A stretch of 45,168 nucleotides of DNA from IMG/VR virus record IMGVR_UViG_3300032296_003995, positions 1 to 45,168 of that record; one strand, 5' to 3'. The DNA is from a virus. Every line of letters starts with the position of its first letter. Position 1 is the first letter of the stretch. Under the pieces are notes generated by a model. It saw nothing but the letters and a program-made list of their open reading frames with translations, had not been told where the DNA came from and searched no databases. Shown one piece after another: positions 1 to 45,168 of this stretch. A program made the translations under genes and the position numbers.

Positions 1-33
1 ACGGATCGGATCGGGCAGGCCGATCCGATCCGT
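1..33 (-). terminator. Perfect hairpin downstream of the first minus-strand gene
   Basis: A 13-bp perfect inverted repeat (ACGGATCGGATCG and its complement) encloses a 7-base loop. It lies 10 bases past the stop of the minus-strand gene at 44-466, where an intrinsic terminator is expected. The bases that would show a T tract lie outside the window, so termination is inferred from position and stem strength only. Confidence 0.6.
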
Positions 34-43
34 AGCGTGAAGG

Positions 44-466
44 TTATTTAGTAGCCTTGGGCGCCTTGCCGGCGCCACAAGCGGCCTTGCTCATGGCGGC
101 CTTGCCCTGGATGGACAAGACAGCGCCCCGATCCGCGTCGACGTTCATGCCCTCGATTGCGGCGCGCCGCACAATCTCCAACATGACCGCGCCGGGGGTA
201 GCCGTACCGGCGGCGATTGCTTTGAGGAACGCGAGCGCTGCCTTGTCCAATGCGTCCGATTCTTTGCCCGTGTCAGCGAAGGTGGGCGCGGCGGGCATGG
301 TCGGATCGGGCGCGCCCGCGGTGAACGCTGCCTCGATGACCGTATCGTAAACGATACGGTTACTGCCGTAGCCTTTGCCCTTGACTTGGGTGCGGAGGGA
401 GGCGAGCGCGGGAGCGGGAGCGGGAGCGGGAGCGGGAGCGGGAGCGGGAGCGGTCTTAGCGGACAT
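44..466 (-). CDS. Small Ala/Pro-rich protein of unknown function
   Basis: This 140-residue protein is not recognised. Its N-terminus carries an Ala-Pro dipeptide tract (about residues 6-20) encoded by a CGGGAG hexanucleotide repeat. The rest is a compact Ala-rich, probably helical domain ending in a Lys/Ala-rich tail. A purine-rich GAGGA lies about 8 bases before the ATG. It is the only minus-strand gene left of the control region and is followed by a perfect hairpin, so it looks like a single-gene unit or the last gene of a unit transcribed away from the virion block. The codons are GC-ending like those of the neighbours. The Ala-Pro tract may be a flexible linker. No catalytic motif is visible. 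Confidence 0.75.
   Translation of the reverse strand: MSAKTAPAPAPAPAPAPAPALASLRTQVKGKGYGSNRIVYDTVIEAAFTAGAPDPTMPAAPTFADTGKESDALDKAALAFLKAIAAGTATPGAVMLEIVRRAAIEGMNVDADRGAVLSIQGKAAMSKAACGAGKAPKATK
409..453. repeat. CGGGAG hexanucleotide tandem repeat
   Basis: Seven perfect CGGGAG units plus a partial one lie inside the 5' end of the minus-strand gene and encode its Ala-Pro tract. Because the unit is six bases, slippage would change protein length without shifting the frame. Confidence 0.9.
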
Positions 467-550
467 TGTGTGTCATCCTCTGCGCGCAGATTGAGGGGAG
501 GGAGAGACTACGCGCGGCGCGCGGCGCGAGTAGCCTAAACGACGAAAGGC

Positions 551-611
551 CCCCCCACGGGGAAAGGGCAAGGCACGGCCTATCCGCGCACAATGCCCCG
601 CCCGTGGGGGG
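551..611. repeat. 11-bp inverted repeat in control region
   Basis: CCCCCCACGGG at 551-561 is the exact reverse complement of CCCGTGGGGGG at 601-611, leaving a 39-base loop that contains a CCTATC motif. It could form a GC-rich stem. Its role is unknown. Confidence 0.6.
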
Positions 612-809
612 AGGGACCGGGGAGGAGCGGGGCTATTCGCCCCGCCGCCCACCGACACAATCACTGTATCCTATCAATCGGTAGCCCGCACGCGGATCGG
701 GAGAGATAGCACACGTCCTGACAATCCCCTGACATACCCTAAGCGGGTAGGGTGCTCGCCCCGATCCTGCTCTATCCGTACAGACCGATCCGGGGGATAG
801 GCTGATAGG

Positions 810-853
810 CGGACACTGGATGACCGGATAGGCGCGTGGCGTACAGTGTCCGG
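810..853. repeat. Inverted GGACACTG sites
   Basis: CGGACACTG at 810-818 faces its exact complement CAGTGTCCG at 844-852. The second arm extends to GTACAGTGTCCGG (841-853), which recurs inverted at 1029-1041. Spacing and symmetry suit a DNA-binding protein site, but no partner can be named. Confidence 0.55.
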
Positions 854-1028
854 CCCCGGATACCCGGTGAAAGCGCCGGATAAACGCCGCTTATCGTCGT
901 GTAATATGGCGGGTGAACACGCGGACCCGAGGATGGGAACGGCTCCCCCCGGGGGCGGGGCCAGCCCAGGGGCCGTAGAACGCGCCACAGGGGCCTTCCC
1001 GGGGCGGCCCGCGGGGCGAGGGGAGCGT

Positions 1029-1041
1029 CCGGACACTGTAC
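1029..1041. repeat. Distant inverted copy of the GGACACTG site
   Basis: CCGGACACTGTAC is the exact reverse complement of 841-853, about 190 bp away. Together with 810-818 this gives three copies of the GGACACTG core in the control region. Confidence 0.6.
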
Positions 1042-1088
1042 AGGCAAGGGCGGGCCCGTAGCAGGGTATCGGATTCCTGGCCTTGAAC

Positions 1089-1200
1089 GCCGGATATCGG
1101 CTATCAAGGCTCGAGCCCGGAAACCCAGGATCAAGGCCGGGTATCGACTATCAAGGCTCGAGCCCGGAAACCCAGGATAAACGCCGGACATCGGCTATCC
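1089..1200. repeat. 47-bp tandem repeat, about 2.4 copies
   Basis: Units start at 1089, 1136 and 1183 (the last partial). A 31-base core at 1101-1131 is identical to 1148-1178, and the flanking parts differ by a few bases (GGATATCGG, GGGTATCGA, GGACATCGG). It lies in the middle of the non-coding region. Such repeats are common in origins and regulatory regions, but nothing here proves either. Confidence 0.85.
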
Positions 1201-1602
1201 ATGCGAGGGCATAGGGGCGCAGCGGCCTATGTCGTTGATCTTTATGGGTATGTCCATAAGATAAGGATAAACCCCTATGACCATAAGGGGTTCCCCCTAT
1301 CCGGGCCCGACCGCGTAGACTTAGGCCCTATCGCCTATCGCTTAGCCCCTATCACTTATCACCCGGCAGCTCAGGGGCATCCTTTCACGCGCGGGGGGTG
1401 TTTATAACACCGTGTACCCTCTTCGATACACATACGCGGCGCCTATCCGACCCACTTTCAGCCCCGATACGGCCGCTCCAAGCCCCGCAGCCCGCCCTCC
1501 GCCGCGCCCGTACGGTGACAAGCCCGTGCCCCGCGACACTTTCACTGACCTGCTCGTCCGTTCAGTAGGCGCCGGGCGCCGCCGCGAGGGTCAACTGATA
1601 CC

Positions 1603-1616
1603 AGATAGGCCTATCT
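1603..1616. repeat. 14-bp perfect palindrome AGATAGGCCTATCT
   Basis: The palindrome is two GATAGG motifs back to back. The same hexamer recurs many times between 670 and 2202. A dimeric DNA-binding protein site is a reasonable guess. Confidence 0.6.
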
Positions 1617-1716
1617 TATGCCATTTTGATAACGGATAAGCATAAAACTGGGGTGATTGACCTATCTTCGTCTCTTCGGAGTCTCGTCTGGCCACGGTGG
1701 CCACGGGTGGCCAGGG

Positions 1717-1730
1717 GTTGACACGTCAAC
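1717..1730. repeat. GTTGAC-AC-GTCAAC inverted repeat
   Basis: Two 6-bp arms are separated by 2 bases, a classic small operator geometry. The left arm contains a TTGACA hexamer (1718-1723), but no -10 box is seen 16-18 bp downstream. Confidence 0.45.
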
Positions 1731-1799
1731 TCGTGGCCAGGCTGGCCGGCTCGAGAGCGCCGTGCTGGAGCCCATTCTGCGGAGTTGTCCGCCTGCAGT

Positions 1800-1814
1800 G
1801 TGGACGTACTGAAC
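1800..1814 (+). repeat. 15-bp site GTGGACGTACTGAAC, copy 1
   Basis: This is an exact copy of the site found again at 2103-2117 and, inverted, at 2053-2067. Three identical 15-mers in about 320 bp of non-coding DNA suggest a specific protein binding site. Confidence 0.75.
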
Positions 1815-1860
1815 AGACCACCCCTGGCCAAATGAGAATGCCGACCAGCCCTCGATTCTA

Positions 1861-1911
1861 CTACTCTCTCTTCCTCTTCTCTTCAGTAGAAGAGAGGGAG
1901 AGAGGGAGTAG
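1861..1911. repeat. Polypyrimidine/polypurine hairpin
   Basis: A pyrimidine-only arm (1861-1884) and a purine-only arm (1889-1911) fold around an AGTA loop. The outer 12 and inner 10 pairs match with some G-U pairs and a short bulge between them. It could be a terminator, a strand-asymmetric structural element or part of an origin. Confidence 0.6.
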
Positions 1912-1926
1912 ATCATTGGAGCCGAA

Positions 1927-1940
1927 GGGGGGGGGGGGGG
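1927..1940 (+). repeat. Run of 14 G residues
   Basis: An uninterrupted G tract lies shortly after the polypurine hairpin and before overlapping TGATCA/GATC motifs. Its exact length may be a sequencing artefact or may vary. Confidence 0.7.
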
Positions 1941-2052
1941 TGATCAGATCAGATCTGGGGAGGGTGCTCGGCGCCAAAAATCGGGCCTACCCCTGGCCAA
2001 AACCGCGAAAGCGCAGGCGGAAGCTCGATTCCCACTGGACTGGGGTACACCT

Positions 2053-2117
2053 GTTCAGTACGTCCACGATAGTCGAGAATCGCGTGCTGCAGCACCTTTT
2101 GAGTGGACGTACTGAAC
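2053..2117. repeat. 15-bp sites, copies 2 and 3, as an inverted pair around a palindrome
   Basis: GTTCAGTACGTCCAC (2053-2067) and GTGGACGTACTGAAC (2103-2117) are exact reverse complements 35 bp apart. Between them lies the perfect 12-bp palindrome GTGCTGCAGCAC (2084-2095) followed by CTTTT. The arrangement is about 100 bp upstream of the first virion-block gene, suitable for an operator or looped complex. Confidence 0.7.
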
Positions 2118-2219
2118 GACCGTTCAGCCGTGGCCAGCGTGGCCAGGGCGTGGCCAGAGCGAGGACTGGACGCCGCCCCCTCCTTGGATTAGGCTGGATA
2201 GGCCACCAGGAGAGCCACA

Positions 2220-3593
2220 ATGACCGTGAAAGCTAAGCGTAAGGCCCTGCCTAAGGGACGCCTCCTATCCCTCGGTATCTTGCATCCCATGAGTCCGGCC
2301 GCCGCCGCCTTTCGGGCCGTTAGCCGGGTAGCCGATAAGGAGGGGTCGCTCTGGTCCGACCTTGACTGGAAGCTCGCTAAGCCGAGAGGGTCGTCTAAGA
2401 CTGCGGCTAAGGGCCTCGGGTCGCGTAAATATCTAAAGGATACGAAGCCTCCCCTTCGCCTCGGGACGCCCTCGTTCCCTGGGACGCTCTGGACCCTCTT
2501 GGCGCTCCTCTGCCCCTCGCAGATGCCCTCCAGTGACCCGGATGCCTGGGCCACGCTCGGCTCGGAACATTATCGGCCGCGGGCCTTCACCCATCCGACG
2601 GCCATCCTCCCGCCTCCCTACGAACACGCCGCGTTCCTTTACATGCACCTGAACCGCTTCCCGCCGGCGGCCAGGGCCCTCGGGGTACACGAGATCCTCT
2701 CGGACAAGGACCTCAGCAGGATCTACCGCTTCCGCTACGCGACCCACCTGGCTAAGCACATGCCCCTCGGGCGGCTCCTCACCCTCTCGATCGAGGTCTT
2801 CGTCCCCCCGGCCCGCTGGCCCCAGCCCCTCCTCGAGACCATCCTCCGTCATCGGACTGTGACGCCCTATGCGCCCTCGCCACAGCGGGTCGCGGACGTC
2901 CTCCTCATGGGGCGCCCCCTCGCGCCTGCGCCCGTCCCACGGGTCAGGGGCGAAGCGACCATCGCGGACGTCGTCGAGCCGAACGCCTACCTCCTCCTCA
3001 TCCTCCTCGGCCTCACGCCCGAGCAGATGGCCCAGACCCTCCCGCTCCCCGCCGCCCGGATGGCCCAGCTTGCCTCCCAGGCGCTCTCCCGGGCCATGAC
3101 CTCGAGCTCCCTCTTCTGGATCTGGTTCTCCGGCGTGGACACCCGCAAGCTCCCCTGCGCGAGCATCATCCCCGAGGAGGTCCACCGGGCGCTCGAGGTC
3201 GACGCCTACCCGCCCAACTGGACCCGGGCGATCAGTCACGTCCTCCGCTACCACATTGACACGGCCCTCCGGGACGGCGTCGCCCAGCCGCGGCCCATCC
3301 CCTCGCCCTCCGAACGGGTCCCCGCCGGACACACCTGGGACTCCCTCCACCAGGCGCTCACCGATCCGACCAACTACATCCTCCCCCACTACGAGCGAAA
3401 GACGCGGGAACAGAGACTTAGGGCCGTCGGCGCCCGTGCCGATCTCGACCACTACCCCCCTGATCCCGAGAAGAATTACGGACGGGTCATCGTTCGACAT
3501 GCCGCCAGGGGCAAGCTATACAAACTGTCCCGCCCCGAGTCGCTTCGCCTCCTCGAGGAGCTCGCGCAGGGCATCAGGAGAGCCCGCCAATGA
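2220..3593 (+). CDS. Unknown 457-residue protein, first gene of the virion block
   Basis: The function is not recognised. The ATG follows a GGAGAG ribosome binding site, and the gene overlaps the next by ATGA. The N-terminus is basic (KAKRKALPKGR). Around residues 255-295 a segment reading LLGLTPEQMAQ then LPAARMAQLASQAL looks like a helix-turn-helix of the kind seen in sigma-factor or small-terminase-like DNA-binding regions. That is only a resemblance. Being first in the operon, directly after the control region and two genes before the large terminase, it could be a packaging or late-regulatory protein. GGATAGG lies 24 bp upstream of the start. The product is Pro/Leu-rich, and no signal peptide or clear membrane segment is seen. 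Confidence 0.8.
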   Translation: MTVKAKRKALPKGRLLSLGILHPMSPAAAAFRAVSRVADKEGSLWSDLDWKLAKPRGSSKTAAKGLGSRKYLKDTKPPLRLGTPSFPGTLWTLLALLCPSQMPSSDPDAWATLGSEHYRPRAFTHPTAILPPPYEHAAFLYMHLNRFPPAARALGVHEILSDKDLSRIYRFRYATHLAKHMPLGRLLTLSIEVFVPPARWPQPLLETILRHRTVTPYAPSPQRVADVLLMGRPLAPAPVPRVRGEATIADVVEPNAYLLLILLGLTPEQMAQTLPLPAARMAQLASQALSRAMTSSSLFWIWFSGVDTRKLPCASIIPEEVHRALEVDAYPPNWTRAISHVLRYHIDTALRDGVAQPRPIPSPSERVPAGHTWDSLHQALTDPTNYILPHYERKTREQRLRAVGARADLDHYPPDPEKNYGRVIVRHAARGKLYKLSRPESLRLLEELAQGIRRARQ

Positions 3594-4045
3594 CCGACCT
3601 CCCGCCTCTCCGGTCCTTTCAAGACGTTCGGGACGTCCTCTCGAACACGATCCACCAGGTCCGGGAGCGAGATCTCACCGGGGACCAGGCGAAGAGCATC
3701 CTCGGGCTCCTCACGCTCGCCTCCGAGACGCTCGTCAAGGAGGATGCCATCAACCGGGCGGTCCTCGCCAACACGTCCCCCACACCGGGCGTGCGCTCCG
3801 AGACCACCACGCCGGCCCCTGCAGCCTTCGCGCCGGGCTCCTTCATCCTCAACCTCAACGTCGGGGACCAGAACCGGCCTCACCACGTCCCCGTCTTCGA
3901 CCTCGATCCCGCGCCACAGGCCGAGATCGTCGAGCACGTCCCCGACGTCTCCATCGCCGAGCACCTCGACAAGGCCAGGAAGGACGCCCACGGCAAGAAC
4001 AATGACCTCCGCGCCCGTCTCCTCGCCCGGAAGACCCACCCATGA
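3590..4045 (+). CDS. Small protein preceding the large terminase; possible small-terminase role
   Basis: This 151-residue protein overlaps its neighbours by ATGA at both ends. The first 60 residues (FQDVRDVLSNTIHQVRERDL then AKSILGLLTLASETLVKEDAI) are predicted helical. They match a pattern I associate with small phage proteins encoded beside terminases: an I-x-VR-x-x-x-L stretch followed by an A-x-x-I-x-x-L helix. The C-terminal part is low complexity and ends in a charged helix. Position suggests the small terminase subunit or a packaging accessory, but no helix-turn-helix is clear, so function stays open. Confidence 0.75.
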   Translation: MTDLPPLRSFQDVRDVLSNTIHQVRERDLTGDQAKSILGLLTLASETLVKEDAINRAVLANTSPTPGVRSETTTPAPAAFAPGSFILNLNVGDQNRPHHVPVFDLDPAPQAEIVEHVPDVSIAEHLDKARKDAHGKNNDLRARLLARKTHP

Positions 4046-5925
4046 GCGCCGCGACCAAGCCGATCCCCCTCCGCGAGCAGCTTGACACCGCGGCCGGGCA
4101 GGCCGAGTTCGCCAAGAAGGTCACTGACCCCGCCTTCCTTGCCCAGCTCAAGGCCCTCTTCCTCTCCCCGGAGTGGGCGCTTCGCAATCTCCTGGCCGTC
4201 CAGGGGCAGACCGAGTCCAAGATCGTCTCCTACGACCCGGACGAGGCCTCCTACTCGCTCCAGCAGGACATGATCCGCTACTGGGCGAACCCTCCGCGGA
4301 ACATTGACGGCTACACGAAGTGGTTCGTCGCCCTCGGGCCGCGGCAGATCGGCAAGTCGACCGTTCCAGAGCTCCTTGGGACCCACGCGGTCATGTCCTC
4401 GCCTGGCTGGGACCACGTCTGCGAGGCCGACACGGACAAGCGGGCGTCCTACCTTCATCAGCGGGCGCAGATCGCCTACGCCGGATGTCCGGCTTTCCTC
4501 CGTCCGCCGCAGGTTTCGACCAAGGAAGTGCGGCAGCTCACCCTTCGACACGGCCAGACGACCTCTCGGCTTCGCTCACGGACGGCCGGCGCGGAAGCAT
4601 CGGGCGTCGGCGAGACTCCTACGTCCTACCATGCGTCCGAGATGGGGTTCTGGCCGAACTTCGCGATGTCCTGGACGCTTACGGCACCCTCTTTCCGCAA
4701 TAACAAGAACGCTCGAATCATCGCCGAGTGTACTCCGGTCCCTCCGTCGATGGCTTCCGGCGAACAGTGGCGCGAGTTCTGCCAGGCAGCGCGCTCTGCA
4801 GGCCCCGAAGATCGCCTCTTCTACCGTTTCTATCCCTTCTGGGACTCCAGAGTCAACGCGCGGACCTGGGTGTCGACCTGGACGCTCGATTCTGACGAAC
4901 AGAACCGGATGAACAAGTACGGACACCTCGGTTTGACCAAGGCAAACCTCGCTTTCCGGCGTGAAACCATCAAGACGGACGAGGAGATCCGCAAAGACCC
5001 CCGCCTCTTCGACCTCTGGTATCCCTCAGACGACCTGACCTGCTGGATCTCGGCAGGAACGGGAGTGATCCCAGAGAACTGCCTCGCGAAACACCTCAAA
5101 TCGGATGATCTCATCGCCTGGAAGGGGGACGAGACCTACATTGAGTACGAAGAACCCCAGCCTGGGGTCCTTTACGTCATCGGCGTGGACCCCTGCGGCT
5201 TCGCGGCGCGAGATCATGCGGCGTTTCACGTCCTAAAGGTCTGGAGAGGGGAGTGGACCCAGGTCGCAGTCCTCGCCGGGCACATCGATCCCGTCACCCT
5301 CTCGCGAAAACTCGAGGAAGTGGGTCTCCGGTACAACAAGGCGCTCATCGGCATCGAGAGCAACGGCGTCGGACAGGGTCCTCTGACCTATCTCGTCCAG
5401 AACAACTACCCGAACCTCTACTACAAGGCCGCCGGGAACCCCGGCCTCCCCTCTACGGGCGCTTCACAGCAGGGACACCTCGCAGATCTCACGACGGCGC
5501 TCATGGACGAGCTCGTTCTCCACGATAAGGAGACGGTTGAGCAGCTTTCTACGTACAAGAACGACAAGACCTTCGAGGCGGCGGTCTCCACTGAGGCGCT
5601 ACACAACGCAACCGCCATCTTCTCCGAATCCGGCTCGGGTCGGCGGAAGAAACACCACTGGGACCGCGTCAGCGCGCTCCTGATCGCCGTCCAGATGGCC
5701 AAACAGGTCCCGCAGAGGTTCCGTCCCTCCGAAGAAGCGGGCGGGCCTGGGTTTCTCGATGCATCTAAGAGGGTCAGGCGGCGGATCGACGGCGAGAACC
5801 CCTCTTTCGCCGACGAGATCGCGAAACTGACCCCTCAGCAGAGGGCCGTCTACGACGCGCTCCGTTCCCGCTACCAAGGCGGCAGCACCTGGGGACCGAG
5901 ACGAGGATCTAGGGCCTGGGGTTGA
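4042..5925 (+). CDS. terL: Terminase large subunit (packaging ATPase/nuclease)
   Basis: The 627-residue product is the DNA-packaging motor. The ATPase domain has a Walker A GPRQIGKST (residues 99-107) and a Walker B-like segment ending HASEMGFW with the likely catalytic Glu near residue 200. The C-terminal RNase H-like nuclease domain shows the expected three acidic clusters: VIGVDP (near 384), IGIESNGVG (near 436) and HHWDRVSALLIAV (Asp near 538). Length and order match tailed-phage large terminases. It pumps DNA through the portal, encoded next, and cuts it. The start overlaps the previous stop (ATGA). The stop overlaps a TTGACA that could be a -35 box for the portal gene. Confidence 0.93.
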   Translation: MSAATKPIPLREQLDTAAGQAEFAKKVTDPAFLAQLKALFLSPEWALRNLLAVQGQTESKIVSYDPDEASYSLQQDMIRYWANPPRNIDGYTKWFVALGPRQIGKSTVPELLGTHAVMSSPGWDHVCEADTDKRASYLHQRAQIAYAGCPAFLRPPQVSTKEVRQLTLRHGQTTSRLRSRTAGAEASGVGETPTSYHASEMGFWPNFAMSWTLTAPSFRNNKNARIIAECTPVPPSMASGEQWREFCQAARSAGPEDRLFYRFYPFWDSRVNARTWVSTWTLDSDEQNRMNKYGHLGLTKANLAFRRETIKTDEEIRKDPRLFDLWYPSDDLTCWISAGTGVIPENCLAKHLKSDDLIAWKGDETYIEYEEPQPGVLYVIGVDPCGFAARDHAAFHVLKVWRGEWTQVAVLAGHIDPVTLSRKLEEVGLRYNKALIGIESNGVGQGPLTYLVQNNYPNLYYKAAGNPGLPSTGASQQGHLADLTTALMDELVLHDKETVEQLSTYKNDKTFEAAVSTEALHNATAIFSESGSGRRKKHHWDRVSALLIAVQMAKQVPQRFRPSEEAGGPGFLDASKRVRRRIDGENPSFADEIAKLTPQQRAVYDALRSRYQGGSTWGPRRGSRAWG

Positions 5926-5950
5926 CATTCTCCTCACGAAGAGGTACTTC
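5922..5950 (+). promoter_or_regulatory. Weak promoter candidate before portal gene
   Basis: A perfect TTGACA (5922-5927) is followed 17 bp later by TACTTC, a poor -10 match. It sits in the only gap between terminase and portal genes. It may be coincidence. Confidence 0.2.
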
Positions 5951-5956
5951 GCGCCT

Positions 5957-7870
5957 ATGGACCAGTCCGCCCGCTCCGGCCCCCCGCAGAACGAGGTCCG
6001 CCCTGCCCCGCAGATGGCGGACAAGTTCATCGTCGACCTCGTTGAGCGCCATCAGCAGGCGGTCGAGAGGCATCTCCTGCCCTTCTACTCGAAGGTCCAC
6101 CTCGCCTACGTCGGCAAGACCGCGATGGACGAGGCCGGCGGCATCAAGACCGCCCTCCTCGACCAGGGGACCAACGACGAGGACGAAGGCTACCTCCAGG
6201 AGCCGATTCTCTATCAGCTGATGGACACGCTCACGGCGACGGTCACGCCGCCGACGCCCGCGGTCGAGATCCTCCCGCAGACCAACGCGGTGACGCAGAG
6301 CTCGGCGCAGACGGCGCAGCACCTGGTCAACAACGCCTTCCGGCGCCGGCGCCTGACCGTCGATCTCGGCCGGATGGTCACCCTCACGGGCCTCTTCGGG
6401 ACGTCCTACATCAAGACCACCTGGCAGGTCAACGAGAAGCTCCCCCGCTTCGACGTCATCCACCCCAAGGACCTCTTCGTCGACCCTCTCGCGAAGAAGT
6501 GGGAGGACATCCGGTACGTCATCCACCACACCGTCATCCCGGCGGAGGTCGTTCGCCTTCGGGTGGAGAGCGGGGAGTACTCCGCCGAGGCCGCGGAGAA
6601 GATCCTCAAGGGGGCGTCCCCGAACACGCGGGCGAGCATCGACCCGATCGGCCGGGTCTACACGGCGGACACCGGAAGCATCACCGTCCGCGCTTCGGCG
6701 CTCACCATCTCGGACGACGCGACCCAGCACGAGCAATCCCTTGAGGACGTCTGCGACGTCTACGAGGTCTTTGACTTCGTTCATGAACAGTTGATCCACG
6801 TCGCCGGGAACCAGCGCAGCGGCGCCCGGGTGGTCGTGGCGCGGACGGATCTGCCCTATCGGCTGGTCCAGAACCCGTTCTCCATGCTCCGGTTCACCGA
6901 CAGCCTGGACAGCCTCCGCGGCGTCAGCATCGCGCAGCTCGTCACGCCGCTCATCGAGCAGCGGCACCGCATGACGACCATGCGCCTCCGCCACGCGGCG
7001 TCCATGATCCCGCGGACGCTCATGCGCGCCGACGTCGTCAAGGACCCCGAGGAGGTCCAGGCCAACATCCTGCAGGCAGCCACGCCGGGGCACATCATCC
7101 CCGTCACCATGCAGGGGAGCGGCGTCCAGCACCTCCCGCTCGAGGCCCTCTTCTGGTCGACGCCGGCGCCGCCGCTCCCGCCCGACTACGACAAGGCGCT
7201 CAACGACCTGGAGGAGGCCATCTATGCGACGGCGGGGATCTCGCCCCACATGCGGGGCCAGGTCGGCGAATCCCGTGTCGCGACTGAGCTCGCCCTTGCG
7301 GATGCGTCGAACCAGACGCGACAGGGGCGCATCTTCCAGGCTGTCGGCTTCCTCATTGAGGATCTCGCTCGGAAGGTCCTCGATCTCTACGCCGAGTTCC
7401 TCGCCGACCAGGGTATGTACCTGCGAATCGACGGGCGGATCAAGGAGTTCGGCCCTGACGAGCTGCCCTTCACACCGGGGATCTCGACCATCGGGTCTCT
7501 TGACGTGAGCGTGACCCCCTACTCTCCGCAGGAGCAGACGCGGGCGGTTCTCGCGCAGAAGGTCATGACCTTCATCCCGCTCCTCCAGGGAATGAACCCG
7601 CAGTCGCTCGATACTCAGCGGATTCAGGAGTACCTCCTCTCGGTCGCAGGTCTTCCTCACGACCTGGTCAAGACTCTGGAGGCGCAGGCCGAAGAGGCCG
7701 AGGCGATGGCCCAAGCCGCGGAGCAAGAAGCGGCTGTCAAGGGCGCGTCAAGCGCCGGGTTGCCTATCCCTCCCGGGACGGTTACCAAGGGCGGAGATAC
7801 TCAGGCTACCCAGGCCGCGGGATCTCCTCGCGCTCAGGGTGCGATGATCGGCGGCGCCGGAAAGCGGTAG
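5957..7870 (+). CDS. Portal protein
   Basis: The 637-residue protein directly after the large terminase fits the portal, the dodecameric ring at one capsid vertex through which DNA is packaged and to which the tail attaches. The sequence has the usual look: a helical N-terminus, then YQLMDTLTATVTPPTPAVEILPQ, GLFGTSYIKTTWQV and DVIHPKDLFVDPLAKKWED, as in podoviral portals. A long C-terminal helix follows (TLEAQAEEAEAMAQAAEQEA, about residues 575-595). GAGG lies 12 bases before the ATG, so the ribosome binding site is weakly spaced. The call rests on order, size and pattern rather than on a catalytic motif. Confidence 0.82.
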   Translation: MDQSARSGPPQNEVRPAPQMADKFIVDLVERHQQAVERHLLPFYSKVHLAYVGKTAMDEAGGIKTALLDQGTNDEDEGYLQEPILYQLMDTLTATVTPPTPAVEILPQTNAVTQSSAQTAQHLVNNAFRRRRLTVDLGRMVTLTGLFGTSYIKTTWQVNEKLPRFDVIHPKDLFVDPLAKKWEDIRYVIHHTVIPAEVVRLRVESGEYSAEAAEKILKGASPNTRASIDPIGRVYTADTGSITVRASALTISDDATQHEQSLEDVCDVYEVFDFVHEQLIHVAGNQRSGARVVVARTDLPYRLVQNPFSMLRFTDSLDSLRGVSIAQLVTPLIEQRHRMTTMRLRHAASMIPRTLMRADVVKDPEEVQANILQAATPGHIIPVTMQGSGVQHLPLEALFWSTPAPPLPPDYDKALNDLEEAIYATAGISPHMRGQVGESRVATELALADASNQTRQGRIFQAVGFLIEDLARKVLDLYAEFLADQGMYLRIDGRIKEFGPDELPFTPGISTIGSLDVSVTPYSPQEQTRAVLAQKVMTFIPLLQGMNPQSLDTQRIQEYLLSVAGLPHDLVKTLEAQAEEAEAMAQAAEQEAAVKGASSAGLPIPPGTVTKGGDTQATQAAGSPRAQGAMIGGAGKR

Positions 7871-7886
7871 CCTCTGGAGGTTCAAG

Positions 7887-8405
7887 ATGATCAAGGGAAG
7901 CATGTCCGGCTCCGGCAAGAAGAACAAGGTCGAGGGGCTGTACGGAGGCTACCGCTCGATGGAGAGTGAGGGTGTTTCGCCTGGCATGGACGCCTCTCTC
8001 AAGGCTGCGCAGCGTCCGGGCGAGAGCGACGCGCTCCGTCCCGCCCCCGACACGATCCGCACCGCCGGTCAGCGCGCTGTTGAGGCGGTCACCCCTGGAG
8101 TGGGCGAGGTGATGGGCGCCGTCGCCCCTGGTTCTTTCGTGAAGGATACCGGAGACTCCCGTTACGTCTACAACGTCGGGCAAGACGGTTCCGTCACCTT
8201 CAAGAGCCCGATCAGCGGCAAGGTCATCAAGCTCAGCAAGAACGAGACCGATCCCCGTCGGGCCAAGGCGTATGCGGCCATCCTCGACCAGGTGCGCTCC
8301 ACCAACGCGAACATCGGCGCCGCCGAGAACAAGGCGATCCTCGATCAGTCGAACGCTGACATGGCCGCGCGCAAGAAGGCGTCCGACGAGATGGGGCGTT
8401 TCTGA
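7887..8405 (+). CDS. Unknown 172-residue head-region protein
   Basis: The function is not recognised. A GGAGG ribosome binding site precedes the ATG, and the stop overlaps the next start (TGATG). The N-terminus is Gly/Ser/Lys-rich and probably flexible. The middle (DSRYVYNVGQDGSVTFKSP then SGKVIKLSK) looks like short beta strands. The last 50 residues are helical and charged. Its place between portal and scaffold candidates suggests a head-assembly or minor virion protein. Confidence 0.75.
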   Translation: MIKGSMSGSGKKNKVEGLYGGYRSMESEGVSPGMDASLKAAQRPGESDALRPAPDTIRTAGQRAVEAVTPGVGEVMGAVAPGSFVKDTGDSRYVYNVGQDGSVTFKSPISGKVIKLSKNETDPRRAKAYAAILDQVRSTNANIGAAENKAILDQSNADMAARKKASDEMGRF

Positions 8406-8725
8406 TGTCCACCTCCCAGTTGCCCCCGATGGCCTCTGGTGAGGCGGCGCCCTCCGGTGATGACGAGGCATTTGTCGCCGTCATCATCGAGACGATGGCG
8501 ACCGCTCTGCCGGAGATGCTCAAGAGTGACCCTGCGTTCAAGGCCGCGGTGCTCGAAGCCCTTGGCCTGTCCGGCGAGGCCAACGAGCCCTCCGAGAGTG
8601 AGGAAGGCGAGGACGAGGACATCGACAGCATCCTGATGGATCTCGAGGACGTGGCCGAAGGTGACGACATCGGCGGCGACGAAGACCTCGATTCGCTCCT
8701 GATGGACCTGGAAGCCGAAGCCTGA
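8405..8725 (+). CDS. Small acidic protein with a duplicated DxDSxLMDLE motif
   Basis: The 106-residue product begins at an ATG overlapping the previous stop. The first 55 residues form a neutral helical domain (VIIETMATALPEMLKSDPAFKA). The C-terminal half is extremely acidic and carries the motif DIDSILMDLE twice, the second as DLDSLLMDLE, about 30 residues apart at the very C-terminus. Such acidic tails with a repeated hydrophobic face often act as docking peptides or DNA mimics. In this head-assembly cluster it may act with the portal or scaffold. No family is recognised. Confidence 0.75.
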   Translation: MSTSQLPPMASGEAAPSGDDEAFVAVIIETMATALPEMLKSDPAFKAAVLEALGLSGEANEPSESEEGEDEDIDSILMDLEDVAEGDDIGGDEDLDSLLMDLEAEA

Positions 8726-8752
8726 TCGCCGGAACGAAGAGAGGAGAGGACC

Positions 8753-9160
8753 ATGCCCTTTGTAGCCATCGAGTGCTGCGGAAAAAGTCAGGAGGACTAT
8801 GTCTTCCCTGATGAAGTCAGCGGCTTGTCTCTGAGCGGAACGTGCGAGGTCTGCGGGGCTTCCGTGCCAGGCAGCGTCGTCATGAACCTGTCAACGGGAC
8901 ATCTGCCCATGAGCTACGGGGGCAAGACCGTCGCCCAAGTGGACAGGGAGTTCGCCGACTACGGCGGCGCTGTGCGCCACTTGGAGCGCGGGACGGACGA
9001 GCACCGGCGCCACGTCGCCGAGATGCGCGAGATCAACGAGGCGGCGGCCAAGGATGCCGGCTACGCGGATCGGCGGGACATGTTCCGCAAGATCCGCGCT
9101 CGAAAGAACGGGACCGCCGCAGCACCTCCCCCGCGCCGCCCGGCGCAGCGGGAGGCCTGA
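8753..9160 (+). CDS. Small protein with a possible zinc-binding Cys cluster
   Basis: The 135-residue product follows a strong GAGGAGAGGA ribosome binding site. Near the N-terminus CC (residues 8-9) and CEVC (residues 31-34) could form a four-Cys zinc ribbon. The middle is helical and charged (HRRHVAEMREINEAAAKDAG), and the C-terminal tail is basic and Pro-rich. It overlaps the next gene by TGATG. Proteins with this layout occur among head-assembly genes without assigned roles. No more precise call is possible. Confidence 0.75.
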   Translation: MPFVAIECCGKSQEDYVFPDEVSGLSLSGTCEVCGASVPGSVVMNLSTGHLPMSYGGKTVAQVDREFADYGGAVRHLERGTDEHRRHVAEMREINEAAAKDAGYADRRDMFRKIRARKNGTAAAPPPRRPAQREA

Positions 9161-10041
9161 TGTCCGTCTCCGAAGCACCCGCCGCGCCTGCGGCCTCCGC
9201 GCCCTCCGCGCCCTCGGCGCCCTCGACATCCGCCGAGGCGCCGGCATCCGCCCCCTCGTCGACCCCGTCCGAGAGCTCGGGCCAGGGCTACTCTGCGTCC
9301 GGGCTGCCCTCCTACGACTGGGAGGCCTGGACGCCTGGCCAGGATGTGCCCGAGCCGTACCGGCCCGGCATCTCCCGCGTCGAGGCCTACTACAAGGCCC
9401 AGCAGGAGAAGGCCGAGAAAGAGATCCGCCAGTTCATGTTCGGCGAGACCGACGACAACCCCTACGTCCCCAAGTCCCAGGTCGAGAAGGACCTCGCGCG
9501 CCTCCGGGAGCTCGAGGACCAGAGCAGCGTGTGGACGAAGGAGAAGGAGGATCTCCTCGCCAAGATCTCGGCGGCGCCCGACGAGGCCGCCATTCGAGAG
9601 GCGGTGCGTCAGGAGGTCATGGGCGAGGCCTTCGCCTACGCCAAGGCCGAAGGTGAGCGGGCAGCTGCCGCCTTCGCCACCGACTACCTCGACACGCTCC
9701 CTCCCCAAGAGGCAGCGCGCAAGGCCGACGCGGTCATCGAGATCATGGACCTCGGCGTCGACGCTGTCGTCGCCTTCGACGTCGCCCGTCTGGACGACGC
9801 GGGGATGCAGGACTTCCGAGAGCTCGTCGAAGGCGGGATGGACCACGCCAAGGCGCTGTCAAGAGCTCGTAAGGCCGCAACGGAGCGGTCCCGTAAGCCT
9901 TCTGCCGCGGCGCGTTTGACATCTGGCTCACAGCCCGTTAGCGTCCTCGGTAACCGGAGTGGGGAAGCCCGGCAGGAGCGACAGGCCCCTCCCGGCTCAG
10001 CCCGAGAGAGCCTGCGCCGGTTCGTCACCACACCCACCTGA
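9160..10041 (+). CDS. Probable capsid scaffolding protein
   Basis: The start chosen is the ATG at 9160, which overlaps the previous stop and has GGGAGG just upstream. This gives 293 residues and drops an out-of-phase extension. The N-terminal 45 residues are Ala/Ser/Pro low complexity, then a conserved-looking YDWEAWTPGQDVPEPYRPG block. After that comes a long charged helical region (about residues 75-240), and the tail is basic (ARESLRRFV). A coiled-coil-rich, charged protein immediately before the major capsid gene is the usual signature of a scaffold, which drives procapsid assembly and leaves before or during packaging. The assignment is from position and composition. Confidence 0.7.
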   Translation: MSVSEAPAAPAASAPSAPSAPSTSAEAPASAPSSTPSESSGQGYSASGLPSYDWEAWTPGQDVPEPYRPGISRVEAYYKAQQEKAEKEIRQFMFGETDDNPYVPKSQVEKDLARLRELEDQSSVWTKEKEDLLAKISAAPDEAAIREAVRQEVMGEAFAYAKAEGERAAAAFATDYLDTLPPQEAARKADAVIEIMDLGVDAVVAFDVARLDDAGMQDFRELVEGGMDHAKALSRARKAATERSRKPSAAARLTSGSQPVSVLGNRSGEARQERQAPPGSARESLRRFVTTPT

Positions 10042-10056
10042 TAGAGGAGACCGACT

Positions 10057-11358
10057 ATGGCCCTGGCAACCCATCCCTTCTTCGACGCCATCGGCGCGAA
10101 GCGCCTCCCGGAACTGCACCGCAAGGTCAGCGAGACCATCGAGAACAAGGTCGCGCTGTTCGAGCCCGCCTACGCCCTCATCGAGGACGTCGGTCGGCCG
10201 CTCGTGATGCAGATGCCCTACGGCCAGATGAAGTACCATCACGGCTGGGACATCGACGCGGTCCCCGTGATCACCGGCATGGAGTTGCCGGACTACACCT
10301 CCGGGCAGCAGGACACCAAGGTCCTGTCCTACAACTACCACCTGATCCGCGGCGGCTTCTCGGTCGACCTGCAGACCATCTTCGAGGAGATGAGCACCGG
10401 CCAGGACTCCTCGGCGTCCCCGTCGACCGACTCGATGCTCACCTCGTTCGAGCGCAACGCCGAGCGCAACATCAACATCCTCAAGCAGTTGATGGGCCGC
10501 TGGTTCCTCCGCGGCGACTTCAACGTCGACGGCCGCCTCGCCGCCGCCAAGGAGGCCAAGCTCCTCGGCGCCATCAAGGGCGTGACGACCATCTGGGGTG
10601 AGGACAGCACCAGCTACTACCCCCGCGGCGTCACCTCGCACGGCCTGCTCCAGTTCGCCACGCCCGCCGCCCAGGCGCTCTCGGCCCGCGCGCCCTACGG
10701 CCTGACCAAGTACGTCGGCACCGACGACGACATGGGCTGGTACAACCAGTACGTCCAGTGCAACGGCCCCGAGACCGTTCACACGATGCTGCAGCGCCTC
10801 GCCGGCGAGATGTCGCTCGACCCGCACTACCAGGACGGGAACGCTCCCGACGTGGCGTACGCGGACAACGAGACCATCCAGCAGCTCGCGGAGCACATCG
10901 AGAACAAGGTCCTGCACGTCATGGACTCGAGCGCGCCCACCCCGGGCCTGCAGAAGCGTGGCGCCGAGCTCATCATGAGCTTCTCCCGCGAGTTCGGGCG
11001 GCCGGTCCACATCATGCAGTTCGGGAACGTCAAGCTCCCGGTCTTCAACACCCCGGCGTACCAGTACAACCGGGACACGAAGATCCAGGACCTCGGCGGC
11101 ATCATGGTCGGCCTCTGCACGAAGGACTGGCGCCGGCTCCAGTTCTCGAAGGCCCTGAACGACTCGATCGCGACCGGCGGCATCGAGTTCTTCCCCGCCT
11201 TCTCGGACAGCCAGTTCGCCATCGGCGACTTCCGTCCCGACCCCGAGGGCCGCTTCGCCTGGAAGCAGGACTGGCTCTACGGCGTGGGCCACGTCGTCGA
11301 GCAACTGCGCACGCACTTCACCGCCAGCGGCACCGTGTCCGTCGACGAGACCGCCTGA
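10057..11358 (+). CDS. Major capsid protein
   Basis: The 433-residue protein lies directly after the scaffold candidate with a strong AGAGGAG ribosome binding site, and is followed by a decoration-like protein. Order and size fit an HK97-fold major head protein. It contains a long N-terminal helical region (residues 15-35), mixed alpha/beta stretches such as MKYHHGWDIDAVPVITGMEL and an aromatic-rich C-terminus (FFPAFSDSQFAIGDFRP). Codon choice is the most strongly GC-ending and regular of the window, consistent with high expression. No signature motif exists for this fold, so the call rests on context. Confidence 0.8.
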   Translation: MALATHPFFDAIGAKRLPELHRKVSETIENKVALFEPAYALIEDVGRPLVMQMPYGQMKYHHGWDIDAVPVITGMELPDYTSGQQDTKVLSYNYHLIRGGFSVDLQTIFEEMSTGQDSSASPSTDSMLTSFERNAERNINILKQLMGRWFLRGDFNVDGRLAAAKEAKLLGAIKGVTTIWGEDSTSYYPRGVTSHGLLQFATPAAQALSARAPYGLTKYVGTDDDMGWYNQYVQCNGPETVHTMLQRLAGEMSLDPHYQDGNAPDVAYADNETIQQLAEHIENKVLHVMDSSAPTPGLQKRGAELIMSFSREFGRPVHIMQFGNVKLPVFNTPAYQYNRDTKIQDLGGIMVGLCTKDWRRLQFSKALNDSIATGGIEFFPAFSDSQFAIGDFRPDPEGRFAWKQDWLYGVGHVVEQLRTHFTASGTVSVDETA

Positions 11359-11386
11359 GCCCCAAGATCAAGAAGGAGTTGACCCC

Positions 11387-11947
11387 ATGAACCACCAGTT
11401 CCAGATCTCGCTGGAGACCGCGCAGAAGGTCGTCACGGCGGCCTCCTCGCTCAAGATGCCCCTGGGCAGCTTGGCGCTCGCGCCGCCGACCTACCCGTCG
11501 GTCGACCTCGACCCGGGCGGCCAGGACCGCGTCGAGGTCATCCTCGTCAAGAACACCTCGGGCGGCACCCTCGCCAAGGGAGAGGTCCTGGCCCGCGACA
11601 TCTCCACCGCCGACAAGTCCAAGGGCTACGGCGTGGTGAAGGCCGGCACCGGCATCCACCCCGAGCGCGTCGTGGGCGTGGTCCCCGAGAACATCTACGA
11701 CGAGAACGGCGCGGCGCTGACCACCATCGCCGACGGTGACTACTTCTTCGCCGTGCGGAACGGGAACGTCAAGATCCTGACCCGCACCGGTGACGACGTC
11801 GTCGCGGGCCGGGGCGTCATCGTCAATGGCACCACCGCCGGCACCGCCGACGAGGCCGCCGCGACCACGGGGGCCGCCTTCGGCTACTGGCTCGCGGACG
11901 GCACCGCCCCGGCGCTGACCCTCGCCAAGGTCAGCTGCCGAGGCTGA
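11387..11947 (+). CDS. Probable capsid decoration (cement) protein
   Basis: The 186-residue product follows GAAGGAG and an ATG. After a short helical N-terminus it is beta-rich and Gly/Ala/Thr-rich: VEVILVKNTSGGTLAKGEVLA, VVGVVPENIYDENGAAL, YFFAVRNGNVKILTRTGDDV. This pattern resembles the small beta-barrel decoration proteins often encoded right after the major capsid gene. These bind the assembled shell and stabilise it. A strong hairpin follows the gene, as is common after highly expressed head genes. Confidence 0.6.
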   Translation: MNHQFQISLETAQKVVTAASSLKMPLGSLALAPPTYPSVDLDPGGQDRVEVILVKNTSGGTLAKGEVLARDISTADKSKGYGVVKAGTGIHPERVVGVVPENIYDENGAALTTIADGDYFFAVRNGNVKILTRTGDDVVAGRGVIVNGTTAGTADEAAATTGAAFGYWLADGTAPALTLAKVSCRG

Positions 11948-11974
11948 GCCAGGCAGGGGACGCCCTGGACAAGT

Positions 11975-12014
11975 CCCGTCCCCGTGGATAGCCGAAAGCG
12001 TCCACGGGGACGGG
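11975..12014 (+). terminator. Strong hairpin after head genes
   Basis: A perfect 14-bp stem (11975-11988 with 12001-12014) encloses a 12-base loop and is followed by CTTCGCTGTTCC, only mildly T-rich. It lies in the 95-bp gap after the decoration gene. It probably acts as a partial terminator or mRNA stabiliser that sets capsid expression above tail expression. Confidence 0.7.
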
Positions 12015-12042
12015 CTTCGCTGTTCCTAAGAGGAGGTCGGTC

Positions 12043-13554
12043 GTGGCCGTTCTGCAGTCCCCCACCCCCACCAGTTCGCTCCGGCGCATCATCGACCTGG
12101 TCCGCCGCGAGCTCAACTGGGGCCCGACCGTCTCCCCCGAGTTCGAGGAGGCCGTCATCGAGCAGGTCAACATCGACCTGATCGACCTCGCCACGGAGAA
12201 CCCGCACTTCTTCACCTCCGTCGAGTGGGAGATGCCTGTCGAGGTAGACTTCGTCTGCAACGCGGGCAACGAAGACGACCGGGTGCTGCGCCACGCGACG
12301 GACTCCTTCGTCCTCTACCGCACCTCCGTCTCTGGTCTGGATGACTGGCCGATCGACCGTACCTGGGACTCGCGCTGGATCGAGATCACCAACGAGGACG
12401 GAGAGACGGAGCGCCGGCGCATCCGGGAGGTCTGGAAGGTCAAGCCGCAGCAGGGTGCCGACACGCTCTACATGACCGTGGACAGAGCCCTGACCATCGT
12501 GGGAGACGACCTGCAGTTCCGCGTTTACACGAAGCAGTACCCTCTGCCCCTGAACTTCATGACCCTCGTCGGCTCTGGCTTCCGTCGCCGGGGGCAGACG
12601 TTCCCTTCGACGATCGGCGGAGAGCACCTCGTCCGCGCCGACGCGGCGGACCCAGACGACCGCAACAGCCTGGACAGGGTTTCCGACTACCCCCGGCACT
12701 GGTGGGAGGGGCCGCCCGAGGAGATCCGCGCGCCCGAGGGCCCGACCATCGCCGAACACGCATCCGGCCAAGGGCACCCGCAATGGGACGGAGAGGACGT
12801 CCCCGGGACCTTCCAGTACGCTGCCGCGCTCGGCTGGGGCGTCTGGAAGGAGCAGTCGAGGGCCGACGAGTCCTGGACCTACCGTCCCGTCCCGCGCTAC
12901 CTGTCCGCCCTGGGCGAGGCGAGCGCCCAGGTCACGACCACGGCAGGCGGCTCCGCCGTCAAGCTCCTCCTGCCCGACATCTCCTGGTTCGAGGGCTGGG
13001 GCGGCGACGTGTTCAGCCCGGCCATCGTGACGCCTGACGAGCTCCGCTGGGGCCGGAACGGCCTCAAGTGGTACATCTTCCGCCGCCGGCTGGGCTCGTC
13101 GGCAGGCAACGCCCCGCCGCACGCCATCACGTCGTTCCAGCGGCATGTCCCCGCCGACGGCTCCTGGTGTCTCTGGCGCGTCGAGCGGTCCAACGTCCGG
13201 GTCGTCTACGACCGAGGGACCTGGCCGCCGCCGCTGCGGGACTTCCGGCCCTCCTTCTTCCGCTTCCACAAGACGGTCATCCCGGGCACCGTCCCCCGCA
13301 CGAATGGGGTCCTGGCCCTCCGCTACCACGCCTACCCCGACCCCCTCCTCTCGGACAGCGACTACGCGCGCATGACCCCGGGCACGGAGATGGCCCTCGT
13401 CTACAAGGTGGCGGCCAACATCGCCGGGCAGCAGGGGCGGCCGGACACGAAGCGGGAGCTCCTGAACCAGTACTACGGGACGCTCGCGAAGAACAGGTCG
13501 ACAGCTCCGGTGACAAGCAAGATCGTCAAGCGCATCTTGCCGAGGATCTACTGA
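12043..13554 (+). CDS. Probable head-tail adaptor or tail tubular protein
   Basis: The GTG start is preceded by AGGAGG at a 6-base distance. The product has 503 residues and overlaps the next gene by TGATG. It begins with a helical stretch (LRRIIDLVRRELNW). After that it is rich in Trp, Tyr and Arg with long beta-prone segments. It ends with FHKTVIPGT, ALRYHAYPDPLLSDSDYA and a final helix (DTKRELLNQYYGTL), similar in layout to podoviral adaptors that sit below the portal. The position between capsid and nozzle candidates supports this. It is longer than the T7 gp11-type adaptor, so an extra domain is likely. Confidence 0.5.
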   Translation: MAVLQSPTPTSSLRRIIDLVRRELNWGPTVSPEFEEAVIEQVNIDLIDLATENPHFFTSVEWEMPVEVDFVCNAGNEDDRVLRHATDSFVLYRTSVSGLDDWPIDRTWDSRWIEITNEDGETERRRIREVWKVKPQQGADTLYMTVDRALTIVGDDLQFRVYTKQYPLPLNFMTLVGSGFRRRGQTFPSTIGGEHLVRADAADPDDRNSLDRVSDYPRHWWEGPPEEIRAPEGPTIAEHASGQGHPQWDGEDVPGTFQYAAALGWGVWKEQSRADESWTYRPVPRYLSALGEASAQVTTTAGGSAVKLLLPDISWFEGWGGDVFSPAIVTPDELRWGRNGLKWYIFRRRLGSSAGNAPPHAITSFQRHVPADGSWCLWRVERSNVRVVYDRGTWPPPLRDFRPSFFRFHKTVIPGTVPRTNGVLALRYHAYPDPLLSDSDYARMTPGTEMALVYKVAANIAGQQGRPDTKRELLNQYYGTLAKNRSTAPVTSKIVKRILPRIY

Positions 13555-15638
13555 TGTCCGGCGAACGAGTACGGATAGAGTCTCGAGGTCCGACCGTCCT
13601 CCGCGGGATGGACCAGAGGTTCGGCAGAGATCGCTCGCCCGACGCCGCGGACGAGGTCCTGAACCTCGTGCCGCGGGCAGACGGGATGCTCGTTGGAACG
13701 CGGGGCAGTGCCAAGTTCCACGGCTCCGAGCCAGGCAACAGCTTCTCCGGGACTCCTCGCGGCGTGTGGGGCGGCGTCCTCAACGCTCGAGAGGAATGGC
13801 TCGCGCACGGAGGCAGCGTCGTCTACAGGTGGTGGAAGAACGGCTGGCTGAGCGTAGCGGCAGGCCTGCCGGAGGAGACGCGGCACGGCCCAACGCAGAT
13901 GGTGCAGACCCCGGCCGGCGTCGTGATCCTACCGCGCACCCTGCGGGGCGCCTTGCCCCTCATCTTCGACGGAGAGCGCGTCGAGGACCTCGGCTACAGC
14001 CGAGTCCCGGCCGCGCCCGAACCTGTCGGACCCTACTCGAAGGATGCGTCGGGCAACTCGACGCGGAACAACGAAGGGTACGACATCGACCTCTACAAGA
14101 TGAACGACACCGCTCAGTGGGCTCAGAATCCGAACGTGACCCTCATGGGCTACGGCAAGGTGGGCACGACGGTCAGCACCATCGACTCCGGCACGGCGAC
14201 GGGGAACGGCTCCGGGGCGCTCTACTCGGGTGAGTGGTCGGCGCGCGTGCAGATGATCGACCGGAGAGGGGACCTCTCTCCGCCGAGCCCTCTCTCGGCT
14301 CCCGTCCACATGGACATGAAGCTCCCTCCATCGAGCGGGACGCCTGACGCCATTCGGATGCAGTTCGCGTGGCGCGTCCCGTCCGGAGATCCGAAGACGA
14401 TCGGCAGGGTCCTCTCTCGCACGAAAGACATGCGCAACAGCCCAACGGGAGCGATCAGCTACGAGGTCCGCCCGCAGACTGGTAGCGTCGGGACCTCGGC
14501 CTTCGCGACCATTCCGGACAACCACGTCGAGTTCTTCCCGGACAACTTCTCTGACGGTGAGCTTCTGACGCGCACCGAAGATGTCGCACCGATCCCGGCG
14601 TCCACGGCTTACGCCTTCCTTCTCGGCAGAAGCTGGTTCGGGACCGACAGCGGTCTTCTCTGGTTCTCGCAGAGAGGACGAATCGGCACCGTCCACCAGA
14701 ACGACTACATGACCGTGGTCGGCCGTGTTCAGGCCATCGTGGCGCACACTCAGGGTGTGCTTGTGCTGACGGACAAGCAGGCTGTGTTCGTTCGAGAGCG
14801 CGAGGATAGCGAGAGCTTCGTCCCTCGCACGCTGAACGGCGTCCCTGGCTGCGTCGCAGGTGGCTCGGCGCAGACGCTGACCGACGGCTCCGTGATCTGG
14901 CTCTCGCCGAGCGGGTTCATGCGGCTCTCGGCAGAAGGAGCCGCCGAGAACATCGGCACGCTCGTCGACCGCTCCATCAAGAGCACCCTGCTCGGTCGTT
15001 GGGGGGAGACCTGCTCCTGCGTCGACCACGAGAAGCAGCAGTACACCGCGTGGGTCCCTCGTACGGGTGGGGCGCTCGCCTTTGTCCTGACCCTCAGCTT
15101 CGGCTGGAGTCTCCGGTCGGACGCCTATGAAGTGAAGGATGCCTTCGCCTATCGGGGGAGGATCTTCGTCGCTGGAAAAGGCAGGTCCGGTGACGGGTAC
15201 GGCATCTTCTACTTGGACGCCGACCGGCTGTCCGACTCCGGCTCGCCGCCTGGCATCGGACAACTTCTGCGGACGCCCTGGACCAACCTCGGTGAGGAGT
15301 ACAGGACGGCGCCCTCTGCCGTCACCTTCGAGGCCGAGGGCTACATGAGCACCAGCCTGGCGGTGCAGACGCTGCGCAACGGTGCGCTCGGCGCCCCTCC
15401 GGGGAGTCACATCGTCAACGTGCCGGACATCACGGTCTCGGAGTCGAGAGGAGCGTGGTCTTCTCTGGAAGCGACGGGCTACTGGGAGATGCCGGGCAAC
15501 TACACGCTCAAGGCCCCCTTGTACTCGAACGGGAGCGTCCAATCGTTCGCGGTCCAGATCTACACGACGACCCCGGTCATCCTCGGCTGGATCAAGATGC
15601 ACGAGAACAAGAACGGCAACAGCCGAGGTGCTCCGTGA
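13554..15638 (+). CDS. Probable tail nozzle / tubular B-like beta-propeller protein
   Basis: The start is the ATG at 13554 overlapping the previous stop, giving 694 residues. An upstream open extension is antisense or out-of-phase noise. The sequence is a chain of beta-strand blades, with WSARVQMIDRRGDLSPPSPLS, SYEVRPQTGSVG and SWFGTDSGLLWFSQRGRIG as clear examples. A central stretch combines IVAHTQGVLVLTDKQAVFVRER with VIWLSPSGFMRLSAEG and looks like propeller repeats found in podoviral nozzle proteins (T7 gp12 or P22 gp10 class). The C-terminus has a jelly-roll feel. It would form the distal end of the short tail tube. Confidence 0.55.
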   Translation: MSGERVRIESRGPTVLRGMDQRFGRDRSPDAADEVLNLVPRADGMLVGTRGSAKFHGSEPGNSFSGTPRGVWGGVLNAREEWLAHGGSVVYRWWKNGWLSVAAGLPEETRHGPTQMVQTPAGVVILPRTLRGALPLIFDGERVEDLGYSRVPAAPEPVGPYSKDASGNSTRNNEGYDIDLYKMNDTAQWAQNPNVTLMGYGKVGTTVSTIDSGTATGNGSGALYSGEWSARVQMIDRRGDLSPPSPLSAPVHMDMKLPPSSGTPDAIRMQFAWRVPSGDPKTIGRVLSRTKDMRNSPTGAISYEVRPQTGSVGTSAFATIPDNHVEFFPDNFSDGELLTRTEDVAPIPASTAYAFLLGRSWFGTDSGLLWFSQRGRIGTVHQNDYMTVVGRVQAIVAHTQGVLVLTDKQAVFVREREDSESFVPRTLNGVPGCVAGGSAQTLTDGSVIWLSPSGFMRLSAEGAAENIGTLVDRSIKSTLLGRWGETCSCVDHEKQQYTAWVPRTGGALAFVLTLSFGWSLRSDAYEVKDAFAYRGRIFVAGKGRSGDGYGIFYLDADRLSDSGSPPGIGQLLRTPWTNLGEEYRTAPSAVTFEAEGYMSTSLAVQTLRNGALGAPPGSHIVNVPDITVSESRGAWSSLEATGYWEMPGNYTLKAPLYSNGSVQSFAVQIYTTTPVILGWIKMHENKNGNSRGAP

Positions 15639-16312
15639 AGTACTTTCCCGCGCTGCTTCGCCCTGAGCAAGAGGCGAGCGCAGAGAGCTTGAACGCGCCG
15701 CTCCGCGCCGTCGAGGAGGTCCTTTCCGCCGTCAGCGGAGACAACTTCGATGACGAGGTCTTCACCTGGGAGAACGTGCCTCTCGACCAGACGATGCGGA
15801 TCGCTCACAAGTTCAGTGATCTGGAAGATGCTCTGACGCCTGACGCGGACCACATCACCTGCACGGCGTACGACACGACCACGCTGACCTATGATGGCAG
15901 TGCTGGAAACCCGGAGCCCTACACGCTCGCCTGGGCTCCTCTCGCTATCCGATTCGACGAGCTTTCTTTCGAGAAGAGCTTCCGCTCCGGCTTCCTCCAC
16001 ATCATCTTCTCTGCTCAAGTGTCGTCGAGCGGCAACGATCCGGCAGCCATCCAGTTCGCTATCCGCGTCGACGGCAACGTGATCCAGGAGTCTATCTGGG
16101 GAGGGTCCGCAAGCACGCAGGACCCGATGGCAGGGTACAGCCAGACAGAGTTCCCGGTCATGGTCCAGGCCATGATGCCCGTGTTCGACGGCGTACACAC
16201 GGTCGAGGTCGTCTACCGGAATGTGACCTCCTGGCAGGACGCAGACGAGCGCGTCGCTGTCTATCGCGTTACGAGCTATGAGTTCATCTGCATGGAGATC
16301 GGCGGAGCATGA
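15635..16312 (+). CDS. Beta-rich tail protein, first of three
   Basis: The GTG at 15635 overlaps the previous stop (GTGA) and follows GAGGTG, giving 225 residues. An ATG further upstream would run deep inside the nozzle gene and is not used. The N-terminal 60 residues are helical (NAPLRAVEEVLSAVSG). The rest is beta-rich, including IQFAIRVDGNVIQESIWGG, FDGVHTVEVVYRNVTSW and a final ICMEI strand. The VDG strand, the H-x-V-x-V strand and the C-terminal strand recur in the gene at 17097-17792, so these look like related virion proteins, perhaps a fibre collar or receptor-contact heads. Confidence 0.7.
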   Translation: MKYFPALLRPEQEASAESLNAPLRAVEEVLSAVSGDNFDDEVFTWENVPLDQTMRIAHKFSDLEDALTPDADHITCTAYDTTTLTYDGSAGNPEPYTLAWAPLAIRFDELSFEKSFRSGFLHIIFSAQVSSSGNDPAAIQFAIRVDGNVIQESIWGGSASTQDPMAGYSQTEFPVMVQAMMPVFDGVHTVEVVYRNVTSWQDADERVAVYRVTSYEFICMEIGGA

Positions 16313-17097
16313 TCACACCAGGCGCGGCGAGGACAACAGCAAGCGTGACCGCGGAGTTCACTTCGCTGGACTCGCGCGCCAACGCCCTTGGTGAAGAGGA
16401 CATCGCCGCCGGGTCCATTCGGCGAGAGGAGTTCTCTGCGACCAGCGGAGAGACCCCTTTCACGCACGCCATTCTGCAAGAGATCGGTGGGGACAAGTCC
16501 CTCTTTCTCGGGACATCTGACGGAGATAAGGCTGTCAGTCCCGACACTGAGCTTGTGCTTGTCCTTTTCGCCACTGACGCTGTTATCCCCGGAGGCGCGG
16601 ATTCGTCTAAGGGCTGTCACGGCCTGCTGGTCACTTGGTCTACGTACCTGGTCCACTGCCACACGTACCGAGGGGTCGGTGACTCCGGGTGGGCAGGGGC
16701 GACGAAAGGACCGAGTGACAGTGCCTGCGTCGTCGAGACGTGGCTCCAGGTTCGAGGGTCGACGTCCACGTTCTATGATCTGCCAGGCACGCGGAGATAC
16801 CTGCGAGCAGGGGCCCGGCAGCAGCAGTACGTAGACGACGGATCTGGCGGCCTCGTGCTCGTAAGCCGTCTTGAACGAGCGGCCTATATCACTTGTGATG
16901 GTGCTTGTCTTATCACGGAAGATCGTCTGACCGACATCGGCCTCGATAGGGTCTCCGGCGTTCGTCTCGTCGGTCGGTACGTGATGTCTGACGTAGATTA
17001 TGGAGATCTCACAGGAGCAGGGGTCGCGTCTCCCGAGGCTCTGCTCACTGATTCCGTGTTGACTGTTCACATTGTGCGGAACGCGGAGATGCCCTAA
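16309..17097 (+). CDS. Beta-rich tail protein, second of three
   Basis: The 262-residue product has its ATG overlapping the previous stop (ATGA). The N-terminus (FTSLDSRANALGEEDIAAGSI) is typical of proteins that hook onto a virion: a helical start followed by an acidic, Gly-containing turn. The remainder is beta-rich with several Cys (KGCHGLLVTW, YLVHCHTY, AYITCDGACLI). Base composition is visibly less GC-ending than in the capsid genes. No enzyme motif is seen. With its two neighbours it probably forms part of the tail or fibre base. Confidence 0.7.
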   Translation: MITPGAARTTASVTAEFTSLDSRANALGEEDIAAGSIRREEFSATSGETPFTHAILQEIGGDKSLFLGTSDGDKAVSPDTELVLVLFATDAVIPGGADSSKGCHGLLVTWSTYLVHCHTYRGVGDSGWAGATKGPSDSACVVETWLQVRGSTSTFYDLPGTRRYLRAGARQQQYVDDGSGGLVLVSRLERAAYITCDGACLITEDRLTDIGLDRVSGVRLVGRYVMSDVDYGDLTGAGVASPEALLTDSVLTVHIVRNAEMP

Positions 17098-17792
17098 TGC
17101 CTACGTTCAACACGCCGCCAGCAAACCCTCTCGCCTACGCTTCGGTCAACAGCGCCCTGGCCGGGGTAATCTCGGCAGCCTCCTATAGAAGTCTGGAGGC
17201 CCTTGACGCCGGCAACATCGAGAACGAGACGCTGACTCAGCGGCTCATCAACGTGCGCTCTTGCGTTCAAGTATTCGGACCCATCTCCGCGGTCTATCCG
17301 CGAGATTGGAAGGCCAGCATCTTTACCGAAGAAGATCTCGCTATCCCTATCCCGGGAGCGTCTCTGTCGTTTGACCTGGAGGAAACTTGCACCCCGCAGG
17401 TCATGTTCCAGTTGTCGTGGCAGGCGCTCATCTCGCCGCCGCCGGAGAACGGGAACACGGTGATGCAGTTGGCAGATGAGCCCCAGAGAGCAAAGCTGTG
17501 GCTTCATGTCGACGGAGAGACGGAGATCTGGTCTACGTCGCATCGGCTGCCTTACGTCGTCGCGCGGGAGCAGTGGTACTCTCGGGGCAAAGCAGCCCCG
17601 TTCGACGCGGTAGGTCCCGCTGGCGATGCCCACGACATCGACCCCGCGAGGCAGCGCACCGTCGGCGGCTTCTACAGTCTCGGCCAACTCCAGGCAGGAC
17701 GGCATCATGTAGCCCTCGCCATCTGGTACTCCGGTCAAGGCATTGTTAGGGTGCGCTCCTCTCAGATGGCCGTCATCGCGCGGTACAGGTAG
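17097..17792 (+). CDS. Beta-rich tail protein, third of three
   Basis: The 231-residue product has its ATG overlapping the previous stop (TAATG). A helical N-terminus (YRSLEALDAGNIENETLTQR) leads to a beta-rich body with KLWLHVDGETEIWS, RHHVALAIWYSG and a final MAVIARYR strand. These parallel the VDG and H-x-V-x-V strands of the first member of the trio. The N-terminal pattern of ordered helix then NIENETLTQRLIN resembles attachment regions of fibre proteins. It is proposed as a structural tail component. Confidence 0.7.
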   Translation: MPTFNTPPANPLAYASVNSALAGVISAASYRSLEALDAGNIENETLTQRLINVRSCVQVFGPISAVYPRDWKASIFTEEDLAIPIPGASLSFDLEETCTPQVMFQLSWQALISPPPENGNTVMQLADEPQRAKLWLHVDGETEIWSTSHRLPYVVAREQWYSRGKAAPFDAVGPAGDAHDIDPARQRTVGGFYSLGQLQAGRHHVALAIWYSGQGIVRVRSSQMAVIARYR

Positions 17793-17797
17793 GCCAC

Positions 17798-18268
17798 ATG
17801 CGGGCATACGACGACATTCGGACCTTCTCCCCTCGGCGCCGCGAGAAGGCGCTGGTCATGGAGGACATGGAGGCCGCCCGCTCGGGCAAGCAGGTCATGT
17901 CGGAGAGCGAGGTCGAGCAGGCCGCCTCCGCTGGGCAGATGGCCGCCGCCTCGCAGGCGGCGCAGATGCAGGCCGGCGTCGCGCGCGAGGCGATGGCCGG
18001 AGGCCAGCCCGCCTACGCCGGCCAGGCCGCGAAGATGAACGCGGAGATCGCGGGGCAGGCTGCAGACGCAGCGGCCGTGTCGCGCTCCAACGCCAACGCG
18101 CTCAACGCGCAGCTCACGGCGCAGCGGAACCAGGCGGCCCGCGCGGCGCTGGCCATGCGCTCGCAGCGGCGGAACGACAACATCTGGAAAGGCGTCGGCG
18201 CGGCCACGCAGGTCGCGGCGGCTGCCGCGAGCGACGGCCGCATGTTCGGCACCGCCCTCCCCGAGTAG
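17798..18268 (+). CDS. Probable internal virion (ejection) protein, small
   Basis: The 156-residue product is Ala/Gln/Met-rich and almost wholly helical (QMAAASQAAQMQAGVAREAM), with no Cys that I can see. It lies just upstream of a long coiled-coil protein and a giant protein. The small-medium-giant order mirrors T7 genes 14-15-16, whose products sit inside the head around the portal and are ejected to build a conduit across the envelope. The best candidate for a membrane-contacting stretch is near the C-terminus (GVGAATQVAAAAASDG). The assignment is from order and composition. Confidence 0.6.
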   Translation: MRAYDDIRTFSPRRREKALVMEDMEAARSGKQVMSESEVEQAASAGQMAAASQAAQMQAGVAREAMAGGQPAYAGQAAKMNAEIAGQAADAAAVSRSNANALNAQLTAQRNQAARAALAMRSQRRNDNIWKGVGAATQVAAAAASDGRMFGTALPE

Positions 18269-18277
18269 GAGCAGATC

Positions 18278-19939
18278 ATGGCGACTCGACGCGAAGCTCT
18301 GACCGCAGCGGCCCACAAGGTGCTGCTCAGCAACCCCGGCCTCTACCGGGACATCACCAACGTCCAGGCCCTCCGGCGCGAGCAGGTGAGCCGCGCGGCG
18401 CAGCGGCTCCTCACGCTCAACGACCCCGGGGCAGGCGCCGTCGAGCGCGCCTTCCAGGACGCGGGTGAGATGTCCAAGGAGCTCCCGAAGCTCCTGGACA
18501 CGAAAGCTGACCTGATGGGCAAACTGCAGGAGACTGTGCAGGAGGCCCTCAAGCGCAAGAATCAGTTGGACGATGGCGCGGTCAAGATCATCGTTGCAGG
18601 TATCGGCTCCGAGGGGCAGACGAAGCAGGCGTACATCAACGGGCTGAGCGCGCAGGACGTGGCAGGTATCAAGGCGCGCGTAGAGATCGAACAGGCTCAG
18701 GGCGATCTTACGCGGGACACGCTCAGCGCCGTCGGCGCGGCAAGCACGCCAGAGGCTCTGAAAGCAGCCGACGAGAAACTCTCGCAGTTCCGCGCGCTCT
18801 CTGCAGCGGGAGGGTCGAACCCCGACACAGGAACTCAAGAGTTCTTCAACAGTCTCTCGACACAAGCAACGGCGCAGATGCTCGCCGCCGCCGCCAAGAC
18901 CAACGACCAGGGCCTGATCACCAGCATCCAGACCGGACTCGAGACTGCGGGTAAACTCGACGCCGTGGTTGGTTACCTGAGCGACGTCGCTCAAGCCAAC
19001 AACGCACTTCGCGCGCGCGCCGATGGGGTCAGCAACGAGACCCTGATCGCCGGCCCCGAAGGAGTCACGCAGGCAGATCGGCAAAGGAACGCCTTGAAGG
19101 CCGGGCTCTTCGCCATGAGCCCCTCGCGGGCGCAGAGCCTCAGAACGGCGTGGGACATCCTCAGCAAACCCGAAGAGTTCGCGCAGTTGAACGACACCAT
19201 CAAAGGTGCGGTGCCTCCTGACTTGAAGAAGACTATCGATCAGATCGACGACGCCATCGACAAGGCGAGTCGCGCCCGGGATCTCGCGTCTCCGACGGAG
19301 GTCCGAGAGGCCATTCGTACCAGCGAGGGTGTCGTTGAGACCGCCAAAGAGGAGCTCGCCAAGGCAGGCGTCGAGGATGATGGTCGCCTGATGGGTCTCG
19401 GCGCAGCGGTTCGGCGCGCTACCCGGCAGCAGCAACGGGGTCTGGTGAAGGAGATCGGCGAGGAGGGCGATGTCAAGACCAGGCGCCTCTCCATGATCAA
19501 GGAACAGGCGCTTGCTCGGAAGAACAAGGCCAACTGGGCAGAGAAGCCGCTCACCGAAGACGAGGCCAACGACCGCAAGGGAGATGCTGTCAAGTCGGCC
19601 AACGACGCTTCTCCGAACAAGAAAGCGAACGTCCCTCTGGACTTTGATATCGACGGGCTCCCCGAGGATGCTCCCGATCCGGAAGATAAGGCCGCCCCTG
19701 GCGTCGCCCCTGGTCAACCCCCGGCAACGGAGCAAACGCGCAAGGCCGCCCGCGAGGCGCGGGACACCGCGATCGCCTCGGCCACCGCGTCTCGCCGGAG
19801 AGAAGGCGTTCTCGACTCGCTGCGGAAGTACCTGCCCCAGCAGGCGCCCGCACCCGTCGAGGAGGAAGAGGAGCAGGTCACCTTCACCAGCCCCGGCCCG
19901 AAGAAGAGGCCGCCCGGCTCGCGGTTCACCTTCGTTTGA
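18278..19939 (+). CDS. Probable internal virion (ejection) protein, medium, coiled coil
   Basis: The 553-residue product follows a GGAG ribosome binding site. It is almost entirely helical with heptad-like stretches (residues 60-110, 125-180, 300-400), no Cys and no Trp-rich beta regions. The C-terminal 100 residues are Pro/acidic low complexity with a run of Glu (EEEEEQ) and a basic end. The length is comparable with T7 gp15, and the position before a giant gene supports an ejectosome role. No enzymatic motif is seen. A free-standing helical assembly protein cannot be excluded. Confidence 0.6.
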   Translation: MATRREALTAAAHKVLLSNPGLYRDITNVQALRREQVSRAAQRLLTLNDPGAGAVERAFQDAGEMSKELPKLLDTKADLMGKLQETVQEALKRKNQLDDGAVKIIVAGIGSEGQTKQAYINGLSAQDVAGIKARVEIEQAQGDLTRDTLSAVGAASTPEALKAADEKLSQFRALSAAGGSNPDTGTQEFFNSLSTQATAQMLAAAAKTNDQGLITSIQTGLETAGKLDAVVGYLSDVAQANNALRARADGVSNETLIAGPEGVTQADRQRNALKAGLFAMSPSRAQSLRTAWDILSKPEEFAQLNDTIKGAVPPDLKKTIDQIDDAIDKASRARDLASPTEVREAIRTSEGVVETAKEELAKAGVEDDGRLMGLGAAVRRATRQQQRGLVKEIGEEGDVKTRRLSMIKEQALARKNKANWAEKPLTEDEANDRKGDAVKSANDASPNKKANVPLDFDIDGLPEDAPDPEDKAAPGVAPGQPPATEQTRKAAREARDTAIASATASRRREGVLDSLRKYLPQQAPAPVEEEEEQVTFTSPGPKKRPPGSRFTFV

Positions 19940-19988
19940 CCTGAGAGCGCGGCACGGATAGGGGCGGGCACACAAGAGGTGGCCGCCT

Positions 19989-22900
19989 ATGCCCGCTGAG
20001 AAGAAGCCCGTCTCTCTCGAGAACATCTACAAGAAGAACCTCGAAGAGACGTACGGCAAGGTCCCCAGTGCCGAGGAGATCTACACCGAAGGCATGACTG
20101 CGTTCGGTGAGAGCGCCGCAGCCTACAAGAAGGTCGGCGAGGATCTCGACGCGCTTGCGGCGCAGAAGAAGGCGGAGAAGGCCGCGACTCAGACCGAGCA
20201 GGCCGCCTTCGACGCGGCGCGCACGGCAGGTAGCGACCGCGCTCGGATGGCAGGCACCTCCCCCGGCACCAAGGCTGCCGCGGCCATGCTCGAGTCCGTG
20301 GCCGCCGGCGCTGGCGCCGCTGCAGGGGGCGCGCGCCCCGAGCCCGCGGAGGCGGCGCCGGCTGAGACCTCGTTCTACGAGAACAAGGACCTCTCGCCCG
20401 CGGAGCGCGCTCGCGCCCGAGAGGCGGCCCTCGCCTTCGACGTGGCCTTCCGCGCCATCGAGCAGGAGGAGAACGAAGAAGCGAGCCCCGTGGACTGGGT
20501 CGCGTCGTTCTTGCCCTGGTCGGACCAATCGACCGTCGCCCCCGGCGTGCCGAACGGCCCCATCGCGCGCGCCTACGGCGGCGACGACCCGGCCTACAAG
20601 GCCATCCAGAACCCCGACGAGCGCAACCGCATCCTCGGCATGGTTCGGGAGATCCTGGACGAAGAGGGCGGCGTCGAGCTCTGGCAAGGGACCGACGCGA
20701 ACGACAAGGACGCCTACATCAACCGCAAGATCATCGAGGACATCCGTCTCGGCCCGAACGAGGAGAAGGTCGCGGCCCTCTACTCGGTCTTCGACAACGC
20801 GACGGACAAGCAGTTCGACGCCTCCTCGACCCTCAGTCGTCTCCAGAAGGCGTACGCCTCTGACGGCGAGCGTGCCTATCGAGAGGAGCGGGGACTCCCC
20901 CCGGAGCAGCGCCTGGATAAGGCTGAGGTCGACCGCATCAACGCGGACGCCTTCTCCAAGGCCGCCGCAGACGTCAATCGGATCAAGACCCTCTCCCTGC
21001 CGCACGTCTTCGTAGACACGGGCGCGAGCGACCTCGTCGCCAAGTACATGAAAGACGAGGGTTCTCTCAACGCGGCGGAGCGGGTCAAGGCCCGTACCTT
21101 CGATGCGCTCGGCCTGTACCCGCAGCAGCTTGACGACATCTACAACCAGTCGACCGGCGTGGGCAAGGCGCTCCCCGGTCTGCTGATCGGGGCGACCTCT
21201 GCGGGCCGCGCGCTCGAGGTCCTGAGTCTGCAGGAGCAGGTGGCTGCGCAGGTCGAGGTCTTCGCGTCCAAGGTGAACGACGAGATCGCCAAGGCGCAGG
21301 ACCCGAACGCCCCGACGCTCGGGGAGACGGCGACCGCTTTCGGCAAGGGCGCGGCCTCGGCGCTCAGCACCTCCGTCGGGCCCCTGCCCGACATCCTCCA
21401 GGGCGTCTTCGGGGACGAGGACTCCGAGGCCTTCGCGCGCGAGGCGGACATCCGCCTCCTTGAGGCCGCGTCGGACAACCGGGACTTCTTCGACACGGCG
21501 GCGTTCACGCTCCCCGTGTTGGCGGCAGCTCCCTTCGGCCGGGATGCGCAGGCCGAGGTCCTCGTCGACGCCCTCGAAGTGCAGAACCTGTCGAAGTTGG
21601 CGGCCTTCTTCGCCGCCGTCGTTCTGCCCGACACGTCCCCCCTGGGCGCGACGGCCTCGCTCTCGCGCAAGGCGGCGTCGAGCGTGGCACGCTCCGCTCG
21701 CTTCCGGCAGACGGCGAAGATCTGGTCGGACATCGAGCGCGTCATCTCCGAGGCGGCCACGCCCAGCGAGGCCATCGAGGCGGCCAAGAAGATCAGCCTG
21801 GCCGAGGGCATGGTCGTTGAGAGCCTGCTGATGCGAGAGGAGGCCCGCAACAACATCTCGAACATCGGGCGCACCCTCGGGGGCTTGAGCGACCAAGGCG
21901 CGCCCCGGCGCGGCGTCAACTTTAGCCAGGAGGTCATCAACGCCGAGGCCACGCTCCGGTCCCTGATCGAGGGCAAGGCGTCGCCGGACGTCATCAACGC
22001 GCAGAAGAAGCTCATCCAGGACCTGCAGGAGAAAGAGGCCGCGGAAGCCGAGGCTGTGCTTGCGGAGAAGGCCGGCGACGTTCGTATCTACGAGGACGTG
22101 CTCGACGCCGGTCTGCGCCAGACGGATGACGAGGCCCTTGGTGAGGCTGTCGGCGCCGTCGCCGGCGCGGATAAGGGCAAGGTGGCCAAGCTCGCGGATG
22201 AGAACGAGGTGGCGAAGCGAGTGCTCACGCGGCACCCGGAGAATCTGCGGGCCCTGGACGAGGCGACCACCAATGCGGGGGCCAGCGACGAGCAACTGCT
22301 CCGCGCCCGGCAGGCGATCTCGGAGATCGCCTCGGGTGAACGGAGCCGTGTGCTCCAGCAGGAGGCGGCGAAGTACGAGGCCCAGGCGGCCAAGAGAGAG
22401 AGCGACTCCGTGATCGACCAGGTCAAGGAGCTCGACGCCCTCAAGAAAGCGGTCGGTGAACTCGGCGACCGCATGGCTGCACTCGGCAAGGCATCTCCCG
22501 AGGCCAAGGCCTTCGTAGACTCGGTGCGCGAGACGATGAAAGCGCGGGCGCGGGCGACCGAGGCGGAGGCTGAGGTTCTCCGGCTGCGTCGAGAGGTGCT
22601 CGACCTCCCCGAAAGCCAAGTTCTCGATGAGATCAAACGCATCGAGGGGATTGATGCGGCGCAGCGCAGTGCCGCCGATGTCGACGCCCTGCGGCGTTTC
22701 AAGGCGGCCGTGTCGGATAAGGGTTCGGCGCGGGTCCCGACGGCCGGGTTGTTCCGGGCGCAGGAGGCAGCCAAGGCGGCCAACGACCTGCTCGACGTGG
22801 CCACGGCAGCGCAGCGGGCCGCACGCAAAGGTCTCGACCCTGACGCAGCGAAGGAGGCCATCTCCATCGTCGTCAAGATGAAGAAGCTCGCCCCCGATGG

Positions 22901-25900
22901 TAAGAACCTCGAAGACGTTGTTCGGGAGGCGGCAGACAAGGCGCGGGTTGCATCTCTCGCGAAGAGCATCGCGCTGACGCAGAAGGGAGCTGCCGCGGCC
23001 TTGCGGAAGATGGACGACCGCGCCACGCGCCGCGAGATCTTGGCCTTGACTCGCTTCTTGGCCAAGAACCCAGAGCTCCTCGAGAACAAGGAGGTGGTCG
23101 AGCAAGTCAAGGACATCCTCAAGAGGGTCAAGTTGTCCGATGCCGAGAAGGCGGACGTGGCGCGCGGGATGTATAAGGCGGCTGGTGATAAGGTCCCTTC
23201 GCTCGGCGCTTCTCTCGGCTCCCTCAGCCGGGGTGCTCGGAAAGTCGGGCAGATGTCCGCGTACATCAAGTGGCGGCAGATGGCGCAGAGCACCGTCACG
23301 CGCCTCAAGGAGGCGTCTGAGAAGCTCGCGAAGAACAACGACGTCTCCTGGGGCGATCTCGGTTGGCGCACCGGAGACCCCCGCAAGGTCGTCCAGGCGC
23401 GGCAGAAGGCCGGCGCGGCGGTGGAGCAGGCCCTGCGCGGGCTGCAAGGGAGTGATGATCTCGGGGGTGCGTTCGCCGCGGCGCGGAAAGCTCTGCAGAA
23501 GGCGTTCCCCGGAGCGCAGACCAAGGAGCTCGACAAGCTCGCGACCCGGATGGACACGGCCATCGCTGGTGCTGAGGACCCGAAGGTCGACGTACGCACG
23601 CTGCAGATCGCCGCGCAGGCGGACATCGACGAAGCCGTGAAGAAGCTCCTCTCTGCTGACGAAGGCATCGTGCTCACGGCGATGCAGGCGTCGTGGACCC
23701 AGCGGGCGCTCAAGTACCAGATCAAGCAGATCATGGACCCGATGATGAGCTACGTCGGCTCGTCTTCGCAGGGTCTGCGCAACGTCTACCGCGCGACGCG
23801 CGGCATGGTCGAGATGTATACGGCGGGTCTCGACGGCGCGGTTCGTCGAGGCAAGGAGAAGATCGCCGCCGCTGTGAAGAGCGGTGGGTCCGAGACGCGC
23901 GAGCAGGTGTTCAACGTCCTGCGCCGAGAGATCAGCGACTTCCTCGGTTCCAGCAACGTCGTGTCCGAGCGAGGTGTTGCGGTCGGCGGGGTCTCCATCT
24001 TCGACCGCGCGAAGCGCGCGCTGGTGACGGACGGCCCGGCGCCGCGCGAGACGCCGGCGCTGCCCACCGAGAAGGCCGACCTCCTGTCCGCGGCCGAAGA
24101 CAAGTCTGCTGTCAAGGGCATGTCTGCTGAGGAGGTGGCGAAGAGCACTGTTCGCCTGGAGAACATCGCCAAGGCCGCGCAGGAGAAGTACGACAAACTT
24201 CTCCTCAAAATCGACGCGCTGGAGGCCAAGGTCCGCGACGCAGCCGCCGCTCCGCCCGCCGACATCGACCCGAAGGTGCAGAACGAACTGCTCGGCAACG
24301 TCGAGGATCTCCGGCGAGCCCGCGATGCGGCCAAGCAGGAACTCGACGAGGTCGAGGGACGTGACCTCCAGGACTTCTACGCAGGCTCGGATCTCGCCGG
24401 CGAGGTCACCAAGAGGCAGTCAGCGCAGGAGGAGATCAAGAACATCGTCGATGAGACGAAAGTGGCCAAGGCTGAGGTCGACGCAGCCGAGAAGCAGCTT
24501 GAGGCGCTCAGGGCGCAGCGGTCCGGCATCAACCGGAGGACCCTTGGTGCGTTCAAGGTGCGCCAGGACCCGGAGAACCTGCGGTCCCTGCTGAGCAAAG
24601 AGACGGCGGAGAGGGTTGACCGTGCTGAGGAGGCCCTCGCCTCCGCACTCGACGAGGACGAGGTCGTCCGTGCTGCCATCCGTGATCGGGCCGCCGCTCT
24701 CCCCAAGACGAAGGAAGAGATCACGCAGATCGAGAAGGCCGCCCAGGGCGCAAGGGAGCGCCTCGCGGATGCGCAGGCCCGCTACGCCGCCCTCGGCGAG
24801 GGGCCCCAGCCCGGCAAGAGCTCGACGGCCTGGCGCGCTTCTCGGACGCGGGCCAAGGCCCTTGTCGACAGCGCAGCCGAAGATGTGCGCTCCGCCGAAG
24901 ACCGCATCCAGGGGGTCATCGACGACGCCGTCGACGCTCTCGTCTCCAGCGACAAGAAGGTCGCGGCGGATCTCGACCGGGTCGTGAAGGCAGCCCGCCG
25001 GGCGCGGGAGTCCTACGATAGTGCGCTCGGCGTCGCAGACGGCGAGATCGCCAAGGCGCGTCGGGCCCCCGTGCTCGCGTCGCCTGATGAGGTGAAGGCG
25101 GCGCAGAAAGTGCTCGACGACCAGATCGAGCAGGTTCGCGCCGCGGCTCTCGCCCCGGCGAACAAGAAGGTCAGCGACCTCGCAGCCGCGCAGAAGAAGG
25201 CGCAGAAGGTCGTCGACGACGTCGGCAAGAAGGTCGACAAGATCATCAACGACGATGCCGAAGCTGCGAAGGTCTTGGCTGAGATCAAGAAGAAGGCCGT
25301 TGCCGAAGCTGCTGATAAAGCCGACAAGGCCGCAAAGGCGTTCTTGGCAAAGGAGAAGGACGTCGCCGCGATCATCAAGGCCGCCGATGACCTTCTCGCA
25401 CGACGGGACGAGATCACCGAAGGTGCGAAGAAGGCGCAGGCCGAGCTTGACCAGATCAAGGCCGACGACCTCGTCTCCAAGGCGGAGGCTGAGTTCCTGT
25501 CGAAGAAGGCGGATCTCGACGGCTTCGTCGACCGCGTGCGCCTGGAGCGGGAGCGGATGGCTGCCGCGGCCCGAGAGGTGGCGATCCGCGAACTTCGCGA
25601 GCCCGGCGCGGTTGGCTCGGCGCAGCGGCTCGCCGCCGAGGAGCCCGAGGAGCTTGACGAGGTGCTGGTGCGCCTCGGCATGTCCGTCTGGCTGGGCCTG
25701 CAGTCGGCCCCCGAGACCCTGCAGAAGGCGGAGCTCCCGGGCCTGGCCTACCGCTTCGCGCGCGAGGCCTTGTCCGAGAGCGTCGACTTCGACGACTTCC
25801 TCGGGCGGCTGACCTCGAAGTGGGCCGGCAAGGCCGCTGCATCGAGCGCCGTGCTCGAGCAGGACGCAAAGTCGATGGTCTTCGCCGCCGCGGCGCTGGT

Positions 25901-28244
25901 CGAGGGAGCTGCCCGCGACGTGGCCATCGACGCGACGCTCCGCGAGGGCATCGCGCTGGTGGACCCGATGGCCGCCAAAGCGATGAACCAGATCCAACGT
26001 GTCGCCTCCGGCGGGCTCAAGATGACCGACCTCAAGAAGAGCCACATCGAGGATGCCCTCCTCGGCCTTCTAAAGATCGGCGGGCTCATCCAGCGGACCG
26101 TCGAAGGCTCTGCTGCCACTCCCGAGGGGATGGGCAAGAGCAAGGCTGAGCGTCCGCTCGGCGTTGCGCTGGCTGCTTCTCGGGACATCCAAGTGACGAG
26201 CCAGAGCGTCTACTTGCCCAAGCAGCTTATCGAGGGTCTGACGACTGAGATTGATCTTCTCCGTAAGGAGGCGGACCTCCTGCCTTCGCAGAGTCCGAAC
26301 ACGCTCGTCAACAAGTACCTGATCAGCACGGTACGCGACATGATGCACTTCATGCGCACCACGCTCCTTATCGGGTTCGGGATCAACCTCCTCGGCTACC
26401 GGGCCAAGACCGTGCTCGGCGACTCCGAGCAGGTCTTCGCCACGCAGGGGGCCGGGGAAGGGGCGCAGATCCTGGCGCGCGGCGTGACGCAGATGATCCC
26501 GCGCAAGGGCGGGCAGGTCACGGCGGCGGTGCAGAGCGTGGACCTCGCGGCGCCCGTGCGGCGCGGCATCGACTGGGCGCGCACGCAGGGGCTCCCTGGC
26601 CCCGTGAAGGACGTGATCGAGAAGGTCGGCAACCCCGTCGCGGACTGGCTGCGCGGCGCGAACAGCCCGACCCTCGGCAAGTTGATCGCCACGTACGCTA
26701 CCAGCCCGAACGAGGAGCTCGTCCTGGGTAAAGTCGCCAAGACCCGCGCCGAGTGGCTCGAAGAGGCGGCTCGTCAGGGAGCCTTTGACAACAACGTCGA
26801 GGCCGGACTGCGGAAGACCATGCGCGACGTGCGGGACCAGATCAACCTGGTGACCACGACCCGCATGTCGTGGGCTGAGGCGAAGGAGGCCGCTGCCGAG
26901 CGCGGCGTGTCCCCCTACACGCTCTTCATGCAGCGTCGCCCCCTGCGGGGGGACGAGGTCCTGCAGCGGCCTGGCATGTTCGAGACGGTGCGTGCCTGGG
27001 CGGTCGAGCATCAGCGCGCTCTCGAATCGCGTGAGGCGGATGTTCAGCGCACGTCTCGGCAGCTCATGTACTTCCGCCTGCGCGAGAAGGGCATGAGCGA
27101 GCAGGAGGCCGGCGAGGCGATGCGGCGCGGTCTGCTCGATTGGTCCTTCGGGCTCAACAGCGGCATGGCCAAGATCGTCGCGTACCTCCCGTTCTGGCGC
27201 TATCACCTGCTCTCCTTCAAGCAAGGCTTCCAGCTTCTCTTCGGGGAGGGCAAGACACACAACTTCGACCGTGCGCAGAAGTTCCTCCGCGCCTACGACG
27301 GCTTCTACGAAGGCACCCCGTCGGAGGACGAGATCTCCCTGATCAAGGAGCGTGCGCGGCAAGTGGCGCGCGAGAGTGGGCGGAGTGAGGAGGCCGCGGA
27401 TCTCGAGGTCAGCCAGTTCCTTGCGGCGAAGCAGTTCGCTATGGGAAACGTGCCGCGCTTCATCCAGATGGGCAACCGGCCCTACTCCGTCGAGCACGTC
27501 TCGGGCATCAGCTACGGGGATCTCGGCACGGGCCGCTGGGGCCAGGCCGAGAAGGTCGACGAGGCGCGCCGTGCCTACCGGGACCCGGAGGGGCGCACGA
27601 CCTCGTGGCAGGCGCGGGTGGCCCCGCGGAGCTCCATCGTCGGCGCCCTCGACGCCGCCGCCTCGATGTCTCTGGCGATGGAGTCCGCCTACCACTACGC
27701 GACGGGGGACAAGGAGGCCTCCGAGGCCGCTCTCTACAAGGGGTCGATCCCCTGGCTCGACCGTCTGCCCACGCCTGTCCGTACGATGGCCGAGCAGGCT
27801 ATCTTCCGACTCGACGGGGAGGTCGCTAAGGCCGCTTTCGCAGGCAACCCCAACTACACCGACTACGGTCGCGTGTCTCCGGCCGAGGGTGACCTCGCAG
27901 AGATGCTCGGTATCCCCGTCACCAACACGCTCGATGACCCTCGTCCGTCGGTTCCGAACGACTTCAAGATGCTGTTCTCCTTGCCGATTCTCGGGGTCCC
28001 CTCGCCGCTGGTCTCGCAGGCGACGCAGGCCATCAACGCGGTCTCGTACCAGAACCCGTATCAGTTCGACGACTCCTCGTTCAAGAAGGCCATCGCCACG
28101 CCCTCGGCTATCTGGGGTCTGTACCGCTCCTACGGGTTCGACCCCTCGTTCAATCAGGCGATGGAGGATGCGGCGAAGAAGCGCGGCGCTGATGTGCTCA
28201 TCAAGCGCGCCGAGCGGGGGACCCAAAAGTACAACCCGCGGTAG
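19989..28244 (+). CDS. Giant internal virion (ejection) protein, 2751 residues
   Basis: This is the largest gene of the window. The ATG follows AGAGGTG, with a GGATAGG motif 33 bp upstream. The N-terminal 140 residues are charged, helical and Ala-rich. A largely alpha-helical body follows, with strong coiled-coil stretches near residues 680-960 and 1380-1860. A hydrophobic segment (RTTLLIGFGINLLGY, about 2117-2140) may insert in a membrane. The C-terminal 450 residues are more globular and aromatic (IVAYLPFWRYHLLSFKQGFQLLFG, then VPRFIQMGNRPYSVE), a layout I associate with large phage internal proteins. I see no Cys in the whole chain, no lytic transglycosylase motif and no single-subunit RNA polymerase motifs. 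It would be the T7 gp16 counterpart at twice the size. Confidence 0.7.
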   Translation: MPAEKKPVSLENIYKKNLEETYGKVPSAEEIYTEGMTAFGESAAAYKKVGEDLDALAAQKKAEKAATQTEQAAFDAARTAGSDRARMAGTSPGTKAAAAMLESVAAGAGAAAGGARPEPAEAAPAETSFYENKDLSPAERARAREAALAFDVAFRAIEQEENEEASPVDWVASFLPWSDQSTVAPGVPNGPIARAYGGDDPAYKAIQNPDERNRILGMVREILDEEGGVELWQGTDANDKDAYINRKIIEDIRLGPNEEKVAALYSVFDNATDKQFDASSTLSRLQKAYASDGERAYREERGLPPEQRLDKAEVDRINADAFSKAAADVNRIKTLSLPHVFVDTGASDLVAKYMKDEGSLNAAERVKARTFDALGLYPQQLDDIYNQSTGVGKALPGLLIGATSAGRALEVLSLQEQVAAQVEVFASKVNDEIAKAQDPNAPTLGETATAFGKGAASALSTSVGPLPDILQGVFGDEDSEAFAREADIRLLEAASDNRDFFDTAAFTLPVLAAAPFGRDAQAEVLVDALEVQNLSKLAAFFAAVVLPDTSPLGATASLSRKAASSVARSARFRQTAKIWSDIERVISEAATPSEAIEAAKKISLAEGMVVESLLMREEARNNISNIGRTLGGLSDQGAPRRGVNFSQEVINAEATLRSLIEGKASPDVINAQKKLIQDLQEKEAAEAEAVLAEKAGDVRIYEDVLDAGLRQTDDEALGEAVGAVAGADKGKVAKLADENEVAKRVLTRHPENLRALDEATTNAGASDEQLLRARQAISEIASGERSRVLQQEAAKYEAQAAKRESDSVIDQVKELDALKKAVGELGDRMAALGKASPEAKAFVDSVRETMKARARATEAEAEVLRLRREVLDLPESQVLDEIKRIEGIDAAQRSAADVDALRRFKAAVSDKGSARVPTAGLFRAQEAAKAANDLLDVATAAQRAARKGLDPDAAKEAISIVVKMKKLAPDGKNLEDVVREAADKARVASLAKSIALTQKGAAAALRKMDDRATRREILALTRFLAKNPELLENKEVVEQVKDILKRVKLSDAEKADVARGMYKAAGDKVPSLGASLGSLSRGARKVGQMSAYIKWRQMAQSTVTRLKEASEKLAKNNDVSWGDLGWRTGDPRKVVQARQKAGAAVEQALRGLQGSDDLGGAFAAARKALQKAFPGAQTKELDKLATRMDTAIAGAEDPKVDVRTLQIAAQADIDEAVKKLLSADEGIVLTAMQASWTQRALKYQIKQIMDPMMSYVGSSSQGLRNVYRATRGMVEMYTAGLDGAVRRGKEKIAAAVKSGGSETREQVFNVLRREISDFLGSSNVVSERGVAVGGVSIFDRAKRALVTDGPAPRETPALPTEKADLLSAAEDKSAVKGMSAEEVAKSTVRLENIAKAAQEKYDKLLLKIDALEAKVRDAAAAPPADIDPKVQNELLGNVEDLRRARDAAKQELDEVEGRDLQDFYAGSDLAGEVTKRQSAQEEIKNIVDETKVAKAEVDAAEKQLEALRAQRSGINRRTLGAFKVRQDPENLRSLLSKETAERVDRAEEALASALDEDEVVRAAIRDRAAALPKTKEEITQIEKAAQGARERLADAQARYAALGEGPQPGKSSTAWRASRTRAKALVDSAAEDVRSAEDRIQGVIDDAVDALVSSDKKVAADLDRVVKAARRARESYDSALGVADGEIAKARRAPVLASPDEVKAAQKVLDDQIEQVRAAALAPANKKVSDLAAAQKKAQKVVDDVGKKVDKIINDDAEAAKVLAEIKKKAVAEAADKADKAAKAFLAKEKDVAAIIKAADDLLARRDEITEGAKKAQAELDQIKADDLVSKAEAEFLSKKADLDGFVDRVRLERERMAAAAREVAIRELREPGAVGSAQRLAAEEPEELDEVLVRLGMSVWLGLQSAPETLQKAELPGLAYRFAREALSESVDFDDFLGRLTSKWAGKAAASSAVLEQDAKSMVFAAAALVEGAARDVAIDATLREGIALVDPMAAKAMNQIQRVASGGLKMTDLKKSHIEDALLGLLKIGGLIQRTVEGSAATPEGMGKSKAERPLGVALAASRDIQVTSQSVYLPKQLIEGLTTEIDLLRKEADLLPSQSPNTLVNKYLISTVRDMMHFMRTTLLIGFGINLLGYRAKTVLGDSEQVFATQGAGEGAQILARGVTQMIPRKGGQVTAAVQSVDLAAPVRRGIDWARTQGLPGPVKDVIEKVGNPVADWLRGANSPTLGKLIATYATSPNEELVLGKVAKTRAEWLEEAARQGAFDNNVEAGLRKTMRDVRDQINLVTTTRMSWAEAKEAAAERGVSPYTLFMQRRPLRGDEVLQRPGMFETVRAWAVEHQRALESREADVQRTSRQLMYFRLREKGMSEQEAGEAMRRGLLDWSFGLNSGMAKIVAYLPFWRYHLLSFKQGFQLLFGEGKTHNFDRAQKFLRAYDGFYEGTPSEDEISLIKERARQVARESGRSEEAADLEVSQFLAAKQFAMGNVPRFIQMGNRPYSVEHVSGISYGDLGTGRWGQAEKVDEARRAYRDPEGRTTSWQARVAPRSSIVGALDAAASMSLAMESAYHYATGDKEASEAALYKGSIPWLDRLPTPVRTMAEQAIFRLDGEVAKAAFAGNPNYTDYGRVSPAEGDLAEMLGIPVTNTLDDPRPSVPNDFKMLFSLPILGVPSPLVSQATQAINAVSYQNPYQFDDSSFKKAIATPSAIWGLYRSYGFDPSFNQAMEDAAKKRGADVLIKRAERGTQKYNPR

Positions 28245-28322
28245 CGGTCGTGCTTGCAGGGGCTTGACACGAGGGTTACGCTCGGCCTGTCCCCTACCAC
28301 CCTGATTCCTGGAGCCGAAAAC

Positions 28323-29102
28323 ATGGGCACCCGCACCGACGTCTCTCCACTCAAGCGTTCCTTCGACGGCGAGCTTCTCTCCGTGGGGAAGACGGCCGGG
28401 CGCATCCGCGGCTTCTTCCGCTCCACCTCTACGCCGGCGAAGATCGCGCGTGGCTGCATCATGACGATGAAGAGCCAGCACGCGAACGGCGCCATCATCT
28501 TCGAGCCCGCGCTCGCGGACGGCACCCAGTTCGCCGGCGAGGCGATGCCTGGCGCGCTGTACGTCTTCGTCGGGCCGACCACGGCCGCCGCCACGTTCGC
28601 GCTCGAGGCCATGCGGAACCTGACCCAGCCCTGGGCGTCCGACGCGCTGGTGATCGACTTCGACACCAGTGGGCTCAACAACGGCGATTACATCTTCCTC
28701 CAGGACACCGTCGGGGCGGGCGGCCTGAACATCGGCTCGACCCCCGGCACCCAGCCCGTCGCGGTGGGCCGGGTCCTGGGCGCGGGCGATGCCGCCGGCA
28801 AGGTCCTCCTCTGCCCGACCGAGGCCGCTGCGAGCTACGCGATGGCGTCGAACTACGGGAACGAGGTGGCTAAGGGCACGCTCACCTTCGGCGCTCTGGA
28901 GACGTCCAAGACCGCCACGCTCGGCGCCCGCTACGCCAACGGCGTCGCCATCGTGACGCAGAAGAGCTTCTCCGGCACCCCGACGGCGACCGGCGAGGTG
29001 ACCGCTGCCATCAACGGCTCGGGCGTCCTGACCCTCACCCTCGCCGCCGCGCCGGGCGCGGGCAACGGGCGCGTCTTTCAGTACATGGCCCTCCCCGGCT
29101 AA
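28323..29102 (+). CDS. Probable virion surface/decoration protein
   Basis: The ATG at 28323 is chosen because GGAG lies 8 bases upstream. A TTG further upstream lacks a ribosome binding site. The 259-residue product is Gly/Ala/Thr-rich and beta-prone. A stretch reading GTQPVAVGRVLGAGDAAGKVLLCPT resembles beta-barrel head-decoration proteins. The C-terminus (VTAAINGSGVLTLTLAAAPGAG) looks like an Ig-like or decoration strand pair. It opens the last structural segment after the giant gene. A decoration or fibre-accessory role is inferred. Confidence 0.55.
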   Translation: MGTRTDVSPLKRSFDGELLSVGKTAGRIRGFFRSTSTPAKIARGCIMTMKSQHANGAIIFEPALADGTQFAGEAMPGALYVFVGPTTAAATFALEAMRNLTQPWASDALVIDFDTSGLNNGDYIFLQDTVGAGGLNIGSTPGTQPVAVGRVLGAGDAAGKVLLCPTEAAASYAMASNYGNEVAKGTLTFGALETSKTATLGARYANGVAIVTQKSFSGTPTATGEVTAAINGSGVLTLTLAAAPGAGNGRVFQYMALPG

Positions 29103-29138
29103 GACGGATAGGACACCTCGTCTTGACGGGAGGCTGAC

Positions 29139-29600
29139 ATGATGACCAAGGCGTACCGGCTCCGTGCCACCACCTTCGATACGGGAGGCAGCTCCGCGCG
29201 GGCTGTCATCCCGATCAAGATGGCGCAGGGCATCTTCCTCCTCGAGCAGGTCTACGTCATCCCCGACGTGGTCGGCGCCGGGGCCACGACCTACTCGACG
29301 TGGCTCGGGGCCTACACCTCGACCGGCGACGAGCCGGAGAAGTACGACCCCTCGGTCCGCTTCCTCGATGAGGCCCGCGCGGTGACGGCCGGCACCCCCT
29401 CCGCTCCCGGGCGAGACCCCGCTGAGTGGGTGGCCAAAGGTGTCGGCGTCGGCGACGTCTACATGCCGATCCGGCGCTCCGCTCTCGCTGACGGGACCGG
29501 GAACATCGTCCTGGTCATCGAGTTCGATGCGGGGACGGACCACACCGGGCGCGTCGAGATCGGCGGCACCTGGTCGCCCATCGAACGGCAGGCGATCTGA
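29139..29600 (+). CDS. Unknown 153-residue virion-region protein
   Basis: A GGGAGG ribosome binding site precedes tandem ATG codons (29139 and 29142), and either could be used. The product is beta-prone (FLLEQVYVIPDVV, NIVLVIEFDAGTDHTGRVEIGG) without Cys. The stop overlaps the fibre candidate start (TGATG), so the two are translationally coupled. A small adaptor or chaperone for the next protein is a fair guess. It is preceded by a weak hairpin (29101-29124) with GGATAGG in its loop. Confidence 0.7.
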   Translation: MMTKAYRLRATTFDTGGSSARAVIPIKMAQGIFLLEQVYVIPDVVGAGATTYSTWLGAYTSTGDEPEKYDPSVRFLDEARAVTAGTPSAPGRDPAEWVAKGVGVGDVYMPIRRSALADGTGNIVLVIEFDAGTDHTGRVEIGGTWSPIERQAI

Positions 29601-31246
29601 TGGGCCAGGAGCTTCCGCACGCCCTCCTCGGACAGCAGCCGCTCTACGAGGAGGTCACCTCGGAGGGGGACGTCACGTTCCTCTGGTCTCCGTTGCCTTC
29701 TGGCGCTCGCGCCACCTACGAGTTGACGGAGGCCCCGGGAGGCAGCGCCGCCACCGTCTCCCTCTCCGGCGTGCTGGAAGGGGTTGACCTCCCGGGGTCC
29801 TACGTCGTTGTCCGCACCGTGCGGCTGGGCCTCGGCATCCTGTTCCGCGACTCGGGCGTCTGCGTCTGGCCTCAGACCAGCGCGCCTTCGCTGTCGCTGA
29901 CCGCGCCGTCGCCTGTGACCGTCGTGGCTGGCACGACGACGGGGGCCATCACCTTCCCCGAGGCGACTGGCGGGACGGCCCCCTACACCTACACGGCCAA
30001 GATCACGGGAGACTCGACGGGGACGTACTCCTCGTACGTGTCCTCGGTCTCCACCCGGACGGTGAACCTCGCGGCCCTGACGAACGGGCAGGTGGTCGAG
30101 GTTCAGTGCTGTGTCAGCGATGCGGACGGCAACACAGCCTTCGCCTACGGCATTGTCGTGGTCGCGTCGTCCGCTGCTGGGACGATGACCCCGGGGGCGT
30201 TCCCCGCCTCGCAGACGCTGGACGCCGACACGACGACGACCAGCATCACCTTCAACGACGTCGGCGGCACCTTCACGGCGCCGGTGACCTACGTCGCGAC
30301 CATCAGCAGCGGCCCTGGTAGCGTCAGCAACACGGACAAGACGGTCAGCCTGAGCGGCCTCGTGAACGACGGCGTGACGCTGGTGCGCCTCCGGGCGACC
30401 GACAGCAGCGGCACGCCCAAGATCGCAGACGCCTTCGCTCTGGTCCGCGTCCGGCCGTCCGTCGAGAACCCGCTCGTCTGGAAGAAGGTGCGGCGCTTTG
30501 ACTTCAAGGCTCAAGGGACCGTCTCGCTGGTCAGCGGTGACAACAACATTACGCTGACAGACGACGAGGGCAACAGCACAGACGTTGTGCTGAATAACTC
30601 GATGGGCGCCGGATCTTTTGTCTCTACCACAGCCACACTGTCCGCTGTGTCTGGATGGAAGCTGACTTTCGCGTCCACAAGCACGGGGACGTACCTGCGC
30701 TCGCGCCTCCCGATCCCCCTGGGCATCACGCTTGGCGCTGACGACGACATTCGTATTACGATGGTCGGCAAGATCAATAACCAGGTCTCCGCGAACTCGG
30801 CGTTCTGGCAGATGACTAACGGAAACGACATCAGCGAGGACGCGACCAACGCCCAAGGGCTTCGACTCTTGAAGTCAGGTGTGAACACGGCGCTGTACTT
30901 GCGAGCTGCCGGCGGAAGTGGCACGGTGATTACGCAGGCCAGTTCACCAGCTTGTCCGACTGCTTGGCAAGACGGAACCACGACCATTGTCGAAGAGCTC
31001 TATTTCCCACGGCGCATGAGCCGCGCAATCGCGACGGTCAACGCCTCTGGCAGCATCGGCGGCCCCTTCGCCGATCTGGGCCACGCAGGCACGACGCCTG
31101 GGTCCAACGTCCTGCGCCCCGGCTGGGGCGGCGGGAAGAACACTCTGTACCTGCAGCACTATGCCTCGAACGGCGCGGCCAACGGCCTCGGCCTGCAGTA
31201 CAGCGAGATCCACGAGATCCTCATTGAGCGGAGGACGCTGCCGTGA
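29600..31246 (+). CDS. Candidate tail fibre / receptor-binding protein with Ig-like repeats
   Basis: The 548-residue product begins with a short helical and strand region. At least two Ig-like beta domains follow: about residues 95-195, with LSLTAPSPVTVVAGTTTGAI and VNLAALTNGQVVEVQCCVSDADG, and about 195-290, with MTPGAFPASQTLDADTTTTS and VSLSGLVNDGVTLVRLRATDSSG. The C-terminal 250 residues resemble a lectin-like jelly roll (WKKVRRFDFKAQGTVSLV then WKLTFAS and GLGLQYSEIHEILIERR). Codons in about 30520-30970 are clearly less GC-ending than elsewhere, suggesting exchange of the binding domain. No depolymerase motif is seen. Confidence 0.6.
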   Translation: MGQELPHALLGQQPLYEEVTSEGDVTFLWSPLPSGARATYELTEAPGGSAATVSLSGVLEGVDLPGSYVVVRTVRLGLGILFRDSGVCVWPQTSAPSLSLTAPSPVTVVAGTTTGAITFPEATGGTAPYTYTAKITGDSTGTYSSYVSSVSTRTVNLAALTNGQVVEVQCCVSDADGNTAFAYGIVVVASSAAGTMTPGAFPASQTLDADTTTTSITFNDVGGTFTAPVTYVATISSGPGSVSNTDKTVSLSGLVNDGVTLVRLRATDSSGTPKIADAFALVRVRPSVENPLVWKKVRRFDFKAQGTVSLVSGDNNITLTDDEGNSTDVVLNNSMGAGSFVSTTATLSAVSGWKLTFASTSTGTYLRSRLPIPLGITLGADDDIRITMVGKINNQVSANSAFWQMTNGNDISEDATNAQGLRLLKSGVNTALYLRAAGGSGTVITQASSPACPTAWQDGTTTIVEELYFPRRMSRAIATVNASGSIGGPFADLGHAGTTPGSNVLRPGWGGGKNTLYLQHYASNGAANGLGLQYSEIHEILIERRTLP

Positions 31247-31461
31247 TCCAGATTCTGAGCACCGACCGGACCTTCCGCTCCACCCAGCCTGGCGGGGAGC
31301 CCGTCGAGGGTGTCTTCGTCGAGGGCTGGATCCCGCTGACCGAGGCGGCTGACCTCCTGACGCGCTACGACGCGAGCAGTGGCACGTCCCCCGGCGTGAC
31401 CGACGCTCGAACCATCGCGCGCCCGTTCCTTGACGCGCTCAAGACCGACCTGGAGGGATGA
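31243..31461 (+). CDS. Small unknown protein, 72 residues
   Basis: The GTG start overlaps the previous stop (GTGA) with GGAGG upstream. The product has a beta-prone N-terminus (FVEGWIPLTEAADLLTRYD) and a helical C-terminus. It overlaps the next gene by ATGA. No family is recognised. It is probably a small structural accessory. Confidence 0.65.
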   Translation: MIQILSTDRTFRSTQPGGEPVEGVFVEGWIPLTEAADLLTRYDASSGTSPGVTDARTIARPFLDALKTDLEG

Positions 31462-31727
31462 TGCCGACGCCAGCCAAGGGCAAGAAGTCCGCGAAGACGT
31501 TCACCAACCCCGACACGGGGCGCAAGAACACGGTCTCCTACGGGCAGGCCGGCAACGCCAAGGACGGCGGCCCGCGCATCCGACCGGGCACCTCGAAGGG
31601 TGACGCCTACTGCGCGCGGAGCGCCGGGCAGATGAAGATGCACCCCGAGGCCGCCAAGGACCCGAACAGCCCACTGCGCCTGAGCCGGAAGGCCTGGGCC
31701 TGCGAAGGGGAGAAGAGCCGCAAATGA
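31458..31727 (+). CDS. Small basic phage protein with a conserved-looking NPDTGRKxTVSYGQ motif
   Basis: The 89-residue product is Lys-rich. It carries FTNPDTGRKNTVSYGQAG, then a GTSKGDAYCARS block and SPLRLSRKAWACEG near the end. I recall this combination from small unassigned proteins of environmental phages, but cannot name the family. Two Cys (about 52 and 82) might pair or bind metal with others. Both ends overlap neighbouring genes (ATGA). It begins a cassette of four short basic proteins. Charge and size would suit a DNA- or RNA-binding role, which is inference. Confidence 0.75.
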   Translation: MMPTPAKGKKSAKTFTNPDTGRKNTVSYGQAGNAKDGGPRIRPGTSKGDAYCARSAGQMKMHPEAAKDPNSPLRLSRKAWACEGEKSRK

Positions 31728-31822
31728 AGAAGCCGATGCCCAAGTCGCCCGCGAAGGGCGCCAAGCCGATGCCGAAGAAGGCCTGCTCGTGCGGCAAGAA
31801 GCCCTGCGTGTGCCGTGGCTGA
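31724..31822 (+). CDS. 32-residue Lys/Pro peptide with CxC-x4-CxC motif
   Basis: The ATG overlaps the previous stop (ATGA) and the next gene starts inside its 3' end. The peptide is nearly all Lys, Pro, Ala and Met for 20 residues, then ends in CSCGKKPCVC plus Arg-Gly. Four Cys in CxC pairs could bind one metal ion. The KKP-x-PK repeats resemble histone-H1-like tails. It is real in the sense of perfect coupling to both neighbours and its similarity to the 31-residue peptide at 32147-32242. Expression is unproven. Confidence 0.6.
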   Translation: MKKPMPKSPAKGAKPMPKKACSCGKKPCVCRG

Positions 31823-32150
31823 CGACGCCTGCACGCGGAAGGTCAAGGCCCAGTACGACGTCTGGCCCTCGGCCCGCGCGTCGCAGGCCGTCGCCAAGTG
31901 CCGCAAGGAGAGCGGCGACGTGCGCAAGGGCGAGGAGGGGACCTCTCTTCGTCGTTGGCAGGACGAGAAGTGGGAGGATAAGCGCACGGGCAAGCCGTGC
32001 GGAGCCGGAGGCAAGACGGAGTACTGTCGGCCGACGAAGGTCGTGAGCGACAAGACGCCGAGCACGAAGGTCCCGCAAGGCGCCGTGGCGGCCAAGGTGG
32101 CCGGCAAGCGCGCCCCGAGCACCCCGACGCCGAAACGAGGTCGCGAGTGA
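31815..32150 (+). CDS. Small basic protein with W-x2-EKW and TGKPCG motifs
   Basis: A GTG start lies inside the end of the preceding 32-residue gene, giving 111 residues. It shows ACTRKVKAQYDVWPSARASQ, then LRRWQDEKWEDKRTGKPCG and EYCRPTKVVSDKTP. This reminds me of a small Cys/Trp family known from viruses and phages as a domain of unknown function (possibly DUF5872); this is unverified. Four Cys suggest metal binding. The C-terminal 30 residues are Lys/Pro-rich like the neighbouring peptides. The stop overlaps the next GTG. Confidence 0.7.
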   Translation: MADDACTRKVKAQYDVWPSARASQAVAKCRKESGDVRKGEEGTSLRRWQDEKWEDKRTGKPCGAGGKTEYCRPTKVVSDKTPSTKVPQGAVAAKVAGKRAPSTPTPKRGRE

Positions 32151-32242
32151 AGAAGCCGACGCCGAAGCCTGCCCCGAAGAAGACGTGGCAGGATAAGACC
32201 CTGCCGCCGAAGGCCAAGCCCACCCCGAAGAAGACCTGCTGA
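32147..32242 (+). CDS. 31-residue Lys/Pro peptide
   Basis: The GTG overlaps the previous stop (GTGA), with GAGG upstream. The peptide repeats KKPTPKP, APKKTW and KPTPKKTC, so it is strongly cationic and ends in a single Cys. It resembles the 32-residue peptide at 31724-31822 in its PKK units. Together with the Lys/Pro tail of the gene between them this suggests repeated use of one kind of basic module. The function is unknown. Confidence 0.5.
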   Translation: MKKPTPKPAPKKTWQDKTLPPKAKPTPKKTC

Positions 32243-32260
32243 GGTCACCCAGGAGAGACC

Positions 32261-32536
32261 ATGTCCGACATCCACGAGCAGAACGGTGCAGAGGAGGTCA
32301 TCGCGCTCTTCGAGAGGCTCGCTGAGGCTGCTCGCCGCGGCCGGCTCATCGCCTACGCCATCTCCGTGCAGACGGAGGACGAGAACGAGGAGACCGTGAC
32401 CACGATCTCCGACTTCGTGATTCTCCCCGGGGACACCGGCTGCAAGAAATCCTTCGTCGAGGGGTTTGAGCGCGTCAGCGCCATTGCTCGGGAGCACCTC
32501 GCGGACGACGAGGCGCCTGTCGAGACCGACGGGTGA
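32261..32536 (+). CDS. Small acidic unknown protein, 91 residues
   Basis: GGAGAG precedes the ATG. The pattern is one helix (VIALFERLAEAARRGRLI), two strands (AYAISVQTED, VTTISDFVIL) and a C-terminal helix. This resembles small alpha/beta phage proteins with an E-x-GRL-x-A-x-A motif. It is acidic, unlike the basic cassette just upstream. The stop overlaps the next start. Confidence 0.7.
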   Translation: MSDIHEQNGAEEVIALFERLAEAARRGRLIAYAISVQTEDENEETVTTISDFVILPGDTGCKKSFVEGFERVSAIAREHLADDEAPVETDG

Positions 32537-32934
32537 GCCGCCTCGAAGGCCGTCGGGTCTGGAACTTGACGGGGCATAAGGTCACCTTCCTGCGGAAGGG
32601 TGACCAGAGCATCATCTGGCGCCAGCACGGCCTGCTCCGCGTCAAGCCCGGGTCGAAGATCGACGGCCGCACGCTCCTTCTCGGGCACGAGAACTCGACG
32701 ATCCGCGTCTCGGTCTACCGCGCGGCGGAGCCGACCGAGCTCTTCTGCTCCGGCTTCCGCCTCGAGGACATCACCGAGGAAGACGTCATCATCGTCTCGA
32801 CCCCCTGCGGCGCCCTGCTCCGGGACAACCCGCACCTTCTGCCTCATGTCCGCTTCGTCCTGTCCCCGCTCGGGGCAGACCCCGTCAACGGGCGCAAGGG
32901 CTGCAAGTCCTTCGCCTACTGGAGAGGCCTCTGA
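32533..32934 (+). CDS. Unknown protein with a VWNLTGHKV N-terminus
   Basis: A GTG start overlaps the previous stop. The 133-residue product opens with VWNLTGHKVTFL, which resembles the NLTPHxV start of a small protein family of unknown function common in phages and bacteria. The body has beta strands, two Cys, and a Leu/Pro-rich end (HLLPHVRFVLSPLGADP). No catalytic motif is clear. The stop overlaps the next start (TGATG). Confidence 0.7.
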   Translation: MSRLEGRRVWNLTGHKVTFLRKGDQSIIWRQHGLLRVKPGSKIDGRTLLLGHENSTIRVSVYRAAEPTELFCSGFRLEDITEEDVIIVSTPCGALLRDNPHLLPHVRFVLSPLGADPVNGRKGCKSFAYWRGL

Positions 32935-33359
32935 TGGAAGACGCTCGCAACATCGCCACGCTGACCGTCGACCTCGAAGACGGCACGCTCGCCATCGAGG
33001 ACAAGAGCCCTGGTGAAGGCGGGTTCACTCTGCTGCCCGCTGGTGTCCTGGCGATGTACCACCTCCATATCAGCGAGCTTGACGAGGGGATCGGCGACAT
33101 CGAGACGATGCCCCCGGCGAAGGAGGTCAAGGTCACGGTCCTGGTCGTCGGGAACAAGTACAGCATCGCCGACTTGAGCATCCCCGAGGGGACCTCTATC
33201 ACGCACATCGGCCTGCTCTACGCTGGGCTCGCCATCGCCGAGGGCATGATCGAGGTGATGCTGGAGGAGGCCGAGGAAGAGGTGCTGGCCGAGCACGCCG
33301 ACGGCCCTCTGGCCGCGGCGCAGGGCTGGACCGGCGGACCGAAGGAGGTCGAGGCATGA
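32934..33359 (+). CDS. Acidic unknown protein, 141 residues
   Basis: It is coupled at both ends by stop/start overlap. It has beta-prone segments in the first 90 residues (VKVTVLVVGNKYSIADL) and a long acidic helix near the end (IEVMLEEAEEEVLAEHA). It lies immediately before the endolysin, so a lysis accessory or virion role is possible. No signal peptide or membrane segment is seen. Confidence 0.7.
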   Translation: MEDARNIATLTVDLEDGTLAIEDKSPGEGGFTLLPAGVLAMYHLHISELDEGIGDIETMPPAKEVKVTVLVVGNKYSIADLSIPEGTSITHIGLLYAGLAIAEGMIEVMLEEAEEEVLAEHADGPLAAAQGWTGGPKEVEA

Positions 33360-33826
33360 CCGCGAAGAAGCCCAAGTTCGTCCTCGGCCGAGTGAGCAAG
33401 GAGAAGCTCGCCGGCTGCCGGGCGCTCCTCTACACGCTCGCCGAGCGGTCCTTGGCTCGCGCGGACATGCCCTACGACTGGAAGGTCACGCACGGGCACC
33501 GTACCGCCGAAGAGCAGAACGCGCTCTACGCCATCGGCCGGCGCGGTGTGCCAGGCGAGAAGATCGTCACGAAGGCCAAGGCGGGGCAGAGCAAGCACAA
33601 CGCCTGGCCCGCGGAGGCCTTCGACTTGGCCATCATCGAGGGCAAAGGCGTCTCGTGGGAGAACGCCAAGTATGAGGCGGTCTCCAAGGTTATCTTCGCC
33701 GAGTGGAAGCTCATGCAGGCGGAGGGGCTGACACGCGAAGTCGTTGACGGGAAGCCCGTCGAGTGGGAGCTCGTGTGGGGGCGCCGTTGGGGCGATGACC
33801 CGCACTGGGAGATCCGCAAGAAGTAG
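33356..33826 (+). CDS. Endolysin: L-alanyl-D-glutamate peptidase (M15 family)
   Basis: This 156-residue zinc peptidase cleaves the L-Ala-D-Glu bond of peptidoglycan stem peptides to release progeny. Zinc ligands appear as H81 in QSKHN, D90 in AFDLAI and H150 in DDPHW, with an Asp just before the last His as likely catalytic residue. The DWKVTHGHRTAEEQNALYA segment is typical of the family N-terminal half. The H-to-D spacing is two residues longer than in many members, as in the variant with an extended loop. There is no signal peptide, so a holin is needed for access to the wall. The start overlaps the previous stop, and it is the last gene of the plus-strand block. Confidence 0.88.
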   Translation: MTAKKPKFVLGRVSKEKLAGCRALLYTLAERSLARADMPYDWKVTHGHRTAEEQNALYAIGRRGVPGEKIVTKAKAGQSKHNAWPAEAFDLAIIEGKGVSWENAKYEAVSKVIFAEWKLMQAEGLTREVVDGKPVEWELVWGRRWGDDPHWEIRKK

Positions 33827-33844
33827 ACCTCCTGGACAAGGAAA

Positions 33845-33873
33845 GAGCCCCGGCGAGGGCATCGCCGGGGCTC
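33845..33873. terminator. Bidirectional terminator between converging blocks
   Basis: A perfect 12-bp stem GAGCCCCGGCGA / TCGCCGGGGCTC has a 5-base loop. It lies between the endolysin stop (33826) and the stop of the minus-strand gene at 33895. On the minus strand the stem is followed by TTTCCTT. On the plus strand the tail is only weakly T-rich. Confidence 0.85.
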
Positions 33874-33894
33874 CGTCGTCTCGTTCGGGCGAGG

Positions 33895-34170
33895 TCAGCC
33901 CTCGTTCATCTCGACGGACAGCCGCAGGTCCTTGACGGCGACTTCGAGCGCATCGCAGAGGGTGCCGAAGCCTTCGCCGACCGCGAGCAGGTCATCGTCG
34001 ACGACGCAGCCACCAGCCGGCATCGCGATCACGTAGAGCCAGTCGAGCTCCCCGTTCTCCATGCGGTCGGCGAAGTCCCGCAGGCGCGCCGCGAGGTCGA
34101 TGCGCTGCTCTTCGATGCTCGGGTCGTCGGGCATCATGTCGAGGGTGTCGACTTCTCGGGGCTCGTTCAC
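33895..34170 (-). CDS. Small acidic unknown protein, 91 residues
   Basis: The GTG start overlaps the stop of the gene upstream (GTGA). A helical N-terminal half (DLAARLRDFADRMENGELD) leads to beta strands with LYVIAMPAGGCVVDDDLLAVGEG. The layout resembles small phage regulators of unknown function with an F-x-D-x-(I/M)-E-x-GE-(I/L)-D motif. It is the last gene of the minus-strand block. Confidence 0.7.
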   Translation of the reverse strand: MNEPREVDTLDMMPDDPSIEEQRIDLAARLRDFADRMENGELDWLYVIAMPAGGCVVDDDLLAVGEGFGTLCDALEVAVKDLRLSVEMNEG

Positions 34171-34373
34171 TGGGCCACCTCCTCGACGGCCGGCGCCTCA
34201 ACGGCCGCGGGCTCAGCCGGCGCTTCGACGGCCGCCGGCGTCTCGATGGGCGACGTCGAGGGGAGCGGCGCGCCGACCAGGAGGTGCGCGATGGTCGCAA
34301 TGGTGGTGGCGATGGCGCCGAGGGCGATGAGGAACCTGCGGCTCTTCGGCTTCTTGACGATGGGCTCGGTCAC
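34167..34373 (-). CDS. Small single-span membrane protein with Pro/Ala/Glu tail
   Basis: The GTG at 34373 is chosen because GGAG lies 6 bases upstream. Longer frames run through the neighbours. The 68-residue product has a basic start (KKPKSRR), one membrane span (FLIALGAIATTIATIAHLLVG) and a periplasm-facing Pro/Ala/Glu-rich tail with EAPAEPAAVEAPAVEE repeats. This N-in, C-out architecture fits a signal-anchor protein such as an inner-membrane spanin or small holin-like protein. It lies in a set of short membrane and coiled-coil genes near the endolysin, but on the opposite strand. A lysis role is inferred. Confidence 0.65.
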   Translation of the reverse strand: MTEPIVKKPKSRRFLIALGAIATTIATIAHLLVGAPLPSTSPIETPAAVEAPAEPAAVEAPAVEEVAQ

Positions 34374-34375
34374 GG

Positions 34376-34489
34376 TCAACTCCGCTGCGGAGAAGGGCGC
34401 AGAGGCGCCCGGGTGGTGAAGGGCCAGCGGTCGCCGAAGCGGCGCTCGAGGTCCTGGAGGAGGGTAAGCTGGTCGACTGGCGCCGTCAT
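34376..34489 (-). CDS. 37-residue unknown peptide in the putative lysis cluster
   Basis: The ATG overlaps the upstream gene's stop (ATGA), and its stop lies 2 bases before the GTG of the next gene. The peptide has a helical start (QLTLLQDLERRFGDRW) and a Pro/Arg-rich end. It exactly fills the gap between two genes, which supports it as a real ORF. The ribosome binding site of the following gene lies inside its 3' end. Confidence 0.55.
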   Translation of the reverse strand: MTAPVDQLTLLQDLERRFGDRWPFTTRAPLRPSPQRS

Positions 34490-34833
34490 CGCTTCGACGA
34501 CGCCAGGATCTCTCGGAGGTCGTTTGGGACTTGGGCGACCCGATCCTCGAGCCGCTGGATGGCGGAGCCGATCGCGGCGATCTGATTCGAGAGGTTCGCC
34601 ATGCTGACGGCGTGGACCGCGGAGTCTCGCTCGACGGCGGCGATGCGGGCGGCGTTCGCCTCGTGCTTCGTTCCGGCGGCGGAGCGGGCCTCCTTGGCGT
34701 CGTCCTCGACGGCCTTGACGCGCTCGACGAGCGCGTTGAGCTTCGTGTAGAGGACGGCGAAGGCGACCGAGCCGCCCGCGCCGCCGCCGAGGGCAGCGTT
34801 GAAGAGGGAGCTGCCCAGATCGATCTCGTCCAT
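34486..34833 (-). CDS. Membrane-anchored coiled-coil protein, holin-like
   Basis: The ATG at 34833 follows GGAG, giving 115 residues. A hydrophobic Gly-rich segment (LFNAALGGGAGGSVAFAVLYT, residues 10-30) is followed by a long coiled coil (LNALVERVKAVEDDAKEARS through QIAAIGSAIQRLEDRVAQV). The arrangement is the reverse of XhlA-type proteins (coiled coil then span), but similar small phage proteins are often annotated as holins or lysis accessories. The stop overlaps the start of the 37-residue peptide. Confidence 0.65.
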   Translation of the reverse strand: MDEIDLGSSLFNAALGGGAGGSVAFAVLYTKLNALVERVKAVEDDAKEARSAAGTKHEANAARIAAVERDSAVHAVSMANLSNQIAAIGSAIQRLEDRVAQVPNDLREILASSKR

Positions 34834-34865
34834 GTCGGGTCTCCGTGCAAAGGTGCGCGGGGGCC

Positions 34866-35132
34866 TTAGCCTGAGCGAGCGTCCTCGGCCAGCCAGAGCC
34901 GGGTCCAGCGCGAGGCCCACGGCTGGCGCGCCTTGTACCAGGAGAGCGCCGTCATGTAGAGGCTGACCGTTCGCAGGAAGGTGAGGCCCGAGTCGTCGCG
35001 GCTCGCGAGGTTCAGGGCGCAGTCGCCAGCGGCACCGAGGAGGCACATGACGCGCCGCGCGGTGGGCTCGGTCACGGAGCGCCGGCGGCGCTCGGGAGAG
35101 AGGCGCCAGCGGCGCAGGTGGTTGGCGGTCAT
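34866..35132 (-). CDS. Small basic unknown protein, 88 residues
   Basis: The ATG overlaps the upstream stop (ATGA). The product is Arg/Trp-rich (HLRRWRLSPERRRRSV, then YKARQPWASRWTRLW), with two Cys and one moderately hydrophobic helix. No family is recognised. It is co-transcribed with the coiled-coil gene upstream. Confidence 0.6.
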   Translation of the reverse strand: MTANHLRRWRLSPERRRRSVTEPTARRVMCLLGAAGDCALNLASRDDSGLTFLRTVSLYMTALSWYKARQPWASRWTRLWLAEDARSG

Positions 35133-35359
35133 CGAGGCTCCACGGCGCGCTCAGCCTCCCGCTCCTGCCGCTCTTCTGCCTGGGCTCGGAGAGACGCGAC
35201 GCGGACACGAAGGGCGTCTTGCTCTGCCTCCGCGAGCTTCGCTCGGAGGTTCGCGTTGCTCTGCTTCAACTGCGCGACCTGGTTGGTCAGCGAGGAGATA
35301 TCGCGGCGCTGCTGCGCGTTGATGTTGCTAAGTTCTCGTCGGGACAGAACGGCGCTCAT
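35129..35359 (-). CDS. Small coiled-coil protein, 76 residues
   Basis: The product is almost wholly a charged helix with heptads (QQRRDISSLTNQVAQLKQSN, ANLRAKLAEAEQDA), without a membrane span. The start lies inside the first copy of a 35-bp direct repeat, which supplies its GGAGG ribosome binding site. It could be a subunit of the membrane or coiled-coil cluster. The function is unknown. Confidence 0.65.
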   Translation of the reverse strand: MSAVLSRRELSNINAQQRRDISSLTNQVAQLKQSNANLRAKLAEAEQDALRVRVASLRAQAEERQEREAERAVEPR

Positions 35360-35389
35360 AGTGCCTCCATCGAAGGTTTACAGTGGCGG
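35355..35389. repeat. 35-bp direct repeat, copy 1
   Basis: It is identical to 35854-35888 at 34 of 35 positions. Read on the minus strand it encodes RHCKPSMEAL plus stop and the ATGA start of the following gene. It is thus a remnant of the 3' end of the gene at 35855-36109. Confidence 0.9.
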
Positions 35390-35390
35390 C

Positions 35391-35858
35391 TTATGCCGTC
35401 TTTGAGCGAAGCTCGCCTGTGTAGAGCCCAGCGCGTGCGGCAATAGCATCGGCGATCTCTTCATCAGAACGGCTCTGTCTCCAAAGATTCGCCGTTCTGG
35501 TTTTCTGTTTATCCATCTCAACTCTGCTTCTATCATCACGCATCTCTTTCACCAGAGGAAGCATGACATACAGAAGGCGCGTGAGTATCTTCAAGCAGTC
35601 AACGGACTGCACCGTGACCGCGACAAGACAGTGCAGAGCTACGAACACAGAAACGGACACGGGAGGGCTATCCTTGTTCTCCATGTCTTTCAGCGCCGAG
35701 ACAGCAGCCTCGACAAAGGGGTCTTTGTCCTGACGAAGAATAGTACTCTCGCGCTCGCTCTCTGGGATATGTCGCATAGGGTCGTTGGCCTGCGCCGCGA
35801 ACTCAGCGCACACCGATGCCGCAGAAAGGGCAGACTTACCCGAACCAAAACAACTCAT
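35391..35858 (-). CDS. Unknown protein on a 499-bp unit flanked by direct repeats
   Basis: The 155-residue product begins with ATG overlapping the upstream stop, with GGAGG in the 35-bp repeat. The N-terminus (SALSAASVCAEFAAQAND) is mildly signal-like. Residues 68-102 are hydrophobic (VSVFVALHCLVAVTVQSVD, LLYVMLPLV) and could span a membrane. The end is charged. Codons are less GC-ending than in adjacent genes, with many AT-ending codons. Flanking 35-bp direct repeats mark it as a recent insertion (a moron). The function is unknown. Confidence 0.7.
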   Translation of the reverse strand: MSCFGSGKSALSAASVCAEFAAQANDPMRHIPESERESTILRQDKDPFVEAAVSALKDMENKDSPPVSVSVFVALHCLVAVTVQSVDCLKILTRLLYVMLPLVKEMRDDRSRVEMDKQKTRTANLWRQSRSDEEIADAIAARAGLYTGELRSKTA

Positions 35859-35888
35859 AGTGCCTCCATCGACGGTTTACAGTGGCGG
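35854..35888. repeat. 35-bp direct repeat, copy 2
   Basis: This copy forms the genuine 3' end of the gene at 35855-36109 and the start of the gene at 35391-35858. It differs from copy 1 by a single base at the middle of the unit. Confidence 0.9.
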
Positions 35889-36109
35889 TGGTGCTCGTAC
35901 CAGGCGTCCAGCTTGAGGACGCGCATCGCCCAGAGGACCGGACCTCGTGAGCGGTAACGGGTCTCGTCGGGGTTCGAGGCGTCAAAGAACTCGACGCCCA
36001 TCCTCCAGGTGATGCCGTAGTGGCTCCTGCGGTACACGGCTCCGCAGGCGCAGGCCTCCTCGGAGACCCAGGGGCCCGGAGAGCGAGGCTTGCGGAGGGT
36101 GACGTTCAT
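35855..36109 (-). CDS. Small Cys-containing unknown protein, 84 residues
   Basis: The start is the ATG at 36109. Longer frames run antisense through the gene upstream. The product has a CACG motif near residue 20, several aromatic residues (YRRSHYGITWRMGVEFFDA) and a C-terminal HHRHC. A Cys/His set of CxC, HH and C could bind zinc. The ribosome binding site is weak (AGGG). Its last codons are duplicated 499 bp further along the operon. Confidence 0.65.
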   Translation of the reverse strand: MNVTLRKPRSPGPWVSEEACACGAVYRRSHYGITWRMGVEFFDASNPDETRYRSRGPVLWAMRVLKLDAWYEHHRHCKPSMEAL

Positions 36110-36114
36110 GCGCC

Positions 36115-36798
36115 CTATCGGACGGTGACGAGGATAGTGAGTGAGGCGACGAACAGGGCGACATTGAACAGGGTCAGGTAGACAAGAGCCTTCGCAATGA
36201 ACTCCTGCCGACGCACGGATTCTTCGGTCCCGGCATTGAGCCTGACGAGGTCCTTGTACGCCTTGAGGTCCGTGCTCAGTTCGTCGTTCTGCCGTAGGAC
36301 CTCGTCGAGCGACCACTGCAGGTGGTCCTTGTTCCTGAGCGACCGCTGGAGTTCTTCGATGTCGGTGAGCAGCCCTTGGTTCGTGGTCTGCAGGTCTCGG
36401 CTCATGGCGAGCAGGCCGCGGTGCGCCGCGATGAGGCGCTTGACCTGATGCCGGGGTTCGACGTACCAGGAGTTCTCATCGTCGGGCAAGAAGCCGGCGT
36501 CGGCGACGTCGTTCCTGATGTCGTCGAGGAGTAGCCCGTGGAAAGATGCGGCCTCGATAGACATGCTGACTGCCTCTCTCCGCGCGGCATCAGAGCAGAC
36601 CCAGAAGCGCGCCTCGCTGAGGGAGTAGCACCCCTTCACTCCGTAGATGGCCTGCCCTCGCTCCCCGAGAAGGCGAACGACCGCCCACCAGAAAGGGGAG
36701 GGAGTCCCACGCTCGTAGACGCGCCAGTCGTCATTCTGCCCCGCTGCGGCGAGAACGTAGTCCTTGTCTTTGTCCAGCTTCTCATAGATGTTGACCAT
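36115..36798 (-). CDS. C-terminally anchored coiled-coil protein, 227 residues
   Basis: The N-terminal 120 residues form a mixed domain with many aromatic residues (SPFWWAVVRLLGERG, GCYSLSEARFWVCSDA). Residues 120-195 are a coiled coil (LQTTNQGLLTDIEELQRSLR and on). The last 25 residues are a membrane span (ALVYLTLFNVALFVASLTILVTV). Tail-anchored topology would place the coiled coil in the cytoplasm. Possible roles include lysis regulation or superinfection exclusion. None can be shown. Confidence 0.7.
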   Translation of the reverse strand: MVNIYEKLDKDKDYVLAAAGQNDDWRVYERGTPSPFWWAVVRLLGERGQAIYGVKGCYSLSEARFWVCSDAARREAVSMSIEAASFHGLLLDDIRNDVADAGFLPDDENSWYVEPRHQVKRLIAAHRGLLAMSRDLQTTNQGLLTDIEELQRSLRNKDHLQWSLDEVLRQNDELSTDLKAYKDLVRLNAGTEESVRRQEFIAKALVYLTLFNVALFVASLTILVTVR

Positions 36799-36823
36799 GA
36801 TCGCTCCTTCGAGGACAACACTA

Positions 36824-36851
36824 AGCCCTCCCCGGCGGACCAGGGAGGGCT
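36824..36851 (-). terminator. Terminator after the ribonucleotide reductase gene
   Basis: The 9-bp stem AGCCCTCCC / GGGAGGGCT with a 10-base loop lies just past the reductase stop on the minus strand. The downstream tail is TAGTGTTGTCC, only moderately T-rich. Confidence 0.7.
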
Positions 36852-36876
36852 CTGTCGTCAGGGTTCTGTCAGAGCA

Positions 36877-39159
36877 TCAGAGCCCGCGGATCACGCAGGC
36901 CTTGCCACCACACTCGCCGTCGGCGATGCTGTTGCTCCGCTCGTTGTCGAGCCTCTGGTAGAGGTCCCAGTCGATCGCCGCGACGCCGCGGAGGAACTCG
37001 GCCTGGATGGCGCGGAACTCCGCCTCGTCCTTGATCTCCTCCCGCGGCGCGCGGAAGTAGACCTTCGGGTCGTAGGGGAGGAAGGTCAGCCCCTTCCAGG
37101 GGACCACCGGCTCCTTCCAGCCGGCGACCACGTCCTCGATCACGCCAGGCACTTCGTCGGGCGTGTAGGTGACCGTGATCGAGATCGCCTGCGCCTTGGG
37201 CCCCGAGACCCAGGTCCGCGCCAGCTTGCGGTAGCGGGCCAACTGGTCGAGCGCCGACTCGTGCTCGCGGAGGATCGCTCCGTCGGGGGCCTCGAGCGGG
37301 ATCTCGAAGAGGTACGTCTGGGCCGTGCTCTCGTCCTCGACGTAGCGGTAGGGCGCGTCGGGGTGCTGGATGCCGTTGGCAGCTCCCTGGTGGTCGGCGA
37401 ACATGCCGAAGAAGGGCCCATCGTAGACGACCTCGTCGCCGCGGAAGACCTTCACCCACTTCGACGAGCCGGGCTTCGGCTTGAGGAGCCCCGGGGCGCT
37501 CTGCTGGACCGCGAGGAGGAGCGGGTGGTCGCCGCTGATCTCCACGCGCTGCAGGCTGTAGCGGCTGTGGCGGGCGTGGGCGCCGCTCGAGCAGCCTGCG
37601 AAGGCCGCCGAGTTCCCGCCGGGCTTGATGACGAAGCACCGCCGGGCCGGGTTGATCCCGATGAGGCGGGCGATGCGTGCGTTGTAGTCCTCCATCGCCT
37701 TGCGGAGGCCGACGAGACGGGCCTCGTCCTCGAAGAGGTGCGGCGCGTCGGTCTGGCCGGTCAGGTCCACGCCGATCTGCGCCTGCTCAATGGCGAGCTT
37801 GCGCCAGCCCGACGGGAGGATCGAGAAGTCGACCATGCTCGCCTGCAGGGTCCCGAGCAGGGTCGCGGCGGCGACCTTGTCGGCGAAGGTCTCCCAGGTG
37901 TCGCCGGCCCGCGCCACGGCGGCCGAGAGGTTGCAGAACTGGCCGGCGCCCCCGTCATCGTAGTCGGGCAGGTAGCCGCGCTCGAAGAAGTCCTTGTTGT
38001 CCGCGGGGAGCCAGTCGTTGCAGACCTCGCCACAGGCGTTGGGGCGCAGGTGCCCCTCGGTCAGGCCCTCGGTGAACCAGAGGCCTCGCTCGCCGCAGCG
38101 CGACCAGAAGGTGTGCTCGAGTTCGTTGCGGAGCTCGTACTCGGTCGTGCTCGGGAGGATGGCCGCCGCGTTGTTGCTGACGTGGCCAGCGCGCGGAGGG
38201 AGCCGCAAGCCCAGCTTGTTCTCCGGCTCGGCGCCGGGGTGGAGGAAGTCCTTGTAGGATCGCATCCCCAGGTCGCGCACGTCGCTCGTGGTGATCGCCG
38301 CCATCCGGCGCACGCCGCCGCAGACGATCGCCTCGCCGACCATCGTGTAGAGGTAGTGGACCTCGGTCGACTTGAGCCGCCGGCCGCGAGCTTTGCCGCA
38401 GACCTCGTAGATGGCCTTGATGAGCTCGCGCAGCGGGTCGGGGCCGCTGCTGTAGCCGCCGCGCCGGCGGAGTGGCGCTCCCTTCTCACGGAGGCGGCTG
38501 TAGTCGAAGAAGTCGGGGTCGTTGTGGCCCGACCAGGCGAGCCAGGTGGCGACCTGGACGGCTCGGCCCCAGCCTTCGAGGCTGTCTTCGACCCGGAACT
38601 TGCCGAACCACTCGCACTCCGGGTAGGCAGACAAGACCTTGCGCACCTGATCGTAGGTCTCGACCAGCGAGCGGTTCGCTCTCTTCACCTTCGGCAGCGC
38701 CATCAGGACCGGAGTCCTCTTGCCGTGGCGCTTGATGTACTTCTCGGTCGAGAGGCCGACCCCGCAACCCGAGCCGGCGACGACGAGCGTCTGCCAGAGG
38801 AACCCGGGCCGATCGGCCATCATGGTCATGCAGTTGTAGAAGATCAGATCGTTGGGCGTCTCGTTCGGCTCGTCGACGCCGAGGCGGGCCTGGGCCAGGA
38901 GGCGCATCGCCGGGAGCGCGCCCAGCTTGAGAAGCTGCTCGCGGGCGTTGCTCCACTCGGGAGCGAGCTTCGGGTTGGAGACGAGCGCCGGGACACGCTC
39001 CTCGTAATAATCAGCCGCCCGAGTCAGGGCCTCCTCGCGGGTCTCGCGCCGGCCGAGCTCGGGGCTGAATCGCTGGTAGGAGCGCAGGCCGACGACGCGG
39101 GACAGGAAGTCGGCGCCAGGGTCGGCGAACATCTGGTCAGGGGTAGGGGTGGCGTTCAC
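36877..39159 (-). CDS. Class II (adenosylcobalamin-dependent) ribonucleotide reductase, monomeric RTPR-like
   Basis: It converts ribonucleotides to deoxynucleotides using a B12-derived thiyl radical. The GTG at 39159 is chosen for the GAGGA just upstream, giving 760 residues against about 740 for the Lactobacillus enzyme. Expected Cys are present: C110 (FYNC), the radical Cys C376 with N374 and E378 (NACGE), C409 (QFCNL) and the C-terminal redox pair C750/C755 (CGGKAC). The spacing from C376 to C409 is about 22 residues longer than usual, so a loop is inserted. AGCSSGAHARHSRY is typical of the substrate-binding region. No second subunit gene is needed. It needs cobalamin from the host. Confidence 0.93.
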   Translation of the reverse strand: MNATPTPDQMFADPGADFLSRVVGLRSYQRFSPELGRRETREEALTRAADYYEERVPALVSNPKLAPEWSNAREQLLKLGALPAMRLLAQARLGVDEPNETPNDLIFYNCMTMMADRPGFLWQTLVVAGSGCGVGLSTEKYIKRHGKRTPVLMALPKVKRANRSLVETYDQVRKVLSAYPECEWFGKFRVEDSLEGWGRAVQVATWLAWSGHNDPDFFDYSRLREKGAPLRRRGGYSSGPDPLRELIKAIYEVCGKARGRRLKSTEVHYLYTMVGEAIVCGGVRRMAAITTSDVRDLGMRSYKDFLHPGAEPENKLGLRLPPRAGHVSNNAAAILPSTTEYELRNELEHTFWSRCGERGLWFTEGLTEGHLRPNACGEVCNDWLPADNKDFFERGYLPDYDDGGAGQFCNLSAAVARAGDTWETFADKVAAATLLGTLQASMVDFSILPSGWRKLAIEQAQIGVDLTGQTDAPHLFEDEARLVGLRKAMEDYNARIARLIGINPARRCFVIKPGGNSAAFAGCSSGAHARHSRYSLQRVEISGDHPLLLAVQQSAPGLLKPKPGSSKWVKVFRGDEVVYDGPFFGMFADHQGAANGIQHPDAPYRYVEDESTAQTYLFEIPLEAPDGAILREHESALDQLARYRKLARTWVSGPKAQAISITVTYTPDEVPGVIEDVVAGWKEPVVPWKGLTFLPYDPKVYFRAPREEIKDEAEFRAIQAEFLRGVAAIDWDLYQRLDNERSNSIADGECGGKACVIRGL

Positions 39160-39195
39160 GGGTTCCTCGTCCTCGGGGTGGGGCAGAGCAAAGCA

Positions 39196-39223
39196 GGCCG
39201 CCTGCGGTAGGGTGCAGGCGGCC
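39196..39223 (-). terminator. Terminator between thymidylate kinase and reductase genes
   Basis: A perfect 10-bp GC-rich stem (39196-39205 with 39214-39223) encloses an 8-base loop. On the minus strand it is followed by TGCTTTGCTCT. It lies in the 100-bp gap after the kinase gene, so the reductase may have its own promoter or receive only read-through. Confidence 0.8.
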
Positions 39224-39261
39224 CGAGGGGCGTGGGGCAGACGGCGCAAGAGGCCCGTCCG

Positions 39262-39990
39262 TCATCTACCAGCGGCGTAGAGCCAGGGCAAGACCTCGGC
39301 GGCAGAGGTCCCGAACGGGGGGCGCTCGTGTCGGCGGATGTAACTGAGGGGATGGTCGAGCCGGAGATCAGTGCAGCGGCTGACTTCCGCCAGGGCGACA
39401 TCGCGCGCCGACTCTTGGCTCCCGACCTTGACGAGCGCGAACCCATCGACGGCGCGGGTGTAGTGGGGCATCAACTCGAAGACGCGACGCACACGCATCT
39501 GCTCGATCTCGTCCGCGTCGATCCCGTCCAGAGGGGCGTCGTCGGGGCGCTTCTTCGGACCGAGGAGGATGATGTTGCAGGGCGCAACGACACCGCACCA
39601 GGAAAGGAGAGGCACGTCACCATCCATATTGTAGGCGATCGTCGACACGGTGCTCCTGTCCTGCAGGACGATGGCGTCGAACTCCGGCGGTCGGTCCAAC
39701 TCGCCTCGGAGACCTCGCTGGATCTCGCCGAGCATGAGGAGCCGATACTGCGTGAACGTGTCGAACTGCGCACGGGTGAGCTTCGTCCCTCGGATGAGCT
39801 TCTTCGCCGCCTCGACGTCCTCCCAGGACATGCCGTCGACAGGAAACCAATCGTACGGCTCTCGGAAGATCATGAGCTTCTTGCTCACACTACGGGGGCC
39901 GTAGCCGTACCACCCCAGCAAGTGTGCCAAGGCGTTGATGAGGTTGGTCTTCCCGACCCCATCGGGGCCGTCGAACGTGATGCGCAGCAT
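39262..39990 (-). CDS. tmk: Thymidylate kinase-like P-loop kinase
   Basis: It phosphorylates dTMP to dTDP in the dTTP pathway. The start at 39990 has AAGGAGAG upstream, giving 242 residues, slightly longer than usual (about 205-215). The P-loop is GPDGVGKT (residues 8-15) right after the first strand, as in thymidylate kinases. A DRS at 111-113 followed by TVSTIAYN matches the DR(Y/F/S) plus AYQ region. A mobile region with GPKKRPDDAPLD may serve as the lid. It follows ThyX and a fusion gene in the same operon. A relative acting on modified pyrimidines, as in hypermodified-DNA phages, cannot be excluded. Confidence 0.82.
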   Translation of the reverse strand: MLRITFDGPDGVGKTNLINALAHLLGWYGYGPRSVSKKLMIFREPYDWFPVDGMSWEDVEAAKKLIRGTKLTRAQFDTFTQYRLLMLGEIQRGLRGELDRPPEFDAIVLQDRSTVSTIAYNMDGDVPLLSWCGVVAPCNIILLGPKKRPDDAPLDGIDADEIEQMRVRRVFELMPHYTRAVDGFALVKVGSQESARDVALAEVSRCTDLRLDHPLSYIRRHERPPFGTSAAEVLPWLYAAGR

Positions 39991-40000
39991 GATTCTCTCC

Positions 40001-41431
40001 TTATGAACGAACGTAGATGGACCAGCGATCGACCAGGGCAAGCTCTTCGTAGTCGATGTCGGCATCCTCGGAGTAGACGGAGATGTCGCCGCCGAGGTCC
40101 ATGACGACGACGAACTCCTTGGCCTGCGTCTCGACGCTGAGCGGGACCGGGTTCTCCGGGTCGCTCGAGTCTCCGAGCTCCCAGACCACGGCAGGCGCCG
40201 GCGGCGCGGCGACCAGCCCCCAGGCCCGGCAGACGACCTCCTCGGTGAGCGGAGGGTGGGGCTGCCAACCCGCCGGCGCCGCGCCTGCAGGGCAGACCTG
40301 CGTCTCGCCGCTCGGGAGGATGCGGAAGGCCGTGCCGCGCTTCGGGTGGAAGACCAGGATGCTCTGGTCGTTGGACAGGAGCAGAGCCTGGCCTCCGGCC
40401 GGGAGCGGAAAGTTGAGCGACGCGATGTTGTCGAGGATGCCCAAGCTTGACCTCAAGACGGCCTGCGCCGCGAAGAAGGTGACGTGCCGGCTCTGGTTCT
40501 CGTAGAACGGGTGGAGGGGGCGGATGTGCCCGACGATGTCCCACTCGGGCGGGCGCTGGCCGATGGGGATGGGGGCGCTGGCGTACCAGGTGTGCTCGTC
40601 CCCGTACCAGGCAGCTCGAGCTTCGTGGCCCGCCCGCTTGATGACCCAGAAGCCGTAGCCGTAGGTGGCCTCGGCGCCGGGCAGGTCGAAGGGCAGCGGG
40701 CCAGGCGCGGCCTTGTCTCTGAACATGATGTCCTCTCCGATGTGCTCGCTCAGGTGGACGGCCTCCCAGGCGAGGGAGACCTCATGCTCACCCCAGGCGG
40801 TGAGCGTCGCGTTGGGGCCAGGTCCGTACGCCTGGACCTCCAGGCCGCGCTGGTGCCGGTGGACCACACGGGCCCGCTCGATGCCGCCCTTGCCGATCAT
40901 GGGCGCCTCCTTGTCGACGAAGGACAGGTCGAACCCGCAGAGGAGGGCGTCCTCGACGCAGTAGGCAGGGACCCAGCGGACCTTGCCCTCCGCGACCACG
41001 CCCTCGCGCACTTCGCGGTCGCGATCCGCCGAGGCCCAGGTCTTGCGCGCCCGGGTGTGCCCGACCCGCTGCCAGCCCGCCGCCTCCAGGCTGGTGCCCG
41101 GTTCGGAGGCCAGCGTGTAGGTCAGGACGGGGCGCCCGCTTTTCTTCGCCCAGCGGGCGGCGAAGCCGAGGAGGGCGCTCGCGCAGTTCGGTGGGGCGTT
41201 GTCGGGCACGATCCCGCGGGTGAACTCGACCCAGCCGCGATCCTGCATGTGCCTGTTGACCGGGCGGCCGATGAGCCCCCAGGCGACAGGGGCGCCATCG
41301 GCCTCCACGCGCAGCCCGACCAGGCCGCCGAGGACCTTGGGCAGGTGGCGGTGGTGCTCGGCGCAGGCCTTCCTCACCTCGGCGATAGGGCAGAGGACGA
41401 CCTGCAGGTGCTTGGCGCCCGCTGGCTTCAT
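40001..41431 (-). CDS. XF1762-like acetyltransferase domain fused to a 300-residue unknown domain
   Basis: The ATG at 41431 overlaps the thyX stop (ATGA), giving 476 residues. The first 150 residues show the phage XF1762-like N-acetyltransferase pattern: EVRKACAEHHRHLPKVLGGL, GLIGRPVNRHMQDRG, VEFTRGI and the signature LTYTLASEPGTSLEAAGW. That domain usually forms the whole protein, ending near KVRW. Here the frame stays open for about 300 more residues, beginning near M178, and that part is not recognised (aromatic and beta-rich). An AAGGAGG lies 5 bases before the M178 codon, so the C-terminal part may also be made separately. The substrate is unknown. Confidence 0.75.
   Translation of the reverse strand: MKPAGAKHLQVVLCPIAEVRKACAEHHRHLPKVLGGLVGLRVEADGAPVAWGLIGRPVNRHMQDRGWVEFTRGIVPDNAPPNCASALLGFAARWAKKSGRPVLTYTLASEPGTSLEAAGWQRVGHTRARKTWASADRDREVREGVVAEGKVRWVPAYCVEDALLCGFDLSFVDKEAPMIGKGGIERARVVHRHQRGLEVQAYGPGPNATLTAWGEHEVSLAWEAVHLSEHIGEDIMFRDKAAPGPLPFDLPGAEATYGYGFWVIKRAGHEARAAWYGDEHTWYASAPIPIGQRPPEWDIVGHIRPLHPFYENQSRHVTFFAAQAVLRSSLGILDNIASLNFPLPAGGQALLLSNDQSILVFHPKRGTAFRILPSGETQVCPAGAAPAGWQPHPPLTEEVVCRAWGLVAAPPAPAVVWELGDSSDPENPVPLSVETQAKEFVVVMDLGGDISVYSEDADIDYEELALVDRWSIYVRS
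40887..40911 (-). promoter_or_regulatory. Internal Shine-Dalgarno and ATG inside the fusion gene
   Basis: AAGGAGG followed by five bases and an ATG (40900-40898) occurs in frame within the fusion gene. It could direct separate synthesis of a 299-residue C-terminal product (40001-40900). Confidence 0.5.
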
Positions 41432-42264
41432 GCCCGGGGCGCCTTCACCCCGAGCGGGTTCTCCTCGTTCGGGATCGTCTTCCGGTAAGGGAGCCACGGC
41501 GCCGCGAAGCGGCAGGGCCGCCAGCCCGCCGTCGTGAGCGCCGGATGGTCGAAGGGGCTCATGTGCCCGTCGCGGAGGAGCGCGAGCCCCTTGGCCACGT
41601 CCTCCTCCCAGGCGGCGCCCGAGGGCTTCGCCGTGAAGGGCCGGTAACTCACGGCGGCGCAGCGCCGGGCCGAGACCAGGAAGGCGCTCGCGGTCCCGCG
41701 CGTCACGCGCTCGGCCTCCGTGACGTAGGGCAGGTGCTCGGTCCGCTCGACGGGGTCGCTCGTGTCGAGGGCGAACTTGACCGCCTTGGCGAGCTCATCG
41801 AACTCCGGCTGTGCGCCGGCCGAGAGCGTCCGCAGGTTGAAGAAGTTCTCCCACTCGGTCGCGGTGAGGACGCCGTCGACCCACATGTAGGGCTCGAGGG
41901 GGCGGCCGGCATGTTGCTTGTGGACGCCGAGCCAGTTGAGCGCCGTCGCCGTGGCGATGGAGGAGAGCGCGCCGAGACGCCAGACGGCGACGGCCGCGGT
42001 GCGGCGCCAGCCGACGAGAGGCGCCTTGCCGGCCATTCCCGGGCCGTTCTCGTACCAGCGCGCCGGGATGAAGGGCGTCTCGCGGACCTCGGCGATGAGA
42101 CGCTTCGTCGGGACAGCTCGCGTGCTCCGGGCGCTCCGGGCGGTGATCCCGTGCGTGTTGATCTCGGCGAGGATGGCCCGCCAGGTGCGGTACTGGATCG
42201 TCGTGATCCGCACGCCGTCGCAGATGCTGTCTTCGACGACCTCGGCGGTGATACGAGGGGGCAT
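41428..42264 (-). CDS. thyX: Flavin-dependent thymidylate synthase ThyX
   Basis: It methylates dUMP to dTMP using methylene-tetrahydrofolate, FAD and NADPH. The ATG at 42264 has GGAGAG upstream, and a TTG 18 bases earlier is less likely. The product has 278 residues. The motif LAEINTHGITARSARSTRAVP (residues 32-52) aligns with the phage ThyX version LAE-x-NTHR-x-x-SRN-x-x-SSRAIP, but the Arg of THR is Gly here and the Asn is Ser. Further family features are HKQHAGRPLEPYMW and VSARRCAAVSYRPF. It is coupled to the fusion gene downstream. Confidence 0.85.
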   Translation of the reverse strand: MPPRITAEVVEDSICDGVRITTIQYRTWRAILAEINTHGITARSARSTRAVPTKRLIAEVRETPFIPARWYENGPGMAGKAPLVGWRRTAAVAVWRLGALSSIATATALNWLGVHKQHAGRPLEPYMWVDGVLTATEWENFFNLRTLSAGAQPEFDELAKAVKFALDTSDPVERTEHLPYVTEAERVTRGTASAFLVSARRCAAVSYRPFTAKPSGAAWEEDVAKGLALLRDGHMSPFDHPALTTAGWRPCRFAAPWLPYRKTIPNEENPLGVKAPRA

Positions 42265-42337
42265 TGTCTCTCCAAAAGGCAAGAGCCAGCGGGCGCTTCG
42301 CTGACTCTCGGTCGGGTGCGACAGGCAAGGCCGCCTG

Positions 42338-42355
42338 GGCTGGTTAGTACCAGCC
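42338..42355 (-). terminator. Hairpin overlapping the stop of a 15-codon ORF
   Basis: GGCTGGT / ACCAGCC forms a 7-bp stem with a TAGT loop, in the 123-bp gap before thyX. The stop codon of the small upstream ORF lies at the stem/loop edge. There is no T tract, so attenuation or mRNA folding rather than classical termination is more plausible. Confidence 0.45.
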
Positions 42356-42391
42356 GCCGTTGCAGAGGAACCGGATGAGCAGGTCGATCAT
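42344..42391 (-). CDS. 15-residue ORF upstream of thyX
   Basis: The ATG overlaps the previous stop (ATGA). The short peptide (MIDLLIRFLCNGGWY) is hydrophobic with an aromatic end. It stops within a hairpin 80 bp before thyX. It could be a leader peptide controlling downstream expression or a tiny membrane peptide. It is too short to judge by composition. Confidence 0.35.
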   Translation of the reverse strand: MIDLLIRFLCNGGWY

Positions 42392-42654
42392 GGAGTCACC
42401 TCGTCTGGTGGTGGAAGGGCTGGGTGGCCCAGTTGTTTCTCGAGGAGGGCGAGGTCCTGGTCAAGAGCCTCGTCCACCGTGTCCGCCCAAGGACCCGTTC
42501 CTCTAAGGCGAGGCTCCTCGGCTCGCCACTTCTTCGTGTCAGGGTCCTGCAAGACCAGGTAGCCTCGGCCGAGCAGGTGCGCCTTGAGTGCTTGGCCTGG
42601 CCCGTCGGGGCCGATGTAGTGGCGCTGGCCGCAGTAGCAGAGGCCGGAGAGCAT
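42388..42654 (-). CDS. Small unknown protein with CYCGQRHY start
   Basis: The ATG at 42654 overlaps the upstream stop (TGATG), with AGGAGA 9 bases before it. The product has 88 residues, with CYCGQRHYIGPDG near the N-terminus suggesting a small Cys/His metal site. A helical, Pro-rich C-terminal half follows. No family is recognised. Confidence 0.65.
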   Translation of the reverse strand: MLSGLCYCGQRHYIGPDGPGQALKAHLLGRGYLVLQDPDTKKWRAEEPRLRGTGPWADTVDEALDQDLALLEKQLGHPALPPPDEVTP

Positions 42655-43022
42655 CAAGTGTTCTCCTGCAGGTACGCCTTGACGAGCTCGCGAAGGCGCT
42701 TCTTCGGCAGGATGTCGCCGGCTTCCATCGTCCAGATGTCGGCTTTGGTGCAGAGGTTGCCGAAGTGGGGGGTCCCGTCGAAGGCGTCGGCCGGGAAGTA
42801 GTCGCTGTTCTGGAGCGCCTCGTCCGCGTCGTCGAAGTTGTCTTGCGCGTCGTCGATAGCGAGCGCGTGGTCTTCCGCCGAGTGCTCGTCGCCGCCGAAC
42901 GCACTGGCGTCGTCGTGCAGGTCCTCCAGTTCGTCGCGGTAGAACGAGACCCGGCTCTCCAGGCGCAGGTGGTCGATCAGGGCGTTCATCTCGTCTTCGG
43001 TCAGGGTGATGGGCATGGGCAT
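42654..43022 (-). CDS. Acidic unknown protein, 122 residues
   Basis: It is coupled at both ends by TGATG overlaps. It is a helical acidic protein (LTEDEMNALIDHLRLESRV, then HALAIDDAQDNFDDADEALQ) with a basic helix near its end (PKKRLRELVKAYL). Strong acidity could mean DNA mimicry, but size and fold give no clear match. Confidence 0.7.
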   Translation of the reverse strand: MPMPITLTEDEMNALIDHLRLESRVSFYRDELEDLHDDASAFGGDEHSAEDHALAIDDAQDNFDDADEALQNSDYFPADAFDGTPHFGNLCTKADIWTMEAGDILPKKRLRELVKAYLQENT

Positions 43023-43498
43023 CAGGTGTTCTCCTCGCTGTTGCCTGCGGGTTTGGTGTGCTTCGAGACTCGCGCCGCCTCTTCCTGGAAGGAGAGAAGG
43101 CGCTCCTGGTCCGCGGCCGTGCGGTACGGGGACGTGACGAGGTTGGCGATCTCCTGGTACTTGTCCTTGATCTGGACGAAGATCCCCTTCTCGTCCATCG
43201 CCTTGACGAGCGCCTCGCGCTCCTCGTCGCTGAACTTGGTGGAGAGCATCGAGATCGTCAGGGGCTCGCCGCGGGGGCGAAGGTCGGCGAAGGACGGCAT
43301 GTTGCGAACCAGGCCGCGAGACCTGCAGTAGTCGCCGATCTCCGCGTCGAGCCAGGCGCAGACCTCCTCCTGCGTGGCGCAGATGCGACCGATGCCGTCC
43401 CAGAAGATGTCGTACTCACCGTCGCTCAACTTGAGCGAGACGTCCATCTTGAGCGAGAGAGCTTCGGCGAGCAGGGGAGCAAGACGAGGGTCAATCAT
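43022..43498 (-). CDS. Unknown protein, 158 residues
   Basis: The ATG lies 8 bases inside the 3' end of the upstream membrane-protein gene. A mixed N-terminal half (LKMDVSLKLSDGEYDIFWDG, then CATQEEVCAWLDAEIGDYC) and a helical, charged C-terminal half are visible. Four Cys are in the first 60 residues. No family is recognised. Confidence 0.7.
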   Translation of the reverse strand: MIDPRLAPLLAEALSLKMDVSLKLSDGEYDIFWDGIGRICATQEEVCAWLDAEIGDYCRSRGLVRNMPSFADLRPRGEPLTISMLSTKFSDEEREALVKAMDEKGIFVQIKDKYQEIANLVTSPYRTAADQERLLSFQEEAARVSKHTKPAGNSEENT

Positions 43499-43694
43499 TG
43501 TACCTCCAGGTGGACACGATGTAGCCGCCGATCGTACCGGAGCCGACGAGCAGGATGAACACGCCGAGCGCGTCGCGGAAGAGATCCGGCGCAGCGGGTC
43601 GGTCGAGCATCTGGTGGACGACGGCGATCAAGACGAACCAGGCGACGGAGATCGAACAGGTCACGAGGGCGAGGTCGATGATGCGGCGGGTCAT
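43491..43694 (-). CDS. Small two-span membrane protein, holin candidate
   Basis: The ATG at 43694 overlaps the upstream stop (ATGA), giving 67 residues. Two hydrophobic segments are present, VTCSISVAWFVLIAVVHQML and ALGVFILLVGSGTIGGYIV, separated by a short loop with DRPAAPDLFRD. Size and two-span topology fit class II holins, but it lies 10 kb from the endolysin and on the other strand, so another membrane role is equally likely. Confidence 0.7.
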   Translation of the reverse strand: MTRRIIDLALVTCSISVAWFVLIAVVHQMLDRPAAPDLFRDALGVFILLVGSGTIGGYIVSTWRYND

Positions 43695-43939
43695 AGGTGC
43701 CACTCGAGAGCGAGGATGGCCGCTTTCTCCCGCTCGATGGCCGCGTCGCGCTCGGCGCGGAGGGTCTCGACCTGCTGGCGGAGAGCATCGCGCTCGGCCT
43801 CGGCTGTGGCAAGCACGGCGCGCCATGCGTCGGTGCCGGTAGTCCCCGTACCGAGGACTCGCCCGCCGGCCAAAATCGACCACGGCGGATCTGCCAAGTT
43901 GCTGTAATGCTCGCGCGGGGCGTCGTCTGGGTTGATCAT
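43691..43939 (-). CDS. Small coiled-coil protein, 82 residues
   Basis: A strong GGAGGAGAG ribosome binding site precedes the ATG. The N-terminal half has ILAGGRVLGTGTTGTDAWRAV, and the C-terminal half is a coiled coil (LRQQVETLRAERDAAIEREK). The ATGA overlap links it to the membrane protein downstream, so the two may work together. Confidence 0.7.
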   Translation of the reverse strand: MINPDDAPREHYSNLADPPWSILAGGRVLGTGTTGTDAWRAVLATAEAERDALRQQVETLRAERDAAIEREKAAILALEWHL

Positions 43940-43959
43940 CGGCTCTCCTCCTCGTGAAC

Positions 43960-44289
43960 TTAAAGGGTGTTGTTGTCGATCTTGTCGCGGAGGGCCACGA
44001 CCATGCTCCTGAGTTGATCGCGCTCGTCTCCGAGGAACTCGACTCGTCGACGAAGGTCATCGCACTCGGCGATCAACTTGTCGTAGGTCTCCTTCGGCAT
44101 CTGGACGTAAAGCGTCCTCGGCGTCTGGTCTGGCTGGGGCGCGCCGGCCTCGAAGACACGGCAGGCCCCCTTCTTGTACGCGGCGTCCATGTCGCTGAGG
44201 TCCTCAGCGGACGCCGGGTTCAGGCACCCGCCGCGCCATTCGCCCCACTTGCAGCGGCTGCACTGCTCCGAGTAGTAGTTGTGGCTCAT
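43960..44289 (-). CDS. Small protein with a Cys4-like cluster and coiled coil
   Basis: The ATG overlaps the dUTPase stop (ATGA), giving 109 residues. Cys at CSRC (about 10-13), C22 and C43 could form an unusual zinc site or an iron-sulphur site. The segments CKWGEWRGGCLNP and KKGACRVFEAG resemble small unassigned phage Cys proteins. The C-terminal half is helical (ECDDLRRRVEFLGDERDQLR). Confidence 0.7.
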   Translation of the reverse strand: MSHNYYSEQCSRCKWGEWRGGCLNPASAEDLSDMDAAYKKGACRVFEAGAPQPDQTPRTLYVQMPKETYDKLIAECDDLRRRVEFLGDERDQLRSMVVALRDKIDNNTL

Positions 44290-44825
44290 CGAGCACCCGT
44301 CGAGCCGAAGCCGCCGGTCCGCGTCGCTCCCTCGTCGGGCTCCTCACACCCGAGGCGGGGCGACAGGGGGCTCCCTGGGAAGACGAGCTGCGCGACCTTG
44401 TCGCCGGCGGAGATGTCGAACATGGGGTCCCAGTGCCGTGCGAGCACCTTGTTGTCCCCTGGAATGTAGCGCAGGATCGCGCAGAACTCCCCCGGGAAGT
44501 CAGGGTCGATGGTGCCCGGCGCGTTGACGACCTCGACGCCAGCGAGGGCCATCGAGCTCCGCGGACGGATCTCGCAGACGAGCTCGTTGATGTGGAAGAC
44601 GTCGTCACAGGTGCCGAAGATTCGATCGTCCCAGGGAATCGCCTTGGCGATGAGCCCCGGCGTGAAGCGGAAGCCGAGCGGGACCTTCGTCGGGACGAAG
44701 GGGTAGAGGGTCACGTCCTCGCGGGCGAAGACGTCGAACCCGACGGAGAACGGCGTGGCCCGCTTAGGAGCCTTGCCGCCGGGGAGGACCTCGATGATGC
44801 GGCCACGGACGTAGAGATCGAGCAT
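44286..44825 (-). CDS. dut: dUTPase (dUTP diphosphatase)
   Basis: It hydrolyses dUTP to dUMP and pyrophosphate, feeding ThyX and keeping uracil out of DNA. AAGGAG precedes the ATG. All five trimeric dUTPase motifs are seen: VGFDVFA (28-34), RPRSSMA (87-93), NAPGTIDPDFPGE (101-113), GDKVAQLVF (141-149) and RTGGFGSTG (169-177). The uracil-stacking Tyr of motif 3 appears as Phe (F110). At 179 residues it is longer than usual because of an insert around 55-80. The gene is coupled to the Cys protein downstream. Confidence 0.93.
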   Translation of the reverse strand: MLDLYVRGRIIEVLPGGKAPKRATPFSVGFDVFAREDVTLYPFVPTKVPLGFRFTPGLIAKAIPWDDRIFGTCDDVFHINELVCEIRPRSSMALAGVEVVNAPGTIDPDFPGEFCAILRYIPGDNKVLARHWDPMFDISAGDKVAQLVFPGSPLSPRLGCEEPDEGATRTGGFGSTGAR

Positions 44826-44828
44826 GGG

Positions 44829-45083
44829 CTACTCCTTCGTTGACTTGTAGAGACCGCAGCCGACTTCGCGCAGGTGACCCTGCGCGACGAGCCAGGCGAG
44901 GGCATGTCGTTCCACCGCAGGTCTTCTACCCGGGAAGACCTGCCCCGATGCGGCTCGCTCGTAGACCTTGACGAACTCCTGACCCTTGACCTCCTGGCCG
45001 TCGACGATGAACAGGGCCTCGTCCAAGTAGGCGAGGGACTTCTTTGGCGGAGAGAAGCGTGGGCGTCGGGTGAATGGTCTCAT
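44829..45083 (-). CDS. Small basic unknown protein, 84 residues
   Basis: The ATG overlaps the stop of the partial gene upstream (ATGA). A basic N-terminus (RPFTRRPRFSPPKKS) leads to a helix-rich body with AVERHALAWLVAQGHLREVG, a winged-helix-like end. The dUTPase ribosome binding site overlaps its stop. A small DNA-binding protein is possible. Confidence 0.65.
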   Translation of the reverse strand: MRPFTRRPRFSPPKKSLAYLDEALFIVDGQEVKGQEFVKVYERAASGQVFPGRRPAVERHALAWLVAQGHLREVGCGLYKSTKE

Positions 45084-45168
45084 CGGTCACTCCGCAAACA
45101 CCAGGCGGCAAAGTCCACGGCATCCTGCAGTGAAGTGAACGGCTTTTGCCAACCAACAAACACGGCAT
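45080..45168 (-). CDS. C-terminal end of a gene cut by the window edge
   Basis: Twenty-nine codons remain open to the edge and end in a TGA overlapping the next ATG. The residues (VGWQKPFTSLQDAVDFAAWC then LRSDR) look protein-like, with a helix near the end. The coupling to the next gene supports a real CDS. The function is unknown because the rest lies outside. Confidence 0.6.
   Translation of the reverse strand, partial: AVFVGWQKPFTSLQDAVDFAAWCLRSDR

What the first reader, a model, noticed from the sequence alone, without database searches (positions are those of the whole stretch)
17798..28244. Three consecutive internal-protein candidates with no cysteine, one of 2751 residues
Reading the three translations end to end (156, 553 and 2751 residues) I find no Cys in about 3460 residues, while the adjacent tail proteins contain several. 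The small-medium-giant order matches the T7 gp14-15-16 ejection proteins, but the last is about twice the size of gp16 and no transglycosylase or RNA-polymerase motif is visible. Lack of Cys would suit proteins that are unfolded and threaded through the tail. This may be an unusually large ejection machine, with a single hydrophobic segment near residues 2117-2140.
Basis: partly seen in the sequence, partly recalled or inferred. Interest (0 to 1): 0.72.

Follow-up and report, generated by a model that had tools for sequence, protein, structure and literature searches.

The report
Giant cysteine-free phage ejection protein trio
An uncultured short-tailed phage carries three adjacent genes, one for a 2,751-residue protein, whose products contain no cysteine at all; some twenty distant relatives have the same layout, and the known proteins that phages push through their tails into bacteria share the trait, so these are very probably an oversized set of DNA-injection proteins.

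Summary
ORFs 17798-18268, 18278-19939 and 19989-28244 encode 156, 553 and 2,751 aa with 0 Cys in 3,460 residues (about 22 expected; P ~3e-10). The avoidance is at protein level: other frames of the same DNA are Cys-rich, and Trp is not depleted.

Relatives found through the terminase carry a giant Cys-poor protein in the same place: 21 giants (1,938-3,698 aa, window included) hold 5 Cys in 51,939 residues (519 expected), 23 middle proteins 1 in 17,818 (178 expected), 16 small ones 0 in 2,859. The giants share a divergent ~870-aa C-terminal module. Known ejection proteins behave alike: N4 gp50-52, P22 gp7/20/16, SU10 gp20-24 and T7 gp15-16 have 0 Cys; T7 gp14 has 1.

Best reading: a podoviral ejection set. 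In size and order it is nearer to N4 gp52-gp51-gp50 than to T7, but vRNAP and transglycosylase domains are undetectable, although the same libraries find them in N4 and T7. The 'single hydrophobic segment' claim fails. Virion packaging is unshown.

Giant Cys-free virion proteins are already known (N4; proposed for StenR_269). This is an unnamed, sequence-distinct family of that kind, seen only in metagenomes.

The parts
17798..18268 (+). Small Cys-free protein (156 aa, 28% Ala), candidate outer-membrane-pore ejection protein (position of N4 gp52 / T7 gp14)
   Evidence: homologues by position in 15 relatives, alignment A6, 0 Cys in 2,859 residues. Role inferred from position and size only.
18278..19939 (+). 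Middle Cys-free protein (553 aa), candidate periplasmic-tunnel ejection protein (position of N4 gp51 / T7 gp15)
   Evidence: 23 positional equivalents with 1 Cys in 17,818 residues; low-confidence all-helical model with a long helix 54-154 and a disordered C-terminus; one relative's protein has a PG_binding_1 domain, E 3.1e-11.
19989..28244 (+). Giant Cys-free protein (2,751 aa), candidate last ejection protein (position of N4 gp50 / T7 gp16)
25626..28241 (+). Conserved C-terminal module of the giant (residues 1880-2751), shared by all 21 giants
   Evidence: Alignment A4, 14-25% identity to the window; all-against-all BLAST.
27006..27230 (+). Best conserved core of the module (residues 2340-2414; family consensus QxRQRxxLY...EAxxxVxxALYDWKHG...PFYRFxRL)
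   Evidence: Most relatives' matches fall here; consensus.
4042..5925 (+). Context: terminase large subunit, the anchor used to find relatives
   Evidence: phrog_2, E 7.4e-15.
5957..7870 (+). Context: portal protein, SU10/T7-like
   Evidence: phrog_332 E 2.9e-20; PF23899 SU10_portal E 1.3e-10, above its cut-off.

Best explanation
The three genes encode the ejection (internal virion) proteins of a short-tailed phage. Shown here: small-middle-giant order directly after the tail genes, near-complete exclusion of Cys across a deeply diverged clade, and a conserved C-terminal module in the giant. Inferred: the proteins are stored in the capsid and leave through the tail before or with the DNA; the small one forms the outer-membrane exit, the middle one builds a helical periplasmic tunnel, and the giant leaves last, partly unfolded or as a chain of small domains, and reassembles at the inner membrane, where its C-terminal module does the common job and the variable-length N-terminal part may carry cargo. 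Cys is excluded because a thiol would risk disulfide cross-links during threading and in the oxidising periplasm.
For: Gene order and sizes match N4 gp52-gp51-gp50, 150/644/3,500 aa, and T7 gp14-15-16. Portal of SU10/T7 type. In 22 of 22 relatives whose region is complete a giant Cys-poor frame lies at the same place. Giants 5 Cys vs 519 expected, middles 1 vs 178, smalls 0 in 2,859. Ejection proteins of N4, P22, SU10 and T7 gp15/16 have 0 Cys, T7 gp14 has 1; SU10 gp20-24 are absent from genome-release particles (PMC9509320). A relative's middle protein has a peptidoglycan-binding domain. Published reasoning ties Cys absence in N4-type vRNAP to passage through tail and periplasm (PMC2784036, PMC3715699, PMC3915230).
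Against: No sequence or profile similarity to any proven ejection protein. PDB fold searches give no significant match, with low-confidence models. No proteomics. Cys absence is not exclusive to ejection proteins: scaffolds of P22, T7 and LUZ24 and SU10 gp16 and gp18 also lack it.
Confidence: 0.88

Rival explanations
1. The giant is a virion RNA polymerase like N4 gp50, diverged beyond recognition: it is ejected and transcribes early genes. (A special case of the ejection reading.)
For: Same size class, gene order and Cys absence as N4. The same argument was used for the 2,270-aa protein of StenR_269 (PMC10747016). A weak BFVD fold match to a vRNAP segment of Vibrio phage phi 1 (E 0.10).
Against: Pfam and PHROGs recognise N4 gp50 strongly but no vRNAP domain in 19 giants. 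Profile comparison with N4 gp50 is no better than with its shuffled sequence.
Confidence: 0.08
2. The giant is a polyvalent-type injected protein: its main job after injection is to act on the host or on host defence, and the conserved C-terminal module is a packaging or delivery part.
For: Polyvalent proteins are giant, encoded near virion genes and inferred to be injected (PMC5512222). The N-terminal part varies greatly in length. Foldseek finds weak similarity of the module to segments named 'large polyvalent protein associated domain' (best E 1.6e-3, TM 0.22). One giant (G020) has a DUF7178 domain.
Against: No enzymatic or LPD domain found by Pfam in 19 giants apart from DUF7178 in one and a marginal Rogdi_lz hit. 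The strict operon with small and middle Cys-free partners in relatives fits an ejectosome better.
Confidence: 0.15
3. The lack of Cys is a by-product of biased composition (Ala/Glu/Lys-rich helical or scaffold-like proteins) and says nothing about ejection.
For: Middles and giants are rich in Glu and Lys; several scaffold proteins are also Cys-free.
Against: In giants Trp, Phe and Tyr stay at 0.86-1.03 of background while Cys is at 0.01; Trp codons are not depleted in the window giant. Composition bias alone would not remove one residue about a hundredfold across a diverged family.
Confidence: 0.05

Closest known systems
N4/DEV (Schitoviridae) ejection operon gp52-gp51-gp50 (DEV gp73-gp72-gp71)
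   Same: Small-middle-giant order, sizes 150/644/3,500 aa, all three Cys-free; late virion operon
   Different: No sequence or profile similarity; no vRNAP domains in the giant
T7 gp14-gp15-gp16
   Same: Order and position after the tail genes; gp15 and gp16 Cys-free; T7-type portal family (phrog_332)
   Different: gp16 is 1,318 aa with an SLT transglycosylase domain; none in the giants; gp14 has 1 Cys; no similarity
Kuravirus SU10 ejection proteins gp20-gp24
   Same: Portal of the window matches Pfam SU10_portal; all five ejection proteins Cys-free, last and largest gp24 of 1,473 aa with no known domain
   Different: Five genes instead of three; gp24 half the size; no similarity
StenR_269 2,270-aa putative vRNAP and Zobellviridae internal virion proteins (PMC10747016)
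   Same: Giant, Cys-free, predicted helical, among late genes, no confident function by HHpred
   Different: Sequences not compared here: the accession tried for its relative DES1 is not held; tblastn of the window giant in the phage collection finds nothing
Polyvalent proteins (Iyer et al. 2017, PMC5512222)
   Same: Very large, next to virion genes, inferred to be injected; weak fold similarity of segments
   Different: No recognised combination of enzymatic domains in Pfam

Membership tests
Podoviral ejection-protein set (functional class) | Adjacent genes of increasing size among late virion genes, after the tail genes of a podovirus with T7/SU10-type portal | tested here: met
   same layout in relatives
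Podoviral ejection-protein set (functional class) | Near-absence of Cys, as in N4, P22, SU10 and T7 ejection proteins (empirical sign established here, not a formal definition) | tested here: met
Podoviral ejection-protein set (functional class) | Present in virions and lost on DNA ejection | not testable with these tools
   Needs virion/ghost mass spectrometry
Podoviral ejection-protein set (functional class) | Helical tunnel fold of the middle protein (DEV gp72 / T7 gp15) | tested here: inconclusive
   Model all-helical but pLDDT 58, pTM 0.23; no significant PDB match
N4-type virion RNA polymerase | vRNAP Pfam domains / phrog_2206 | tested here: not met
   Absent in 19 giants; found in N4 gp50 with the same libraries
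N4-type virion RNA polymerase | Single-subunit RNA polymerase fold | tested here: inconclusive
   Only the C-terminal 872 residues were modelled (pLDDT 60.7), no PDB match; the N-terminal two-thirds were not modelled; profile comparison negative
T7 gp16 | N-terminal SLT transglycosylase domain | tested here: not met
   No SLT in any of 19 giants; positive control in T7 gp16 E 1.7e-31
Polyvalent protein | Several disparate effector/enzymatic or LPD domains in one chain | tested here: not met
   Pfam finds none in the window giant and only DUF7178 in one of 19 giants plus a marginal Rogdi_lz hit in one; weak fold hints only

The most novel reading that the evidence does not exclude
A widespread, uncultured podovirus clade uses a giant (up to ~3,700 aa) third ejection protein that is neither an RNA polymerase nor a transglycosylase: a new class of ejectosome component with a common C-terminal module and variable N-terminal cargo, under strict selection against cysteine that reflects a general rule for proteins threaded through phage tails.
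Probability: 0.4. Interest if true: 0.65.

Novelty: new variant of a known kind. Interest (0 to 1): 0.48.

Why it matters
It adds an unnamed family of very large phage ejection proteins, seen only in metagenomes. The roughly hundredfold exclusion of Cys, shared with the ejection proteins checked in N4, P22 and SU10 and with T7 gp15/16, offers a simple sequence sign of proteins that are threaded through a phage tail, and makes a hypothesis so far attached to N4 vRNAP (that Cys hinders passage) testable as a general rule. It also warns that giants labelled vRNAP from size and Cys absence alone, such as that of StenR_269, need not be polymerases.

Tried and rejected
Family scans (Pfam, PHROGs, NCBIfam) and PDB sequence search of the trio: nothing significant. 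tblastn of window and relative giants in 50,697 phage records: no match. The nearest isolate found through a clade terminase is Roseobacter phage CRP-7 at 23%; its gp51 (1,166 aa) is Cys-free too but was not pursued. A viral-contig scan with the giant's last 664 residues found no relatives; anchoring on the terminase did. AF2 models have low confidence. PDB fold searches gave nothing significant; in the VIA-align second look one row was a PhiM1 ejectosome chain (Z 7.1, rmsd 16.7 A, 137 aligned), tied with unrelated helical rows and given no weight. N4 vRNAP and T7 gp16 identity rejected at sequence level. Forced hmmsearch of single known ejection proteins with the module's profile gave only noise-level scores (T7 gp15 4.1 bits). 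Hydrophobic segment at 2117-2140 rejected. A Myxococcales MAG with related terminase, portal and tail genes (L108, L111) shows no protein matching the module, but the scaffold has N runs, so no conclusion.
Full report
WHAT WAS CHECKED. The window is a virus record of 45,168 bases, without tRNA genes, about 66% GC. It has a terminase (phrog_2) at 4042-5925 and a portal at 5957-7870 that matches phrog_332 and Pfam SU10_portal, E 1.3e-10. The three ORFs are exactly as reported: 156, 553 and 2,751 aa, 0 Cys each.

IS IT MORE THAN CHANCE? The other plausible ORFs of the window have 0.63% Cys, so 21.9 would be expected in the trio (P 3e-10, most of it from the giant). The giant's own position-specific base composition predicts 24.5 Cys and 18.8 Trp; it has 0 and 22. 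Its five other frames have 32-124 Cys codons each. The loss is therefore specific to cysteine and to the coding frame.

RELATIVES. The giant finds no relatives by tblastn in 50,697 phage records, and its last 664 residues found none in a pattern scan of viral contigs. The terminase finds three contigs (99, 71 and 69% identical), and an alignment with the latter two reaches 52 loci. In the whole records of 32 of these the giant has a direct match in 12: best G005, 26% over residues 1709-2740; most others only over a ~70-residue core near 2340-2414. Reading the DNA downstream of the tail genes in 23 records shows a giant frame in all 22 whose region is complete enough (G012 ends in the tail genes), preceded by a middle protein and usually a small one. 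A further case lies in a contig binned in a Proteobacteria MAG (L112, 976 + 1,961 aa, both 0 Cys).

CYS IN RELATIVES. In the same stretches other ORFs have 1.00% Cys. Twenty-one giants (window included) have 5 Cys in 51,939 residues (519 expected) and 17 of them have none; 23 middles have 1 in 17,818 (178 expected); 16 smalls have 0 in 2,859. Aromatic residues are not depleted in the giants. The C-terminal modules are only 14-25% identical to the window's, so the trait has been kept through deep divergence, which implies lasting selection.

CONTROLS WITH KNOWN EJECTION PROTEINS. N4 gp50, gp51, gp52: 0 of 4,294. T7 gp15 and gp16: 0 of 2,065; gp14: 1 of 196. P22 gp7, gp20, gp16: 0 of 1,309. SU10 gp20-24, absent from genome-release particles (PMC9509320): 0 of 2,956. 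LUZ24 gp50-52, at the equivalent place: 0 of 1,686. Portals, terminases and most tail proteins of these phages have several. Some scaffolds and tail parts are also Cys-free, so the sign is strong but not exclusive. The absence of Cys in N4-type vRNAPs and its proposed link to passage through tail and periplasm is published (PMC2784036, PMC3915230, PMC3715699). A review of ejection proteins does not mention it (PMC8954989), and my paper searches found no general statement of the rule, in an open-access library only. The closest precedent is podophage StenR_269, whose 2,270-aa Cys-free helical protein was proposed to be a vRNAP from size, helicity and Cys absence (PMC10747016).

WHAT THE GIANT IS NOT. 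Pfam and PHROGs recognise the vRNAP in N4 gp50 and the SLT domain in T7 gp16. In 19 giants they find neither. Profile comparisons of five giant sub-families with N4 gp50/51, T7 gp15/16 and SU10 gp23/24 give probabilities under 1%, like a shuffled control. This is sequence-level evidence; a far-diverged fold cannot be excluded, because the models are weak (pLDDT 61 for the C-terminal module, 58 for the middle protein), the N-terminal two-thirds were not modelled, and PDB fold searches are uninformative. A search of predicted viral structures links the module to segments of other long viral proteins without names in the tables (E down to 1.3e-12, TM up to 0.39) and weakly to 'large polyvalent protein' segments.

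MECHANISM, MARKED BY BASIS. Shown: gene order, Cys exclusion, conserved C-terminal module, variable N-terminal length, and a peptidoglycan-binding domain in one relative's middle protein. From published work on N4/DEV and T7 (PMC12633501, PMC10925440): ejection proteins exit through a ~35 A channel, the small one makes an outer-membrane pore, the middle one a periplasmic tunnel, the giant leaves last, perhaps as beads on a string. Inferred for this phage: the same division of labour; the C-terminal module as the common structural part; the N-terminal part as variable cargo; Cys excluded because disulfides would jam threading or misfold the chain in the periplasm.

N4 is the better size model. 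The giant is ordinary for its clade. The 'single hydrophobic segment' scores 1.14 and is not the strongest. Several relatives have a weakly hydrophobic stretch in the N-terminal part of the giant (residues ~375-930), and the window's strongest (528-546) lies in that range; this was not followed up.

VERDICT. Real, conserved and very probably an ejection set (0.88; the vRNAP and polyvalent rivals are mostly special cases of it, so confidences do not sum to 1). New variant of a known kind: an unnamed giant family distinct in sequence from N4 vRNAP, T7 gp16 and SU10 gp24.

Noticed in passing
L085:12060-16181 (-), residues 539-594 of the middle protein of G015: A peptidoglycan-binding domain (PG_binding_1, E 3.1e-11) sits inside an otherwise unrecognised 1,374-aa Cys-free middle protein, a hint of a periplasmic role.
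   Followed up: partly
L090:2653-13254 (-), residues 1673-1847 of the giant of G020: The only giant with a Pfam domain above its cut-off: DUF7178, E 1.2e-8, function unknown; possible lineage-specific cargo.
   Followed up: no
L107 (crAss001) gp45-gp47, gp49, gp50: crAss001 gp46 (0/534), gp47 (1/2,341), gp49 (1/1,349) and gp50 (3/2,412) are also very poor in Cys; the rule may extend to crAss-like phages.
   Followed up: no
L104:13008-16508 (Roseobacter phage CRP-7 gp51): A 1,166-aa Cys-free protein annotated as tail structural protein lies at the place where the ejection proteins would be expected.
   Followed up: no
L108 and L111 (Myxococcales MAG chromosome CP070713.1, ~1.91-1.95 Mb): Terminase (44%), portal and tail genes related to this clade in a bacterial chromosome scaffold, without a matching giant; prophage remnant or chimeric assembly, with N runs.
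   Followed up: partly
window 36538-39210 and 39232-43331: Long ORFs downstream (890, 290, 334, 277, 247 aa) have no Pfam match; the phage shows no recognisable polymerase among the ORFs scanned.
   Followed up: no
window 19926-23447 (-) and 26070-29543 (-): Antisense open frames of 1,173 and 1,157 aa overlap the giant gene; most likely a side effect of high GC and codon usage rather than genes.
   Followed up: no
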